Part shown: piece by piece, positions 1-52,744 of the stretch
Layout: each line of letters begins with the position of its first letter
Position numbering within the stretch: the stretch's first letter is position 1
NCBI GenBank assembly: GCA_947632005.1
Contig: CANRNU010000015.1
Span: 1 to 52,744, forward strand
Reading direction: 5' to 3'
Source: an uncultured Oscillospiraceae bacterium
GTDB lineage: Bacteria > Bacillota > Clostridia > Oscillospirales > Oscillospiraceae
Length of the DNA stretch: 52,744 nt
The notes under the pieces: generated by a model
Told to the model about the DNA's origin: nothing
The model's input: the letters and a program-made list of their open reading frames with translations, nothing else
Databases searched by the model: none
Program-made: the position numbers and the translations under genes

Positions 1-545
1 CCGTAGCCCTCGTTTTCGGCGCAGAGCTGGCAGGCGGGATAGGCGTTCTGGGGGGCCAGCTTTGCCGCGGCGATGGCCCGGGGGTCCTTCTCTGGCTTGG
101 ACAGGTTGATGGTGATGTCCAGGTCCCCGTACTCGGTGGGGGAGACCCATTTCATGTCCTTGACGATGCGGTAGCGGCGGATGTAGTCCGTGTTCTGGGA
201 AAAGTCATAGTACCAGTCTGTGGCGGTCTGGGGGCTTTGGGCATACTTCTCCCGGAACATCCGGCGCACCTCGCTGGGGCGGGGGGTGAGCCGGCCCATG
301 AGCTCCGTGCCGAAGATGTCCCGGCTGGCGATGCCGGGCTCGCACCGGCCATTTTCCACGGCCCAGTCCAGGATGCTCCTCAAGATGTCCTCCAGGGGCC
401 GGTCCTCCGTGGCGGCGGGGGCCTCCCAGCGGTCCAGACCCAGGGCGGTGAGCAGCCGGTTGGCGGCCCAGGTCCTGTCGTCCTCCTCGATGAGCCCCTT
501 GGCGAGGGCGTATTGGATGAGCGCGGCGATATGGTTGTCGATCAT
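1..545 (-). CDS. galT: UDP-glucose--hexose-1-phosphate uridylyltransferase, 5' part only
   Basis: The first 181 or so codons of GalT are present; the gene runs off the left edge of the window. GalT exchanges UMP between UDP-glucose and galactose 1-phosphate in the Leloir pathway. The visible N-terminus (MIDNHIAALIQYALAKGLIE, then residues with DWYYDFSQNTDYIR and ISLSKPEKDP-like text) matches the long class II GalT of Firmicutes rather than the shorter HIT-type E. coli enzyme; family members are about 500 residues, so roughly a third is seen. The start is fixed by GGAGG at 551-555, in the gap after galK, whose stop codon ends only 10 bases upstream. It is therefore the last visible gene of a gluQRS-galK-galT operon. 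Identification rests on sequence flavour plus position after galK. Confidence 0.85.
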   Translation of the reverse strand, partial: MIDNHIAALIQYALAKGLIEEDDRTWAANRLLTALGLDRWEAPAATEDRPLEDILRSILDWAVENGRCEPGIASRDIFGTELMGRLTPRPSEVRRMFREKYAQSPQTATDWYYDFSQNTDYIRRYRIVKDMKWVSPTEYGDLDITINLSKPEKDPRAIAAAKLAPQNAYPACQLCAENEGY

Positions 546-555
546 GGCGGCCTCC

Positions 556-1830
556 TTACGCGATCTTCACGCCGCCCACCGGGCGGACGGACAGGATGTG
601 GCAGGCGCCGGCGCCCAGCACGGCCTCTACCTGGGTCTTGAAGTCCTCCAGCATGTCCAGAGGCACGAAGGCCTGGGCCGTGCCCCCGAAGCCGCCCCCG
701 TGGACCCTGACGGCGCCGCGGCCGGCCAGGAGGTGGGAGCTCAGGGCGATGGTGAGCATCAGAGCCTGGTCCGCGGTCTGGCCCGTGGGCACCACGTTTT
801 GCAGATACAGGGCGGAGGACAGGCCCGAGGCGTTCACCAGGGACAGGAATCCCGGAAAATCTCCGGCCTTCAGGGCTTCCGCCTGGGCATGGGCCCGGTC
901 GTTCTCATCAAAATAGTGCATGGCCCGCAGCACCGCCCGGTCTCCCGCCTCCCGGCGCAGGGCAGAGATGGCGGCGGAGAATTCCGCCTCGCCCACCTGG
1001 CGCAGGACCTCCTTGCCGAAGTGGCGGCTGATGGCCCGGAGCTCGTCGGTGATGGCGGCGTACTCGCCGGTGAGGTCGGCATGGCCTGCGCCGGAGTCCA
1101 GGATGCACAGAGCGTAGCCCTCCTTGCCCAGGTCCAGGTCGATGCGCTCCACCACCGGGTCCGAGGGGTCCAGAAAGTCGATGGCCACCACGCCGCCCAC
1201 GGAGGAGGCGGTCTGGTCCATGAGCCCGCAGGGCTTGCCGAAATAGACGTTCTCCGCGTACTGGCCGATCTGGGCGACCTCCACGGCAGAGCACTTTCCG
1301 CCGAAGAGCAGGTCGTTCATCACGGTCCCCAGCAGGACCTCGAACGCGGCGGAGGAGCTCAGACCGCTCCCCCCGGGCACGTCGGACACCACATATGCGT
1401 CCAGGCCGGCGCCGGTGAGATCACAGCCCAGCTGGGCGAATCGGGCGGCCACGCCCCGCAGCAGGGCGGCGGAGGTGTTCTGCTCCTCCGGCTTCGGCGC
1501 CAGGTCCGTCAGGTCCACGTCCAGCAGGGGGTAGCCCTCGGACAGGACCCGGAACCGGCCGGTATCGGTGCGGGCCGCTGCGGCCAGGTCATCCAGGTCC
1601 ACGCCGGCGGCCAGGACCCGGCCATGCTGGTGGTCGGTGTGGTTGCCCCCCAGCTCTGTGCGGCCGGGGGCGCTGAAAAAGCCCTCCGCCGGATAGCCGA
1701 AGGTCTTGGTGAACTGTTCCAGTACGTAGGCGTAGCGTGCTTTCTCTTTCTCCAGGCGGTCCGGGCCGTACAGGAGCAGAAGGTGCTTGTCCAGCGCGCC
1801 GGAAGAAAGGCGGGTGCGAAGATCGTCCAT
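556..1830 (-). CDS. galK: Galactokinase
   Basis: Phosphorylates alpha-D-galactose at C1 with ATP, the first committed step of the Leloir pathway, in the cytosol. The 424-residue protein shows all three GHMP-kinase signatures: the galactokinase motif PGRTELGGNHTDHQ (about residues 55-68), the ATP-binding glycine/serine loop GGSGLSSSAA (153-162), and the C-terminal GGGFGGTAQAF motif. It is slightly longer than the typical 390 residues, owing to an extra N-terminal helix before the PGRTEL motif. The start is supported by GGAGATACGACC upstream of ATG. It lies 18 bases after gluQRS and 10 bases before galT on the same strand, so the three are probably one transcript. No galactose-specific regulator or mutarotase is visible in the window. 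Confidence 0.96.
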   Translation of the reverse strand: MDDLRTRLSSGALDKHLLLLYGPDRLEKEKARYAYVLEQFTKTFGYPAEGFFSAPGRTELGGNHTDHQHGRVLAAGVDLDDLAAAARTDTGRFRVLSEGYPLLDVDLTDLAPKPEEQNTSAALLRGVAARFAQLGCDLTGAGLDAYVVSDVPGGSGLSSSAAFEVLLGTVMNDLLFGGKCSAVEVAQIGQYAENVYFGKPCGLMDQTASSVGGVVAIDFLDPSDPVVERIDLDLGKEGYALCILDSGAGHADLTGEYAAITDELRAISRHFGKEVLRQVGEAEFSAAISALRREAGDRAVLRAMHYFDENDRAHAQAEALKAGDFPGFLSLVNASGLSSALYLQNVVPTGQTADQALMLTIALSSHLLAGRGAVRVHGGGFGGTAQAFVPLDMLEDFKTQVEAVLGAGACHILSVRPVGGVKIA

Positions 1831-1848
1831 GGTCGTATCTCCTTTTCT

Positions 1849-2793
1849 TTATGTCCTTGATGATGTTTGCGCAAAGGGGATGTCTTGCTTCGGGACCTTA
1901 TCCCAGGTGAAGAGGGGGATCAGCTCTGAGGGGGATATGGGCTCCGGGGCGGGGAGGAGCCCCGCCAGATATGCCAGCTCGCCCACCAGCTGCCGGGGCG
2001 TGTATATGTCCCGGAGGCCCTGGGTGGAGAGGCTGCCCACGCGCTTGGAGAGTTTTCCGTCCTGTCCGCCGGTGAGCAGCGGCAGATGGGCATAGGTGGG
2101 GGGCGTGCCCCCCAGGGTACGGATGAGCCACACCTGCCTGGGCGCGGAGGACAGAAGATCCCGGCCCCGAACCACCTGTGTCACCCCCATGGCCATGTCG
2201 TCCACGCTCACCGCCAGCTGATAGGCGTATACCCCGTCCGCGCGGCGGATGATGAAGTCCCCGCCCTCCCGGGCCAGGTCCTGGGCATAGGCCCCGTAAT
2301 GGCCGTCGGTGACCGTGACGGTCTCCGCCGGGACCCGGATCTTCCAGGCCGGTGGGCGCTCCCGGGCCAGGGCGGCCCGCTCCCCGGCGGTGAGGTACGC
2401 GCACCGGCAGCGGGGGTCGTGCACGGCCTCGCCGGGATGGGGCGCCGAGGCGGCAGCCAGCCGCTGGGCCCGGCTGCACCAGCAGGGATAGACGAGCCCT
2501 TTTGCCTCCAGGGCACGAAACGCCTCCGCGTAGAGAGCCGTCCGGCTGCTCTGGCAATAGGCGGGGTCAGGGTATCCCTCGTCCCAGTCCAGGCCCAGCC
2601 AGCGCAGGTCGTCCGCAATGGCCCGGGCGTATTCGGGCCGGGTACGCACCGGGTCCAGGTCCTCCATCCGCAGCACGATCCGTCCCCCGTGGGCGCGGCT
2701 GTCCAGCCATGCCAGGAGCATGGCCAGGAGATTTCCCATGTGCATGTACCCCGAGGGACTGGGCGCGAAACGCCCTGTGTATTTCTCATCCAT
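1849..2793 (-). CDS. gluQRS: Glutamyl-queuosine tRNA(Asp) synthetase
   Basis: A truncated glutamyl-tRNA synthetase paralogue (314 residues) that lacks the anticodon-binding domain. Family members activate glutamate and attach it to the queuosine base in the anticodon of tRNA(Asp), not to the CCA end. Visible features are GRFAPSPSGYMHMG (residues 7-20, the HIGH-type signature), a zinc-type cysteine set with CWC at 104-106 and CRC at 129-131, and the KLSKR loop at 247-251. The length is typical (about 300). The start can only be ATG 2793, because the family begins a few residues before GRFAPSP. The -10 box TATAAT lies only 8 bases before that ATG, so the mRNA appears to have almost no leader. 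It heads the gluQRS-galK-galT set; a functional link to galactose use is not evident. Confidence 0.92.
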   Translation of the reverse strand: MDEKYTGRFAPSPSGYMHMGNLLAMLLAWLDSRAHGGRIVLRMEDLDPVRTRPEYARAIADDLRWLGLDWDEGYPDPAYCQSSRTALYAEAFRALEAKGLVYPCWCSRAQRLAAASAPHPGEAVHDPRCRCAYLTAGERAALARERPPAWKIRVPAETVTVTDGHYGAYAQDLAREGGDFIIRRADGVYAYQLAVSVDDMAMGVTQVVRGRDLLSSAPRQVWLIRTLGGTPPTYAHLPLLTGGQDGKLSKRVGSLSTQGLRDIYTPRQLVGELAYLAGLLPAPEPISPSELIPLFTWDKVPKQDIPFAQTSSRT

Positions 2794-2801
2794 ACTCTTC
2801 T

Positions 2802-2829
2802 ATTATAATATATTTCATCCGCTTGTAAA
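2802..2829 (-). promoter_or_regulatory. Promoter of gluQRS-galK-galT
   Basis: Reading the minus strand, TTTACA (2824-2829), a 16-base spacer and TATAAT (2802-2807) form a good housekeeping promoter. The expected transcription start is about 2794-2796, that is 1-3 bases before the gluQRS start codon. Confidence 0.7.
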
Positions 2830-2849
2830 GGAAGAAATTCCTGCTGCTC

Positions 2850-2878
2850 TTGACAGCTTGGCGGGACTCTTATAAAAT
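2850..2878 (+). promoter_or_regulatory. Promoter of pgsA
   Basis: TTGACA (2850-2855), a 17-base spacer and TAAAAT (2873-2878). It is back to back with the gluQRS promoter and gives a leader of about 30 bases that includes the AAAGGAG ribosome site. Confidence 0.7.
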
Positions 2879-2916
2879 GAGGTAGCAAAAACCGCGGACA
2901 AAAGGAGCGGCATGAG

Positions 2917-3456
2917 ATGAATCTTCCTAACAGATTGACCGTCGCCCGGATCATCATGGCGGTGCTGATGGTGATATTTCTGCTTTTGAGCGGCCCGGTG
3001 TGGGCGTGGCTGGCGGCGGTGCTGTACGTAGCGGCGTCCCTGACGGATATGGCCGACGGCCGTATTGCCCGCAGCCGGAATCTGGTGACCAATTTCGGCA
3101 AGTTCATGGACCCCCTGGCGGACAAAATCCTCAACTATTCCGTCATGATCGTGCTCATCCCGGAAAAGCTCATCCCCCCGGTGGCGCTGGTCGTCATCCT
3201 GTTCCGGGAATTCGTCGTGTCCGGCATCCGGCTGTCCGCCGCGGAACAGGGCCGGGTGGTGGCCGCCAACATCTGGGGCAAGCTGAAGACCCTGGTGCAG
3301 GACCTGTCGCTGGTGGCGATCCTGGTCCTGCGGGCGGTGGACGTGAGCTTTCTGGAGACGCTGGCGAACATCCTCATGTGGATTTGCGTGATACTGACGG
3401 TGGCGTCCGGCGGCGTCTATCTGATGGACAACAAGGATGTGCTGAAAGACGCATAG
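2917..3456 (+). CDS. pgsA: CDP-diacylglycerol--glycerol-3-phosphate 3-phosphatidyltransferase
   Basis: Makes phosphatidylglycerol phosphate from CDP-diacylglycerol and glycerol 3-phosphate, the committed step to phosphatidylglycerol and cardiolipin, in the cytoplasmic membrane. The 179-residue protein has the complete CDP-alcohol phosphotransferase motif DG(x2)AR(x8)G(x3)D(x3)D, seen as DGRIAR...G...DPLAD at about residues 47-69, and several hydrophobic helices (for example residues 8-40, 80-110, 155-175). Length is normal. ATG 2917 is preceded by AAAGGAG; the nearer ATG at 2912 is out of frame. Monocistronic, bracketed by its own promoter and a strong terminator. Confidence 0.95.
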   Translation: MNLPNRLTVARIIMAVLMVIFLLLSGPVWAWLAAVLYVAASLTDMADGRIARSRNLVTNFGKFMDPLADKILNYSVMIVLIPEKLIPPVALVVILFREFVVSGIRLSAAEQGRVVAANIWGKLKTLVQDLSLVAILVLRAVDVSFLETLANILMWICVILTVASGGVYLMDNKDVLKDA

Positions 3457-3466
3457 GACCCCAGAC

Positions 3467-3500
3467 AAAGCTCCCAGCCGGTCAGGCTGGGAGCTTTTTT
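3467..3500 (+). terminator. Intrinsic terminator after pgsA
   Basis: A perfect 13-bp stem (3467-3479 with 3485-3497, core GCTCCCAGCC/GGCTGGGAGC), a 5-base loop and a run of six T ending at 3500. Confidence 0.93.
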
Positions 3501-3654
3501 GCGGTCCGGCCATCGCAGAGCGGCCTCCGGGAGCGGGCAAAAAGCCGGATGTGGGGAATAAGTGGGGGAATATAGCAAATCAACAGGCATAAATTTTGAA
3601 AATCAGCGAAGATAATGGGAGTTTTTCTGAAAAAGTGGGGAGAGCATACGCGCG

Positions 3655-3683
3655 TTGACATTTTTTCGCCCGTTTAGTATAAT
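3655..3683 (+). promoter_or_regulatory. Consensus promoter of the first MATE gene
   Basis: TTGACA (3655-3660), exactly 17 bases, TATAAT (3678-3683): a perfect sigma-A/sigma-70 consensus. The start codon at 3715 gives a leader of about 25 bases. It also shows that an in-frame TTG at 3655 cannot be the translation start. The 257 bases between pgsA and this gene hold only the terminator and this promoter. Confidence 0.9.
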
Positions 3684-3714
3684 GTCATCCCGCGTGCAAA
3701 GGAGAGGCGCAGCC

Positions 3715-5124
3715 ATGACGGACGACATCATTCACAAATACATAGGGGACCGCCGGTTTTACCGCCGGGCGCTGACGGTGACGCTGCCCATCATGCTGCA
3801 GAACACGGTGACGAACTTTGTCTCCCTGCTGGACAACATCATGGTGGGGCAGACCGGCACCGCGTCCATGAGCGGCGTGGCGGTGGTGGGACAGCTGTTT
3901 TTCATCTTCTACCTGGTGATCTTCGGAACGGTCTCCGGCCCCGGCATCTTCTGCGCCCAGTTCTGGGGCGCGGGGGAGGAGCGGTCTTTCAAGGCCGCGT
4001 TTCGCTATAAGATGGTGACCGCGCTGGTCATGTGCCTGGTATGCCTGGGCGTGTTCGTCGCGGCGGGCCGGCCCCTGATCGGGCTGTACATCACCGGCGG
4101 CGAGGCGGAGAGCGCGGAGGTGGCCGGCTATGCCCAGGGGTATCTGCGGGTGATGCTGTGGGGAATGATCCCCTACACGGTGGCCATGGTCTATGCCACC
4201 ACCCTGCGGGAGGCCGGGCACGCGGTGGTGCCCATGGCGGCATCCTGGTCGGCGGTGGCGGTGAATCTGTTTTTGAACTGGGTGCTGATCTTCGGGCACC
4301 TGGGCGCGCCGGTCATGGGCGTGCGGGGCGCGGCGCTGGCCACGGTGATATCCCGGTTCGTGGAGCTGGGGGTGTGCGTGGGGTGGAGCCACCGGCACAG
4401 GGACCAGGTGCTGTTCACCAGGCATATGCTGGAGGGGGCGCCCATGCCCAGAGCCCTGCTGGCGGATATGTTCCGCCGGAGCACGCCGCTCATGGCCAAT
4501 GAGGCCCTGTGGTGCCTGGGCACCGCGACCCTGACCCAGATCTACTCCACCCGGGGCATCAACGTGATGGCGGCGATGAACATCGCCCTGGTGCTGTTTG
4601 ACGTGTTCACGGCCATCGCCTTCAGCGTGGGCAGCACCATCGGCATCCTGGTGGGCCAGGAGCTGGGGGCGGGACTGACGGAACGGGCGGTGGATACGGA
4701 CCGCAAGCTCCTGACCTTGGGTGTGATGCTCTCCGCTGCCATCGCCCTGGTCATGGGGGCGGCCTCCGTCCTGTTTCCCGGATTTTACAATACCTCGGAG
4801 GAGGTGCGGAGCCTGGCGGCGGCGCTCATCCGCATCATGGCGGTGATACTGCCCTTTGACTGCTTCGCCAACGGCAGCTACTTTACCATGCGCTCCGGGG
4901 GCAAGACCCTGGTGACGTTCCTGTTCGACAGCTGCTTTGCCTGGACGGTGAACGTGCCGGTGGCCTGGTTCCTGGCTCACCACACCGGTCTCGGCATCCT
5001 GCAGGTGTATGCGCTGAGCATGTCCACCGTGCTCATCAAATGTGTCATCGGCGGCGTGCTGGTCCACAAACGCTATTGGGTGAATACTCTGGCCGGCATG
5101 GAAGGGGACAGGAACCGGGATTAA
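3715..5124 (+). CDS. MATE family multidrug/cation antiporter
   Basis: A 469-residue membrane protein with about 12 hydrophobic helices arranged as two MatE halves. The MATE-typical opening LTVTLPIMLQNTVTNFVSLLDNIMVGQ lies at about residues 21-47. Family members export drugs, dyes or metabolites in exchange for Na+ or H+. It resembles the NorM/DinF-like transporters that are abundant in gut Clostridia; the substrate cannot be told from sequence. ATG 3715 has AGGAG at about 3700-3704. Monocistronic with a perfect consensus promoter, so probably expressed constitutively and strongly; no regulator is next to it. Confidence 0.9.
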   Translation: MTDDIIHKYIGDRRFYRRALTVTLPIMLQNTVTNFVSLLDNIMVGQTGTASMSGVAVVGQLFFIFYLVIFGTVSGPGIFCAQFWGAGEERSFKAAFRYKMVTALVMCLVCLGVFVAAGRPLIGLYITGGEAESAEVAGYAQGYLRVMLWGMIPYTVAMVYATTLREAGHAVVPMAASWSAVAVNLFLNWVLIFGHLGAPVMGVRGAALATVISRFVELGVCVGWSHRHRDQVLFTRHMLEGAPMPRALLADMFRRSTPLMANEALWCLGTATLTQIYSTRGINVMAAMNIALVLFDVFTAIAFSVGSTIGILVGQELGAGLTERAVDTDRKLLTLGVMLSAAIALVMGAASVLFPGFYNTSEEVRSLAAALIRIMAVILPFDCFANGSYFTMRSGGKTLVTFLFDSCFAWTVNVPVAWFLAHHTGLGILQVYALSMSTVLIKCVIGGVLVHKRYWVNTLAGMEGDRNRD

Positions 5125-5177
5125 TGACAAAAAGTAAAAAAATTCCGGCATTTTAATAAAATTATCCGAATCCATCG

Positions 5178-5206
5178 TTGACAACCCTGATTTTTGATGA
5201 TAGAAT
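5178..5206 (+). promoter_or_regulatory. Promoter of the surface-protein gene
   Basis: TTGACA (5178-5183), 17 bases, TAGAAT (5201-5206). The leader is about 78 bases. CGAATCCA occurs twice (about 5167 and 5213) and TGGATTC sits just before the GGAGGT ribosome site, so the start of the leader could pair with sequence next to the ribosome site. Confidence 0.65.
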
Positions 5207-5290
5207 TGTAACCGAATCCAGATGGAGATAACAAGAAATAACAAAAAGATTACATCGGGTGGAACGAATGGATTCAGGAGGTAATACCTT

Positions 5291-7795
5291 ATGAAAAAGT
5301 TATGGAATACTCTTGTCGTGCTGGGCATCGTGCTCTGCATGATCATGAGCATGGGGGCGGTCGCCGAGGCGGCAGAGGGCCCCAAGGATCTTGCGGTGGT
5401 GGCGGTCGCCTACGAGACCCTGACTGCCGACCAGATCAGCAGGATAGAGCAGGATAAGGCAGGTATGGACGTGGTGGTCCTCGACGTCAACGGCCTCGAC
5501 GGTACCGACGGCGCGGGCTATACCTATTCCTATTCCGACATTGACGAGGGTTTCTCCCCCAGCAACTATGCGTTCATCTGGCCGGGGATGGGAGCTCTGC
5601 CCACCCGCACCGTGACCGACGATATGGGGACCACCTGCACGGTGGTGTTCCTGCCTGTGGGCGCGGACGACACGGCGGAGACCATCAACGCCGCGATAGC
5701 CGGTTATAAGCAGGAGGGCCAGAACTGCGTCGTCATCGCTGTCGCTCCCGCGAGCTCTTATAACGTGCAGGCGGCGGTGGAGTCCGAAGCGGACAAGGTC
5801 CTCACCACCGACGAGACCGACGTCTCCTCCGATAAGCTCATCAAGGTGGGCAGCGACGGCAGCATGCCTTTGAGCGTCATCACGGTTGGCGCGTCCGGCG
5901 TCCAGGGTGTGGAGAGCATGGCCATGCCGGATGCGACTATGCCCGGCATGGTGGCAGGCCCGGGCCCGGAGGCCCAGGAGACCTGGACCATCACCTTTGA
6001 GCCCGGCGAGGGCGGTCAGGGCACCATGGACCCTGCCACGGTCAATAAGAACGAGGCCTGGCGGGTCGCCGCCTGCCTGTACTCCAACGATGGCGCCGAT
6101 TTCACCGGCTGGCTGCTGAGCTCCGACAATGAGGTCCATCAGCCGGACGAGGCGGTGGTGATCTCCGGCGATATCACTGCCACTGCCCAGTGGAGCAAGC
6201 AGGCTGCTCAGTATTTCGTCAGCTTTGAGGGCGGCCAGGCCGGCGATGCCGAGGTGGAGGGCAGCATGACCCCCGCTGTCCTGGATGAGAACGCGGTGTA
6301 TCAGCTCCCGGTCTGCAACTATACCGCTTCCGGCTATGAGTTTGCCGGTTGGAGCGTCAACGGGGAGATCAAGCAGCCCCTGGTGGATTCCATCACGCTG
6401 AACGCGGAGACGGCTCCGGCTCCGGACAACAGCATCACCGTCACGGCCACATGGAAGACGGTCGCTGAGACGGCCCCCAGCGCTGCGCAGACCTATACCA
6501 TCAACTTTGCCAATGGCAATGAGAGCGCTTCGGGCGAGATGGCGCAGGTGACCAACCAGCCCGCAGGCGAGTATACTCTGCCGGCCTGCCAGTTCCAGGT
6601 AGAGGGCAAGCAGTTCAGCGGCTGGACCATCTCCGGGCTCACCGAGCTGGAAGGCCAGACCAAGATGAATGGCGAGAATATCACCCTGTCCGGTGAGAAC
6701 AACAACATTACCCTGACTGCCACCTGGCAGGATACGGCGCCCCAGACCTTTGAGGTGATCTATAAGGCCGGCGATTACGAAGGCGCTCCGGCTGAGGTCA
6801 AGGATACCGGCACCGTCAACACCGTGATCACCATGGACCCCAACAGGTTCACGCGGGATGGCTATAACCTGACCGGCTGGAAGGTCAACGACACCGATAC
6901 GATCATCGCGGCCGACGGGACCTACCAGTTTGACAAGATTCCCGACGTGGCTGTCTTCACCGCCCAGTGGACCGAGGCCTCCAAGACTACCAAGGCCCCC
7001 GGCGCCACCACCTCCGGCGACGTGACCTATATCCAGGGCGGCACCGATAAGGTCACCCTCTATTACAACGACGCCACCGTGGCCTCTGTGGCCGTGGACG
7101 GCGCGGCGCTGAGCCTCAACAGCCAGTACGGCCTCAATGCCGACAGCAAGGGCTTCTTCTTCGACAACAACTACCTCAACGGCCTGGTCGTGGGCAACCA
7201 CACCCTGACCGTGACCTTCCTGGATACGACCGACGCTACTTTCTCCCCGGATAACCGCCAGCTGGTCATCAAGGCCCAGGAGAAGGCGGAGGAGCCGGAG
7301 CAGCCGGCGAACACCGTCACCAGCATCCAGCGGGATTGGGACCGGTCCCAGAACCTGGTCATCGACTTTGCCAGCTACGGTCGGGGCAATCCCATCAAGC
7401 TGGAGATAGACTACGGCAAGCAGGGCTATAAGGAGGCCGTGAAGGACCGGGATTATGCCATCAGCGGCACGACCATGACGCTCTTCCCGGATATGGTCAA
7501 CAAGAACTGGGGCGAGTGGAGCAACCAGCAGTACCGGTTCCGGGTGACCTTTGACGGACCTATGACCGTCAGCGCCGACAGCACCGGCAACTCCATGGAG
7601 CTGTACCTGAAGGTGATGGGGGATGCGCCCACGACGATCGCCAATCCCTCGCCCAGCCCCACGCTCCGGCCTGATGGGACCTCTCCGGTGACCGGCGATA
7701 CCAACAACGTCACACTGTATATCGTGATCCTGGTGGTGCTGATCATCGCCCTTGCCGCGGTGCTCATCGTGGTGATGCGCCGCAAGAATCGCTGA
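5291..7795 (+). CDS. Sortase-type surface protein with InlB-like repeats
   Basis: An 834-residue exported protein. It has a signal peptide (MKKLWNTLVV..., cleavage likely after about A27), an unknown acidic N-terminal domain (30-225), four InlB/Listeria-Bacteroides-type repeats (about 230-302, 304-395, 399-482, 485-570; each opens with a beta strand such as TWTITFEPG or QTYTINFAN and ends xTATWx), then two Ig/X2-like beta domains (about 576-665 and 676-785). The C-terminus is SPVTGD (about 797-802), a hydrophobic helix (807-828) and MRRKNR. This is a cell-wall sorting signal of the (S/P/N)PxTG kind used by some clostridial sortases rather than LPxTG. GGAGGT lies 8 bases before ATG. Function is unknown; the architecture suggests adhesion or a wall-anchored binding role. 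Monocistronic. Confidence 0.85.
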   Translation: MKKLWNTLVVLGIVLCMIMSMGAVAEAAEGPKDLAVVAVAYETLTADQISRIEQDKAGMDVVVLDVNGLDGTDGAGYTYSYSDIDEGFSPSNYAFIWPGMGALPTRTVTDDMGTTCTVVFLPVGADDTAETINAAIAGYKQEGQNCVVIAVAPASSYNVQAAVESEADKVLTTDETDVSSDKLIKVGSDGSMPLSVITVGASGVQGVESMAMPDATMPGMVAGPGPEAQETWTITFEPGEGGQGTMDPATVNKNEAWRVAACLYSNDGADFTGWLLSSDNEVHQPDEAVVISGDITATAQWSKQAAQYFVSFEGGQAGDAEVEGSMTPAVLDENAVYQLPVCNYTASGYEFAGWSVNGEIKQPLVDSITLNAETAPAPDNSITVTATWKTVAETAPSAAQTYTINFANGNESASGEMAQVTNQPAGEYTLPACQFQVEGKQFSGWTISGLTELEGQTKMNGENITLSGENNNITLTATWQDTAPQTFEVIYKAGDYEGAPAEVKDTGTVNTVITMDPNRFTRDGYNLTGWKVNDTDTIIAADGTYQFDKIPDVAVFTAQWTEASKTTKAPGATTSGDVTYIQGGTDKVTLYYNDATVASVAVDGAALSLNSQYGLNADSKGFFFDNNYLNGLVVGNHTLTVTFLDTTDATFSPDNRQLVIKAQEKAEEPEQPANTVTSIQRDWDRSQNLVIDFASYGRGNPIKLEIDYGKQGYKEAVKDRDYAISGTTMTLFPDMVNKNWGEWSNQQYRFRVTFDGPMTVSADSTGNSMELYLKVMGDAPTTIANPSPSPTLRPDGTSPVTGDTNNVTLYIVILVVLIIALAAVLIVVMRRKNR

Positions 7796-7828
7796 GTATA
7801 CAGAGCGAAGCGTGGACCAATAACCAGC

Positions 7829-7860
7829 AAGGGCCGTGGATAACCCCACGGCCCTTTTCC
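7829..7860 (+). terminator. Intrinsic terminator after the surface-protein gene
   Basis: An 11-bp perfect stem AAGGGCCGTGG/CCACGGCCCTT (7829-7839, 7846-7856), a 6-base loop and a T-rich tail. It lies only about 30 bases before the next gene. Confidence 0.85.
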
Positions 7861-7887
7861 AGACGAGAGATGAAAGGCGGCCGGCGG

Positions 7888-9528
7888 ATGACTCAGCCAA
7901 CATTCATGGATTATTGCAGGCGCGGCGCGGCGCTGCTGCTGTGCGGCGCGCTCCTCTTGCTGCTGACGGCGTGCGGCGATGATGGGCCCAAGGAGATCCA
8001 GTACCGCGAGGGCAGCGTGTTTACCGTGGCCGTGACGGAGGAGCCGGAAACGCTGAATCCCTTCGTCGCCGCCTCCAAGGTGGCGGAGGAGTTCTTCCTG
8101 CTGGCCTATGATCCGCTGTGGCGGCTGAACGCCGCGGGCGACCCGGTGAACTGCCTGGTGGAGGATTACAGCATGTCCAGCGACAAGCTGACCTGGACCA
8201 TCCGTCTGCGGCATGACGCGTACTTCTCCGACGGCATCCAGCTCACCTCAGCCGACGTGAAGTATACATATGAGACCATGATGATCAACTCGCCGGTATA
8301 CGATCCCTGCTTCGACGGCATCGCCGACATCCGCTGCCCGGACGAGTTCACGGTGGTCATCACCACCGACTATGTGAAAGGGGACATGTGCCTCAATCCG
8401 GTCCCCATCCTGCCCCAGCATATCTGGAGCGAGCACGTGTCGGACCTGCGGGACTTTGACAATGCGCAGATGATCGGCTCCGGGCCCTTTGTGCTCCAGG
8501 CGGGGAGCGAGAACCCGCAGGATGTGAGCTGGACCTTCCTGGCCCGCTCGGATCACTTTTTGGGAGAGCCGAATCTGGGAAGCGTGCGCTTCGTCTATTA
8601 CGGGACGGAGAACGGTGCGGGCCGGGCGGTCTCCACGGGAGATGCGGACGCCGCCATCAACATGACGGACGTGCAGCTGACCACGCTGCAGGGCGTTCCG
8701 GGGGTGCGGCTCATCCAGGCGTATCTGCCCAGCTCTGAGGTCTGGGCCATCGCCTTCAATACCCGCAAGGGCGTGTTCACGGACCAGGGCATGCGCCAGA
8801 TGGTGGAGTACTGCTCCAACCGGGCGTGGATGCTCTCCATGTCCTCCGGCGACGCCGGCCTGACCGGCAGCGTGTGGGCCAGCCCCGGGGCGGATTACTT
8901 TTACCAGATCGTGAATCTGCGGCCCTTTGATGTGGAGACAGGCCGGAACATCCTCTATTCCATCGGCTACAATGACACCGATCAGGACGGCAACATGGAG
9001 AACCTGGTGACCGGTGACGAGCTCGTCCTGCAGCTTTGGACCAGCTCTCAGGACAGCTGGTCCTCCACAGCCGGGACCGTCCTGGGGGACGCGTTGGGGC
9101 AGATCGGCGTGCAGCTGGACTGGCACACCACAGACGGGAGCGTGACGGATGTCTGTACCCCCAAGGGGAACTGGGATATGTGCATGCTCTCCTGGCGTGG
9201 CAGCGCCAATCCGGTGCTGGCTGCCCGCAGCTTCCGAACAGCCACCAACAGCCTTACCGGCTGGTCCAGCGAGGCGTATATGAACGCCTTTGCGCAGCTT
9301 CAGACGGCGATGGATGATATCTCCGTGCAGAATACCACCATCCAGCTCCAGCAGATCTTCTATGACGAGTGCCCCTATGTGATCCTGGCCTATCACAGCG
9401 ATATCCAGGCCATACGGGACGACCGGTGGACCGGATTCGAGGAGGTCCTGGAACAGGCGGGAGGGCTTTTCGGCATCGACAGTCTGGATGTATATATGAA
9501 CATCGTCCCCGCAGATACGGCGGGGTGA
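7888..9528 (+). CDS. Peptide/nickel-type ABC transporter substrate-binding lipoprotein (SBP family 5)
   Basis: About 546 residues, an OppA/DppA-like binding protein. It has a signal peptide ending in the lipobox LLTAC (lipid Cys at about residue 29), then EEPETLNPFVA and LTWTIRLRHDAYFSDG, both characteristic of family 5. The protein should be anchored on the outer face of the membrane and deliver a peptide or other solute to a permease. ATG 7888 is preferred over ATG 7870 because AAAGGCGG lies 7 bases upstream of it, whereas 7870 has only GAGAG with no spacing. No permease or ATPase gene is adjacent: the stop is 10 bases from an aminotransferase gene. It may share the permease of another importer, or act as a receptor; this is inference. 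Confidence 0.85.
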   Translation: MTQPTFMDYCRRGAALLLCGALLLLLTACGDDGPKEIQYREGSVFTVAVTEEPETLNPFVAASKVAEEFFLLAYDPLWRLNAAGDPVNCLVEDYSMSSDKLTWTIRLRHDAYFSDGIQLTSADVKYTYETMMINSPVYDPCFDGIADIRCPDEFTVVITTDYVKGDMCLNPVPILPQHIWSEHVSDLRDFDNAQMIGSGPFVLQAGSENPQDVSWTFLARSDHFLGEPNLGSVRFVYYGTENGAGRAVSTGDADAAINMTDVQLTTLQGVPGVRLIQAYLPSSEVWAIAFNTRKGVFTDQGMRQMVEYCSNRAWMLSMSSGDAGLTGSVWASPGADYFYQIVNLRPFDVETGRNILYSIGYNDTDQDGNMENLVTGDELVLQLWTSSQDSWSSTAGTVLGDALGQIGVQLDWHTTDGSVTDVCTPKGNWDMCMLSWRGSANPVLAARSFRTATNSLTGWSSEAYMNAFAQLQTAMDDISVQNTTIQLQQIFYDECPYVILAYHSDIQAIRDDRWTGFEEVLEQAGGLFGIDSLDVYMNIVPADTAG

Positions 9529-9538
9529 GGGAGGAGAC

Positions 9539-10675
9539 ATGGACCTTACGATCAACAGCGCCGCGGCGCACGAACAGCTCTCCGGCATCCGGGAGTTCAC
9601 CTATCTTGTCCGGGCTACCCCCGGGGCCATCGGCTTCACGCTGGGAGAGCCGGACCTGAATACCCCGGACCCCATCAAGGACGCCGCCAAGGCCGCCCTG
9701 GACGCCAACGACACCCACTATCCTCCCGGCAACGGCTATCCTGCCACCCTGGAGGCCATCTCCGCCTACGAGGCCCGACAGCACGGCCTGCACTATTCCC
9801 CTGAGGAGATCATCCTGACCGACGGGGCCACGGAGGGCCTTTTCGTGTCCTTCGCCACCATCCTGGAGCCCGGCGACGAGGTCATCATCCCCACGCCGGC
9901 CTTCGGCCTGTACGAGTCCATCGTCCGGCTGTTCCGGGGCGTGCCCGTGGCCCTGCCCACGGAGAAGCACCGCTTCCAGATCGACCCCAACGAGCTGCGG
10001 GCGGCCATCACCTCCCGGACCAAGGCCGTCATCCTCACGTCCCCCAACAACCCCACTGGGTGCATCTATACGAAAAAGACCATGGACGCGGTCCATGAGA
10101 TCCTGAAGGACAGGCCCGTCTTCGTTTTGTGCGACGACGTGTACCGGGAGCTGGTCTACTCCGGGGAGTATCACAGCTTTTCCGAGTACCAGGACATGCG
10201 GGAGCGCATCATCGTCGTGCAGAGCTTCTCCAAGCCCTATGCCATGACCGGCTGGCGGCTGGGGTATATCCTGGCGGACGCGCCCCTACGGGAGCGGCTG
10301 CAGGTGTTCCATCAGTACTGCGTCACCTCCGCGCCCTCCTTCCTCCAGGCGGGATGCGTGAAGGCCCTGGAGACGGACGTGTCGCCGGTCCGGGCGCTGT
10401 TCAAGCGCCGCCGGGACTATGTCTACGGCCGGCTCACGGAGATGGGCTGGACCGTCCAGGAGCCGGAAGGGGCCTTCTATATGTTCATCGACATCAGCAG
10501 GTATGGCATGGGCTCCCGGGCCTTCTGCGAGAAGCTGCTGGCCGAGGCCGGTGTGGGGATGATCCCCGGCATCTACTTCGGCACGGAGGGGTACATGCGC
10601 ATGAGTTACTGCTATTCCGACGCCGAACTCCAGGAAGGCCTGGAGAGGATGGAGAAATTCATCAAAACACTGTGA
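9539..10675 (+). CDS. Class I/II PLP-dependent aminotransferase
   Basis: A 378-residue fold-type I aminotransferase of the aspartate/aromatic group. Visible features are FTLGEPD (about residues 33-39), SPNNPTG (168-174), the DD-Y pair at 199-202, the PLP lysine K232 in SFSKPYAMTGWRLGY, and a C-terminal arginine region (GYMRMSYCYS). It transfers an amino group to a 2-oxo acid; the exact substrate cannot be read from sequence. GGAGGAG starts 2 bases after the preceding stop codon, so it is translated from the same mRNA as the binding lipoprotein, suggesting that the imported solute is an amino acid or peptide. A terminator follows directly. Confidence 0.93.
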   Translation: MDLTINSAAAHEQLSGIREFTYLVRATPGAIGFTLGEPDLNTPDPIKDAAKAALDANDTHYPPGNGYPATLEAISAYEARQHGLHYSPEEIILTDGATEGLFVSFATILEPGDEVIIPTPAFGLYESIVRLFRGVPVALPTEKHRFQIDPNELRAAITSRTKAVILTSPNNPTGCIYTKKTMDAVHEILKDRPVFVLCDDVYRELVYSGEYHSFSEYQDMRERIIVVQSFSKPYAMTGWRLGYILADAPLRERLQVFHQYCVTSAPSFLQAGCVKALETDVSPVRALFKRRRDYVYGRLTEMGWTVQEPEGAFYMFIDISRYGMGSRAFCEKLLAEAGVGMIPGIYFGTEGYMRMSYCYSDAELQEGLERMEKFIKTL

Positions 10676-10687
10676 ATCATGCAATGA

Positions 10688-10713
10688 GGACGCGGCTTTC
10701 AGCCGCGTCCTTT
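10688..10713 (+). terminator. Intrinsic terminator after the aminotransferase
   Basis: A 10-bp perfect GC-rich stem GGACGCGGCT/AGCCGCGTCC (10688-10697, 10701-10710) with a 3-base loop, followed by TTT. Confidence 0.75.
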
Positions 10714-10767
10714 CATATATATGGAAAGGCCCCGGTCGGCGGGGCCCACCGTCAATGTCTGTTTTCG

Positions 10768-10801
10768 GAAATGGCGCGGCCTGTGCGGACCGCGCCATTT
10801 C
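10768..10801. terminator. Hairpin between convergent genes, possible bidirectional terminator
   Basis: A 12-bp perfect inverted repeat GAAATGGCGCGG/CCGCGCCATTTC (10768-10779, 10790-10801) with a 10-base loop, between the convergent aminotransferase and MATE genes. The U tract is within the stem on both strands, so terminator function is only probable. Confidence 0.5.
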
Positions 10802-10839
10802 TATTTGGCCGCCTGCACCCGTGTCCCCGGGGGTAGGGG

Positions 10840-12177
10840 TCATTCCGGGTGTGAACGGACAGCCTTTCTGCTCCTGGGATGAAGGAAGAAGAACAGGGCG
10901 AAAACGGCGCAGACCGCCTCGGTCAGAGCCGGAGCCAGCCAGACGCCGCGCTCGCCCATGACCTTCGCACAGACCAGACCGAACAAAACCATGCCGCTGA
11001 TGCTGCGGAACTGGGAGAGGAATTGGGCTGTGCGCGGCCGCTCTGTGGCGGAGAAATAGCCGATGGAGGACACATTGAAGCCGATGAACAGGAAAAACGG
11101 GGAGAACCGCTTCAAAGCGGAGACGCCGGAGGCGAAAAGCTGCCCGTTTTCAGGAGAGATGAACTGCCGGACCAGCACCGGTCCGCAGAAACAGCAAACG
11201 ACGAAAAGCAGTGCGCCGAGACCGATGGCAAATATCCTGGCGTAACGGAAATAGTCCGACGCGGCCCTGTGGTTTTCTCCCCCGTGCATATAGCTGACCA
11301 GCGGCTGCATCCCCTGCGTGATGCCCAGGGACATCTGAACAGACAGCAGATTCATGTAGTTGATGACGGAGAAGATCACGATCCCCGGCTCCCCCATGAG
11401 GCTGAGAATGATGTGGTTGAACACGAACACGAATATGCCGGAGGACCCCTCGCTGATGGCGTCAGAGATGCCCAGCTTTATGGTGCTGATCTGCAGGCTC
11501 CTATCGAATCGAAAAGGCCGCAGGCGCAGGGTCGCGCTCTTGGTGAAGAAGTGGGAGAGATACAACACGGCGATGGTGCCCTGTCCGCCGGCAGTCGCGA
11601 GGGCGACGCCGGTCATGCCCATGCGGAGCTTCCGAACGAGCAGGAACAGCAGCAGGACGTTTGTCAGCGCCCCGGAGAGGCAGCCGTATATGCAGAGCTC
11701 AGGATGACCGTCGGCCTTCACCATGACAGCGAGCATATAGCAGGCGGCAAAGGTGAGGGAACATAGGGTGATCGTCCGGAGGTAGGACACCACCAGCGCG
11801 AGGTTTTCCGGTGTGGCCCCCAAAATGAGCGCAAGCTTATGGGTCAGGAAAAAGGATACAACGCCAATGAGCACGGTGCTGGCAAACAGCACGGCGACGG
11901 TCTGGCTGAAGTAGCGGTCAGCTTTTTCCTGCTCGCCCCGGCCCCGGCAGATCGAGATCATCGTCGACCCGCCTACACCGAAAAGAAGGGCGTAGGAGTA
12001 GATGATGGAGACATACGGAGAGGCAAGATTCACGGCAGCCATGGCGGATTCCCCAAGTATGCGGCTCGTGAACATACCGTTGAAAGCAGTCAGCAGAGAG
12101 TAAACTGAGAGGTCCAGCAGAGAGGGGAACATGTAGCAGACATATGTTTTGATGGATGCCTTTGACTCGTTTTTCAT
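10840..12177 (-). CDS. MATE family efflux protein (second copy)
   Basis: A 445-residue, about 12-helix MATE transporter, clearly diverged from the one at 3715-5124. It starts with an N-terminal cytosolic stub (MKNESKASIKTYVC), then FPSLLDLSVYSLLTAFNGMFTSRILG, and ends in a basic tail (HPRSRKAVRSHPE). Substrate unknown. It follows the epimerase gene at 12287-13126 on the same strand, but a terminator-like hairpin separates the two, so the link to the Amadori-product locus is positional only. The ribosome site is weak (GGGAG about 15 bases before ATG), and no clear promoter was found in the 109 bases upstream. Confidence 0.88.
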   Translation of the reverse strand: MKNESKASIKTYVCYMFPSLLDLSVYSLLTAFNGMFTSRILGESAMAAVNLASPYVSIIYSYALLFGVGGSTMISICRGRGEQEKADRYFSQTVAVLFASTVLIGVVSFFLTHKLALILGATPENLALVVSYLRTITLCSLTFAACYMLAVMVKADGHPELCIYGCLSGALTNVLLLFLLVRKLRMGMTGVALATAGGQGTIAVLYLSHFFTKSATLRLRPFRFDRSLQISTIKLGISDAISEGSSGIFVFVFNHIILSLMGEPGIVIFSVINYMNLLSVQMSLGITQGMQPLVSYMHGGENHRAASDYFRYARIFAIGLGALLFVVCCFCGPVLVRQFISPENGQLFASGVSALKRFSPFFLFIGFNVSSIGYFSATERPRTAQFLSQFRSISGMVLFGLVCAKVMGERGVWLAPALTEAVCAVFALFFFLHPRSRKAVRSHPE

Positions 12178-12210
12178 GGTATTCGATCGTTTCTCCCAAC
12201 GGTGTAACGC

Positions 12211-12258
12211 AAAATCAATGGCCGGACCCGACGCCTGAGTTTGTGCGCGGGTCCGGCC
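12211..12258 (-). terminator. Probable terminator of the minus-strand epimerase gene
   Basis: An 11-bp perfect stem GGCCGGACCCG/CGGGTCCGGCC (12220-12230, 12248-12258) with a 17-base loop. On the minus strand it is followed by ATTGATTTTG. Confidence 0.6.
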
Positions 12259-12286
12259 TACGGCAGTCCGGCTTGAAGGGCCGGGC

Positions 12287-13126
12287 TTATTCTTGTGCTG
12301 CCAGAGCCGCCCGCAGGGCCTGGACGTTGTCCCGGGCCGCTTCGTCGGGGATCAGCTGGTGCTTGTAGGAGCATATCTCCAGGGTGAAATGGTGCTGATA
12401 GTGATGCCGGCGCATGCAGTTCAGATACTCACCCAGGGGCAGGTCGCCCTGGCCCCAGGGGACCTGACCGGACTCATTCAGATGGATGTGGGCGATATCA
12501 TCCCCCAGCAGCTCGAAATAATGGTCGAAGGACTCCCCCTTGACGGCCATATGGCAGGTGTCCACAACGATCTTCAAAGCGGGAGAGGCCACGTCATCCA
12601 GGAGCGTTCTGGCGGCTGCGGCGCTTCCCACCAGGTTGGACTCGATGATCTGCAGCGGCTCCAGGACCATGGTGATGCCCAGCTTCTGGGCGTGCAACGC
12701 CAACTCGCCCAGGGAGTCACACATGCAGGCCCAGTTTTTCTCGGTGGGCCCTTCGTAGTAGCCCCGGCCAGGGACGATCTGGTACATGGGCGCCTCCAGC
12801 GCGGCTGTTGCCTCCAGGGTGGTATGCATATAGGCCATGGTACGGGCATGGACGTCCGGGTCCGGATCGGCGATGTTGATGGGATAGCGTATCTGCTCCG
12901 GGGTGCAGCAGATGATCTTCGTGCCGCTGCGGCGGCTCATATCCAGGATCTTTTTGGCCTGCTCCCGGTAGGTGTCTTCCTCGATGTAAAAATGGGGATA
13001 TCCGGACCAGAGGTCCACGTTCTCTACGCCCAGTTCCTGCATGGTGTTGAAGAAGTGCTCCAGCGGGAAAAAGCAGTAGTGGATGTTCATCACAGCGAGC
13101 TGGGAAGGTTGGATCTTGTACTCCAT
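12287..13126 (-). CDS. FrlC-like sugar phosphate isomerase/epimerase (copy A)
   Basis: A 279-residue TIM-barrel protein of the xylose-isomerase-like/AP-endonuclease-2 family. The four metal ligands expected for this group are visible: E156 (VLEPLQ), D189 (VVDTCHM), H215 (HIHLNE) and E250 (TLEIC). Known relatives include FrlC, which interconverts fructoselysine and its C3 epimer psicoselysine, and tagatose/psicose 3-epimerases. This copy is monocistronic, on the opposite strand from the three copies at 18.6-21.1 kb, and has its own strong promoter with an ATTACAT motif at the start site, which ties it to the same regulon. Its substrate is unknown; the sequence differs enough from the other three to suggest a different epimer or amino partner. 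Confidence 0.85.
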   Translation of the reverse strand: MEYKIQPSQLAVMNIHYCFFPLEHFFNTMQELGVENVDLWSGYPHFYIEEDTYREQAKKILDMSRRSGTKIICCTPEQIRYPINIADPDPDVHARTMAYMHTTLEATAALEAPMYQIVPGRGYYEGPTEKNWACMCDSLGELALHAQKLGITMVLEPLQIIESNLVGSAAAARTLLDDVASPALKIVVDTCHMAVKGESFDHYFELLGDDIAHIHLNESGQVPWGQGDLPLGEYLNCMRRHHYQHHFTLEICSYKHQLIPDEAARDNVQALRAALAAQE

Positions 13127-13204
13127 GGCTTGTCCTCCTGTTGTTGATGTTTCCGCAGCCTGGGGCGTGCGGAAGGTGATGATGTGGTATATGACAAAAA
13201 TATA

Positions 13205-13250
13205 ATGTATATTACATTTTCATAATAACAGTGGCGGAGATGATTGTCAA
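13205..13250 (-). promoter_or_regulatory. Promoter and probable operator of epimerase A
   Basis: On the minus strand TTGACA (13245-13250), 17 bases, TATTAT (13222-13227). The imperfect palindrome ATGTA-tat-TACAT (13205-13217) sits at the expected transcription start and contains ATTACAT, which recurs in the regulator-operon intergenic region. A repressor bound here would block initiation. Confidence 0.65.
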
Positions 13251-13292
13251 GAGATGGTTCGATGTTTCAGCGCGTTTTTTTCCAAAGGACAT

Positions 13293-13319
13293 AAAAAAGC
13301 CCCGCCTGGAAGGCGGGGC
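13293..13319 (-). terminator. Intrinsic terminator of the GntR regulator gene
   Basis: An 8-bp perfect GC stem GCCCCGCC/GGCGGGGC (13299-13306, 13312-13319) with a 5-base loop. On the minus strand it runs into six T (13293-13298). Confidence 0.9.
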
Positions 13320-13333
13320 GCACAATGGAGCCG

Positions 13334-14038
13334 TCAAAGAAAATACGGAAAGCGGTTGGTGGTGATGACGTTCTTCGTAAGCGACAGTACGTCGTGGTCT
13401 CTGGAGTACAGGACCTCCCGGATCAGCAGGAGAGGGGACTGAGCGGGAACGCCCAGATACTTCGCCTCGGACTCGTCGGCATAGCAGATCTCGATCGTAC
13501 GCTGGGAGTGGTGAACGATGACGCCGTTTTGCCGCAGGATATCCGTGTAAGAGCCCTCTGGCTCCTTCTCGATGTAGGCGGCGAAGGCAGACGGCATGAC
13601 CACCTTTTCTACCAGTACGGGAAAGCCGTCCATGGTCCGCACACGCGTCATCAAGGCGGCACATTTCATGTCCGGCTGCCGGAAGGCAGTCTGTTCCTCC
13701 TCGGTCGCGGGCCGGATGGTTATATCGTGGAAGATGGCGCCCGGCTCGTGGCCGTTGATGCGGCATGTCTGGGAAAAGCACATATACGGAGGCGTGCCGG
13801 CCTCCAGCTTTGCGGTGTAGACCGTGCCGAATCCCTGCCGCTTATGAACGATGCCCGTATCCTCCATGATAGAGATGGCCCGCCGAACAGTGATCCGGCT
13901 CACGCCGTACTGCTGGCAAAGCTCCTTCTCTGTGGGGATGCGGCCATAATCTGAGTATTCGCCGTTGCTGATGCGGGTCTTCAGATCGGCAACGATCTGC
14001 TGATAAAGCGGAAAGCCCTGATTCTTGTCCAACGCCAT
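13334..14038 (-). CDS. GntR family transcriptional regulator with UTRA domain (FrlR-like)
   Basis: A 234-residue regulator of the HutC subfamily. The N-terminal winged helix-turn-helix (about residues 9-75) is seen as FPLYQQIVADLK and GRIPTEKELCQQYGVSRITVRRAI; the C-terminal UTRA effector-binding domain (about 95-230) follows. The E. coli frl operon is controlled by a regulator of this kind, FrlR. ATG 14038 is chosen because the gene's own promoter (14090-14118) overlaps the upstream in-frame ATG at 14101, which therefore cannot be in the transcript. It is transcribed divergently from the nine-gene operon and probably represses that operon, the epimerase A gene and perhaps itself, with an Amadori compound or its 6-phosphate as inducer. 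The effector is inference. Confidence 0.9.
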   Translation of the reverse strand: MALDKNQGFPLYQQIVADLKTRISNGEYSDYGRIPTEKELCQQYGVSRITVRRAISIMEDTGIVHKRQGFGTVYTAKLEAGTPPYMCFSQTCRINGHEPGAIFHDITIRPATEEEQTAFRQPDMKCAALMTRVRTMDGFPVLVEKVVMPSAFAAYIEKEPEGSYTDILRQNGVIVHHSQRTIEICYADESEAKYLGVPAQSPLLLIREVLYSRDHDVLSLTKNVITTNRFPYFL

Positions 14039-14089
14039 ATGTCTCTTGTCCTTCGTTCTTAATAATAAAAGGTCATGCTTTCGAGGCTG

Positions 14090-14118
14090 ATTATAATACA
14101 TTCTTCTGAATAATGCAA
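14090..14118 (-). promoter_or_regulatory. Promoter of the GntR regulator
   Basis: On the minus strand TTGCAT (14113-14118), 17 bases, TATAAT (14090-14095). Transcription should start near 14083, 45 bases before ATG 14038. Confidence 0.7.
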
Positions 14119-14130
14119 GAGGTTATAGGA

Positions 14131-14192
14131 ATTACATAAAAAGAAAACAAAACAAATCAATTACATGACATGATTATAATTCAATATGTAAT
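14131..14192. promoter_or_regulatory. Cluster of ATTACAT motifs in the divergent control region
   Basis: ATTACAT at 14131-14137 and 14160-14166, and its reverse complement ATGTAAT at 14186-14192; the same word occurs at the epimerase A start site (13211-13217). A direct repeat AGATTATA follows at 14203-14210 and 14218-14225. The AT-rich stretch contrasts with its surroundings. I infer binding sites for the adjacent GntR regulator or another factor. Confidence 0.45.
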
Positions 14193-14233
14193 AGAATGCA
14201 ACAGATTATAGTCAAAAAGATTATATTTTCGTA

Positions 14234-14261
14234 TTGACATATATCATAATTATGATATAAT
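14234..14261 (+). promoter_or_regulatory. Promoter with embedded palindromic operator for the Amadori-product operon
   Basis: TTGACA (14234-14239), 16 bases, TATAAT (14256-14261). A perfect 20-bp palindrome, TATATCATAA followed by its inverse TTATGATATA (14240-14259), fills the whole spacer and overlaps the -10 box. This is the classic position for a repressor site. The leader is about 53 bases, with GGAAGGAG before ATG 14321. Confidence 0.75.
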
Positions 14262-14320
14262 GCATAACATGAACCCCGGCTAGAACAAGCCAGGACCCTT
14301 AGGGAAGGAGTCAAATACGG

Positions 14321-15322
14321 ATGGAGAAAGAAGTACGGCGCTCTTCACTGGACGATATCCGCAAGGCGATGGCCCATGTCATAGAGATGGCCCAGCCGGT
14401 CAGGCAGGTATATGCGGTAGCATGCGGCGGCAGCAACGGTGCGTTCTACCCCATGGAGTATTTTCTCCGGGAGGAAGCGCGGACGTTTGGCTGCACAAGC
14501 ATATCCGCCAACGAATTTGCGCACGCCGTGCCGCGCGCGATGGATGAGAACAGCATCGTGTTCGTCATGTCCCTTGGGGGAAGCACCCCGGAGACATGTG
14601 CAGCGGCGGAGCGGGCAAAACGCGGAGGCGCTGCGGTCGTAGCGCTGGTGGCGGATCCGGAGGCAGAGCTGGCCAAAACGGCAGACAGCACCATCGTCTT
14701 TCAGATCGAGACGGATTACTGCGCCAGCCACAGCAATGTGTTTACCACCCTTTGGTGCGGCATTGAACTCTTGGAGCAGATCGAGGGCTACCAGTACTAC
14801 AAAGACGCCTTGGATGCGGCCGGAAAGATAGACGGCATCTGCCGCCGGGCCATTGAGCAGGCAGCGGCGCGGGCCGACCGCTGGGGCAAAAAGAATGCGC
14901 AGGAGAAGATCGTCTACACCGTTGCCAGCGGCCCTTCTGCCAAGGTAGCCTACACCATGAGCATCTGCATGCTGATGGAGATGGAATGGGTGGATTCGGC
15001 ATCCATCCACAGCGGCGAGTTTTTCCACGGCCCCTTTGAGGTCACGGACAAGGACAAGTCCTTTATGGTCTTTGAGAGCGTCGGGAGGACCAGACCGCTG
15101 GACGAGCGGGTCCTGCGCTTCCTGGAACGATATGGGGACAGGGCCAATGTCGAGGTCCTGGACGCCAAGGAACTGGGCATCGATACCCTGCAGGATAGTG
15201 TGGCGGAGTATTTCTGCCCGGTCCTGCACTGGCTGGTGGCGCTGGCCTACAGTGAGAGGCTCGCGTTTTACAAGGAACATCCGCTGTTCATGCGCCGCTA
15301 TATGGGAAAAGTGAACTATTGA
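14321..15322 (+). CDS. SIS-domain deglycase, FrlB-like (copy 1)
   Basis: A 333-residue protein with two SIS (sugar isomerase) folds. Relatives FrlB, FraB and GfrE/GfrF cleave 6-phosphorylated fructose- or glucose-amino acid conjugates into hexose 6-phosphate and the free amino acid. Visible are the phosphosugar loops ACGGSNGAFYP (about residues 34-44) and SLGGSTPET (84-92), the SIHSGEFFHGPFE motif (228-240), and a C-terminus FMRRYMGKVNY like the RRYYGGLVEY end of FrlB. The catalytic pair reported for FraB/FrlB, a Glu and a His 16 residues apart, is present as E220 and H236. It is first in the operon, ahead of the importer. It differs clearly from the second SIS gene, so the two probably act on different conjugates. 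Confidence 0.85.
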   Translation: MEKEVRRSSLDDIRKAMAHVIEMAQPVRQVYAVACGGSNGAFYPMEYFLREEARTFGCTSISANEFAHAVPRAMDENSIVFVMSLGGSTPETCAAAERAKRGGAAVVALVADPEAELAKTADSTIVFQIETDYCASHSNVFTTLWCGIELLEQIEGYQYYKDALDAAGKIDGICRRAIEQAAARADRWGKKNAQEKIVYTVASGPSAKVAYTMSICMLMEMEWVDSASIHSGEFFHGPFEVTDKDKSFMVFESVGRTRPLDERVLRFLERYGDRANVEVLDAKELGIDTLQDSVAEYFCPVLHWLVALAYSERLAFYKEHPLFMRRYMGKVNY

Positions 15323-15376
15323 TGTATATCCGGGGGGGAGGCCCCCAAAAAATATAATAAAAACGGAGGAATGACA

Positions 15377-16708
15377 ATGACCCTTACGACAAAACGCGTA
15401 CTGGCACTTCTTATGGCTCTCTGCCTTGGCCTGTCCCTTGTGGGCTGCGGCGGAGGAAGCGACAAGGCGGAGGAGCAGGCGCCTGCCGAGGAAGCCGCCC
15501 CCGCTGAAGAGGCTGCCGGGGAGGAGACCGAAGAGGCCGAGGCTCCCGCAGAGGAAGAAACGGCCGATGCCGGGGAAGCCGCCGGCGACGGGACTACCCT
15601 GGAGATCTGGACCTATTACGATGGCATCTATTTTGATTCGGTCCGGGAGATGCTGGACAGGTTCGAGGAGGACACCGGTATCAAGTCCAACCTGACGGCG
15701 GTATCTTTTGCCGACTTCAAATCCAAGCTGACCATGGCGGCTACGGCTGACTCCCTGCCGGACGTGGTGTTCATTGACAACTGCGACACCGTGGCCTATG
15801 CCGAGATGGGTATTTTCCACGACATGACCGATGACCTGGAGGGTTCGGAGGAGCTGGACAACTACTTCGATCCCATCGTGGCGAGCGGGACCTATGAAGG
15901 ACGCATCTACGCCATTCCCGCAATCACCAACAACTACGGTTTCTACTACAATAAAGAGTATTTTGAAGAGGCCGGCATTGAGGATGTCCCGACCAACTGG
16001 GAGGAACTGATGGATGCGGCCAAGAAGCTGACGAATGACCGGCATTATGGCCTGGGACTGGTCATGGTCGGCAACGAAGAGGGCACGGCCAACTACCTGC
16101 CTTGGCAGCTCATGGCGGGCGGCAACTACTATGATCTGAACAGCGAGGCCGGCATCCGGGCTCTGACGTTCCTGCAGGATCTGGCCAATGAGGGCGTCAT
16201 GCCCAAGGACGTTGTCTCCTGGAGCCAGAACGATGTTGGCGCCCAGTTCGCAGCGGGCAACGTGGCGATCATGATGGACGGGTGCTGGTTCGTCAACTCC
16301 TATGACAAAGAGCTCACCTTCGATTACGGCACCTTTGCCCTGCAGGACAAGAACTATGGCTCCCTCTTCGGCGGCGAGAATATGGCCTTCATCGAGGGGG
16401 ACAACGTGGATGCGGAAGTCCAGCTGGCTAAGTGGTACCTCCAGCCGGAGCACTGCATTGACACCTGCTATGAACAGAGCCAGTTCGCGGCTGTCCCGGA
16501 GACGACAGAGGACGCCCGTTATCAGACCGAGCACTGGAAGACGTTTGCCGATCTGATCCAGTATACCACCGCGCGGCCCTCCGATCCGGACTGGCCCAGC
16601 ATCTCTCTTGGCTATCAGTACGCCATCCAGGCTGTCATTACCGGCGACGCTACTCCTGAGGAGGCAGCGGTACAGGGACAGTCTATGATCGACGAGGCCA
16701 GAAGCTAG
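15377..16708 (+). CDS. Carbohydrate ABC transporter substrate-binding lipoprotein
   Basis: A 443-residue family 1 (MalE-like) binding protein: lipobox LVGC with lipid Cys at about residue 24, then a Glu/Ala/Pro-rich linker (about 30-70), then a binding domain starting TLEIWTYYDG. The ATG at 15377 is chosen because GGAGGA lies 7 bases before it; the in-frame ATG at 15371 directly abuts that site. It is followed by two MalF/MalG-type permeases and sits between SIS copy 1 and the epimerases, so its ligand is probably an Amadori or Heyns product. Peptide- and amino-sugar-type ligands cannot be separated by sequence alone. Confidence 0.92.
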   Translation: MTLTTKRVLALLMALCLGLSLVGCGGGSDKAEEQAPAEEAAPAEEAAGEETEEAEAPAEEETADAGEAAGDGTTLEIWTYYDGIYFDSVREMLDRFEEDTGIKSNLTAVSFADFKSKLTMAATADSLPDVVFIDNCDTVAYAEMGIFHDMTDDLEGSEELDNYFDPIVASGTYEGRIYAIPAITNNYGFYYNKEYFEEAGIEDVPTNWEELMDAAKKLTNDRHYGLGLVMVGNEEGTANYLPWQLMAGGNYYDLNSEAGIRALTFLQDLANEGVMPKDVVSWSQNDVGAQFAAGNVAIMMDGCWFVNSYDKELTFDYGTFALQDKNYGSLFGGENMAFIEGDNVDAEVQLAKWYLQPEHCIDTCYEQSQFAAVPETTEDARYQTEHWKTFADLIQYTTARPSDPDWPSISLGYQYAIQAVITGDATPEEAAVQGQSMIDEARS

Positions 16709-16732
16709 TACACGCCAATCACGACCACAAAA

Positions 16733-16763
16733 ACCGCGCCGGAGGCCCAGCGCCTCCGGCGCG
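16733..16763 (+). other. Intercistronic hairpin after the binding-protein gene
   Basis: A 13-bp perfect GC-rich stem CCGCGCCGGAGGC/GCCTCCGGCGCGG (16733-16745, 16751-16763) with a 5-base loop and no T run. Such hairpins between binding-protein and permease genes usually protect the upstream mRNA, giving more binding protein than permease. Confidence 0.75.
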
Positions 16764-16789
16764 GCAACAGCAAAGAAGGGGGCCTGACC

Positions 16790-17683
16790 TTGGGAAAACT
16801 CTCACCGGACAGGAAGAGCAAGCTTTTCGGCTGCCTCATGGTGGCGCCGGCTCTGCTGTTTCTCATCTGTTTCATCGTCTATCCACTGATCTATAACGTC
16901 TATATCTCTCTGCACGATGTGAAAGCGGGCAACCTGCTCACCGGGGAAAGGCCGTTCGTGGGCCTGGAAAACTACGTCTCTGTTTTCAAGGGGAGATATC
17001 TGCTCAACTCTATCAAGGTCACGCTCCTGTTTACTTTGGGGTGCATCCTGGTACAGTTTCCGCTTGGTTTTTTCCTGGCCATCGTCTATACGAAAAAAGC
17101 CAAACCTCTCAAAAAGATCAGCGGGCTTCTGCTCATCGCGTACATCATGCCCGTCACCGTCACCGGTATCGTCTTCAAATTCTTCTTCCTGAGTACGGGC
17201 GTCCTGAACTCCATGCTGAGTTCCCTGGGGCTCATCAAGGAAAACATAGAATGGCTGTCTTCCACAAATCTGGCACTTTTCAGCGTTACGCTGACCAATA
17301 TATGGACCGGCATCGCATTCAACATGATCCTGTTGCAGAGCGGCCTGATCAACATCCCGCAGGAGCTGTATGAGAGCAGCATGATCGACGGCGCCAACAG
17401 CATACAGCAGTTTTTCAAGATCACACTGCCGCTGATGAAGAACTCCATCTATATGGTGCTGATCCTGGGATTTATCTACACCTTCCGGAATTTTGAGCTG
17501 ATCTATGTGATGACCTCCGGCGGGCCCAACAACGCCACAGAACTGCTGAGTATATACTCCTACAGGAGATCCTTCATGGAATTCAACTTCGGCGAGGGCG
17601 CGGCCATTGCCATTGTCATGCTCATGATCCTGCTCGTGTTCGGGGTCATGTACATGCGGATCCTCAGAAAGGAGGATAACTGA
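16790..17683 (+). CDS. Sugar ABC transporter permease (MalF/UgpA type)
   Basis: A 297-residue inner-membrane permease with six hydrophobic helices. The cytosolic EAA loop that docks the ATPase is seen as ELYESSMIDGANSIQQFFKITLP (about residues 197-219). The start is a TTG at 16790 after an A/G-rich stretch AAGAAGGGGG; no better in-frame start precedes the conserved N-terminal helix. The TGA stop overlaps the next gene's ATG by one base (TGATG), so the two permeases are translationally coupled. Its partner is the binding lipoprotein just upstream. Confidence 0.92.
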   Translation: MGKLSPDRKSKLFGCLMVAPALLFLICFIVYPLIYNVYISLHDVKAGNLLTGERPFVGLENYVSVFKGRYLLNSIKVTLLFTLGCILVQFPLGFFLAIVYTKKAKPLKKISGLLLIAYIMPVTVTGIVFKFFFLSTGVLNSMLSSLGLIKENIEWLSSTNLALFSVTLTNIWTGIAFNMILLQSGLINIPQELYESSMIDGANSIQQFFKITLPLMKNSIYMVLILGFIYTFRNFELIYVMTSGGPNNATELLSIYSYRRSFMEFNFGEGAAIAIVMLMILLVFGVMYMRILRKEDN

Positions 17684-18528
17684 TGTCGGCGAAAAGGAAA
17701 AAACTCTTCTTTCAGACCGTCTGGATGGCTGTTGGTATCCTCATGTTCATCGCTCTGATGATGCCCCTTTACTGGATGCTGTGCAGCTCCTTTATGAGCA
17801 CCACGGAGATCTTTGACCGCCCGCCCCATCTGATCCCTCCTCATCCGACGCTGAAAGCATACAAGGATATCCTCAATATGCCCACGGTGGACGTGATGCA
17901 CGCCTTCAAGAACAGTTTCATCATTGCCTTTGGGTGCATGATTATCTCAGTAACACTGTCCGTGCCCGCCGCTTACGCCCTGGCTAAGCGCAAGATGAAG
18001 GGGAGCGGCATCATCATTCTGGTGTTTTTGATCTCCCAAATGCTGCCGGAAGTATTCACGTTGACCCCATATCTTGCCATCTTCAGGAAGCTGGGGCTCT
18101 ATAACACCTATTTCGCGCCCATGATCGCCTGCTGTACGCTGGCAGTTCCCTTCTGCGTCATCATGCTGCGGCCCTACTTCCTCACCGTGCCGCAGGAGCT
18201 GGAGGATGCGGCCCGCATCGATGGATGCAGTCACTGGAAGGCCTTTGTGAAGGTGATGATGCCCATTGCCTCGCCCGGCATCGCGGTGGCCTTCGTGTTT
18301 TCCTTCCTCTTTGCATACGGGGACATGATGTACAGCCTCAACCTGACCAACGACAGCACGATGTGGCCGGTCACTACCGGCATCTACAGTGCCGTGGGCC
18401 GTTATGGCATGGCTTGGGACAGAGGCATGGCCTTTGCCTGCCTGATCGTTTTGCCGGTGTTCGTCATCTTCCTCCTCCTGCAGAGGTATATCGTGGAGGG
18501 ACTGACCAGCGGGTCCGTCAAGGGCTGA
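17683..18528 (+). CDS. Sugar ABC transporter permease (MalG/UgpE type)
   Basis: A 281-residue permease with six helices and the EAA loop ELEDAARIDGCSHWKAFVKVMMP (about residues 173-195). It forms the heterodimeric channel with the preceding permease. The start is ATG 17683 in TGATG overlap, with GGAGG at 17671-17675. No ATP-binding subunit follows, here or anywhere in the operon; in many Firmicutes a shared MsmK/UgpC-type ATPase encoded elsewhere serves several such importers. Confidence 0.92.
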   Translation: MSAKRKKLFFQTVWMAVGILMFIALMMPLYWMLCSSFMSTTEIFDRPPHLIPPHPTLKAYKDILNMPTVDVMHAFKNSFIIAFGCMIISVTLSVPAAYALAKRKMKGSGIIILVFLISQMLPEVFTLTPYLAIFRKLGLYNTYFAPMIACCTLAVPFCVIMLRPYFLTVPQELEDAARIDGCSHWKAFVKVMMPIASPGIAVAFVFSFLFAYGDMMYSLNLTNDSTMWPVTTGIYSAVGRYGMAWDRGMAFACLIVLPVFVIFLLLQRYIVEGLTSGSVKG

Positions 18529-18556
18529 GCACACCGGGTGAAAGGAGGAACATGAT

Positions 18557-19384
18557 ATGCTGAAATTGGAGCAGATCGCCGGTATGGGCCTCATCTATAA
18601 GATGTACAGTCTGGACTACATGCTGGACGATCTGGCGTCTATGGGATTTCGTGCGTTTGAGCTCTGGGGCGCTTATCCGCATCAATTCGTGGATGGAGAG
18701 ACATCCTTTCCGCCGTGCAGCGTTGTACGGCAGAAGATCGCCGAGCGCGGGCTGCGGCTCGTATGCTATACCCCGGAGCAGCTGCTGTACTACTACAACA
18801 TCGCCTCGCTGGACAAGACCATCCGGGACAAGAGCCTGGCATATTACAAGCGCGCCATTGACGCCGCCTGTGAATTGGGCGCGGACCGGATGCTGATGAC
18901 CAGCGGGTGGGGCCTTTACGACGAGCCCATCCGGGACAACTGGAAATACTCCTGTGAATCCCTTCACACGCTGGCCGAGCATGCCCAGGAGCAGGGGATA
19001 TTCCTTGTGCTGGAAAATCTGAACAGCTTTGAGTCAAATCTCGTCAACTCTCTGCCTACTATGAAAAAGATGCTGGAGGAAGTGCGGCACCCGGCCCTGA
19101 AGGCCATGGTGGACACTGTGCCCATGCACGGGGCAGGGGAGACCATGAAGGACTATCTGGAGGCGTTTGGGGATGATCTGCGCCATGTACACCTGATCGA
19201 CGGCAGCCCTATCGGACACCTCGCCTGGGGAAAGGGCTATCTGCCGCTGGATGAGGATGTACAGGCCCTGGTGGACCATGGCTATCAGGATGCCATCACC
19301 TTTGAGATAGCAGGCGGAGATCAGCGCAACCCGGGTCTGGAGATGGCCCAAAGCTTCAGCCGTATCAAGAAATATCTTGGCTGA
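18557..19384 (+). CDS. FrlC-like sugar isomerase/epimerase (copy B)
   Basis: A 275-residue TIM-barrel epimerase. The metal ligands E153 (VLENLN), D186 (MVDTVPM), H212 (HVHLID) and E250 (TFEIAG) are in place. The YTPEQ motif (residues 71-75) is the counterpart of YTPE in FrlC. ATG 18557 has AAAGGAGGAA immediately upstream; the ATG at 18552 is out of frame. The N-terminus MLKLEQIAG is nearly the same as MLKKEQIAG of copy C, so B and C probably arose by duplication and then diverged. It most likely epimerises an imported fructosamine or its isomer; the substrate is inferred from the operon. Confidence 0.85.
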   Translation: MLKLEQIAGMGLIYKMYSLDYMLDDLASMGFRAFELWGAYPHQFVDGETSFPPCSVVRQKIAERGLRLVCYTPEQLLYYYNIASLDKTIRDKSLAYYKRAIDAACELGADRMLMTSGWGLYDEPIRDNWKYSCESLHTLAEHAQEQGIFLVLENLNSFESNLVNSLPTMKKMLEEVRHPALKAMVDTVPMHGAGETMKDYLEAFGDDLRHVHLIDGSPIGHLAWGKGYLPLDEDVQALVDHGYQDAITFEIAGGDQRNPGLEMAQSFSRIKKYLG

Positions 19385-19405
19385 CCGTCAGAGGAAGGGG
19401 TAGTC

Positions 19406-20251
19406 ATGCTTAAGAAAGAACAGATCGCCGGCAACAATTTTGCCTATCTTCGCTGTACGTTTGAGGAGTTCATCGCCTCGATGGAACGCCTGGACATCCA
19501 CGCCATTGAGCTGTACGCCGCCTCCCCGCACCTGTTCGTCCCGGAGAGCACCAATGCGCAGGCGCGGAATATAGGCCGGCAGCTGCGTGAGGCGGAGATC
19601 AAACCCATCTGCTTCACCGCGGAGCAGTGCATGTATCCTGTCAGCCTGTCTACGGAGGACGAGCTGGTGCGCAGACGGTCCATGAGGTATTATATGCGCT
19701 CGCTGGAGCTGGCGCAGGAAGCGGGGTGCCCCAGGATGCAGATGATATCCGGGCAGTGCTATCTGCACAGCAGGCCGGAGGAGAACTGGGCGCGGGCTGT
19801 GGACGGCATCGGCGCTGTGACGGAGCGGGCCCGGGAATTGGGGGTCCAGATCGTCCTGGAGGCAGATCCCGCCTGTTCTGTCGCCACGCTGCAGGATACC
19901 CGGCGGATGATCGATACCATCGGCAGCCCATATTTGACCGGCATGATCGACACCAACGAGATGTACAACAACGGGGAGGACATCCGGGAGAGCATACGGC
20001 TTCTGGGGCCGGACCTGCAGCATATGCATTTCATTGACCTGAAGCCCGGCGTGCCTTGTCTGACTCCCGGTGACGGGATCCTTCCCATGGAGGACTATCT
20101 GGAGGCTCTGGCGGAAGGAGGCTATGAGGCGTATCTGTCTCCGGAGCTTTGGGGCTGGAGCTATTTGAACGATCCTCATGGGGCCCTGGAACGGGGCGTC
20201 CGGTACATTGAAAACTGGATAGAACGAAACGGAGGAACGGCCGATGCTTAA
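19406..20251 (+). CDS. FrlC-like sugar isomerase/epimerase (copy C)
   Basis: A 281-residue TIM-barrel epimerase with ligands E152 (VLEADP), D182 (MIDTNEM), H208 (HMHFID) and E247 (SPELWG). It is the most divergent of the three tandem copies: FTAEQ replaces YTPE(Q/N), and LYAASPH replaces (I/L)WG(A)xPH at the substrate-side loop (about residues 36-42), which hints at another substrate. The last 8 bases overlap the start of copy D, so the two are translationally coupled. AGGAAGGGG precedes ATG. Confidence 0.83.
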   Translation: MLKKEQIAGNNFAYLRCTFEEFIASMERLDIHAIELYAASPHLFVPESTNAQARNIGRQLREAEIKPICFTAEQCMYPVSLSTEDELVRRRSMRYYMRSLELAQEAGCPRMQMISGQCYLHSRPEENWARAVDGIGAVTERARELGVQIVLEADPACSVATLQDTRRMIDTIGSPYLTGMIDTNEMYNNGEDIRESIRLLGPDLQHMHFIDLKPGVPCLTPGDGILPMEDYLEALAEGGYEAYLSPELWGWSYLNDPHGALERGVRYIENWIERNGGTADA

Positions 20252-21089
20252 ACTCTCTTTCCTCTCCATGGTGTATCAGCGGTACGGTCTGGAAAAGGTC
20301 TTCCGGGAAGCGGATCGCATGGGCTTCAACGGCGTGGAGATCTGGGGCGCCAGGCCCCATGCATACGCCTTTGACTGTGACGACAAGCTGATCGAGCACA
20401 TCAGGACCTTATCCCGGGACTGGAACATCAAGATCGCCGCCTATACGCCGGAGAACTGTGTGTATCCCTACAGTCTCTGCTCGCAGTCCGCAAAAGAGCG
20501 CCGGGAAACGGTCGAGTATTATAAGCTCGCGCTGGACGTTGCGGCGCAGATCGGGGCGCCGCTGATACAGATCACCCCCGGCGACCCGGGCTATGAGGGC
20601 TCCGAAGACGCTGACTGGGGCCATCTGTGCGAGACGCTGGCAGAGGTTTGCCAGCACGGGGAAAAGGTGGGCGTCGATGTGGTAATGGAGACGCTGACCC
20701 CCTACGAGAGCCTTATCCTCACCAGCGCGGGGGATCTGGCCAGGCTGCTCGCAGATGTGCCGTCCCCCAGACTTTACGGCATGATGGATATGGTCAATCC
20801 CTTCGTGATGCGCGAATCGTTTTCCAATTATTTCCGCCTCTTGGGGGATAAGATGGGCCACATCCATGTGGCCGACAGCGATGGGAAGACCAGCGCGCAT
20901 GTGCCGCTGGGGACCGGATGCATCGAGATGGAGCCGGTCGTTTCGCTTATCGACCGGATGGGGTATAGCCGCTATTGCAGCATTGAGATCTGCGGCTACA
21001 TCGAGGACCCGGAGACATACATGGAAAGATCCGTCAGCCATCTGCGCGCCTGCATGGCCAAGGCAGGCGTGGAGCAGGCGGCGCGGTGA
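20244..21089 (+). CDS. frlC: Fructoselysine 3-epimerase-like protein (copy D, closest to FrlC)
   Basis: A 281-residue protein and the best FrlC match of the four. Shared landmarks with E. coli FrlC as I remember it are the (G)VEIWGARPHAYA loop (about residues 31-42), AAYTPEN (65-71), LTPYES (151-156), VPSPRLYGMMD (172-182) and HIHVADSDG (206-214). Metal ligands are E149, D182, H208 and E248. FrlC interconverts fructoselysine and psicoselysine so that both reach the kinase. The start overlaps copy C by 8 bases, with GGAGGAACGG upstream. It precedes SIS copy 2 and the kinase, the same B/C/D set as the E. coli frl operon. Confidence 0.8.
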   Translation: MLKLSFLSMVYQRYGLEKVFREADRMGFNGVEIWGARPHAYAFDCDDKLIEHIRTLSRDWNIKIAAYTPENCVYPYSLCSQSAKERRETVEYYKLALDVAAQIGAPLIQITPGDPGYEGSEDADWGHLCETLAEVCQHGEKVGVDVVMETLTPYESLILTSAGDLARLLADVPSPRLYGMMDMVNPFVMRESFSNYFRLLGDKMGHIHVADSDGKTSAHVPLGTGCIEMEPVVSLIDRMGYSRYCSIEICGYIEDPETYMERSVSHLRACMAKAGVEQAAR

Positions 21090-21126
21090 ATTTGACCCAC
21101 ACATATTTCACGAACGGAGGAGAAAA

Positions 21127-22119
21127 ATGTACAATTTTCAAGAAGCAGAAGTCCTGAAGAAGGAAAAGGCCGGCGCCGGACTGCGCAAAGTCATTGAGAA
21201 GACCGTGGATTCGATTTTCGAGCAGGGATTCAAGAATGTTTTCTACATTGGCATCGGCGGTACCATCTCCCACGCCTTTGACGTGGAGAGCTTCGTGCAG
21301 ACCAACTCCACGCTGCCCTTGTATCTGGCCAATGCCGGGGAATATATCAAAATGGGCAACAAGAATCTGACGAAGGACTCTGTTGTCTATGTGGAATCCC
21401 GCTCTGGGGATACCCCTGAGATGGTGGAGGCGGTCGACAAGTGCAAAGGCGCCGGCGCCCGGGTCTATGGTTTTATCGAAAAAGAGGACAGCCCTCTGGC
21501 AAAGAGCGTGGATGTGCTGGTGTCCACCGCCACGGTCGGCTACTATCAGCCATATTACTTCTTTGGATACATGATGAAAAAATGGGGGGACTTCAGCGAC
21601 TATGACGCCCTGGCCGACTGCCTGGAGACCCTCCCCGAGAAGATCGTAAAGGCTTACCCCGTGATTGACGGTTACTGCCGCAAGTTTGCGGAGACCTATG
21701 GCGAGGCGGATATGAACTATCTGGTGGGCGCCGGGAATTCCTGGGGCGCTGCTTACTGCCTGGCCATGTGCTACATGGAGGAGATGATGTGGATGCGGAC
21801 CAAGTCCATCCACGCTGCCGAGTTCTTCCATGGCACCCTGGAGGTCATTGAAAAGGGCGTTTCGGTGCTTCTGTTCAAGAGCGAGGACGATTCCCGGGCG
21901 GAGGTACAGCGCGCGGAGGATTTCATCCGCCGTGTCACCAACGACGTTACGGTCTATGACAGCAAGGATGTGGAGCTGGAGGGCGTGCCCCAGGAGCTGC
22001 GCCGCTATCTGAGCCCCTTCATTTTCCACGCCTATCAGGAGCGGACGTTCATGAACCTGGAGGATATCCGCAAGCATCCCGGCGATATCCGCCGTTATTA
22101 CCGCAGACTGAAATACTAA
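21127..22119 (+). CDS. frlB: Fructoselysine-6-phosphate deglycase-like SIS protein (copy 2)
   Basis: A 330-residue double-SIS protein with the phosphosugar loops IGIGGTISHAF (about residues 41-51) and ESRSGDTPEMVEA (90-102), the SIHAAEFFHGTLE motif (227-239) and a C-terminal HPGDIRRYYRRLKY resembling the end of FrlB. The catalytic Glu and His, 16 residues apart in FraB/FrlB, are E219 and H235. Expected reaction: fructoselysine 6-phosphate plus water gives glucose 6-phosphate and lysine. ATG 21127 follows ACGGAGGAGAAAA; longer in-frame extensions run through the end of copy D and are not real. Being next to the FrlC- and FrlD-like genes, this copy is the better candidate for true FrlB. Confidence 0.82.
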   Translation: MYNFQEAEVLKKEKAGAGLRKVIEKTVDSIFEQGFKNVFYIGIGGTISHAFDVESFVQTNSTLPLYLANAGEYIKMGNKNLTKDSVVYVESRSGDTPEMVEAVDKCKGAGARVYGFIEKEDSPLAKSVDVLVSTATVGYYQPYYFFGYMMKKWGDFSDYDALADCLETLPEKIVKAYPVIDGYCRKFAETYGEADMNYLVGAGNSWGAAYCLAMCYMEEMMWMRTKSIHAAEFFHGTLEVIEKGVSVLLFKSEDDSRAEVQRAEDFIRRVTNDVTVYDSKDVELEGVPQELRRYLSPFIFHAYQERTFMNLEDIRKHPGDIRRYYRRLKY

Positions 22120-22130
22120 GCCCGTCACAT

Positions 22131-22160
22131 CGGCGGCCAAAAGGTTCCTTTTGGCCGCCG
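22131..22160 (+). other. Hairpin abutting the ribosome site of the kinase gene
   Basis: A 14-bp perfect inverted repeat CGGCGGCCAAAAGG/CCTTTTGGCCGCCG with only two bases between the arms. It ends directly against AAGGAGGAG (22161-22169). There is no T run, so it is a stability or translation-control element rather than a classical terminator. Confidence 0.7.
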
Positions 22161-22174
22161 AAGGAGGAGAAGAC

Positions 22175-23056
22175 ATGGCAAAGATCATTGGTATCGGAGA
22201 CAATGTGGTCGACATCAACCTGACCAACAGCCGGGTATACCCCGGGGGCCAGGCGCTGAACGTGGCGGCCAATGCCTCCATGCTGGGAGCAGAGTGCGCC
22301 TACATAGGCAGCATAGGAAATGGCGAGGCAGGAGAGATCGTCTGCGATGCGCTGGACCGGCTGGGTGTAGACCGCTCCCGCTGCCGCAGGTATCCTGTGC
22401 CGAATTTCCCGTCTTACTATCGCATCATAGACGATGACCGGGTATTCGTGGCACCTCCCGTGCCTCTGCATCCTATGACCGGCGTGCTGTTCGAGATGCT
22501 GGCCTATGAGGGCTTTACCCAGGAGGATTACGATTATATCCGCACCTTCGATGTGGCACATCTGTCCAATGACAGCCGGATCGAGGCATACCTCCCGGAA
22601 TTCGTCCGCCAGGGGATCGATATCTCCTTCGACTTTTCCGTCTACCACGACAGACCGGGCTATATGGAAAAGGTGTGCCCGTATGTGAAGTTCGCCTTTT
22701 ACTCCGTGAGCCACCTGGACCGTACCGGTGCCGAAGAGCTCTTGCGGCGTTCCTGTGCCCTGGGAACGGCCATCAGCGTGGGCACTATGGGCGCCGAGGG
22801 CGCCCTGTGCTACGACGGCCGGTCGTTTTATGAACAGCCGGCGTGCCGGCTGGAAAAGGTAGTGGATACCATGGGCGCGGGGGATGCCTTTACGGCGGCG
22901 GCGCTGGTGAGATACTACGATCTGATGCGGCAGGAGCCCCCGTCCCGGGAGGAGCCGATCCGGGAGATGCTTGCCTTCGCTTCCCGCTACGCAGCGGACG
23001 TATGCATACGGGAAGGGGCCATCGGACTGGGCCGGCCCTATAACGGATCCATTTGA
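22175..23056 (+). CDS. frlD: PfkB-family sugar kinase, fructoselysine 6-kinase-like
   Basis: A 293-residue ribokinase-fold enzyme. The N-terminus IGIGDNVVDIN (about residues 5-15) and PGGQALNVA (24-32) match the FrlD start (GDNCVD, GGNAVNVA), and the anion-hole/catalytic motif is DTMGAGDAF (about 230-238), with the catalytic Asp in GAGD. FrlD phosphorylates fructoselysine at O6. At 293 residues it is longer than E. coli FrlD (about 260), with an extra acidic segment after DLMRQEPP. ATG 22175 is supported by AAGGAGGAG; the TTG at 22151 lies inside the hairpin. Last gene of the operon, followed by a terminator. Confidence 0.85.
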   Translation: MAKIIGIGDNVVDINLTNSRVYPGGQALNVAANASMLGAECAYIGSIGNGEAGEIVCDALDRLGVDRSRCRRYPVPNFPSYYRIIDDDRVFVAPPVPLHPMTGVLFEMLAYEGFTQEDYDYIRTFDVAHLSNDSRIEAYLPEFVRQGIDISFDFSVYHDRPGYMEKVCPYVKFAFYSVSHLDRTGAEELLRRSCALGTAISVGTMGAEGALCYDGRSFYEQPACRLEKVVDTMGAGDAFTAAALVRYYDLMRQEPPSREEPIREMLAFASRYAADVCIREGAIGLGRPYNGSI

Positions 23057-23090
23057 CGGACTGTCCCCGGGACGGTTGCGGAGAAAAACC

Positions 23091-23134
23091 AAGGACCGCA
23101 CTCTTTTCACCAGAAAAGAGTGCGGTCCTTTCTT
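23091..23134 (+). terminator. Terminator of the nine-gene operon
   Basis: An 18-bp perfect stem (23091-23108 with 23113-23130; core GGACCGCACTC/GAGTGCGGTCC), a 4-base loop, then TCTT. The A/T-rich inner part makes it also readable from the other strand, which would stop ireB transcription. Confidence 0.8.
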
Positions 23135-23176
23135 GGGGAAAGTTTTCCACACCGAGCGGCGCAAGGCCGCTCTCTG

Positions 23177-23419
23177 TTATTTTTGCAGATACGAGGATAC
23201 GAGCTCTTGCAGGAGATCGTCCCGGTCCAGACGGCAGATCAGCGCCCGGGCGTTGTTGTAGTTGGTGATATAGGTGGGGTCTTCTGACAGGATATAGCCC
23301 ACGATCTGGTTGATGGGGTTATAGCCCTTCACCAGCAGAGAGCTGTATACGCTCGCCAATATCTCCCGTATCTCCGCGCTGTGGTCCACGACCTTGAATT
23401 TCCGGGTAGATTCTTCCAT
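23177..23419 (-). CDS. ireB: IreB family regulatory phosphoprotein (UPF0297)
   Basis: An 80-residue protein with the family hallmarks GYNPINQIVGYILSEDPTYI (about residues 32-51) and YNNARALI (54-61). In Enterococcus faecalis IreB is a small dimer phosphorylated by the PASTA kinase IreK on N-terminal threonines and acts as a negative regulator of cephalosporin resistance. Here the N-terminus MEESTRKFKV offers S4/T5 as possible phosphosites. ATG 23419 is preceded by AAGGAGGGATG. It has its own extended -10 promoter in the 89 bases after pheT. In other Clostridia it is usually near ruvX or alaS; neither is seen here. Confidence 0.93.
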   Translation of the reverse strand: MEESTRKFKVVDHSAEIREILASVYSSLLVKGYNPINQIVGYILSEDPTYITNYNNARALICRLDRDDLLQELVSSYLQK

Positions 23420-23451
23420 GCTCGCATCCCTCCTTTGCAGTGGCTGATATG

Positions 23452-23460
23452 ATTATAGCA
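23452..23460 (-). promoter_or_regulatory. Extended -10 promoter of ireB
   Basis: On the minus strand TGCTATAAT: a TG extension plus TATAAT, with no convincing -35 box. It lies about 32 bases before the ireB start codon. Confidence 0.6.
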
Positions 23461-23508
23461 TACTTACGTGGGAAAAGATGTTACAAAAGTATTAAGATTA
23501 GTCACAGT

Positions 23509-25887
23509 TCAGCGAATGACGGCGCCGTTTTTCTCCTTTAAAGCGGTCAAAATGGCATTCATCGTCTCTGTGGCGTGGTCCTCGGTGAGGGTCTGGTCCG
23601 CAGCCCGGAGGGTGAGGGAGAAGGCCACGCTCTTCTGGCCGGCGGGGATGGGGGCGCCCTTGTACACGTCGAAGAGCTTTACCTCCTCCAGGTAGGGCCT
23701 GCCGGCGGCGGTGATGGTGTCTGTGAGCTCCGCCACGGAGACCTCGTCGGCACAGACCAGGGCGATGTCCCGGCTGACGGCGGGGAAGCGGGGCAGGGCC
23801 GTAAAGGTCCGCTCCGGCCCCTGATGGGCCCGCATAGCGGGCACGTTCAGCTGGGCGTAGAAGCTCTCGGCCTCCAGGCCGTAGGTCTGGCAGACGGTGG
23901 GGTGGACCTGACCGATGAAGCCGATGGCCGCGCCGTCTGCGGTGATCCGGGCGCAGCGGCCGGGATGGAAGGCGGCCTCGCCGCTCTCCGGGACAAAGGC
24001 GACGGTCCGGACCCGGGCGTCCCGCAGAATGGCCTCCACGCAGCCCTTGAGTTGGAAGAAGTCCGCGCCTGCGCCGTACTCGCCCAGCACCAGCCACAGC
24101 TCCTCGTCCGCCAGGGGACTGTCGGGCAGGGGATGGAACACCTTGGCCCGCTCATAGAGCCGGACGGCGGGGTTCCGCCGGGCGGCGTTGGTGGCCATGA
24201 CCTCCAGCATGGAGGGCATGGGGGTGGTGCGCATGACGCTCCGGTCCTCTCCCAGGGGATTCTGGATGACGAGGGCCTGCCGCAGGGGGGAGTCCTCCGG
24301 GAGGCGGATCTTGTCCCATGCGGTCTTGCTGCCGAAGGAATAGGTGAGGATCTCATTGAAGCCCATGGCCTGGCAGAGGCTGTTGAGCCGGTTTTCAAAG
24401 ACCTGCTTTTCGTTCCAGCCGCCCTGAGCGGTCTTGCCGCGCATCATGGTGGACTCCACGGTGTCGTAGCCGTAGAACCGGGCCACCTCCTCGGCGATGT
24501 CGGAGTAGTGCTCGATGTCGCTGCGCCAGGAGGGGACGTGGATGTCGTCCCCTGTCACGGTGAAGCCAAGCTTCTCCAGGACCTTGACCATGTAATCCCG
24601 GCCGATGTCCGTGCCCAGCAGGGCGTTGATCTTCTCCGGCTCCAGCTTGACGGTCTTCTCCACATGGGGCGCGGCCACCACGTCGATCATGCCGTCGATC
24701 ACGTCGCCCGCGCCCAGCATCTCCACCAGTTCGCAGGCCCGCTGTACCGCGGGGACGGTCCCCTCCGGGTCCAGGCCCTTCTCGAACTTGCCGGAGGCGT
24801 CTGTGCGCATGCCCAGGGCAATGGCGGTCTTGCGGATGGAGGTGCCGTTGAAGTTGGCCGACTCAAAGACGATGGTCTTCGTGTCGTCCACGATCTCGGA
24901 GTTGCCGCCGCCCATGACGCCCGCCACACCGATGGGCTTTGCCTCGTCGGCGATGACCAGCATGTTGGGCGTGAGCTTCCGGACGTTGCCGTCCAGGGTC
25001 ACCAGGTCCTCGCCGGGCGCGGCCCGGCGGACCACGATCTTGTTGCCGCCCACGCAGCTGTAATCAAATGCGTGCATGGGCTGGCCGTACTCCTGCATCA
25101 CATAGTTGGTGATGTCCACGATGTTGTTGATGGGCCGGATGCCAGAGGCCCGCAGACGCCGCCGCAGCCAGGCGGGGGAGGGCTCGATCTTGATGTTCTT
25201 CACCATCCGGGCGGTGTACCGGGGGCAGAGCCCGGGCTCGTCGATCTGGATGGTCAGGTATTTTTTGATATCGTCGCCGGAGCCCTTCACCTGAGGCTGC
25301 CGGTCCGCGAACTCGGTGCCAAAGGTGGCGGCGGCCTCCCGGGCCAGGCCGATCACGCTCAGGCAGTCAGGCCGGTTGTTGGTGATCTCGAACTCCACCA
25401 CGCTGTCCCCCAGGCCCAGGACCTTCCGGATGTCGTCCCCGGGCTCGCAGGGTTCGCGCATGATGAAGATGCCGTTCTCGATGGCGTAGGGGTAGTCGTG
25501 GGTATCCAGTCCCAGCTCGGCCAGGGAGCAGAGCATGCCCTCGCTCATGACGCCCCGGAGCTTGGAGGTGTGTATCTCCACGCCGCCGGGGAGGGTGGAG
25601 CCGTCCAGGGCCACGGGCACCATGTCGTCCACGGACACGTTCTGGGCGCCGGTGACGATGGTCAGGTCGTGGGGCCCGCCCACATCCACCTTGCACACCC
25701 ACATATGGTCGGAGTCCGGGTGGGGGCTCATGAAGGTGACCTTGCCGGCCACCACGTTCTCAATGCCGGCGCCGGTGACGGATACGCCCTCCACCTTGGA
25801 GCCGGACATGGTCATGCGGTCACAGAACTCCTTGTCGGAGACCGTGACGGTCGTGTAGTCATTCAGCCACTGTCTTGAAAGATCCAT
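23509..25887 (-). CDS. pheT: Phenylalanyl-tRNA synthetase beta subunit
   Basis: A 792-residue subunit of the (alpha-beta)2 class II enzyme that charges tRNA(Phe). Domains in order: tRNA-binding EMAP/OB-fold (about 40-150, with MSPHPDSDHMWVCKVDVG), B3/B4 editing domain (about 210-385), B5 (400-470), catalytic-like core (480-680) and the C-terminal ferredoxin-like anticodon-binding FDX-ACB domain (about 698-791, PRFPAVSRDIALV). Length is normal. It starts 16 bases after pheS, the usual pheST operon order. No truncation or frameshift was seen. Confidence 0.97.
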   Translation of the reverse strand: MDLSRQWLNDYTTVTVSDKEFCDRMTMSGSKVEGVSVTGAGIENVVAGKVTFMSPHPDSDHMWVCKVDVGGPHDLTIVTGAQNVSVDDMVPVALDGSTLPGGVEIHTSKLRGVMSEGMLCSLAELGLDTHDYPYAIENGIFIMREPCEPGDDIRKVLGLGDSVVEFEITNNRPDCLSVIGLAREAAATFGTEFADRQPQVKGSGDDIKKYLTIQIDEPGLCPRYTARMVKNIKIEPSPAWLRRRLRASGIRPINNIVDITNYVMQEYGQPMHAFDYSCVGGNKIVVRRAAPGEDLVTLDGNVRKLTPNMLVIADEAKPIGVAGVMGGGNSEIVDDTKTIVFESANFNGTSIRKTAIALGMRTDASGKFEKGLDPEGTVPAVQRACELVEMLGAGDVIDGMIDVVAAPHVEKTVKLEPEKINALLGTDIGRDYMVKVLEKLGFTVTGDDIHVPSWRSDIEHYSDIAEEVARFYGYDTVESTMMRGKTAQGGWNEKQVFENRLNSLCQAMGFNEILTYSFGSKTAWDKIRLPEDSPLRQALVIQNPLGEDRSVMRTTPMPSMLEVMATNAARRNPAVRLYERAKVFHPLPDSPLADEELWLVLGEYGAGADFFQLKGCVEAILRDARVRTVAFVPESGEAAFHPGRCARITADGAAIGFIGQVHPTVCQTYGLEAESFYAQLNVPAMRAHQGPERTFTALPRFPAVSRDIALVCADEVSVAELTDTITAAGRPYLEEVKLFDVYKGAPIPAGQKSVAFSLTLRAADQTLTEDHATETMNAILTALKEKNGAVIR

Positions 25888-25903
25888 TTTTCCTCAACCC
25901 TCC

Positions 25904-26929
25904 TCAGAACTGTTCCAGGAACCGGACGTCGTTTTCAAACAGCAGCCGCAGGTCGCTGATGTTGAAGCGGAACATGGCCAGACGGTCCGAGCCGAAGCCA
26001 AAGGCAAAGCCGGAGTATCTCTCCGTGTCGATGCCGCAGCCCTCCAGGACCTTGGGGTGGACCATGCCGCCGCCCAGAAGCTCTACCCAGCCCTCGCCCT
26101 TGCAGACGGGGCAGCCTGCGCCGTGGCACTTAAAGCACTCCACGTCCATCTCGCAGCTGGGCTCGGTGAAGGGGAAGTGGTGGGGGCGGAAACGGGTCTT
26201 CAGGTCGCTGCCGTACAGCCGGTGGACCAGCTCGTTCAAGGTGCCCTTCAGGTCGCCGAAGGTGATGCCCTCGTCGATCACGAGCCCCTCGATCTGGTGG
26301 AACATGGGGCTGTGAGTGGCATCCACCTCATCCTTCCGGTAGACCCGGCCCGGGGCGATGATGCGGATGGGGAGGGGATAGTTCTCCATCACGTGGATCT
26401 GCACGGGGCTGGTCTGGGTCCTGAGCAGGACCTGGTCGTCATCGTCAAAATAGAAGGTGTCCTGCCGGTCCCGGGCGGGATGGCCCTCGGGGGTGTTGAG
26501 CTTGTCGAAGTTGTAGCTGGAAAGCTCCACCTCCGGCCCCTCGGCGATGGTGAAGCCCATGCCGATGGCGATCTCGGAAAACTCGCTGATGACCCGGTTC
26601 AGGGGGTGGGGCCGCCCGATGGTCACAGGCTTTCCCGGGATGGTCACGTCCTCCCGCTCGGCAGCCAGGCGCATCTCCAGGGCCTTCTCGCTCAGGTGCT
26701 TCTTTCCCTCCTCCAGGGCGGCGGTCAGTTCCTCCCGGATGGAGTTGGCCAACTGGCCCATCCGGGGCCGCTCCTCGGCGGAGAGCCCACCCATCTGCTT
26801 GAGCATGGCGGTCAGCTCGCCCTTCTTGCCCAGGTACTTCACGCGCACCGCCTCCAGCGCGTCCAGCGCGCCGGCGTCACGGATGGCCTGCAGGGATGCT
26901 TCCCGCAGCTGCCGCAGTTTTTCTTCCAT
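25904..26929 (-). CDS. pheS: Phenylalanyl-tRNA synthetase alpha subunit
   Basis: A 341-residue catalytic subunit: N-terminal coiled-coil arm that binds tRNA(Phe) (about 1-90), then the class II core with GRPHPLNRVI (motif region, about 105-114), FYFDDDDQVLLRTQTSPVQ (about 158-176), PGRVYRKDEVDATHSPMFHQIEG (about 193-215) and GSDRLAMFRF (about 313-322). Length is standard. The start ATG 26929 lies just after AAAGGAGCAGACCGAT on the minus strand. The upstream 325 bases were checked for a T-box (AGGGTGGNACCGCG) and none was found; they contain a MITE-like element instead. First gene of the pheST operon. Confidence 0.97.
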   Translation of the reverse strand: MEEKLRQLREASLQAIRDAGALDALEAVRVKYLGKKGELTAMLKQMGGLSAEERPRMGQLANSIREELTAALEEGKKHLSEKALEMRLAAEREDVTIPGKPVTIGRPHPLNRVISEFSEIAIGMGFTIAEGPEVELSSYNFDKLNTPEGHPARDRQDTFYFDDDDQVLLRTQTSPVQIHVMENYPLPIRIIAPGRVYRKDEVDATHSPMFHQIEGLVIDEGITFGDLKGTLNELVHRLYGSDLKTRFRPHHFPFTEPSCEMDVECFKCHGAGCPVCKGEGWVELLGGGMVHPKVLEGCGIDTERYSGFAFGFGSDRLAMFRFNISDLRLLFENDVRFLEQF

Positions 26930-27044
26930 ATCGGTCTGCTCCTTTGCGTTTCAAAGAAAATTCACACTAACCTTAATTTATAACACAAAAAACCATTTTT
27001 AGCAACTATACTGGAATTGAAATTGACGAATTATTTCCCGAAGC

Positions 27045-27238
27045 TTATAATGATTATCTGATGGCGAAACGCCGTAGACGTTGCGCCGAGCCGCTTCGCG
27101 GCTCAACAAAACAGCTGTGCTGTTTTACCAGACACTCATTGCAATGAACATCGCGCAAATGATCCTCAGATCATTTGCTGCCAAACGTGTCGTTTGGCGG
27201 CGAAGACCTTCGTTTTCGCCTTGCGATAATCATTATAA
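27045..27238. mobile_element. MITE-like element with terminal inverted repeats, built of tandem hairpins
   Basis: Perfect 14-bp terminal inverted repeats TTATAATGATTATC (27045-27058) and GATAATCATTATAA (27225-27238), extending imperfectly inward to about 27 bases with GGCGAAA(A)CG. Between them lie short perfect inverted repeats in series: 27063-27073, 27088-27104 (GAGCCGC/GCGGCTC), 27108-27126 (AAAACAGC/GCTGTTTT), 27136-27147 (TCATTGCAATGA), 27155-27178 (GCAAATGATC/GATCATTTGC), 27180-27198 (GCCAAACG/CGTTTGGC) and 27199-27220. No coding sequence fits. No clear target-site duplication was found. The element makes up most of the pheS-nnr intergenic region; the remaining 26930-27044 is AT-rich and probably carries the pheS promoter. 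Confidence 0.65.
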
Positions 27239-27254
27239 TACGCAGGAAGGGGTG

Positions 27255-28781
27255 ATGGAGATGGAACTGTCCGACAGCCGACATATGAAGGCTGCCGACG
27301 AGACCGCCACCCGCGGCCGGGGCATCCCCTCGGTGAAGCTGATGGAGCGGGCGGCTGGCGCCGTGGCAAAGGCCGCGGCGGAGCTGGCTGGACAGGCGCG
27401 CAGCGCGGCGGTGTTCTGTGGCCCCGGCAACAATGGGGGCGACGGCGTGGCTGCGGCGCGGTTTTTGATGGATATGGGGTTTTCTCCTGTCCGGTGCTTT
27501 TTGGTGGGGGACCGGGAGAAGATGACCGGGGACACCCGGGCCATGGAGCGGGAGCTCCAGTCCGCGGGAGGCGCGCTGGAGAGCTTCGACCCGGCGGACG
27601 ATGGGGTCCGGGACTTTGTGCAGTCGTCGGGGGTGCTGGTGGACGCCCTGTTCGGCGTGGGGCTGAGCCGGGAGCTGACCGGGGACGCCTTGGCCGCGGT
27701 GAAGCTCATGAACGGCGCTGGCCGGCCCATCGTCTCGGCGGACATCCCCAGCGGGGTCTCGGCGGATACGGGCGCCATCCTGGGGGCGGCGGTGAAGGCG
27801 GAGCGCACTGTGACCTTCTCCATGGCCAAGCCCGGCCACTTCGCGGAGCCGGGCTGCACCTGCCGAGGGCAGCTCACCGTGGAGGACATCGGCGTCCCGG
27901 CGGACATCCTGGCCGGGGCGGGCTGCGGGGTGTACGCCATCCACGGCGAGGACCTGGCCCTGCCCAGACGGAAGGCCCTCACCCACAAGGGCGACTACGG
28001 CAAGCTGCTGATCCTGGCCGGTTCCGTGGGATACACGGGCGCAGCGGGGCTCTGTTCCCGGGCGGCGGTCCGTTCCGGGGCGGGACTGGTCTATCTGGCC
28101 GTGCCGGCGGATATATATGAGATAGCGGCCATGAAAAACGACGAGGCCATGGTCTTCCCCATGCCGGCCAACGAGGCAGGCCGGTTCGGTCCCGATGCGG
28201 TCCCGGCGGCGGAAAAGCGGCTGGACAGCTGTGACGTGTGCGTCCTGGGGCCCGGCCTGGGCCGGGACGGGGACACGGAGGCCCTCACCGCGGCGATCCT
28301 CCGGAAGGCGGCGGGACCGCTGGTGCTGGACGCGGACGCCCTCTGGGCGGTGAGCCGGGACCTGACGGCCCTGGACCAGGCGGCGGGACCGGTGATCCTG
28401 ACGCCCCACGAGGGGGAGTTCGCCCGGCTGCTGGGCCGACCGGTGGAGGATAGGCTCACGGACGCCATGGTCTTTGCGGGAGAGCACGGCTGCGCCGTGG
28501 TGCTGAAGGGCCACCGGACCATCTGTGCCTTCCCGGAGGGGAAGGCGTACATCATCGACGCCGGCAACCCCGGCATGGCCACCGGCGGCAGCGGCGACGT
28601 GCTGGCTGGGGTGATCGGGGCGCTGCTGGGTCAGATGAGCCCCTGCCGGGCGGTGGTGACCGCCTGCTGGCTCCACGCCCGGGCCGGGGACCTGGCCGCG
28701 GAGCGGTTCGGGGAGTATGCCCTCCAGGCCGGGGACATCATCGGCCTTTTGCCGGAGGCCGAAAAGGAGATCATACGATAG
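27255..28781 (+). CDS. nnr: Bifunctional NAD(P)H-hydrate epimerase / ADP-dependent NAD(P)H-hydrate dehydratase
   Basis: A 508-residue repair enzyme that restores damaged (hydrated) NADH and NADPH. The N-terminal YjeF_N epimerase domain (about 1-215) has GPGNNGGDG (56-64); the C-terminal ribokinase-like dehydratase domain (about 230-505) has GKLLILAGSVGYTGA (about 246-260), HEGEFARLL and NPGMATGGSGDVLAG (about 436-450). ATG 27255 is chosen with AGGA (27244-27247) 7 bases away; ATG 27261 is also possible. The fusion of both domains is the usual bacterial form. The gene leads a short operon with a lipoprotein gene, alr and ndoA, an order common in Firmicutes. Confidence 0.94.
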   Translation: MEMELSDSRHMKAADETATRGRGIPSVKLMERAAGAVAKAAAELAGQARSAAVFCGPGNNGGDGVAAARFLMDMGFSPVRCFLVGDREKMTGDTRAMERELQSAGGALESFDPADDGVRDFVQSSGVLVDALFGVGLSRELTGDALAAVKLMNGAGRPIVSADIPSGVSADTGAILGAAVKAERTVTFSMAKPGHFAEPGCTCRGQLTVEDIGVPADILAGAGCGVYAIHGEDLALPRRKALTHKGDYGKLLILAGSVGYTGAAGLCSRAAVRSGAGLVYLAVPADIYEIAAMKNDEAMVFPMPANEAGRFGPDAVPAAEKRLDSCDVCVLGPGLGRDGDTEALTAAILRKAAGPLVLDADALWAVSRDLTALDQAAGPVILTPHEGEFARLLGRPVEDRLTDAMVFAGEHGCAVVLKGHRTICAFPEGKAYIIDAGNPGMATGGSGDVLAGVIGALLGQMSPCRAVVTACWLHARAGDLAAERFGEYALQAGDIIGLLPEAEKEIIR

Positions 28782-28793
28782 GGAGCAGTATCT

Positions 28794-29354
28794 ATGCGCA
28801 GAGCCATCGCATGCGCACTGATGATGACCCTCCTGGCGCTGCCGGGCTGCGGCGCGCGGGAGGCACGGTTGGAGGAGCAGTTCGACGCCCTGCGCAGGGC
28901 CGTGACAGAGGCGGAGAGCATCCAATTCCGGGCGGCGGTCAGCGCCGATTACGGCGAGACAGCAGCGGAGTACACCATGAACGCCGCCTACGACGGCCAG
29001 CAGACCTGCATAGAGCTCATCACGCCGGAGCTTTTGAAGGGCGTGAAGGCGATCGCCCTGCGGGGGGAGACCCGGGTCAGCTATGACGGCGTGATCCTGG
29101 GGGCCGGACCGGTGGACGGAGAGGGCCTGACCCCGGTGAGCGCGCTGCCGGTGATGCTGGACGCGCTGGCCAGCGCCTATGTGGAGCTGGTCTGGCAGGA
29201 GGGAGATGACCTGGCTGCCAGGCTCTATGTGGGAGAGAACTCCGTTCTGACCCTCTGGATGGACGGCACCAGTCTGGCCCCCACCGCCGCGGAGGTGGCT
29301 TCCGGCGGCAGGACCGTGGTGACCGTCCGCATCGAGGGTTGGGAGATCACATAG
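28794..29354 (+). CDS. Putative lipoprotein, LolA/LppX-like fold
   Basis: A 186-residue exported protein with signal peptide and lipobox ALPGC (lipid Cys at 19). The rest looks all-beta: alternating strands such as SIQFRAAVSADYG, AAEYTMNAAYDGQQTCIEL and AARLYVGENSVLTLWMDG, as in outer-membrane lipoprotein-sorting-like domains of Gram-positives. I cannot assign a function. It lies 12 bases after nnr and 32 bases before alr, so it is in the same operon; a lipoprotein of this kind between nnr and alr is common in Clostridia. Confidence 0.8.
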   Translation: MRRAIACALMMTLLALPGCGAREARLEEQFDALRRAVTEAESIQFRAAVSADYGETAAEYTMNAAYDGQQTCIELITPELLKGVKAIALRGETRVSYDGVILGAGPVDGEGLTPVSALPVMLDALASAYVELVWQEGDDLAARLYVGENSVLTLWMDGTSLAPTAAEVASGGRTVVTVRIEGWEIT

Positions 29355-29386
29355 CAAATCATCACGCAAGAGGAGACAGAGAGAAA

Positions 29387-30508
29387 ATGGACGACATGAC
29401 CAAGAGGACCTGGGCAGAGGTGAGCCTGGGAGCCATTGAACACAACTACCGGACCATGCGGGCCAGGCTGACCCCGGGCACCCGGTACATGGGCATCGTG
29501 AAGGCCAACGCCTACGGCCACGGGGCAGTGCCGGTATCCCGGCTGCTGGAGGACGCGGGGTGCGACTACCTGGCCGTGGCCTGCCTGGACGAGGCCCTTC
29601 AGCTTCGGCAGGCGGGCATCGGGCTGCCCATCCTGATCCTGGGCTATACGCCCCCCGCCTATGCCCCCGTGCTGGCGGAGAACCAGGTGACCCAGGCGGT
29701 GGGAAGTCTGGAGATGGCCGAGGCCCTGGACGCTGCCCTGGCGGGGACGGGCCGCACCCTGAAGGTCCACTTCAAACTGGAGACCGGCATGGGCCGGACG
29801 GGCTTTCGTGCCTACGGGGAGGACGCGCTGGAGAGCGCGGCCAAGGCCATGGGCCTGGCCCGTCTGGAGCCGGAGGGGGTCTTCACCCACTTCTGCGTCT
29901 CCGACGGGGAGCCGGGGGAGCGGGACTTCACCTGGGAGCAGCTGGAGCGGTTCAAGACGGGCTTTGAGACCATCGAGGCCCGGGCGGGCAAGCGCTTTGA
30001 GATCCACCACTGCACCAACTCCGGGGCCATGATCGCCTTCCCGGAGACCTATATGGACATGGTCCGGCCCGGGGTGGCCCTGTACGGCATGTTCCCTGGC
30101 CCGGAGAGGGGCGGCTTGGACCTGATCCCCGCCATGACCCTGAAGAGCCGGGTGGCCTGCTTGGAGCGCCATGAGCCCGGCGACACCATCAGCTATGGCC
30201 GGACCTTCACCGTGGAAAAGCCCAGCACCATCGCCGTGCTGCCCATCGGCTATGCCGACGGCCTGCACCGGACCCTCTCCAACAAGCTCACCGTGGACTT
30301 TGACGGCAAACGGGCAAAACAGGTGGGGCGCATCTGCATGGACATGTGTATGGCGGACGTGACGGACCTTTCCGTGAAGCCCGGGGATGTGGCGGAGATA
30401 TTCGGCCGGCACATCGGCTGCGGGGACGTGGCCGCCCTCTGCGGCACCATCCACTATGAGCTTCTGTGCGCCGTCAGCCCCCGGGTGCCCCGCATTTACG
30501 TGGACTGA
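29387..30508 (+). CDS. alr: Alanine racemase
   Basis: A 373-residue fold-type III PLP enzyme that makes D-alanine for peptidoglycan. The PLP lysine is K39 in GIVKANAYGHG; the second catalytic base is Y270 in ISYGRTF; GYADGLHR follows at about residue 285. Length is typical. ATG 29387 is preferred to upstream non-ATG starts because AGGAG lies at 29371-29375. In the nnr-lipoprotein-alr-ndoA order, it directly precedes the toxin gene, as in Bacillus subtilis (where ndoAI lies between). Serves the same wall-building pathway as the dcw cluster at 40-52 kb. Confidence 0.97.
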   Translation: MDDMTKRTWAEVSLGAIEHNYRTMRARLTPGTRYMGIVKANAYGHGAVPVSRLLEDAGCDYLAVACLDEALQLRQAGIGLPILILGYTPPAYAPVLAENQVTQAVGSLEMAEALDAALAGTGRTLKVHFKLETGMGRTGFRAYGEDALESAAKAMGLARLEPEGVFTHFCVSDGEPGERDFTWEQLERFKTGFETIEARAGKRFEIHHCTNSGAMIAFPETYMDMVRPGVALYGMFPGPERGGLDLIPAMTLKSRVACLERHEPGDTISYGRTFTVEKPSTIAVLPIGYADGLHRTLSNKLTVDFDGKRAKQVGRICMDMCMADVTDLSVKPGDVAEIFGRHIGCGDVAALCGTIHYELLCAVSPRVPRIYVD

Positions 30509-30521
30509 GGTATAAAAAACG

Positions 30522-30588
30522 ACCTTCCGTGGGAGAATAGAGGCATGTCCGTACATAGAATGTACCGGGCGACTCTTTCACGGAAGGT
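30522..30588 (+). promoter_or_regulatory. Structured leader that can hide the ndoA ribosome site
   Basis: A 10-bp perfect inverted repeat ACCTTCCGTG (30522-30531) and CACGGAAGGT (30579-30588). The 3' arm contains the GGAAGGTG ribosome site of ndoA, 6 bases before its ATG. Inside the loop a second hairpin GTACAT-AGA-ATGTAC (30551-30565) contains TACAT, the RNA pentad UACAU cut by EndoA/MazF of Bacillus subtilis. This suggests translation control, possibly feedback, of the toxin. Confidence 0.6.
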
Positions 30589-30594
30589 GCTCAC

Positions 30595-30957
30595 ATGACA
30601 AATCCGGTTCGACGCGGAGACATCTATTACGCCGATCTCAGCCCCGTCGTGGGCTCGGAGCAGGGCGGCCTGCGACCGGTGCTCATCATCCAGAATGACA
30701 CCGGGAACCGCCACAGCCCCACGGTCATCGCGGCGGCCATCACGTCCCAGGTGGGAAAGGCGAGACTGCCGACCCACATCGAGATACAGGCCCCGGACAG
30801 CGGTCTGACCCGTGACAGCGTGATCCTCCTGGAGCAGATACGCACCCTGGACAAATCCCGCCTGCGGGAGCGGATGGGAAAGCTCAGCGGCGATACCATG
30901 ACCCGGGTAGACGACGCCATTGCCGTCAGCTTTGGCCTGAACCAGTCTCTGTCGTAA
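30595..30957 (+). CDS. ndoA: EndoA/MazF family mRNA interferase
   Basis: A 120-residue PemK/MazF ribonuclease very close to B. subtilis EndoA, which cuts single-stranded mRNA at UACAU. Landmarks are [20 protein letters not shown] (about 6-25), RPVLIIQND (27-35) and LPTHIEI (about 58-64). R27 and T50 correspond to the catalytic R25 and T48 of EndoA with a two-residue offset. Normally a ribbon-helix-helix antitoxin gene (ndoAI/mazE, about 90 codons) lies between alr and this gene; here only 86 non-coding bases separate them, so no antitoxin is encoded next to it. A strong terminator follows. Confidence 0.95.
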
Positions 30958-30964
30958 AATTCGG

Positions 30965-31000
30965 CCCCCGTTCATACACTTTGGTATGAACGGGGGTTTT
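30965..31000 (+). terminator. Intrinsic terminator after ndoA
   Basis: A 13-bp perfect stem CCCCCGTTCATAC/GTATGAACGGGGG (30965-30977, 30984-30996), a 6-base loop and TTTT. It ends just 5 bases before the next start codon. Confidence 0.92.
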
Positions 31001-31005
31001 GTATC

Positions 31006-31359
31006 ATGCAATTACCGATATACATCGACGGGACAGAGGAGGGGACCCTGACCGTGGAGCGGCAGGGGACCATGACGGTGATGCGGGCCGACCTGCGGGA
31101 TGTGGGCAGGGTGGTGCGGCTGAGCGTCTATGGGGAGAAGGCGGGATATCTGGGGGTGCCGGAGCCGGAGCAGGGCAGACTTCGCCTGACGCGCCGGTTC
31201 ACGAACCTGGATATGCTGCGCTTTCCCCAGCGCATCGAGTACGCCGCCGACCGTCCTCTGGAGGGCCGGCCTGTGCCGCCCGGACCGGAGAAAACGCCCG
31301 AAAACGAAGAACCGAAACGCCACGTACTCTGGATGGGCGGGAAGCCGTATTATTTTTAG
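31006..31359 (+). CDS. Conserved hypothetical protein
   Basis: A 117-residue protein that I do not recognise. The sequence starts MQLPIYIDGTEEGTLTVERQG and reads like an all-beta domain (alternating short strands, VVRLSVYGEKAGYLGVPEPEQGRLRLTRRF) with a Pro/Glu-rich tail (about residues 84-104) and a final HVLWMGGKPYYF. There is no signal peptide or membrane segment. The only purine-rich sequence before ATG is the GGGGG 3' arm of the ndoA terminator, so translation may depend on read-through or on a hairpin-free mRNA. Codon use matches its neighbours, which supports a real gene. Confidence 0.65.
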   Translation: MQLPIYIDGTEEGTLTVERQGTMTVMRADLRDVGRVVRLSVYGEKAGYLGVPEPEQGRLRLTRRFTNLDMLRFPQRIEYAADRPLEGRPVPPGPEKTPENEEPKRHVLWMGGKPYYF

Positions 31360-31453
31360 TAGCCAAACGCCAAAAAGTGTGCTATACTTACAAAAACAAT
31401 TGCGCACTTTGCACAAATGACAGCGGCGGCAGCCGCGCGATGAGGTGAATAGT

Positions 31454-32758
31454 ATGCGGATGAACGACCTGATCCAGAAAAAACGGGACGGCGGGGCCCT
31501 CAGCCGGGAGGAGATCCGCTGGATGATCGAGGGGTACACCAAGGGCGATATCCCCGACTACCAGATGAGCGCCATGTGCATGGCCATCTATTTCCGGGGC
31601 ATGGACATGGAGGAGACCTATGAGCTGACCATGGCGATGCTGGACTCCGGGGACAAGATAGACCTGGCCGGCATCTCCGGGGTGAAGGGCGACAAGCACT
31701 CCACCGGCGGCGTGGGGGACAAGACCAGCCTGGTGCTGTGCCCCATGGTGGCGGCCTGCGGGGTGAAGATGGCGAAGCTGTCGGGCCGGGGCCTGGGCCA
31801 CACCGGTGGCACCATCGACAAGCTGGAGAGCTTTCCGGGCTTCTCCACGGCCATCGCGGAGGACGCCTTCATCCGGCAGGTGAACGAGGTGGGCTTCGCC
31901 ATCGCCGGGCAGACGGCGGAGCTGTGTCCGGCGGACAAGAAGCTCTATGCCCTCCGAGACGTGACGGCCACGGTGGCTTCCCGGCCTTTGATCGTCAGCA
32001 GCATCCTGTGCAAGAAGCTGGCGGCGGGAGCGGATGTGATCGTGCTGGATGTGAAGACCGGCTCCGGCGCCTTCATGCAGACGGAGGAGGCCGCCTTCGA
32101 CCTGGCCAGGGCCCTCACCGAGGTGGGCCGCCGGGCGGGGAAGAAGGTAGTGGCCGTGGTCACGGACATGGATGAGCCCCTGGGGAATGCCGTGGGCAAC
32201 GCCCTGGAGGTGAAGGAGGCCCTGGCCGCCCTGCGGGGCGAGTACAGGGGCGACCTGCTGGAGCTCTGCCTGACCCTGGGCACCCAGATCCTCCGGGAGG
32301 GCGGCGTGGCCGGAGACGACGCCGAGGCCCGGGAGAGGCTGGAAGCGGCCATTTCCTCCGGCGCGGCGCTGGAGCGGTTCGCGGCCTTCGTGAAGGCCCA
32401 GGGAGGCGACGCCGCGGCGGTGTACGACCCGTCCCTCCTGCCCGAAGCCCCGGTGAAGCTGGAGGTCCCGGCCCAGAAGGCCGGCTGGGTGGAGCGCATC
32501 CACGCGGAGAACGTGGGGCTGGTGAGCATGCACCTGGGCGGCGGCCGGGCCCGGAAGGACGACGTGGTGGACCTGGCCGTGGGCGTTGTGCTGCACAAAA
32601 AGGTGGGAGACGCCGTGGCGGCGGGGGAGAGTCTGGGGACCATCCACGCCCGGACGGCGGAGGCCGCGGCCACCGCGGCGGACATGCTCCGGGCATGCTT
32701 CGAGATCGGCCCGGACGAGGTGACCCGGGCGCCCTTCATCAAAGGCGTGGTCCGGTGA
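31454..32758 (+). CDS. pdp: Pyrimidine-nucleoside phosphorylase
   Basis: A 434-residue nucleoside phosphorylase II family enzyme that splits uridine, deoxyuridine or thymidine with phosphate to the base and (deoxy)ribose 1-phosphate. The family signature SGRGLGHTGGTIDKLES lies at about residues 113-129, the phosphate-binding KHSTGGVGD at 81-89, and DVKTGSGAFM at about 199-208. The N-terminus MRMNDLIQKK parallels MRMVDIIIKK of B. subtilis Pdp, which supports ATG 31454 (GAGGTG at 31442-31447) over the upstream GTG. Monocistronic, with a terminator. The 94 bases before it hold a possible -10 (TATACT near 31382) but no clear -35. Confidence 0.95.
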   Translation: MRMNDLIQKKRDGGALSREEIRWMIEGYTKGDIPDYQMSAMCMAIYFRGMDMEETYELTMAMLDSGDKIDLAGISGVKGDKHSTGGVGDKTSLVLCPMVAACGVKMAKLSGRGLGHTGGTIDKLESFPGFSTAIAEDAFIRQVNEVGFAIAGQTAELCPADKKLYALRDVTATVASRPLIVSSILCKKLAAGADVIVLDVKTGSGAFMQTEEAAFDLARALTEVGRRAGKKVVAVVTDMDEPLGNAVGNALEVKEALAALRGEYRGDLLELCLTLGTQILREGGVAGDDAEARERLEAAISSGAALERFAAFVKAQGGDAAAVYDPSLLPEAPVKLEVPAQKAGWVERIHAENVGLVSMHLGGGRARKDDVVDLAVGVVLHKKVGDAVAAGESLGTIHARTAEAAATAADMLRACFEIGPDEVTRAPFIKGVVR

Positions 32759-32771
32759 GGACATAAAAATC

Positions 32772-32806
32772 AACTTGGCGGGGACGAATGTCTCCGCCAA
32801 GTTTTC
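32772..32806. terminator. Terminator after pdp, readable from both strands
   Basis: A 13-bp stem with one G-U pair (AACTTGGCGGGGA 32772-32784, TCTCCGCCAAGTT 32791-32803) followed by TTTTC on the plus strand. On the minus strand it is followed by GATTTTTAT, so it can also stop transcription coming from the peptide importer. Confidence 0.8.
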
Positions 32807-32955
32807 TGTCTGCAGGGCTTGGACAGCCCACATCGACCGACGCGACGGCCACAAAGCCGCCGTAGACAGCTTCTTTCCGATAGGCCATTCTGGGCTGGGG
32901 CCAGGCAGAGGTCATGGACGCGCCTGCCAGGGCCGCTGTCTTGCGGCGGCTTTGC
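32807..32955. repeat. Structured intergenic element between pdp and dppF
   Basis: This stretch between convergent genes is not coding in any convincing way, but it folds strongly. Outer arms CAAAGCCGCCGTAGACAGC (32852-32870) and the inverse of CAAAGCCGCCGCAAGACAGC (32935-32954) pair over about 19 bp with one small irregularity. The loop contains further complementary parts (GGCC..., CAGGCAG near 32903 and CCTGCCAGG near 32923). A small hairpin GGGCT-tggac-AGCCC lies at about 32815-32829. With the adjacent terminator it makes a compact unit of about 185 bases, resembling an intergenic repeat or structured RNA. Confidence 0.5.
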
Positions 32956-32965
32956 CTGCGGATGT

Positions 32966-33922
32966 TTATTCCGTCTGAAAACACGCGGCCAGGCGGCCAT
33001 CCGTCTCCCTGAGGGGCGGCTCCTGGGTCCGGCAGCGGTCCGTGGCGTAGGGGCAGCGGGTGTGGAACCGGCAGCCGGAGGGCACGTCGATGGGACTGGG
33101 GATCTCCCCCTGGAGGAGAGCCTTTTCCTCTTCCCGCAGCCGGGGGTCCGCCTTGGGGATGGCGTTCAGGAGGAACCGGGTGTAGGGGTGGGCGGGCCGC
33201 TCGTAGATGGTCCTGGTCTCGCCCACCTCGCAGAGCTTCCCCAAAAACATCACCGCCACCCGGTCCGCCATGAACCGGACCACAGAGAGGTCGTGGCTGA
33301 TGAAGAGATAGGTCAGGCCGAAGCGCTCCTGCAGGTCCTTCAGAAGATTCAGTATCTGGCTTTGAACGGACACGTCCAGGGCGGACACGGGCTCGTCGCA
33401 GATGATGAGCTTGGGCTGCAGGGCGATGGCCCGGGCGATGCCGATGCGCTGGCGCTGGCCGCCGGAGAACTGGTGGGGGTAGCGGTACAGGAACTCGTCC
33501 GGGATGCCCACCGCATCCAGAAGCTCCCGGACCCGCTGGGTCACGGCCTCCCTGTCCGGGCAGAGCTTATAGGTAACCAGCGGCTCCGCCACGATGTCCC
33601 GGACGGTCATCCGGGGGTCCAGGGAGGCATAGGGGTCCTGGAAGATGAGCTGCATCTGCCGCCGGATCGGGGCGAAGTCCTTTGGACTCATGCCGGTGAT
33701 CTCACGGCCCTCGAAGGTCACGGTCCCGGCGGTAGGGGGGATGAGCTGGATGAGGGTCCGGCCCAGGGTGGATTTTCCGCAGCCGGACTCCCCCACCAGG
33801 GCCAGGGTCTCCCCGGCATAGATGTCCAGGTCGACGCCGGACACGGCGTGGACCTTTTTGCGGCCCTTGGCGGGGAATTCCTTGACGAGCCCCCGGGCCG
33901 AGAGGAGGATGTTGTCTTCCAT
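32966..33922 (-). CDS. dppF: Oligopeptide/dipeptide ABC transporter ATP-binding protein (DppF type)
   Basis: A 318-residue ATPase: Walker [10 protein letters not shown] (about residues 39-47), signature FSGGQRQR (about 156-163), Walker B LIICDEPVSALD (about 174-185) and the C-terminal oligopeptide extension with four Cys-type spacing, GCRFHTRCPYATDRC (about 285-299), which in relatives binds an iron-sulfur cluster or forms a Cys-rich motif. Its ATG overlaps the stop of the preceding ATPase gene by one base (TAATG). Last gene of the five-gene peptide importer. The gene symbol reflects family position; the substrate could be dipeptides, oligopeptides or another small solute. Confidence 0.92.
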   Translation of the reverse strand: MEDNILLSARGLVKEFPAKGRKKVHAVSGVDLDIYAGETLALVGESGCGKSTLGRTLIQLIPPTAGTVTFEGREITGMSPKDFAPIRRQMQLIFQDPYASLDPRMTVRDIVAEPLVTYKLCPDREAVTQRVRELLDAVGIPDEFLYRYPHQFSGGQRQRIGIARAIALQPKLIICDEPVSALDVSVQSQILNLLKDLQERFGLTYLFISHDLSVVRFMADRVAVMFLGKLCEVGETRTIYERPAHPYTRFLLNAIPKADPRLREEEKALLQGEIPSPIDVPSGCRFHTRCPYATDRCRTQEPPLRETDGRLAACFQTE

Positions 33923-34899
33923 TACCTTGCCCTCCCTTCTTCAAAGCAGCGGCACCAGTGGCCGGGCTCCAGCTCCACGAGCTCCGGACGCTCTGTCCGG
34001 CAGCGCTCCTGGGCCCGGGGACACCGGGGAGAGAAGGCGCAGCCCGCCGGCAGATGCAGCAGGTTGGGCACCACGCCCCCGATGGCGGGAAGCCGCCGGG
34101 GATTTGCTTTCAGGTCGATGACCGAGTCCATGAGTCCCTTGGTATAGGGGTGCTCATGGGCGTCGAACAGGGTCAGGGCGTCTGCCTGCTCCACGATCTT
34201 CCCGGCGTACATCACATAGACTGCGTCGCACATCTGGGCGATGACGCCCAGGTTGTGGCTGATGAGCAGCACGCTCATGCCCGTCTCCCGGCTCAGGGAG
34301 CGGATGAGCCGCAGGATCTGCGCCTCGATGGTCACGTCCAGGGCCGTGGTGGGCTCGTCGGCGATGAGCAGCTTCGGCTTGCAGATCATGGCCATGGCGA
34401 TCATGACCCGCTGGCGCAGCCCGCCGGACAGCTCATGGGGATAGGCGGCGTAGCGCTTCTCCGGCTCTGAGATGCCCACATGCTCCAGCATCTTCAGGAC
34501 CTCGGCCCTGGCGGCCCGCTTATCCATCTTCTCGTGCAGCAGCAGGGCCTCCCGCATCTGCTTGCCCACAGGGACCACGGGGTTGAGGCTGGTCATGGGC
34601 TCCTGGAAGACCATGGCCATGTCCCGGCCTCGGATGGTCCGCATCTGGCTGTCAGGCAGACCGGTGAGCTCCCGTCCGGCGAGCCGGATGCTGCCGCCGG
34701 TGATGCGGCCGGGATACTTCAAAAGACCCATGACCGACCGGGCTATCATGCTCTTGCCGCAGCCGGACTCCCCCACGATGCCCACCACCTGGCCTCTGGG
34801 GATGGTCAGGGTCACATCGTCCACCGCGGGGACATAGCCCCGCTCCGTGAAGAAGCCGGAGGAGAGGTGTTCGATTTTCAAAGTCAGTTCGTCGTCCAT
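33922..34899 (-). CDS. dppD: Oligopeptide/dipeptide ABC transporter ATP-binding protein (DppD type)
   Basis: A 325-residue ATPase with Walker [10 protein letters not shown] (about 40-48), signature LSGGLRQR (about 159-166), Walker [13 protein letters not shown] (about 177-188) and the C-terminal Cys-rich extension [15 protein letters not shown] (about 290-304). The standard Ser/Thr after Walker A lysine is present as S-M (GKSM), still functional in many relatives. Forms a heterodimer with DppF. It starts 10 bases after the second permease, and its stop overlaps the dppF start, giving coupled synthesis. Confidence 0.92.
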
Positions 34900-34909
34900 A
34901 TCCGGCTCC

Positions 34910-35815
34910 TTATTCGTTGTTCAGGTGGGGGTCCAGGGCATCCCGCAGGCCGTCGCCCAGGAAGTTGCAGGCCAGGACCACCAGCATGATGGCCGCGCTG
35001 GGGGCCAGGCTGATCCAGGGGGCGTTGTACAAAAACTGCCGGCCCATATTCACCATCAGGCCCCAGGAGGAGTTGGGCAGCTGTATGCCCACACCCAGGA
35101 AGCTCAGAGAGCTCTCGGAGAGGATGGCGGAGGGGATGTTCAGGGTGAACAGCACGATGAGCGCGGGCAGACAGTTGGGCAGGATGTGCCGCAGGATGAT
35201 GCGCCCGCTGGAGACGCCGATGCTCCGGGCCGCCTGGACATACTCGCTCTCCTTCAGGGAGATGGTCTCCGACCGGGCCACCCGGGCCACGCTGGCCCAG
35301 CCCACCAGAGCCAGGGCCAGGAAGATGTTCATGACCCCGCCACCCAGGGTGTACATGATGACCATGGCCAGCAGAAGGGAGGGAAAGGCCAGCATCACGT
35401 CCGCCAGACGCATCAGCGCATAATCTATCCAGCCTCCCATATATCCTGCCACGACGCCGATGGCCACGCCGATGACCATGGAGATCAGGGTGGGCACCAC
35501 GCCCACCGCCAGGGAGATGCGGGCGCCGTACAGGAGCCTTGTGAGCACGTCCCGGCCCATCTCATCCGTGCCCAGCCAGTGGGCGGAGGAGGGGGCCTGC
35601 AGGCGGATGGAGGGGTCGCCGTTCACCGCGTCGTAGGGGCTCACCACGGAGACGAGGGCGGCAGAGAGCAGCAGCAGGACAAGGAAGATGGCCGAGGCCA
35701 CCGCCAGCTTGTTCTTTCTGGCCATGCGCCGCAGCTGCACGCCCAGGGTCTGGCTCTCGCCGATCTGGCCCGCCAGTTCCTCTGACAGGGCAGCGTTTTT
35801 CCGAAACCACGTCAT
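34910..35815 (-). CDS. dppC: Oligopeptide/dipeptide ABC transporter permease (DppC type)
   Basis: A 301-residue membrane protein with a cytosolic N-terminus, a first helix (about residues 37-58), the OppC N-terminal segment ending in the conserved HWLGTDEMGRDVLTRLLYGAR (about 83-103), five further helices and an EAA-type loop SEYVQAARSIGVSSGRIILRHILPN (about 192-216). It pairs with the DppB-type permease whose stop codon lies only 3 bases upstream. Confidence 0.93.
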   Translation of the reverse strand: MTWFRKNAALSEELAGQIGESQTLGVQLRRMARKNKLAVASAIFLVLLLLSAALVSVVSPYDAVNGDPSIRLQAPSSAHWLGTDEMGRDVLTRLLYGARISLAVGVVPTLISMVIGVAIGVVAGYMGGWIDYALMRLADVMLAFPSLLLAMVIMYTLGGGVMNIFLALALVGWASVARVARSETISLKESEYVQAARSIGVSSGRIILRHILPNCLPALIVLFTLNIPSAILSESSLSFLGVGIQLPNSSWGLMVNMGRQFLYNAPWISLAPSAAIMLVVLACNFLGDGLRDALDPHLNNE

Positions 35816-35818
35816 CGC

Positions 35819-36751
35819 TCAGACCTCCTTCCGGATGCGGGGGTCCAGCACGCTGTAAAGACAGTCGGCCACCAGGTTGCCCGCGATGACCAGGGCCGTG
35901 GCGAAGATCACCGAGCCCTGCAGCAGGGGCACGTCCCGGCCGGAGATGGCGTCTATGCACAGCCGCCCGATGCCCGGCAGGGAGAAGATGGTCTCCGTAA
36001 TCACCGCGCCGGAGAGCAGGGAGGATATCTGGATGGCCATGACCGTGATGACCGGGATCATGGCGTTGCGCAGGGCGTGGAACACCACCGCGCCGGCGAC
36101 ACTCCGGCCCTTGGCCCGGGCCGTGTCGATGAAATCGGACTGCATGACCTCCAGCAGCGTGGAGCGGGTGAGCCGGGCCACGGACCCGGCGCTGCTCCAG
36201 CCCAGGGCGATGGCCGGCAGCACATAACAGACCAGGCCCTCCTTGGTGCCCTGGATGGGAAGGAGCTTGAGCTTGAAGGCCAGAAGATATTGCAGGACCA
36301 TGGCCGTCATGAACACGGGCACCGACACGCCCAGCAGGGAAAAGCCCATACCGATCCGGTCTGCCAGCTTATCCTTGCGCATGGCGGAGATCACCCCGCA
36401 CACGATGCCCACCGTCCAGGCCACCAGCGCCGCCAGGACCGACAGCTTGATGGTCACGGGGAAGTAGGTGGCGATCAGCTCGCTGACGGGCTTGTGGTAC
36501 TTGATGCTGGTGCCCATGTCGCCGGTGAAAAGGCCGGTCACATAGACCCAGAACTGCACGTACCAGGGCTTATCCAGCCCCAGCTCCGCAATGATCGTCT
36601 GCTCGGCCTCGGCGTTGTAGTGCTCGCCCATCATGGTGGCGATGGCGTTGCCCGGCAGGACGCGCAGGATGAGGTAGATGATGAGCACCACGCCGATCAA
36701 AACGGGTATGGCGCTCAATATCCGGCGGACGATGCTTTTGAGTGTGCTCAT
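35819..36751 (-). CDS. dppB: Oligopeptide/dipeptide ABC transporter permease (DppB type)
   Basis: A 310-residue permease with six helices. The family opening RRILSAIPVLIGVVLIIYLILRVLPGNA (about residues 9-36) and the EAA loop SDFIDTARAKGRSVAGAVVFHALRNA (about 200-225) are clear, with LPGIGRLCIDAISGRD (about 256-271) near the C-terminus. ATG 36751 is preceded by AAAGGATG. It follows the binding-protein gene after a hairpin that probably reduces permease relative to binding protein. Confidence 0.93.
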   Translation of the reverse strand: MSTLKSIVRRILSAIPVLIGVVLIIYLILRVLPGNAIATMMGEHYNAEAEQTIIAELGLDKPWYVQFWVYVTGLFTGDMGTSIKYHKPVSELIATYFPVTIKLSVLAALVAWTVGIVCGVISAMRKDKLADRIGMGFSLLGVSVPVFMTAMVLQYLLAFKLKLLPIQGTKEGLVCYVLPAIALGWSSAGSVARLTRSTLLEVMQSDFIDTARAKGRSVAGAVVFHALRNAMIPVITVMAIQISSLLSGAVITETIFSLPGIGRLCIDAISGRDVPLLQGSVIFATALVIAGNLVADCLYSVLDPRIRKEV

Positions 36752-36790
36752 TTGGTCACATCCTTTTGGTGGTCCCGAGAAATATATCAG

Positions 36791-36821
36791 TTGGGCGCAG
36801 GGGGCTTTCCCCTGCGCCCAA
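36791..36821 (-). other. Intercistronic hairpin between binding-protein and permease genes
   Basis: A 13-bp perfect stem TTGGGCGCAGGGG/CCCCTGCGCCCAA (36791-36803, 36809-36821), 5-base loop, no T run on the minus strand. It probably acts as a partial terminator or 3' stabiliser. Confidence 0.75.
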
Positions 36822-36859
36822 TTTTACAGTTTAAACGATTGGATAGGTCCCTGTCAACA

Positions 36860-38449
36860 TCACTTCATCTGCACGTCCCGGACGAAGAAGTTGGAGAAAC
36901 CGGCCCAGTGGGGCACGAAGGACTCCACGTTTTCGCCGATGCAGAACAGGTGCGCCCGCTCGTACAGAGGCACCACGGCAGCGTCTTCCACCACGATGGC
37001 GTGCTCGAGAGCCTGATACTCGGCCATGCGCTCGTCGTCATCGACGATGGAGGAGGCGGCGTCCACGCGCTCCTTGATATCGGTGTTGTAGTAGTTCAGG
37101 GAGCGGCCCACCGTCCCCATGCTGAAGAAGGTGCCCAGCACGTTGGCGGGGTCGTTGTAGTCCATGGTCCAGGTGCCCAGGAACATGGGCATCTCCTCGG
37201 TCTTGCGGAACTCCGTCCAGGCGGAGTTGTCGTAGCTCTTGATCTCCACGTTGATGCCCACAGCGGCCAGGTCCTGGGCGATCTGCTGATAGACCATGGC
37301 GGTGGTGTCGCCGCTGGAGGAGTCCAGGGAGAACTCGAAGCTGATCTCGCCCTCCTCATAGCCAGCGTCGGCCAGCAGGGCCTTGGCGCCCTCAGGGTCG
37401 TACTCGATGGGCTCCAGATCGTCGTTGTGGCCCCAGACGCCGGAGGCGATCATGCCGTTCTGGATGATGCCGTCGCCGCCGTAGAAGTTGTCCAGCAGGC
37501 CCTGCCGGTCAATGGCCATCTGGATGGCCTTGCGGACGTTCACGTCGGAGAGATACTCGTTGTTCTCGTTCATGCTGATGAAGGTGACGCCCACCCGGTA
37601 GCCGGGGACGATGGAGTCGGCATACTGGGTCTTATAGGTACTGTCGATGATGGAGGCGTCCAGCGCGTCCAGGTCGATGATGTCCAGCTCGCCGCTGAGG
37701 AACATCTGGTTCTGGGTGCTGGCATCGGGCACCACGTTCATGATGACCACGTCGGCGTCAGGAGCCTCGCCCCAGTAGTTCTCGTTGCGGGTCAGGGTGA
37801 AGTGGTCGTTGGGGACCCACTCGCTGACGATGTACGGACCGGAGCCGATGGTGTCGGCGGGCTCCATGCCAAAGTCATCCACGCTCTCCACGGTCTCCTC
37901 GTCGATGATGCTCATGGCGGGGGAGGTGAGCTCGGCGATGTAGCCGGCGTTGGCGGCTGCCAGGGTCAGGGTGAAGGTCAGATCGCCGGTGACCTCGATG
38001 CCCTCCAGCTCCTCGGCCTCGCCGTCCAGCAGGGCCTGGGCCCCCACCACTTCCTTGGCGATATCGTAGTTGCAGGCGCGCTCGACGGTGAGCAGGTGCT
38101 CGAAGGTGTACTTCACGTCGGAGGCGGTGAGGGGGTTGCCGTTGGAGAACTCCACGCCGTCCACCAGGGTGAAGCTGTAGGTCAGGCCGTCGTCAGACAC
38201 GCTGTAGTCTGCCACCAGGGAGGGGACGATGTCCGTGCCCCCGTCGGGGTTGACCTTGATCTCGAACAGACGGTCGAACACGTTGTGGGGGATGAAGTAG
38301 TCTTCGGTGGTCTGAGCCACGTCCATGGTCTCGATATCGCTCTCGCTGGCCAGGTTCAGGACCTTCTCCTCACCCTCCGCATACGCGGGGATCGCGGCCA
38401 CGCTCAGGACCATGACCAAAGCCAATACGAATGCCAGATGCTTTCTCAT
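36860..38449 (-). CDS. Peptide ABC transporter substrate-binding protein (SBP family 5)
   Basis: A 529-residue OppA/DppA-like binding protein. The signal peptide MRKHLAFVLALVMVLSVAAIPAYA ends in AYA, a signal peptidase I site, and has no lipobox cysteine. The mature domain starts EKVLNLASESDIETMDVAQ and contains DGLTYSFTLVDGVEFSNG (about 97-114), the family 5 landmark. In a Gram-positive cell a non-lipidated binding protein would be released or must be held by the permease, which is unusual. AAGGAGGATTTCCTGT precedes ATG 38449. First gene of the importer operon; the promoter is probably in the 147 bases before it (TATATT near 38482), shared back to back with the YgjP-like gene. Confidence 0.93.
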   Translation of the reverse strand: MRKHLAFVLALVMVLSVAAIPAYAEGEEKVLNLASESDIETMDVAQTTEDYFIPHNVFDRLFEIKVNPDGGTDIVPSLVADYSVSDDGLTYSFTLVDGVEFSNGNPLTASDVKYTFEHLLTVERACNYDIAKEVVGAQALLDGEAEELEGIEVTGDLTFTLTLAAANAGYIAELTSPAMSIIDEETVESVDDFGMEPADTIGSGPYIVSEWVPNDHFTLTRNENYWGEAPDADVVIMNVVPDASTQNQMFLSGELDIIDLDALDASIIDSTYKTQYADSIVPGYRVGVTFISMNENNEYLSDVNVRKAIQMAIDRQGLLDNFYGGDGIIQNGMIASGVWGHNDDLEPIEYDPEGAKALLADAGYEEGEISFEFSLDSSSGDTTAMVYQQIAQDLAAVGINVEIKSYDNSAWTEFRKTEEMPMFLGTWTMDYNDPANVLGTFFSMGTVGRSLNYYNTDIKERVDAASSIVDDDERMAEYQALEHAIVVEDAAVVPLYERAHLFCIGENVESFVPHWAGFSNFFVRDVQMK

Positions 38450-38559
38450 ACAGGAAATCCTCCTTCAAAATGCTTGCTACAATATAACGGATAATTGCTT
38501 GCATGAAAATGGTGTTATCTGCTGTTTTGATTGCAAAAAGTGCTGTTTGACGCCGATCC

Positions 38560-38589
38560 TTGCGGAAAGTGGGGGTGCGATGGTACAAT
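38560..38589 (+). promoter_or_regulatory. Promoter of the YgjP-like gene
   Basis: TTGCGG (38560-38565), 18 bases, TACAAT (38584-38589). Transcription should start about 38596-38597, at or one base before the start codon, implying a leaderless mRNA. Confidence 0.5.
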
Positions 38590-38596
38590 TTGTATT

Positions 38597-39184
38597 ATGG
38601 GAGACACGAAAGAAGTACAAGTGGAGATACGCCGCAGCGGGCGGAGGACAGTGGGACTGGAGGTCCGGCCAGACGGGAGCGTGCTGGTCCGGGCGCCGTA
38701 CGCCATGAGCAAGGCGCGTATCCGGGCCTTGCTGGAGGAGAAGCGGGGGTGGATCCTGCGCCACCGTGGGCAGGTCCTGGCCCGGCAGGAGGCCCGGAAG
38801 GGGACAGCGCCTCTGACGGAGGAGGAGCTGGGCGCGCTCATGGACGCGGCGCGGAAAGACATGGGGGCCAGGGCGGCCCGGTTCGCGCCGGCTGTGGGCG
38901 TGAGTTACGGTCGGGTCACCATCCGGCGGCAGCGGACCCGGTGGGGCAGCTGCTCCGCCAAAGGGAATCTGAACTTCAACTGCCTGCTCATGCTGGCCCC
39001 GCCGGAGGTGCGGGACTATGTGGCGGTCCATGAGCTGTGCCACCGGAAGTATATGGACCACTCGCCCCGGTTCTGGGCGGAGGTGGAGAGGATACTGCCT
39101 GACTGGCGGGAGCGGCGGCGCTGGCTCCAGGTGAACGGGGACGCGCTCATGGCCCGGCTTGACAGGGACAGGTCCGGGGATTAA
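38597..39184 (+). CDS. YgjP-like M48-type metallopeptidase domain protein (DUF45)
   Basis: A 195-residue protein. The N-terminal beta part has the family opening VEIRRSGRRTVGLEVRPDGSVLVRAP (about residues 8-33), followed by ALLEEKRGWI, the RTRWGSCSAKGNLNFN box (about 115-130), and the zinc motif HELCHRKYMDHSPRFW (about 146-161), an HExxH site with a further His. This is the YgjP/SprT-like predicted zinc protease family, of unknown substrate. ATG 38597 fits the family N-terminus but has no ribosome site upstream; the promoter lies 7 bases before it, so the message is probably leaderless. Confidence 0.88.
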   Translation: MGDTKEVQVEIRRSGRRTVGLEVRPDGSVLVRAPYAMSKARIRALLEEKRGWILRHRGQVLARQEARKGTAPLTEEELGALMDAARKDMGARAARFAPAVGVSYGRVTIRRQRTRWGSCSAKGNLNFNCLLMLAPPEVRDYVAVHELCHRKYMDHSPRFWAEVERILPDWRERRRWLQVNGDALMARLDRDRSGD

Positions 39185-39222
39185 ACTGAGGATACATATT
39201 ATGATTTAGGGAGGGCATTGCA

Positions 39223-39756
39223 GTGAAATGGCTGATCGCGTCCGACATCCACGGGTCGGCAAAATGGTGTGAGCGGCTGATGGAGGTCTTTGAGCAGGAG
39301 GGAGCGGACCGGCTGCTTTTGCTGGGGGACATCCTCTTCAACGACAAGGCTGAGCCGGACAAACAGGCCGTGGCGGATATGTTGAACGCCATGGCGGACA
39401 GGATCACCTGCGTCCGGGGCAACTGCGACGGGGACGGGGACGTGGCCATGCTGGCCTTTCCCGTGGAGGAGGACTATGTCCGCATCCCCATCGGGAAGCA
39501 TGCCATGTTTGCCACCCACGGCCATATATATAATGAGACCAACCTCCCGCCGCATATGGACGAGGGGGACGTGCTCATCCACGGCCACACCCATGTGCCC
39601 AAGACCCGGCCCTTCAGAAACTACTTTTGCTTCAATCCCGGCAGCGTGTCCATCCCCCTGTGGGGGAGCCGGCGGGGATATATGACCTATGAGGACAGCG
39701 TGTTCCGCTGGATGACCCTGGACGACGGCGAGGAGTATCGGAGATACGAGATTTAA
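39223..39756 (+). CDS. yfcE: YfcE-type metallophosphoesterase
   Basis: A 177-residue calcineurin-like phosphodiesterase. The full metal-site motif set is present: D8 and H10 (ASDIHG), GD at about 40-41 (LLGDIL), GNCD (about 66-69), HGH (about 104-106) and GHTHVP (about 125-130). E. coli YfcE hydrolyses model phosphodiesters; the natural substrate is unknown. The start is GTG 39223 with AGGGAGGGC 7-15 bases upstream; no upstream ATG in frame fits. It lies 38 bases after the YgjP-like gene and is probably cotranscribed. Confidence 0.93.
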   Translation: MKWLIASDIHGSAKWCERLMEVFEQEGADRLLLLGDILFNDKAEPDKQAVADMLNAMADRITCVRGNCDGDGDVAMLAFPVEEDYVRIPIGKHAMFATHGHIYNETNLPPHMDEGDVLIHGHTHVPKTRPFRNYFCFNPGSVSIPLWGSRRGYMTYEDSVFRWMTLDDGEEYRRYEI

Positions 39757-39775
39757 AATCAAACATACCGGAAAC

Positions 39776-39817
39776 GGGCGGAGAGCGAACAACGGCTCTC
39801 CGCTCGTTCGTTTTTTT
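39776..39817 (+). terminator. Intrinsic terminator after yfcE
   Basis: A 9-bp perfect stem GCGGAGAGC/GCTCTCCGC (39778-39786, 39795-39803), then TCGTTCG and a run of seven T. It isolates the dcw cluster from upstream transcription. Confidence 0.85.
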
Positions 39818-39932
39818 GCCTGGGATTTTTCGTCCGTTTCTGTCAAAACTAGATGTTGTGGCACGAAAAATGTCCTTCCACAATAGGAAAAAATTGGCAG
39901 GGAATTTTGATAAAAAAACCGCTTTTCCCCCC

Positions 39933-39961
39933 TTGCAATTTATAAAACCGCCCCCTATAAT
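39933..39961 (+). promoter_or_regulatory. Promoter of the dcw cluster (Pmra)
   Basis: TTGCAA (39933-39938), 17 bases, TATAAT (39956-39961). Transcription should start at about 39968, just before the MraZ boxes. Confidence 0.75.
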
Positions 39962-39970
39962 AGAGACGAA

Positions 39971-39996
39971 GTGGGGCGAAGTGGGGAAAAGTGTTT
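39971..39996 (+). promoter_or_regulatory. MraZ operator repeats
   Basis: GTGGGG at 39971 and 39981 and a degenerate GTGTTT at 39991, with exact 10-base spacing. MraZ is known to bind direct TGGG(N) repeats separated by 5 bases near its own promoter and repress it. The 10-base period and the location right after the start site match this. Confidence 0.8.
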
Positions 39997-40030
39997 CAAT
40001 TTCCCACAAAACGGAAGGAAGGTGAGCAGG

Positions 40031-40447
40031 ATGACGGGCGAGTATCAGCACTCTCTGGACGCCAAGGGGCGTCTGTTCATCCCTGCGCGCCTTCGGGACG
40101 AGCTTGGCCCGGAGTTTTTTGTCACGCTCTCCATGGACCACTGCCTGTGCGCCTACAGCGCGGAGCAGTGGCAGATCTTCTCCGACAAGGTCAACGCCAT
40201 GCCCTATGTGAAGCAGCGGGCCATGCGGCCGCTGTACGCCTTTGCCTGCAAGTGCGAGCTGGATGCGCAGGGGCGCATTTTGCTGCCTCAAAGCCTGCGG
40301 GACCGGGCGGGACTGGTGAAGAACGTCACCGTCCTGGGCTCCAACAACCACGCGGAGTTCTGGGACAGTGAGGAATGGGCCCAGATGCGCGACGCCGAGG
40401 CGTCGCCGGAGAACATCGCGGCGGTCATGCAGGAGTTCGACTTCTGA
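40031..40447 (+). CDS. mraZ: Transcriptional regulator MraZ
   Basis: A 138-residue protein with two AbrB-like SpoVT/MraZ halves; each carries a DxxxR repeat: HSLDAKGRLFIPARLRDEL (about residues 7-25) and CELDAQGRILLPQSLRDRAGL (about 75-95). It forms a ring that binds the direct repeats ahead of the dcw cluster and represses it. ATG 40031 follows GGTGAGCAGG. The stop overlaps the rsmH start (TGATG). In the usual first position of the division/cell wall cluster. Confidence 0.96.
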   Translation: MTGEYQHSLDAKGRLFIPARLRDELGPEFFVTLSMDHCLCAYSAEQWQIFSDKVNAMPYVKQRAMRPLYAFACKCELDAQGRILLPQSLRDRAGLVKNVTVLGSNNHAEFWDSEEWAQMRDAEASPENIAAVMQEFDF

Positions 40448-41373
40448 TGCGGCATGTGAGCGTGTTGCTCCAGGAGTGCGTCCGTTACCTGGAAATAGAC
40501 CCGGAGGGGGTCTATGTGGACGGGACGCTGGGCCTGGGCGGCCATTCGGAGGCCATTCTGGAAAAGCTGAACGGCGGGCTGCTGGTGGGCATCGACAGAG
40601 ATGACCGGGCCCTGGCCTTTGCCGGGGAGCGGCTGGCCCGGTTCGGAGCCCGGGCTAAGCTGATAAAGGGTAATTTCGGCGATCTGGGAGATATCCTGGA
40701 TGGGCTGGGGATAGAGAAAGTGAACGGGATGCTGTTCGATCTGGGGGTATCGTCCCCCCAACTGGACGACAGGACACGGGGCTTTTCCTATATGCAGGAC
40801 GCGCCGCTGGACATGCGGATGGACGAGACGGCGCCCCTCACGGCCCGGGACATCCTCAATACCTGGTCGGAGGCGGAGCTGCGCAGCATCTTCTGGCGCT
40901 ACGGCGAGGAACGGTACGCCGGCCGCATCGCCGAGGCGGTGGTGAAGGCCCGGGAGGACGGACCTGTGGAGACCACCGGCCAGTTCGTGCAGATCATCCG
41001 CAGCACCATGCCCGCGGCGGCTCTGCGGGAAAAGCAGCACCCGGCAAAGCGGTGCTTCCAGGCGGTCCGCATCGCCGTCAACGACGAGCTGGGCGCCCTG
41101 GAACGGATGCTGGATACGGCCCCGGACCGGCTCGTGACCGGGGGAAGGCTCCTGGTCATCAGCTTCCACTCCCTGGAAGACCGCATCGTGAAAGAGGCCA
41201 TACGCAAACGTGAGAACGGCTGCATCTGCCCGCCGGAATTCCCGGTGTGTACCTGTGGCTTTGTGAAGACCCTCAAAAGCGTCACCCGAAAGCCAGTGAT
41301 CCCCAGCGGGGAAGAGATCGCGGAAAACCCCCGGGCCAGAAGCGCCCGGCTGCGGATAGCAGAGAAAGTGTAA
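40447..41373 (+). CDS. rsmH: 16S rRNA (cytosine(1402)-N(4))-methyltransferase
   Basis: A 308-residue SAM-dependent methyltransferase that makes m4C at position 1402 of 16S rRNA. Visible motifs are HVSVLLQECV (about 3-12), the SAM loop DGTLGLGGHS (about 25-34), LFDLGVSSPQLD (about 98-109), RGFSYMQDAPLDMRMD (about 112-127) and the C-terminal FHSLEDRIVK (about 240-249). The start is ATG 40447, overlapping the mraZ stop; in-frame longer forms would run through mraZ and are rejected. Confidence 0.96.
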   Translation: MRHVSVLLQECVRYLEIDPEGVYVDGTLGLGGHSEAILEKLNGGLLVGIDRDDRALAFAGERLARFGARAKLIKGNFGDLGDILDGLGIEKVNGMLFDLGVSSPQLDDRTRGFSYMQDAPLDMRMDETAPLTARDILNTWSEAELRSIFWRYGEERYAGRIAEAVVKAREDGPVETTGQFVQIIRSTMPAAALREKQHPAKRCFQAVRIAVNDELGALERMLDTAPDRLVTGGRLLVISFHSLEDRIVKEAIRKRENGCICPPEFPVCTCGFVKTLKSVTRKPVIPSGEEIAENPRARSARLRIAEKV

Positions 41374-41377
41374 GACC

Positions 41378-41962
41378 ATGCAGGATATCAAGACCTTCAA
41401 GACCTACAATTTCGTCACCGGCGCGGTGGACGGAACGCTGGCCTATGACTTCGGCGAGCCGGGGCTGTATCAGGACGAGGCGATCTACGAGGAGCCTCTG
41501 GAGCGGCCCAAGCGCCGGCGGAAGGCCCAATCCCGGGAATGGATCAAAGAGGACGTCAGGGAAGAGGCGCGGGAACAGGCCGCCGTGAACGGACAGGGCA
41601 TCTCCATCTTGTCTGTGATGGGCGCCATCGCGGCGGTGGTGCTGCTGACCATGGTGCTGCTGGCCCAGATCCGTCTGACGGACATCTCCGATACCGCCGC
41701 CGGCCTGGAGCGGCAGATCTCCGCGCTGGAGACAGAGCGGGACAAGCTGACCGTGGAGTATGAGACCATCTTCAACCTGAAGGATGTGGAGGAGCAGGCC
41801 GTGAACCTGCTGGGCATGCAGGAACCAGACAATGAGCAGATCTTTTACCTGACGGGCGTGGCCTCCGCAGACCGGGCCGTGGTCATCACAAAAAACGACG
41901 CGGACATGTTCTCGCTGGGTCTCTCGGACATCCTTTCGTCGATCAAGGCATATTTCAGTTGA
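41378..41962 (+). CDS. ftsL: Cell division protein FtsL-like (septum formation, DivIC/FtsL family)
   Basis: A 194-residue bitopic protein in the usual ftsL position between rsmH and the division transpeptidase. It has a long charged cytosolic N-terminus (1-70, with the basic patch RPKRRRKAQSR), one transmembrane helix (about 71-94, ISILSVMGAIAAVVLLTMVLLAQ), an extracellular coiled coil (about 96-130, DTAAGLERQISALETERDKL) and then a short C-terminal region with NLLGMQEPDNEQIFYL. Sequence similarity in this family is weak, so position and topology carry the call. It starts 4 bases after rsmH. Confidence 0.82.
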   Translation: MQDIKTFKTYNFVTGAVDGTLAYDFGEPGLYQDEAIYEEPLERPKRRRKAQSREWIKEDVREEAREQAAVNGQGISILSVMGAIAAVVLLTMVLLAQIRLTDISDTAAGLERQISALETERDKLTVEYETIFNLKDVEEQAVNLLGMQEPDNEQIFYLTGVASADRAVVITKNDADMFSLGLSDILSSIKAYFS

Positions 41963-42021
41963 CAGGCGTATTATACTGGTATTGACAGGGCTGATCGGGC
42001 TGCGACCAAAGGAGAATCCGT

Positions 42022-44349
42022 ATGTTCAAAAAACGTCGGGAGAAGAAGTCTTCCGCTTCGCCAAACCGCATGATGCTTCGCCGCACACTGTTTCTGATGA
42101 TAGTGTGCGGCATAGTTGCATTTATCGCGCTGGGTGCGAGGCTGTTCCAGCTGCAGATCATCGACCACGATATGTACGAATCCGCCGCCGTGGAGCAGCA
42201 GCTCCGGCAGACCACCGTCTCCGCCAAGCGGGGCACGATCTATGACCGGAACATGAACATCCTGGCCATGAGCGCCTCTGTGAGCAACATCTATATCAGC
42301 CCGGCGGAGATCGCCATGTACGACGAGGACCCGACGGTCATCGCGGCGGGCCTGTCCAGCATCCTGGGGCTGGATTACGCCGATGTGCTGGAGAAGACCA
42401 CCCATACCGACAGCTGGTATGTGACCCTGGCCCGGAAGGTGGAGGACGATATCACCGACCAGGTCCGTCAGTTCAAGGAGACCGGCTATATCGACGGGGA
42501 CGGGAACCAGAAGAGCTATAACGGCGTGAAGATCGAGGAGGCCAGCAAGCGCTACTATCCCTACGGCAGCCTCGCCTGTCATGTGGTGGGCTTCACCGGC
42601 TCCGACGACCATGGCCTGTCCGGTCTGGAGCTATATTACGACAAGACCCTCTCCGGCACCGACGGGCGCATCGTCCGGGCCACCAACGCCTACGGCACGG
42701 ACATGATGTTCACGGATTTCGAGGACTATTACGACGCCGTGGACGGCCAGAGCATCGTGCTGACCCTGGATCAGACGGTCCAGTTCTACCTGGAAAAGCA
42801 CCTGGAGACCGCTGTGGAGACCTACGACCTGCAGGACGGCGCGGCGGGCATCGTCATGGATGTGAACACCGGCGGCATCCTGGGCATGGCCTCCCTGGGG
42901 AATTTTGACCTGAACAACTACCTGGCCCTCAGCGAGAAGGCCCAGGAGCGGGTGGACCGGGCGGATATCCATACCCAGGAGGAGCGGGACACGCTCATCG
43001 AGGAGGAGCGGCAGCTCCAGTGGCGGAACAAGGCCATATCCGACACCTATGAGCCCGGCTCCGTCTTCAAGATCATCACCTTGGCCGCGGGCCTGGAGAG
43101 CGGCGCGGTGGACCCTGAGAAGTCCGCGTTCTACTGCGGCGGCAGCATCGAGGTGCTGGGCCGTACCGACCCGCTGAACTGCGCCAACATCTACGGCCAC
43201 GGCAACATCAATCTGGCGGAGGCGGCCAAGTACTCCTGCAACGTGGCCTTCGTGACCATCGGCCAGTGGATCGGCGCGGAGAAGTTCTACCAGTATGTGC
43301 GGGCCTTTGGCCTGTTCGACAAGACCGGCGTGGATCTGACGGGCGAGTCCGGGAGCCTTTGGTGGTCGGACGATGTGTTCTTTGACAAGACCAACCTGTC
43401 CCAGCTGGCGGCGGCCTCCTTCGGCCAGACCTTCACCATCACCCCCATGCAGCTGATTACGGCGGTCAGCGCCGTGGCCAATGGGGGCAACCTCATGGAG
43501 CCGTACCTGGTCAGCGAGTTTTTGAACGCCGACGGTACCGTGGCCGATCAGCGGGAGCCCACTGTGGTCCGGCAGGTCATCAGCGAGGAGACCAGCAAGA
43601 CCTGCTGCGAGATCCTGGAGGGCGTGGTGAACGCCCCCGACGGCACCGGCGTCAACGCCTATGTCCCCGGCTACCGGGTGGCCGGCAAGACCGGTACCTC
43701 CGAGGACGTGGTGTATGAGGCCATCCACGGTACGAAAAAATATATCTGCTCCTTCCTGGGCTTTGCCCCGGCGGACGACCCTGAGGTGGCGGTGCTGGTG
43801 CTGCTGGACAATCCGGGTCCGGAGAACCAGTACAGCGTCGGCGGCGGTACGATGGCCGCGCCGGTGGTCGGCGCCGTGCTGCGGGATACGCTGCAGTACC
43901 TGGGGGTGGACCCCATCTACGGCGAGGGCGAGGAGGCCCTGGTGGATCAGCGGGTGCCCCGGCTGGTGGGCAAGACCCCCGCAGAGGCCGAGGCCCTTCT
44001 GAAGGAGGCCGGATTCTCCCTGAAGTCCACCGTGGGCGAGGGCGCCGCGGTGACCGCCCAGGTCCCTGCCGCCAACGCCAAGGTGGCCGCCGGCAGCGAG
44101 ATCGTGATCTACTGCGGCCAGGAGCCGCCCACGGAGCCGATCTCTATGCCGGACCTGCTGGGCCTGAGCTATGAGGTGGCCCGCATCTGGGCCGGTCAGG
44201 ACGGGCTCTATGTCCGGGGCGAGGGGACCATGATGGACAGCGATACCGTGCTCACGACAGCCCAGAGCGTGGAGCCCGGCATGCTGGTCCAGCCCGGCAG
44301 CATCATCACACTCACACTCAGTGACGGAACGAAGACGGGGATATTCTGA
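42022..44349 (+). CDS. spoVD: Class B penicillin-binding protein with PASTA domains (PBP2/SpoVD type)
   Basis: A 775-residue monofunctional transpeptidase. Domains in order: cytosolic basic tail, transmembrane helix (about 22-44), class B dimerisation region (about 60-230, with KRGTIYDRNMNILA), transpeptidase domain and two C-terminal PASTA domains (about 650-705 and 710-770). Catalytic motifs are S347 in EPGSVFK (SxxK), S405 in YSCN (SxN) and K556 in GKTGTSE (KTG). Two PASTA repeats occur in both PBP2B and SpoVD; in a single-copy clostridial dcw cluster this gene may serve vegetative septation, spore cortex, or both. AAAGGAGAATCCGT precedes ATG. Confidence 0.92.
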   Translation: MFKKRREKKSSASPNRMMLRRTLFLMIVCGIVAFIALGARLFQLQIIDHDMYESAAVEQQLRQTTVSAKRGTIYDRNMNILAMSASVSNIYISPAEIAMYDEDPTVIAAGLSSILGLDYADVLEKTTHTDSWYVTLARKVEDDITDQVRQFKETGYIDGDGNQKSYNGVKIEEASKRYYPYGSLACHVVGFTGSDDHGLSGLELYYDKTLSGTDGRIVRATNAYGTDMMFTDFEDYYDAVDGQSIVLTLDQTVQFYLEKHLETAVETYDLQDGAAGIVMDVNTGGILGMASLGNFDLNNYLALSEKAQERVDRADIHTQEERDTLIEEERQLQWRNKAISDTYEPGSVFKIITLAAGLESGAVDPEKSAFYCGGSIEVLGRTDPLNCANIYGHGNINLAEAAKYSCNVAFVTIGQWIGAEKFYQYVRAFGLFDKTGVDLTGESGSLWWSDDVFFDKTNLSQLAAASFGQTFTITPMQLITAVSAVANGGNLMEPYLVSEFLNADGTVADQREPTVVRQVISEETSKTCCEILEGVVNAPDGTGVNAYVPGYRVAGKTGTSEDVVYEAIHGTKKYICSFLGFAPADDPEVAVLVLLDNPGPENQYSVGGGTMAAPVVGAVLRDTLQYLGVDPIYGEGEEALVDQRVPRLVGKTPAEAEALLKEAGFSLKSTVGEGAAVTAQVPAANAKVAAGSEIVIYCGQEPPTEPISMPDLLGLSYEVARIWAGQDGLYVRGEGTMMDSDTVLTTAQSVEPGMLVQPGSIITLTLSDGTKTGIF

Positions 44350-44350
44350 T

Positions 44351-45808
44351 ATGAAACTGAAAGAGCTTCTCAAAGACATTTCCGTGCTGGCCATGACAGC
44401 AGACCCGGAGACCGAGATCCGGGACATCCGCTATGACTCCCGGGCCGTGGAGCCCGGAGACCTGTTCGTGGCGATAGAGGGCATGCAGAGCGACGGACAC
44501 CGCTTTATCTCCATGGCGGCGGAGAAGGGGGCGGCGGCGGTGCTGTGCCAGCGCGTCCCGGAGGCGGATGTGCCCTATGTGCTGACGGCGGACAGCCGCC
44601 TGGCTCTGGCCCTGGCCTCCTGCGCCTACTTCGGTCATCCCTCCGAGAAGATGACCATGATCGGCATCACCGGCACCAACGGAAAGACCACCTCGACCGT
44701 TCTTCTCAAGCACCTTATCGAGGATGTGACCGGGGAGAAGGTGGGCCTGGTAGGCACCATCTCCAACTGGATCGGAGACGAGGAGCTCCATACCGAGCGG
44801 ACCACTCCGGAGTCGTATGACCTGCAGAAGCTCTTCGCCCAGATGGCGGAGGCCGGCTGCGCCTATGCGGTGATGGAGGTTTCCTCCCACGCACTGGCGC
44901 TGGACCGGGTGGCGGGCGTCCGCTTCCGGGCCGGCCTGTTTACGAATCTCACCCAGGACCACCTGGACTTCCACAAGACCATGGAGGAGTACGCCGCGGC
45001 GAAGGCCCTGCTGTTCTCCCGGTGCGACAGGGCCGCCGTCAACGCCGACGACCCATGGGCCGGTTTCATGCAGGAGCGGGCCCACTGTCCGGTGAGCACT
45101 TTCTCCGCTCAGGGGAAGCAGGCCGATTTGTGGGCGGAGGACGTGGTCCTGTCCGCCTCCGACGTGCGCTTTACCGCCTGCACGGCCGGTGAGCGCGTGG
45201 ACGTGCGCCTGGGCATCCCGGGGGCCTTTACGGTCTCCAACGCCCTGACCGCCATGGCGGCGGGCCGTCTGCTGGGCTTCAGTCTGCCGGACTGCGCTGC
45301 GTCCCTGGGCCGGGCCAAGGGCGTGAAGGGCAGGGTGGAGGTGGTGCCTGCTTTGGACGACCTCACCATCGTCATCGACTATGCCCATACGCCGGACGCC
45401 CTGGAAAAGGTCCTGCGGACCATGAAGGAAGTCTCCCTGGGCCGGGTGGTGGCCCTGTTCGGCTGCGGCGGCGACCGGGACCGCACCAAGCGGCCCATCA
45501 TGGGCGGCATCGCCGCGAAAGAGGCCGACTTCAGCGTCGTCACCAGCGACAATCCCCGGACCGAGGACCCGGATGCCATCATCAGCGATATCCTGGAGGG
45601 CATTCCCCCGGAGGCGCCGATGAAGGTGATCTGCGACCGCCCGGCGGCCATCCGCTGGGCCATCGACAACCACCTGCCGGGGGACGTGATCGTCCTGGCC
45701 GGCAAGGGCCACGAAACGTATCAGGAGGTCAACCATGTGAAGCACCACATGGATGAACGGGAGATCGTGGCGGAACATCTGGGGAAGAAACGGGGAATCG
45801 GAGTATGA
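44351..45808 (+). CDS. murE: UDP-N-acetylmuramoyl-tripeptide synthetase (meso-DAP type)
   Basis: A 485-residue Mur ligase that adds the third amino acid to UDP-MurNAc-L-Ala-D-Glu. The ATP loop is GTNGKTT (108-114), followed by ERTTPES (about 146-152), the HALALDRV and NLTQDHLDFH boxes, FGCGGDRDRTKRPIMG (about 373-388) and DNPR at 400-403. DNPR is the residue pattern of ligases that bind meso-diaminopimelate (lysine-adding enzymes have other residues), so peptidoglycan is probably of the meso-DAP type. The start is ATG 44351, 1 base after the transpeptidase stop. ATGA overlap with mraY. Confidence 0.95.
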   Translation: MKLKELLKDISVLAMTADPETEIRDIRYDSRAVEPGDLFVAIEGMQSDGHRFISMAAEKGAAAVLCQRVPEADVPYVLTADSRLALALASCAYFGHPSEKMTMIGITGTNGKTTSTVLLKHLIEDVTGEKVGLVGTISNWIGDEELHTERTTPESYDLQKLFAQMAEAGCAYAVMEVSSHALALDRVAGVRFRAGLFTNLTQDHLDFHKTMEEYAAAKALLFSRCDRAAVNADDPWAGFMQERAHCPVSTFSAQGKQADLWAEDVVLSASDVRFTACTAGERVDVRLGIPGAFTVSNALTAMAAGRLLGFSLPDCAASLGRAKGVKGRVEVVPALDDLTIVIDYAHTPDALEKVLRTMKEVSLGRVVALFGCGGDRDRTKRPIMGGIAAKEADFSVVTSDNPRTEDPDAIISDILEGIPPEAPMKVICDRPAAIRWAIDNHLPGDVIVLAGKGHETYQEVNHVKHHMDEREIVAEHLGKKRGIGV

Positions 45809-46815
45809 CGCTGAGGCTTGTGATGAGCTTTTTGGCTGCCTTTGTGCTGGCGGCACTGCTGGGGGCGGTGTATGTTCCCTGGCTGAGAAAGATCAAGGCG
45901 GGGCAGGAGATCAAGGAGATCGGCCCCAACTGGCATAAATCCAAGGCCGGGACCCCTACCATGGGCGGCGTGCTGTTTATCACGGCCGTCACCGCGGTGG
46001 TGTTCTCCTTCGGCTTTCCCTTCATCCGGGAGGGGGAGCTGGCGGCGCTGTTCGTGCTGGTGTTCTCCCTGTTTTACGGGGCCATCGGGTTTCTGGACGA
46101 CTATGAGAAGCTGAAGAAGAAGCAGAATCTCGGCCTGTCCGCCAGGGCGAAATTCCTGCTGCAGCTGGTGGTGGCCGTGGCGCTGCTGTACCTGCTGCGG
46201 CTGGAGGGATATCTGTCCCCCAGCCTGTATGTGCCCTTCTGGGGCACCACCGTCGACCTGCCGGAGATCGTGTATTTCCCCCTGGCGGCCTTCATCATCG
46301 TGGGCACGGTGAACGCGGTGAACATCACCGACGGCATCGACGGCCTGGCGGCCAGCGTGTCGGTGCCGGTGTTCGTCTGCTATACCGTGCTGGCCTTTGC
46401 CTGGGGCGTCAAGTTCCGGTCTCTGGCCGTGTTCTCGGCGGGACTGACCGGCGGACTGTTCGGCTTTTTGGTGTACAACTTTCATCCCGCCAAGTGCTTC
46501 ATGGGCGATACGGGCAGTCTCTTCCTGGGCGGGGCGGTCTGCGGCATGGCCTTTGCGCTGGATGTACCGCTGATCCTCATCCCCCTGTGCCTGATCTTCA
46601 TCCTGGAGACCCTCTCCGATATCATCCAGGTCACCTATTTCAAGGCCACTCACGGCAAGCGGTTTTTCAAGATGGCCCCCTTCCACCACCACCTGGAGAT
46701 GGGCGGCTGGCTGGGGCATAAATGGAGCGAAGTGCAGATCGTGAGCCTGTTCGCGGGCATATCGCTCCTGTGCGCTGTGGCGGCGTACTTCTCCTGTGTG
46801 GGGCGGTATGTCTGA
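45805..46815 (+). CDS. mraY: Phospho-N-acetylmuramoyl-pentapeptide-transferase
   Basis: A 336-residue, ten-helix membrane enzyme that transfers phospho-MurNAc-pentapeptide to undecaprenyl phosphate, making lipid I. Motifs are KAGTPTMGGVLF (about 50-61), GFLDDYEKL, NITDGIDGLA (about 172-181), FMGDTGSLFLGG (about 232-243) and MAPFHHHLEMGGW (about 290-302). The start overlaps the murE stop (ATGA). Usually murF lies before it and murD after it; neither is present. Confidence 0.97.
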   Translation: MTLRLVMSFLAAFVLAALLGAVYVPWLRKIKAGQEIKEIGPNWHKSKAGTPTMGGVLFITAVTAVVFSFGFPFIREGELAALFVLVFSLFYGAIGFLDDYEKLKKKQNLGLSARAKFLLQLVVAVALLYLLRLEGYLSPSLYVPFWGTTVDLPEIVYFPLAAFIIVGTVNAVNITDGIDGLAASVSVPVFVCYTVLAFAWGVKFRSLAVFSAGLTGGLFGFLVYNFHPAKCFMGDTGSLFLGGAVCGMAFALDVPLILIPLCLIFILETLSDIIQVTYFKATHGKRFFKMAPFHHHLEMGGWLGHKWSEVQIVSLFAGISLLCAVAAYFSCVGRYV

Positions 46816-46843
46816 GCGCCGAGCTCTGAGGAGGTGACAGCCT

Positions 46844-48028
46844 GTGGCGGTCAAGGAGAATACTGTGACGTATGACAGCCCGCGCCTGGCGGACTATACA
46901 TATGATAACCCGATCGATCGGGGCAGCATCGACCTGCCCTTCGCGCTGCTGACGCTGCTGCTGCTGACTGTGGGCGTCATCATGGTGCTGTCGGCCAGCT
47001 TTGCCCGGGCCTATTATGACCCGGCCAATACCACCGGCGGGAACGCCACCTATTACTTCGTCCGGCAGGCCCTGTTCGCCCTGTGCGGCGTGGGCGTCAT
47101 GTTCGTCTGCTCCCGGTTCCCCATGGGCTTTTACCGGCACATCTCCGGCATCGTGATGATGGTGTCCCTGGCGCTGCTGGTGCTGGTGCTGATCCCCGGC
47201 ATCGGGGAGAAGGCCAACAACGCCCGGCGCTGGATCAATCTGGGCTTTACCACCTTCCAGCCCTCCGAGATCACCAAGATCGCCGTCATCATGTTCTTCT
47301 CCGTGCTCATCTGCCGGTTCAAGGACCAGATGCGGGATTTTCGCCACGGCATCGTTCCCTTTATGGCCATCTTGGGCATCATCTGCTTCCTGCTGGTGCT
47401 GGAGCCCCACATGTCCGCCATCATCATCATTCTGGCCATCGGGATGGTGATGCTGTTTCTGGGCGGACTGCCCCTGTACTGGTTCATCGGGGGCGGCATC
47501 GCCGCCGGGAGCCTGCTGGGCATCGGCTATCTGCTGTTTCCCTATGTGCGCGACCGGTTCTATGCCTGGCTCAATCCCTTTGCCGACGCATCCGACGCGG
47601 GTTACCAGATCGTCCAGAGCCTCTATTCCATCGGCTCCGGCGGCCTGCTGGGCCTGGGGCTTGGCAACTCCCGGCAGAAATATCTGTATCTGCCGGAGGA
47701 ACACAATGACTTTATCTTTTCCGTGGTATGCGAGGAGCTGGGCTTCATCGGCGCCATCCTCATCCTGACGCTGTTCGCCCTGCTCATCATCCGGGGCTAC
47801 TGGCTGAGCATGCATGCCCGGGACCGGTACAGCGCTCTGGTGGGGGCGGGCATCACCACGCACCTGGCTATGCAGGTCATCCTGAATGTGGCCGTGTGCA
47901 CCAACTTCATCCCCTGCACCGGCATCTCCCTGCCGCTGTTCAGCTATGGAGGTACCGCGCTGCTGCTGCAGATGGCGGAGATGGGCATCATCCTATCCCT
48001 ATCACGAGACATCCCGGAGAAACGTTAG
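46844..48028 (+). CDS. ftsW: SEDS peptidoglycan polymerase FtsW/SpoVE
   Basis: A 394-residue SEDS-family glycosyltransferase with ten helices that polymerises lipid II with its class B PBP partner. Motifs are RRWINLG....FQPSE (about 126-142), GYQIVQSLYSIGSGG (about 252-266), LPEEHNDFIFSVVCEELGF (about 283-301) and the C-terminal TGISLPLFSYGG (about 360-371). The start is GTG 46844 with a strong GAGGAGGTGAC site at 46828-46838. FtsW and SpoVE cannot be told apart by sequence; the partner is the transpeptidase upstream. Confidence 0.93.
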   Translation: MAVKENTVTYDSPRLADYTYDNPIDRGSIDLPFALLTLLLLTVGVIMVLSASFARAYYDPANTTGGNATYYFVRQALFALCGVGVMFVCSRFPMGFYRHISGIVMMVSLALLVLVLIPGIGEKANNARRWINLGFTTFQPSEITKIAVIMFFSVLICRFKDQMRDFRHGIVPFMAILGIICFLLVLEPHMSAIIIILAIGMVMLFLGGLPLYWFIGGGIAAGSLLGIGYLLFPYVRDRFYAWLNPFADASDAGYQIVQSLYSIGSGGLLGLGLGNSRQKYLYLPEEHNDFIFSVVCEELGFIGAILILTLFALLIIRGYWLSMHARDRYSALVGAGITTHLAMQVILNVAVCTNFIPCTGISLPLFSYGGTALLLQMAEMGIILSLSRDIPEKR

Positions 48029-48029
48029 C

Positions 48030-49151
48030 ATGAGAGTTTTATTTACCTGCGGCGGCACCGCCGGACATATCAACCCCGCCCTGGGCGTGGCGGGGCGCAT
48101 CAAACAGCTCATCCCCGACGCGGAATTCCTCTTTGTGGGGGCGGAGGGGCATATGGAGACGGAGCTGGTGCCCCGGGAGGGATATCCGCTGCAGACCGTG
48201 CGCATCTCCGGCTTCCAGCGGAGCCTCAAGCCCAAAAAGATCCTGGAAAATGTCCGGGCCGTGTGGCGGGTCGGCTCCTCCCAGCGCCTGGCAAAGAAGT
48301 ACATCCGGCAGTTTCAGCCGGACGTGGCGGTGGGGACCGGAGGGTATGTGTGCTATCCGGTGCTGAAGACGGCGGCGAAGATGGGCGTGCCCACAGCGGT
48401 GCACGAGTCCAACGCCGTGCCCGGCCTGACCACAAAAATGCTGGAGAAGACCGTGGATCAGATCATGGTCGGTCTGGCGGAGAGCCGGGATTTTTATAAG
48501 AGACCGGATAAGGTGGAGGTCACCGGCACCCCCGTGCGGGTGGACTTCCGCGGCCTGGATAAGGCCCGCGCCCGCCGGGAGCTGGGGTGGGATCCGGAGC
48601 GCCCGGTCGTGCTGGCGGTCTTTGGCTCCCTGGGGGCGGACTATATGAACAACGCCATGCTGGAATTCATCCGCAAGATGGGAACGGACGCGGGCTTCCG
48701 GCTGGTCTATGCCACCGGCAAGCGGTATTATGACGGCGTGCGGGAGAGGCTGGACCGGGAGGGCCTGCGCGCGCCGGACATCGACGTGCGGGAGTATATC
48801 TACGACATGCCCAAGGTCATGACGGCTGCGGACGTGATCATCTGCCGCAGCGGCGCGTCCACCATCAGCGAGCTGACATACCTGGGAAAGCCCGCCGTGA
48901 TGGTGCCCAGCCCCAATGTGGTCAACCACCACCAGGAGAAGAACGCCCGGGTACTGGAAAAGGCGGGAGCGGTGAAGATGCTCCTGGAGGGGAGATTCGG
49001 CGGCGGAGAGCTCTATGACACCGTCACCGGTCTGCTGGGGGACCCGGCCGCCCTGGAACAGATGCACCGGTGCTCCGCAAAGATGGGCGTCACCGACGCC
49101 ACCGACCGCATCGCGTCGATCATCCTCGGCCTGGCGGAGAAGGGGCGCTGA
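48030..49151 (+). CDS. murG: UDP-N-acetylglucosamine--N-acetylmuramyl-(pentapeptide) pyrophosphoryl-undecaprenol N-acetylglucosamine transferase
   Basis: A 373-residue GT28 enzyme that turns lipid I into lipid II at the inner membrane face. The opening GGTAGHINPAL (residues 8-18), the GTGGYVCYPV loop (about 100-109), HESNAVPG (about 124-131) and, in the C-terminal half, RSGASTISELTYLGKPAVMVPSP (about 273-295) are all present. It starts one base after the FtsW stop. The C-terminal sugar-nucleotide region reads NVVNHHQEKNA, as in family members. Confidence 0.96.
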   Translation: MRVLFTCGGTAGHINPALGVAGRIKQLIPDAEFLFVGAEGHMETELVPREGYPLQTVRISGFQRSLKPKKILENVRAVWRVGSSQRLAKKYIRQFQPDVAVGTGGYVCYPVLKTAAKMGVPTAVHESNAVPGLTTKMLEKTVDQIMVGLAESRDFYKRPDKVEVTGTPVRVDFRGLDKARARRELGWDPERPVVLAVFGSLGADYMNNAMLEFIRKMGTDAGFRLVYATGKRYYDGVRERLDREGLRAPDIDVREYIYDMPKVMTAADVIICRSGASTISELTYLGKPAVMVPSPNVVNHHQEKNARVLEKAGAVKMLLEGRFGGGELYDTVTGLLGDPAALEQMHRCSAKMGVTDATDRIASIILGLAEKGR

Positions 49152-49226
49152 CCGGCGTCACAATTCCCGCGCTTCGGCATAGTATGTTTTGATGTTGCAT
49201 TGAACATACTGGCCGGAGGGCGGAAT

Positions 49227-50480
49227 ATGAGCATATGGCGAGTACAGGGCGGATATCCCCTGGAGGGCAGTCTGACCATCCAGGGCGCCAAAAACGCGGT
49301 GCTGCCTGTCTTGGCGGCGACCATCCTGACAGGGAGCAGGACCGAGCTGACGAACGTACCGGATCTGCGGGATGTGGAGGCGTCGCTGAACGTCCTGCGG
49401 CGTCTCGGGTGCACGGTCCAGCGTCAGGACGACGTGGTGACGGTGGACTCCGGGGGCCTGACGGACTTTTACATACCCCGGGAGCTCACCGGACAGATGC
49501 GCTCGTCGGTGATCTTTCTGGGCGCGGTCCTGGCCCGCTGCGGACAGGCGCGCATCGCCATGCCGGGGGGCTGCGAGCTGGGACCGCGGCCGGTGGACCT
49601 GCACCTGGCTGCCATGAGGGCCCTGGGCGCGGAGGTGTCCACTGAGAATGGGGAGATCGTCTGCCGGGCGGACGGCCTGACCGGCGGCGCCGTAGAGCTG
49701 GCGCTGCCCAGCGTGGGCGCCACGGAAAACGCCATGATCGCCGCCTGCGCCGCCCGGGGGACCACTGTGATCACCGGCGCGGCCCGGGAACCGGAGATCG
49801 TGGAGCTGCAGGGCTTTTTGCGGGCGCTGGGCGCGGAGATGGAGGGCGCGGGTTCCTCTGTGATCACCGTGCGCGGGTTTTCCCCCGCGGAGCGCGTGGG
49901 CTGGCGGGTCATGCCGGACCGCATCGCCGCCGCCACCATGCTGTGCGCCTGTGCCTCGGCGGGCGGCCAGGTAGAGCTGCGGGGCGTGGACCCGGACCAC
50001 ATACAAAGCGTCTCGGATGTTTTGGCGGCCATGGGCGCGGACGTGCGCGCCGGAACGAGGCGCGTCAGCATCCGCTGTGACGGGCGCCTTCGGGCCGGCG
50101 GGACCATCGTGACCGGTCCCTATCCCGGCTTTCCCACCGACGCCCAGCCGCTGATGATGGCCGCCAGCCTGAAGGCGGATGGGACCACGGTGTTCGTGGA
50201 GAATATCTTCTCCTGCCGCTACCGGCAGGCGGCGCAGATGGTCCGCATGGGCGCGGACATAGATGTGTCCGGCCGGAGGGCCGTCGTGCGGGGCGTGGCA
50301 CGCCTGCACGGCGCGGAGGTCCTGGCCGAGGACCTGCGGGGCGGGGCGGCGCTCATCATCGCCGGCCTGGGCGCAGAGGGACAGACCGTCATTATGGACC
50401 GGGGCCATGTGGCCCGGGGATACGAGGGATTGGACAGGGCGCTGACCGCCCTTGGCGCACAGATCGAGTTTGTAAAGTGA
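49227..50480 (+). CDS. murA: UDP-N-acetylglucosamine 1-carboxyvinyltransferase
   Basis: A 417-residue EPSP-synthase-fold enzyme for the first committed step of peptidoglycan synthesis (enolpyruvyl transfer from PEP). KNAVLPVLAA (about 22-31) gives the catalytic Lys-Asn. The PEP-loop cysteine is present in MPGGCELGPRPVDLHL (about 112-127), so fosfomycin sensitivity is expected from the family. YPGFPTDAQPLMMAA (about 299-313) follows. The 75 bases between murG and murA contain GGAGGG before ATG 49227. Firmicutes often have a second murA elsewhere. Confidence 0.96.
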   Translation: MSIWRVQGGYPLEGSLTIQGAKNAVLPVLAATILTGSRTELTNVPDLRDVEASLNVLRRLGCTVQRQDDVVTVDSGGLTDFYIPRELTGQMRSSVIFLGAVLARCGQARIAMPGGCELGPRPVDLHLAAMRALGAEVSTENGEIVCRADGLTGGAVELALPSVGATENAMIAACAARGTTVITGAAREPEIVELQGFLRALGAEMEGAGSSVITVRGFSPAERVGWRVMPDRIAAATMLCACASAGGQVELRGVDPDHIQSVSDVLAAMGADVRAGTRRVSIRCDGRLRAGGTIVTGPYPGFPTDAQPLMMAASLKADGTTVFVENIFSCRYRQAAQMVRMGADIDVSGRRAVVRGVARLHGAEVLAEDLRGGAALIIAGLGAEGQTVIMDRGHVARGYEGLDRALTALGAQIEFVK

Positions 50481-50491
50481 GGTAGAGACCA

Positions 50492-51250
50492 TTGGCCAGA
50501 AGAGACCGCTACGGTGCGGCGCGAAAGAAAAAGAGCAGGAGCGCGTTTTTTGCGCCGCTGTCATTTTTGCTGGTATGCGTCGCGGTGGTGTTCGGCATGG
50601 GCGTGTTCTTCCGCGTGCAGACCATCGAGGTGGAGGGCGCGGAGGGCTATACCCCCGAGGAGATCATCGAGGCCTCCGGCATCGACGTGGGCGACAACCT
50701 GTTTTTCATCAACCGGGCCTCCGCGGCCACCCGCATCTACTCCCGGCTGCCCCGGGTGGAGGTGGCCGACGTGGAGCCCCAGCTGCCCAACCGCCTCGTT
50801 ATCCATGTGAAGGAGAGCTATGCTCTGGCCTATGTGCAGCAGGAGGGGACGTACTGGGTGCTCACCGGCAACTGTAAGCTCCTGCAGACGGCCACGCCCG
50901 ATGAACTGGTGGGCCTGATCCAGGTGTTCAACATCGCCCCGACGGAGCCGGAGGCCGGAAAGGCCATGACCGTGGCGGAGGAGGACAGCCTGAAGCTCGC
51001 CTATCTGCAGAGCCTGCTCAGCGCCATCGAGGACCTGGATATGGTCCAGGACGTGGCGCAGCTGGACATGTCCAACCCGGCCAACCCCACCTTTCAGTAT
51101 AAGAACCGGTTCGTGGTGCGCATGGGTTCCAACGACAACACGGACTATAAGCTGCGGATGCTCCTGAGCAGCATGCCCCAGTTCGGGGAGCAGGAAACAG
51201 GTACCATAAATCTGTCCGACGGCGTCACTGTACGGTTCACTCCCAACTGA
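50492..51250 (+). CDS. divIB: Cell division protein FtsQ/DivIB
   Basis: A 252-residue bitopic division protein: basic cytosolic tail (1-19), transmembrane helix (about 20-41), POTRA domain (about 43-115, TIEVEGAEGYTPEEIIEASGIDVGDNLFFIN and the YSRLPRVEVADVEPQLPNRLVIHVKE segment), then the FtsQ/DivIB beta domain. It joins FtsL/DivIC in the divisome. The start is TTG 50492 with GAGGT just after the murA stop. Short for DivIB, but complete. Confidence 0.9.
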   Translation: MARRDRYGAARKKKSRSAFFAPLSFLLVCVAVVFGMGVFFRVQTIEVEGAEGYTPEEIIEASGIDVGDNLFFINRASAATRIYSRLPRVEVADVEPQLPNRLVIHVKESYALAYVQQEGTYWVLTGNCKLLQTATPDELVGLIQVFNIAPTEPEAGKAMTVAEEDSLKLAYLQSLLSAIEDLDMVQDVAQLDMSNPANPTFQYKNRFVVRMGSNDNTDYKLRMLLSSMPQFGEQETGTINLSDGVTVRFTPN

Positions 51251-51307
51251 AAAACGGGAAAACAGAAAAAATTTCTGCCGTTTGACATAATATTTTTAAA
51301 TAAACTA

Positions 51308-51336
51308 TTGACCTAGGCGAAAAATCGTAATAAAAT
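51308..51336 (+). promoter_or_regulatory. Promoter of ftsZ
   Basis: TTGACC (51308-51313), 17 bases, TAAAAT (51331-51336). The 163-base gap before ftsZ and this promoter mean ftsZ can be expressed apart from the dcw transcript. The leader is about 70 bases. Confidence 0.7.
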
Positions 51337-51413
51337 GTAACATATGTAATTGCGCGGGGCGCACTGTGTCCAGTTCAGTGATCCCACATTGGAATACACG
51401 GGAGGCAAAAAAG

Positions 51414-52556
51414 ATGGCAGTACATTCGGTTGAAACCGGCCCTGAAAATGTTGTTACCCTGAAAGTAGTCGGCATCGGCGGCGCCGGCGGCAATGTCGTG
51501 AACAGAATGGTCAGCTCCGGCACCAGCGGCGTGGAGTTCATTGCCGTCAATACGGACAAGCAGGCCCTGAGCATGTCCACGGCGGATACCAAGATCCAGA
51601 TCGGCGAGAAGCTGACCCATGGACAGGGCGCCGGCAGCAATCCCGATGTGGGTGAGAAGGCTGCAGAGGAGAGCCGCAACGAGGTTGCCAAGGCCCTGGA
51701 GGGTACGGATATGGTGTTCATCACCGCCGGCATGGGCGGCGGCACCGGCACCGGCGCGGGCCCTGTGGTGGCGGACATCGCCCGGGAGGCGGGCGTGCTC
51801 ACCGTGGGCGTGGTGACAAAGCCCTTCGGCTTTGAAGGCAAAAAGCGCATGACCCAGGCCATGGCCGGTATCGACTCCCTGCTGGGGAAGGTGGACAGCC
51901 TGCTGGTCATCCCCAATGACCGGCTCAAATATGCCACCGACCAGAAGGTCACCTTTGCCAACGCCTTTGAGATTGCCGACGAGGTCCTGCACGAGGCCGT
52001 CACCAGCATCTCCGGGCTCATCAAGAACACCGGGTTCATCAACTTGGACTTTGCGGACGTTTGCACCATCATGCGGGGCGCCGGCTTTGCCCACATGGGC
52101 GTGGGACATGCCGTCGGCAAGGGCAAGGCGGAGGACGCCGCCCAGATGGCCATTTCCAGCCCCCTGATGGAGACCTCCATCAACGGCGCCCACGGCGTGC
52201 TCATCAACATCACCGGTTCCGAGGATATGGGGCTGGACGATGTGGAGACGGCGGCCAACCTGGTCCAGGCGGCGGCCCATCCCGACGCCAACATCATCTT
52301 CGGCGCCTCCTTTGACAACTCCATGGACGATGAGATCCGTGTCATCGTCATTGCCACCGGCTTTGACGAGGGGACCCAGACGGCCAACGCGGTCTCGACC
52401 AAGGCGACCGCCGCTCCTGCCGGACAGACCCAGTCTGCCGGGGAGCAGGTGTTTACCAAGGCGGAGCAGCCCGCCGAGGAAAAGCGTGCGGTGGAGACCG
52501 AGCCGGAGGAAGAGGACCCCTTCGACAGCATCTTCCGCATCTTCAACTCCAAGTAA
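51414..52556 (+). CDS. ftsZ: Cell division protein FtsZ
   Basis: A 380-residue tubulin-like GTPase that forms the division ring. The GTP-binding G-box [10 protein letters not shown] (about 104-113), the N-terminal [13 protein letters not shown] (about 20-32), the NLDFADV synergy/catalytic loop (about 204-210) and the C-terminal Ala/Glu-rich linker (about 322-362) are typical. The last residues, [13 protein letters not shown], are a variant of the conserved C-terminal peptide. GGAGG lies 8 bases before ATG. No ftsA is adjacent, as is common in this group. Confidence 0.98.
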
Positions 52557-52575
52557 ATTTGACGCTCTGAGCGCT

Positions 52576-52612
52576 GTCCCTGCCTGTTTCCTACAGGCAG
52601 GGACATTTGTTG
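52576..52612 (+). terminator. Terminator after ftsZ
   Basis: A 12-bp perfect stem GTCCCTGCCTGT/ACAGGCAGGGAC (52576-52587, 52593-52604) with a 5-base loop, followed by ATTTGTTG. Confidence 0.82.
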
Positions 52613-52621
52613 TAGAGCGAA

Positions 52622-52744
52622 AACCACGGGCTATGCCCGTGGTTCAAAAAAGGCTAAGCCTATAAGTAGAAAAGATAAACCTCCAATGTTAAGATGGAAA
52701 AGGTTTGCCGACCGGAATCCAAAATAACAGAGGAGGAATATCGT
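52622..52744 (+). mobile_element. Probable left end of an IS200/IS605-type element (cut by the window edge)
   Basis: A 10-bp perfect hairpin AACCACGGGC-TAT-GCCCGTGGTT (52622-52644), like the terminal recognition hairpins of IS200/IS605 elements, is followed by AGGCTAAGCCT and by a leader of about 80 bases that ends in a strong AGAGGAGGAATATCGT ribosome site at the very edge. A gene should start at the next base. The transposase itself is outside the window, so this is inference from the hairpin plus leader. Confidence 0.5.

Follow-up and report, generated by a model that had tools for sequence, protein, structure and literature searches.

The stretch of DNA analysed here (the window, 52,744 nucleotides from an uncultured Oscillospiraceae bacterium) harbors, at positions 12287 to 23056, eleven genes for one GntR/UTRA regulator, a substrate-binding protein (SBP), two permeases, one PfkB kinase, two SIS proteins, and four epimerases. 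A check of ORFs and translations found every one of them intact, and each of the ten proteins searched against Pfam exceeded the gathering score (AP_endonuc_2 four times, SIS twice, PfkB, GntR plus UTRA, SBP, and BPD permease). The second permease (17683–18528) lay outside this run and was identified by NCBIfam. The inventory given in a preliminary description, namely two deglycases, four epimerases, an ABC importer, one kinase, and a regulator, is borne out by intact ORFs with matching domains. Neither Pfam nor NCBIfam revealed an asparaginase-like gene among the eleven.

Nine of the genes run rightward on the plus strand, spaced by −8 to +81 bp according to their coordinates, in agreement with the single main operon proposed earlier. 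They encode deglycase 1 (14321–15322), the SBP of a CUT1-type ABC importer with a lipoprotein-like start (15371–16708), the UgpA/MalF-like permease A with a TTG start (16790–17683), the MalG/UgpE-like permease B (17683–18528), epimerases 2 (18557–19384), 3 (19406–20251), and 4 (20244–21089), deglycase 2 (21127–22119), and the kinase (22175–23056). The other two genes lie on the minus strand: the regulator gene gntR (13334–14038; Pfam and NCBIfam), whose ORF opens at 14101, and epimerase 1 (12287–13126). The start sites are probably 14038 (an ATG) for gntR, 21127 for deglycase 2, and 22175 for the kinase. A GGAGG-like stretch precedes the start of 10 of the 11 genes, gntR being the exception; that of the SBP gene abuts the first ATG. 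The epimerase 1 gene, singled out earlier as a satellite, follows gntR, from which a terminator-like hairpin (13299–13319, minus strand, pattern search) separates it, and has a promoter-like site of its own (TTGACA-17-TATTAT, 11/12, 13222–13250, minus strand, pattern search only).

The main operon is preceded by a promoter-like site matching at 12/12 positions (TTGACA-16-TATAAT with a TG before the −10, 14234–14261, plus strand, pattern search). Across its spacer and −10 lies a perfect 20-bp palindrome, TATATCATAATTATGATATA (14240–14259, palindrome search), a candidate operator. Allowing up to two mismatches, its core has a single occurrence in the window; a second copy, for instance at epimerase 1, was looked for and not found. 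Since promoter-like sites are no more common in the region than in shuffles (7 versus a mean of 7.1), weight is placed only on the 12/12 match and the palindrome. Terminator-like sites number 13, against 8.0 in shuffles (SD 3.1), and a GC-rich hairpin with a 14-bp stem separates the SBP gene from the first permease gene (16733–16765, pattern search). In the regulation that we infer, the palindrome is probably the site through which the GntR/UTRA protein represses both the main operon and gntR, and a pathway intermediate would release the protein.

Deglycases, epimerases, kinase, and importer

Both SIS proteins (identified by Pfam, NCBIfam, solved-structure matches, and tree) have FrlB as their nearest named NCBIfam family, at 90 and 87 bits versus a cut-off of 430. 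This cut-off is a narrow one, because the GfrF-like protein of Enterococcus faecium also reaches just 79 bits. Both match the solved entry 3eua, titled “putative fructose-aminoacid-6-phosphate deglycase” (deglycase 1 at 214 bits, deglycase 2 at 108), whereas entries for GlmS or NagB-II score far lower, reaching no more than about 29 and 39 bits. The best solved match of deglycase 1 is 3fkj (263 bits) and that of deglycase 2 is 2a3n/8glr (215 bits); the titles of these entries lack the word deglycase. FraB Glu 214 and His 230, which we take to be the catalytic residues, are kept in 10/10 and 9/10 alignment rows, respectively, and both window proteins have both.

In the tree, the two predicted deglycases belong to different lineages. 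Deglycase 1, which falls on FraB's side of the SIS family and is 44% identical to FraB, forms a clade of its own with proteins from two goat-jejunum MAG clusters (L017 and L018) and a Faecalibacterium MAG cluster (L019); a clade with FraB and L038 is rejected (AU p 0.003). Deglycase 2 is the long-branch sister of the GfrF-like proteins of gfr systems (96/91), its nearest relatives at 40–41% identity, and a placement with the L017–L019 proteins instead gives an AU p of 0.105, no rejection. We assume the GfrE and GfrF labels on the E. faecium plasmid operon (L021) from gene order and from the abstract of Wiame 2005, in which GfrE is reportedly nearer GlmS and GfrF nearer FrlB. The SIS tree left out four duplicate rows and one 607-aa ORF of L055 taken for GlmS, and the trees were built without B. 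subtilis FrlB and without the solved sequences 3eua, 2a3n, and 3fkj, presumably all from Salmonella.

The epimerases are TIM-barrel proteins of the FrlC superfamily (Pfam, NCBIfam, alignment, and tree), epimerase 1 being xylose-isomerase-like, and share Glu149, Asp182, His208, and Glu248 with E. coli FrlC, presumably the metal site. FrlC is the nearest named NCBIfam family of all four (124, 137, 100, and 257 bits for epimerases 1–4; cut-off 305). The earlier label “FrlC-like” nevertheless fits them unevenly: epimerase 4 alone is placed in the FrlC clade, at its base (99/97), epimerase 3 is rejected from it by the AU test and groups with the epimerases of L017 and L018, and epimerases 1 and 2 are deep lineages for which the FrlC clade is not rejected (AU p 0.185 and 0.129). 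Recent tandem duplication is ruled out by their mutual identity of 26–35%.

The kinase (Pfam, NCBIfam, and tree) had been called FrlD-like. FrlD is indeed its best NCBIfam family (142 bits versus a cut-off of 247), but in a tree that left out two duplicate rows it joins FraD and kinases like it in one clade (95/93); placement in the FrlD clade falls just short of rejection (AU p 0.054). Its solved relatives are other sugar kinases, the best being 2-keto-3-deoxygluconate kinase at 45 bits. The operon holds a PfkB kinase of the FraD/FrlD group, a predicted C6 kinase such as a fructosamine 6-phosphate pathway would call for where there is no phosphorylating importer. On the importer side, the SBP (Pfam, NCBIfam, and solved relatives) and permease A (Pfam and NCBIfam) are joined by permease B, MalG-like at 122 bits, below the cut-off. 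The operon has no ABC ATPase gene, and a profile search detected a UgpC-type ATPase elsewhere in the genome (461.8 bits versus a cut-off of 432). The importer is of the CUT1 type and would share this UgpC/MsmX-type ATPase.

An acquired accessory island

The locus is an acquired accessory island. Judged by where DNA similarity to same-genus relatives stops, the insert spans approximately 10676–23168, and its 12.5 kb comprise a MATE gene (10840–12177) and the fructosamine locus, the latter of lower GC. Besides the genome itself, 29 congeners had a pheT match; 17 of these were compared at the site, which is empty in six. Mis-binning of the contig is ruled out by flank synteny with congeners, with pheT up to 93% identical. 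Of 35 genomes of the genus, only the one analysed here yielded deglycase 1. The suggestion of an organism specialised in glycated amino acids lacks support, since the locus is an accessory insert.

Farther afield, all 13 non-own places with a deglycase 1 match were compared, as were all four from a further search. The nine non-own places for deglycase 2 comprised seven fetched in addition, one already in the set (G122), and one available as a 2.6-kb piece only (G045). These neighborhoods were picked by similarity and form no random sample; the searches cover overlapping groups under differing E-value limits, and a separate one, with 18 stretches and three relatives, is limited to sequences that have exact short peptides in common with the query. 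The clusters that share the deglycase 1 clade, L017–L019, likewise carry a GntR regulator, a kinase, and several deglycases and epimerases, in a gene order that differs from the one here. L017 and L018 are larger, with six SIS genes and four epimerases, and share the epimerase 3 clade as well, whereas L019 is truncated by its contig and has three SIS genes. By Pfam, the importer of L017 is of the CUT2 type and comes with an ATPase gene, and L018 has similar-looking ORFs.

Substrates and relation to known systems

Most likely, the island imports and breaks down sugar–amino acid compounds of the kind that arise in heated food, and we think it probable that these are fructosamine-type (Amadori) compounds used via a 6-phosphate route. 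The SIS, kinase, and epimerase families lend support to the fructosamine-type pathway proposed at the outset. In the direction and with the substrates that we infer, glycated amines would enter through the SBP and permeases, with the shared UgpC-type ATPase driving import; the TIM-barrel epimerases would act on 1-amino-ketose stereoisomers that differ at C3 (or elsewhere) and bring them into a form acceptable to the kinase; the PfkB kinase would phosphorylate C6; and the deglycases would split the 6-phosphates into hexose 6-phosphate and free amino acid, their two lineages probably serving two amine classes. Counting in favor of the Amadori route, genes of these kinds also occur together in L017–L019; counting against it, the frl-family NCBIfam scores stay below their cut-offs, and characterised substrates are absent across the window's own sub-clades.

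The E. coli frlABCDR operon has the same types of epimerase, kinase, deglycase, and GntR regulator. An ordinary fructoselysine (frl) operon that has diverged and duplicated its epimerases would agree with FrlB, FrlC, and FrlD being the best NCBIfam families of all the enzymes, with epimerase 4 in the FrlC clade, and with deglycase 2 beside GfrF-like proteins, but we regard it as unlikely. The frl family scores are significant, yet all fall below the cut-offs of these E. coli-type equivalogs (at best FrlC 257/305, FrlB 90/430, and FrlD 142/247). E. coli has one epimerase, one deglycase, and the permease FrlA in place of an ABC importer, and its frl proteins are 22–37% identical to those here. 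In classical frl loci of the same bacterial family (L050, L051, and L055), FrlC and FrlD are 45–53% and 44–46% identical to the E. coli proteins, versus 37% and 30% in this locus, which may therefore act on something other than fructoselysine. The exclusion of epimerase 3 from the FrlC clade and the low mutual identity of the epimerases also argue against such an operon.

Breakdown of rare ketoses or amino sugars, with the epimerases akin to tagatose/psicose 3-epimerases and the SIS proteins acting as sugar-phosphate isomerases, seems quite improbable. The solved relatives of epimerase 1 are mostly D-tagatose and D-psicose 3-epimerases, those closest to the SBP are sugar SBPs, and epimerases 1 and 2 are not rejected from the D-psicose 3-epimerase outgroup (AU p 0.183 and 0.090); however, FrlC outscores D-psicose 3-epimerase as a match for each of the four epimerases, and both SIS proteins retain the FraB Glu and His and strongly prefer 3eua over GlmS or NagB-II. 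A gfr-like system for fructoselysine and glucoselysine (Amadori and Heyns products), with a kinase replacing the PTS, is highly improbable: it shares the two deglycases of gfr operons (PMC12675984), and deglycase 1 is not rejected from the GfrE-like lineage, which hangs on the root branch (AU p 0.25), but that lineage is a separate, GlmS-like one to which neither window SIS protein aligns beyond a short stretch, and the genome (77.6% complete) yielded, as further SIS proteins, GlmS and one resembling RpiR-type regulators, so that the earlier mention of Heyns products falls with the lack of a GfrE-type deglycase.

Some likeness extends to the fra locus (fraB, fraD, and GntR; L035), given the FraB identity of deglycase 1 and the grouping of the kinase with FraD. 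That locus has a C4-dicarboxylate-type transporter and an asparaginase and no epimerase; a fra-type (fructose-asparagine) assignment is countered by the rejected FraB clade and the absence of a fraE-like asparaginase. The B. subtilis frl kinase is of the PfkB type, as here. The frlBONMD-frlP operon, described as acting on α-glycated substrates, shares the SIS deglycase and a type I ABC importer (FrlONM) whose ATPases are exchangeable; it has one deglycase and, as described in a paper that nowhere mentions an epimerase, no gene for one (PMC12632257). In the gut clostridium Intestinimonas AF211, the fructoselysine cluster likewise combines an ABC transporter, kinase, and deglycase, and the published model names a single kinase and a single deglycase (PMC4697335). 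The ABC importer, put forward earlier as a novelty, has precedents in both. Nor do known loci always have one enzyme per step, as gfr operons are described with two deglycases each (PMC12675984): the Salmonella gfrABCDEF and E. faecium plasmid operons have two SIS deglycases, as here, although with a PTS in place of the ABC importer and kinase, with a GfrE-like second deglycase of a lineage absent from this locus, and, in E. faecium, with no annotated epimerase. The locus is built from known enzyme types, and only the number and diversity of its epimerases are unusual; four of them beside one kinase were rightly flagged as such.

Daily Amadori product intake has been put at 500–1,200 mg (PMC12698463). 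Bacterial routes described in the literature searched deal mainly with fructoselysine, psicoselysine, glucoselysine, fructose-asparagine, and α-glycated amino acids. Within the Amadori route, the presence of four dissimilar epimerases and of deglycases from two lineages suggests that stereoisomeric glycation products, or those of other sugars, are used. We know of no bacterial enzymes for such compounds. Conceivably, although this is doubtful, the locus and L017–L019 represent undescribed combinatorial glycation-product loci of clostridial gut-type bacteria, in which epimerases of new specificity (the epimerase 3 clade; perhaps C4 plus C3) would funnel Amadori compounds of other sugars (such as tagatose-, psicose-, or disaccharide-derived ones, with galactose or lactose as the source) toward a single kinase and at least two deglycases selective for the amine. 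Since neither the epimerase 3 clade nor the deglycase 1 clade has a characterised member among the sequences compared, both offer concrete targets for substrate screens.

Gene content and genomic setting of the locus

The fructosamine locus (12287–23056) lies on contig C15 of a 2.3-Mb draft genome that is 77.6% complete. Eleven intact genes were identified in it, two deglycases and four epimerases among them; the gene count of the preliminary description was correct. The GntR/UTRA regulator and epimerase 1 form a leftward pair; a terminator-like hairpin separates the two, and epimerase 1 has a promoter-like site of its own. Nine tightly spaced genes run rightward, encoding deglycase 1, a substrate-binding protein, two permeases, epimerases 2–4, deglycase 2 and a PfkB kinase. 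A promoter-like site (match 12/12) precedes deglycase 1, its spacer and −10 overlapped by a perfect 20-bp palindrome. Between the binding-protein and permease genes, a strong GC-rich hairpin (16733–16765) possibly has a role in unequal expression.

Acquisition as an island is the most likely origin of the locus. DNA similarity to related genomes breaks off near 10675 and picks up again near 23170, and the GC content of the fructosamine part is 56.7%, lower than on either side (63.2% and 63.9%). At the aminotransferase–pheT site, compared in 17 congeneric stretches, six congeners (L092–L096, L098) have only a 395–525-bp spacer, holding an 80-aa gene that we take to be IreB-like. Three others (L087, L091, L099) carry different sequence at this position. 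For each of the last eight stretches, either no aminotransferase gene was detected next to pheT or the contig ended. Among 35 genomes of the genus, only the source genome yielded deglycase 1 (limit 1e-30); the corresponding counts are 8/400 in the family and 6/394 in the order (limit 1e-40 for both), and 5/398 in the phylum (limit 1e-50). Epimerase 3 occurs in 3/394 genomes of the order and deglycase 2 in 10/150 of the family (limit 1e-30); all these counts include the source genome.

The same insert holds a MATE efflux gene (10840–12177), whose best NCBIfam match, FepA, falls below the cut-off. A MATE gene of a different subgroup adjoins the regulator in the goat-jejunum cluster L017, and probably likewise in the Faecalibacterium cluster L019. 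The large protein encoded at 5291–7795 matches a Listeria-Bacteroides-type repeat. It is only 26–37% identical to counterparts in five congeners, where neighboring genes are better conserved, and is perhaps a fast-evolving surface protein.

Affinities and predicted roles of the enzymes

Every enzyme has its best NCBIfam match in an frl family, but because all scores lie below the equivalog cut-offs, clades were compared. In the SIS tree (44 rows), deglycase 1 clusters with proteins of the three metagenome-assembled clusters L017–L019 (93/95; six-row set 95/98), and a single clade with FraB and the fra-like L038 is rejected (AU p = 0.003). Deglycase 2, on a long branch, is placed as sister to the GfrF-like clade (96/91 for the eight-row set); an alternative position among the deglycase-2-like proteins of L017–L019 is not rejected (AU p = 0.105). 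Both window deglycases retain the catalytic Glu and His of FraB (positions 214 and 230 there). The GfrE-like deglycase of the Enterococcus faecium plasmid belongs to a GlmS-like lineage resembling the solved entry 2aml, and its alignment with either window deglycase never extended beyond a short stretch. In work by Wiame from 2005, GfrE is reportedly the protein nearer GlmS, and GfrF the one nearer FrlB. According to the main text of PMC12675984, followed here, gfrE acts on glucoselysine-6-P and gfrF on fructoselysine-6-P; its figure legend has them reversed. A general acid is conserved in FraB and FrlB, as stated in PMC9609667.

In the epimerase tree (27 rows, rooted on an outgroup of two D-psicose 3-epimerases), epimerase 4 is basal in the FrlC clade (99/97), epimerase 3 groups with the L017 and L018 epimerases (100/98), and epimerases 1 and 2 are deep lineages without firm clade placement. 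For epimerase 3, positions in the FrlC clade (p = 3e-57) and in the outgroup (p = 0.001) are both rejected. All four epimerases retain the four putative metal ligands. Queried against its own genome (E up to 1e-28), epimerase 3 matched four places, all inside the locus. The PfkB kinase falls in the clade of FraD and similar kinases (95/93; tree of 25 rows), and its placement in the FrlD clade instead is narrowly not rejected (p = 0.054).

Every enzyme class of the pathway is represented, with key residues intact; the identity of the sugar and amine used is what we infer. Deglycase 1 sits on the family side holding FraB and, by score, 3eua, which we take to be Bacillus subtilis FrlB, and deglycase 2 adjoins GfrF, an epsilon-fructoselysine enzyme. 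FraB and B. subtilis FrlB act on alpha-glycated substrates (PMC12632257, PMC9609667). Judged from these family positions, it is plausible that alpha-linked amines would go to one deglycase and epsilon-linked amines to the other, but neither deglycase has an assayed enzyme as a close relative.

Relation to known loci and related clusters

Each component has a separate precedent: ABC import, the kinase, the deglycase, the FrlC epimerase, and also a pair of deglycases. The combination of four unlike epimerases and two unlike deglycases with one kinase is, as far as searches of open papers show, a new arrangement, and larger relatives of it exist. Among 27 neighborhoods compared (sets of 20, 4 and 3), five have at least two epimerases (L017 and L018, four each; L038, three; L019 and L053, two each), and the set of four gave no epimerase match. 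At least two SIS genes accompany them in three: L017:3984–19860 and L018:1940–17837, both from goat-jejunum MAGs, with six each, and L019:3939–10987, with three, counted up to the contig end that cuts this cluster. Within these related clusters, closely similar deglycase genes stand in tandem, which points to recent duplication. Two different SIS genes without multiple epimerases occur in L042, L054 and L109.

Classical frl loci are present within the same bacterial family (L050, L051, L055). These have two GntR genes, two permease-like genes accompanied by two unassigned ORFs, a GfrF-like deglycase 53–60% identical to the E. faecium protein (window equivalent, 40–41%), an FrlC 45–53% identical to that of Escherichia coli (37%) and an FrlD at 44–46% (30%). 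Given the lower identities of its proteins, the window locus looks like a system distinct from classical frl, not a classical copy plus extras. In another genus of the family, L038:9402–18014 has a fra-like set of FraB/FraD-like genes followed by three epimerases, an amidohydrolase and a second, FrlD-like kinase; epimerase gain therefore probably happened more than once. A published fructoselysine operon of Faecalibacterium prausnitzii is of the gfr type without gfrE (PMC12136445).

Directly 3′ of the L018 cluster, HAD hydrolase-like and aspartoacylase/desuccinylase-like genes (L018:17926–19542) may possibly serve in N-acyl removal from modified amino acids. In a further genome stretch, L040:8945–18716, a hydantoinase B/oxoprolinase gene adjoins a FraB-side SIS gene, together with a FraD-like kinase, a TRAP (DctP) binding protein and an epimerase-3-like gene, perhaps for the use of glycated pyroglutamate or hydantoin.
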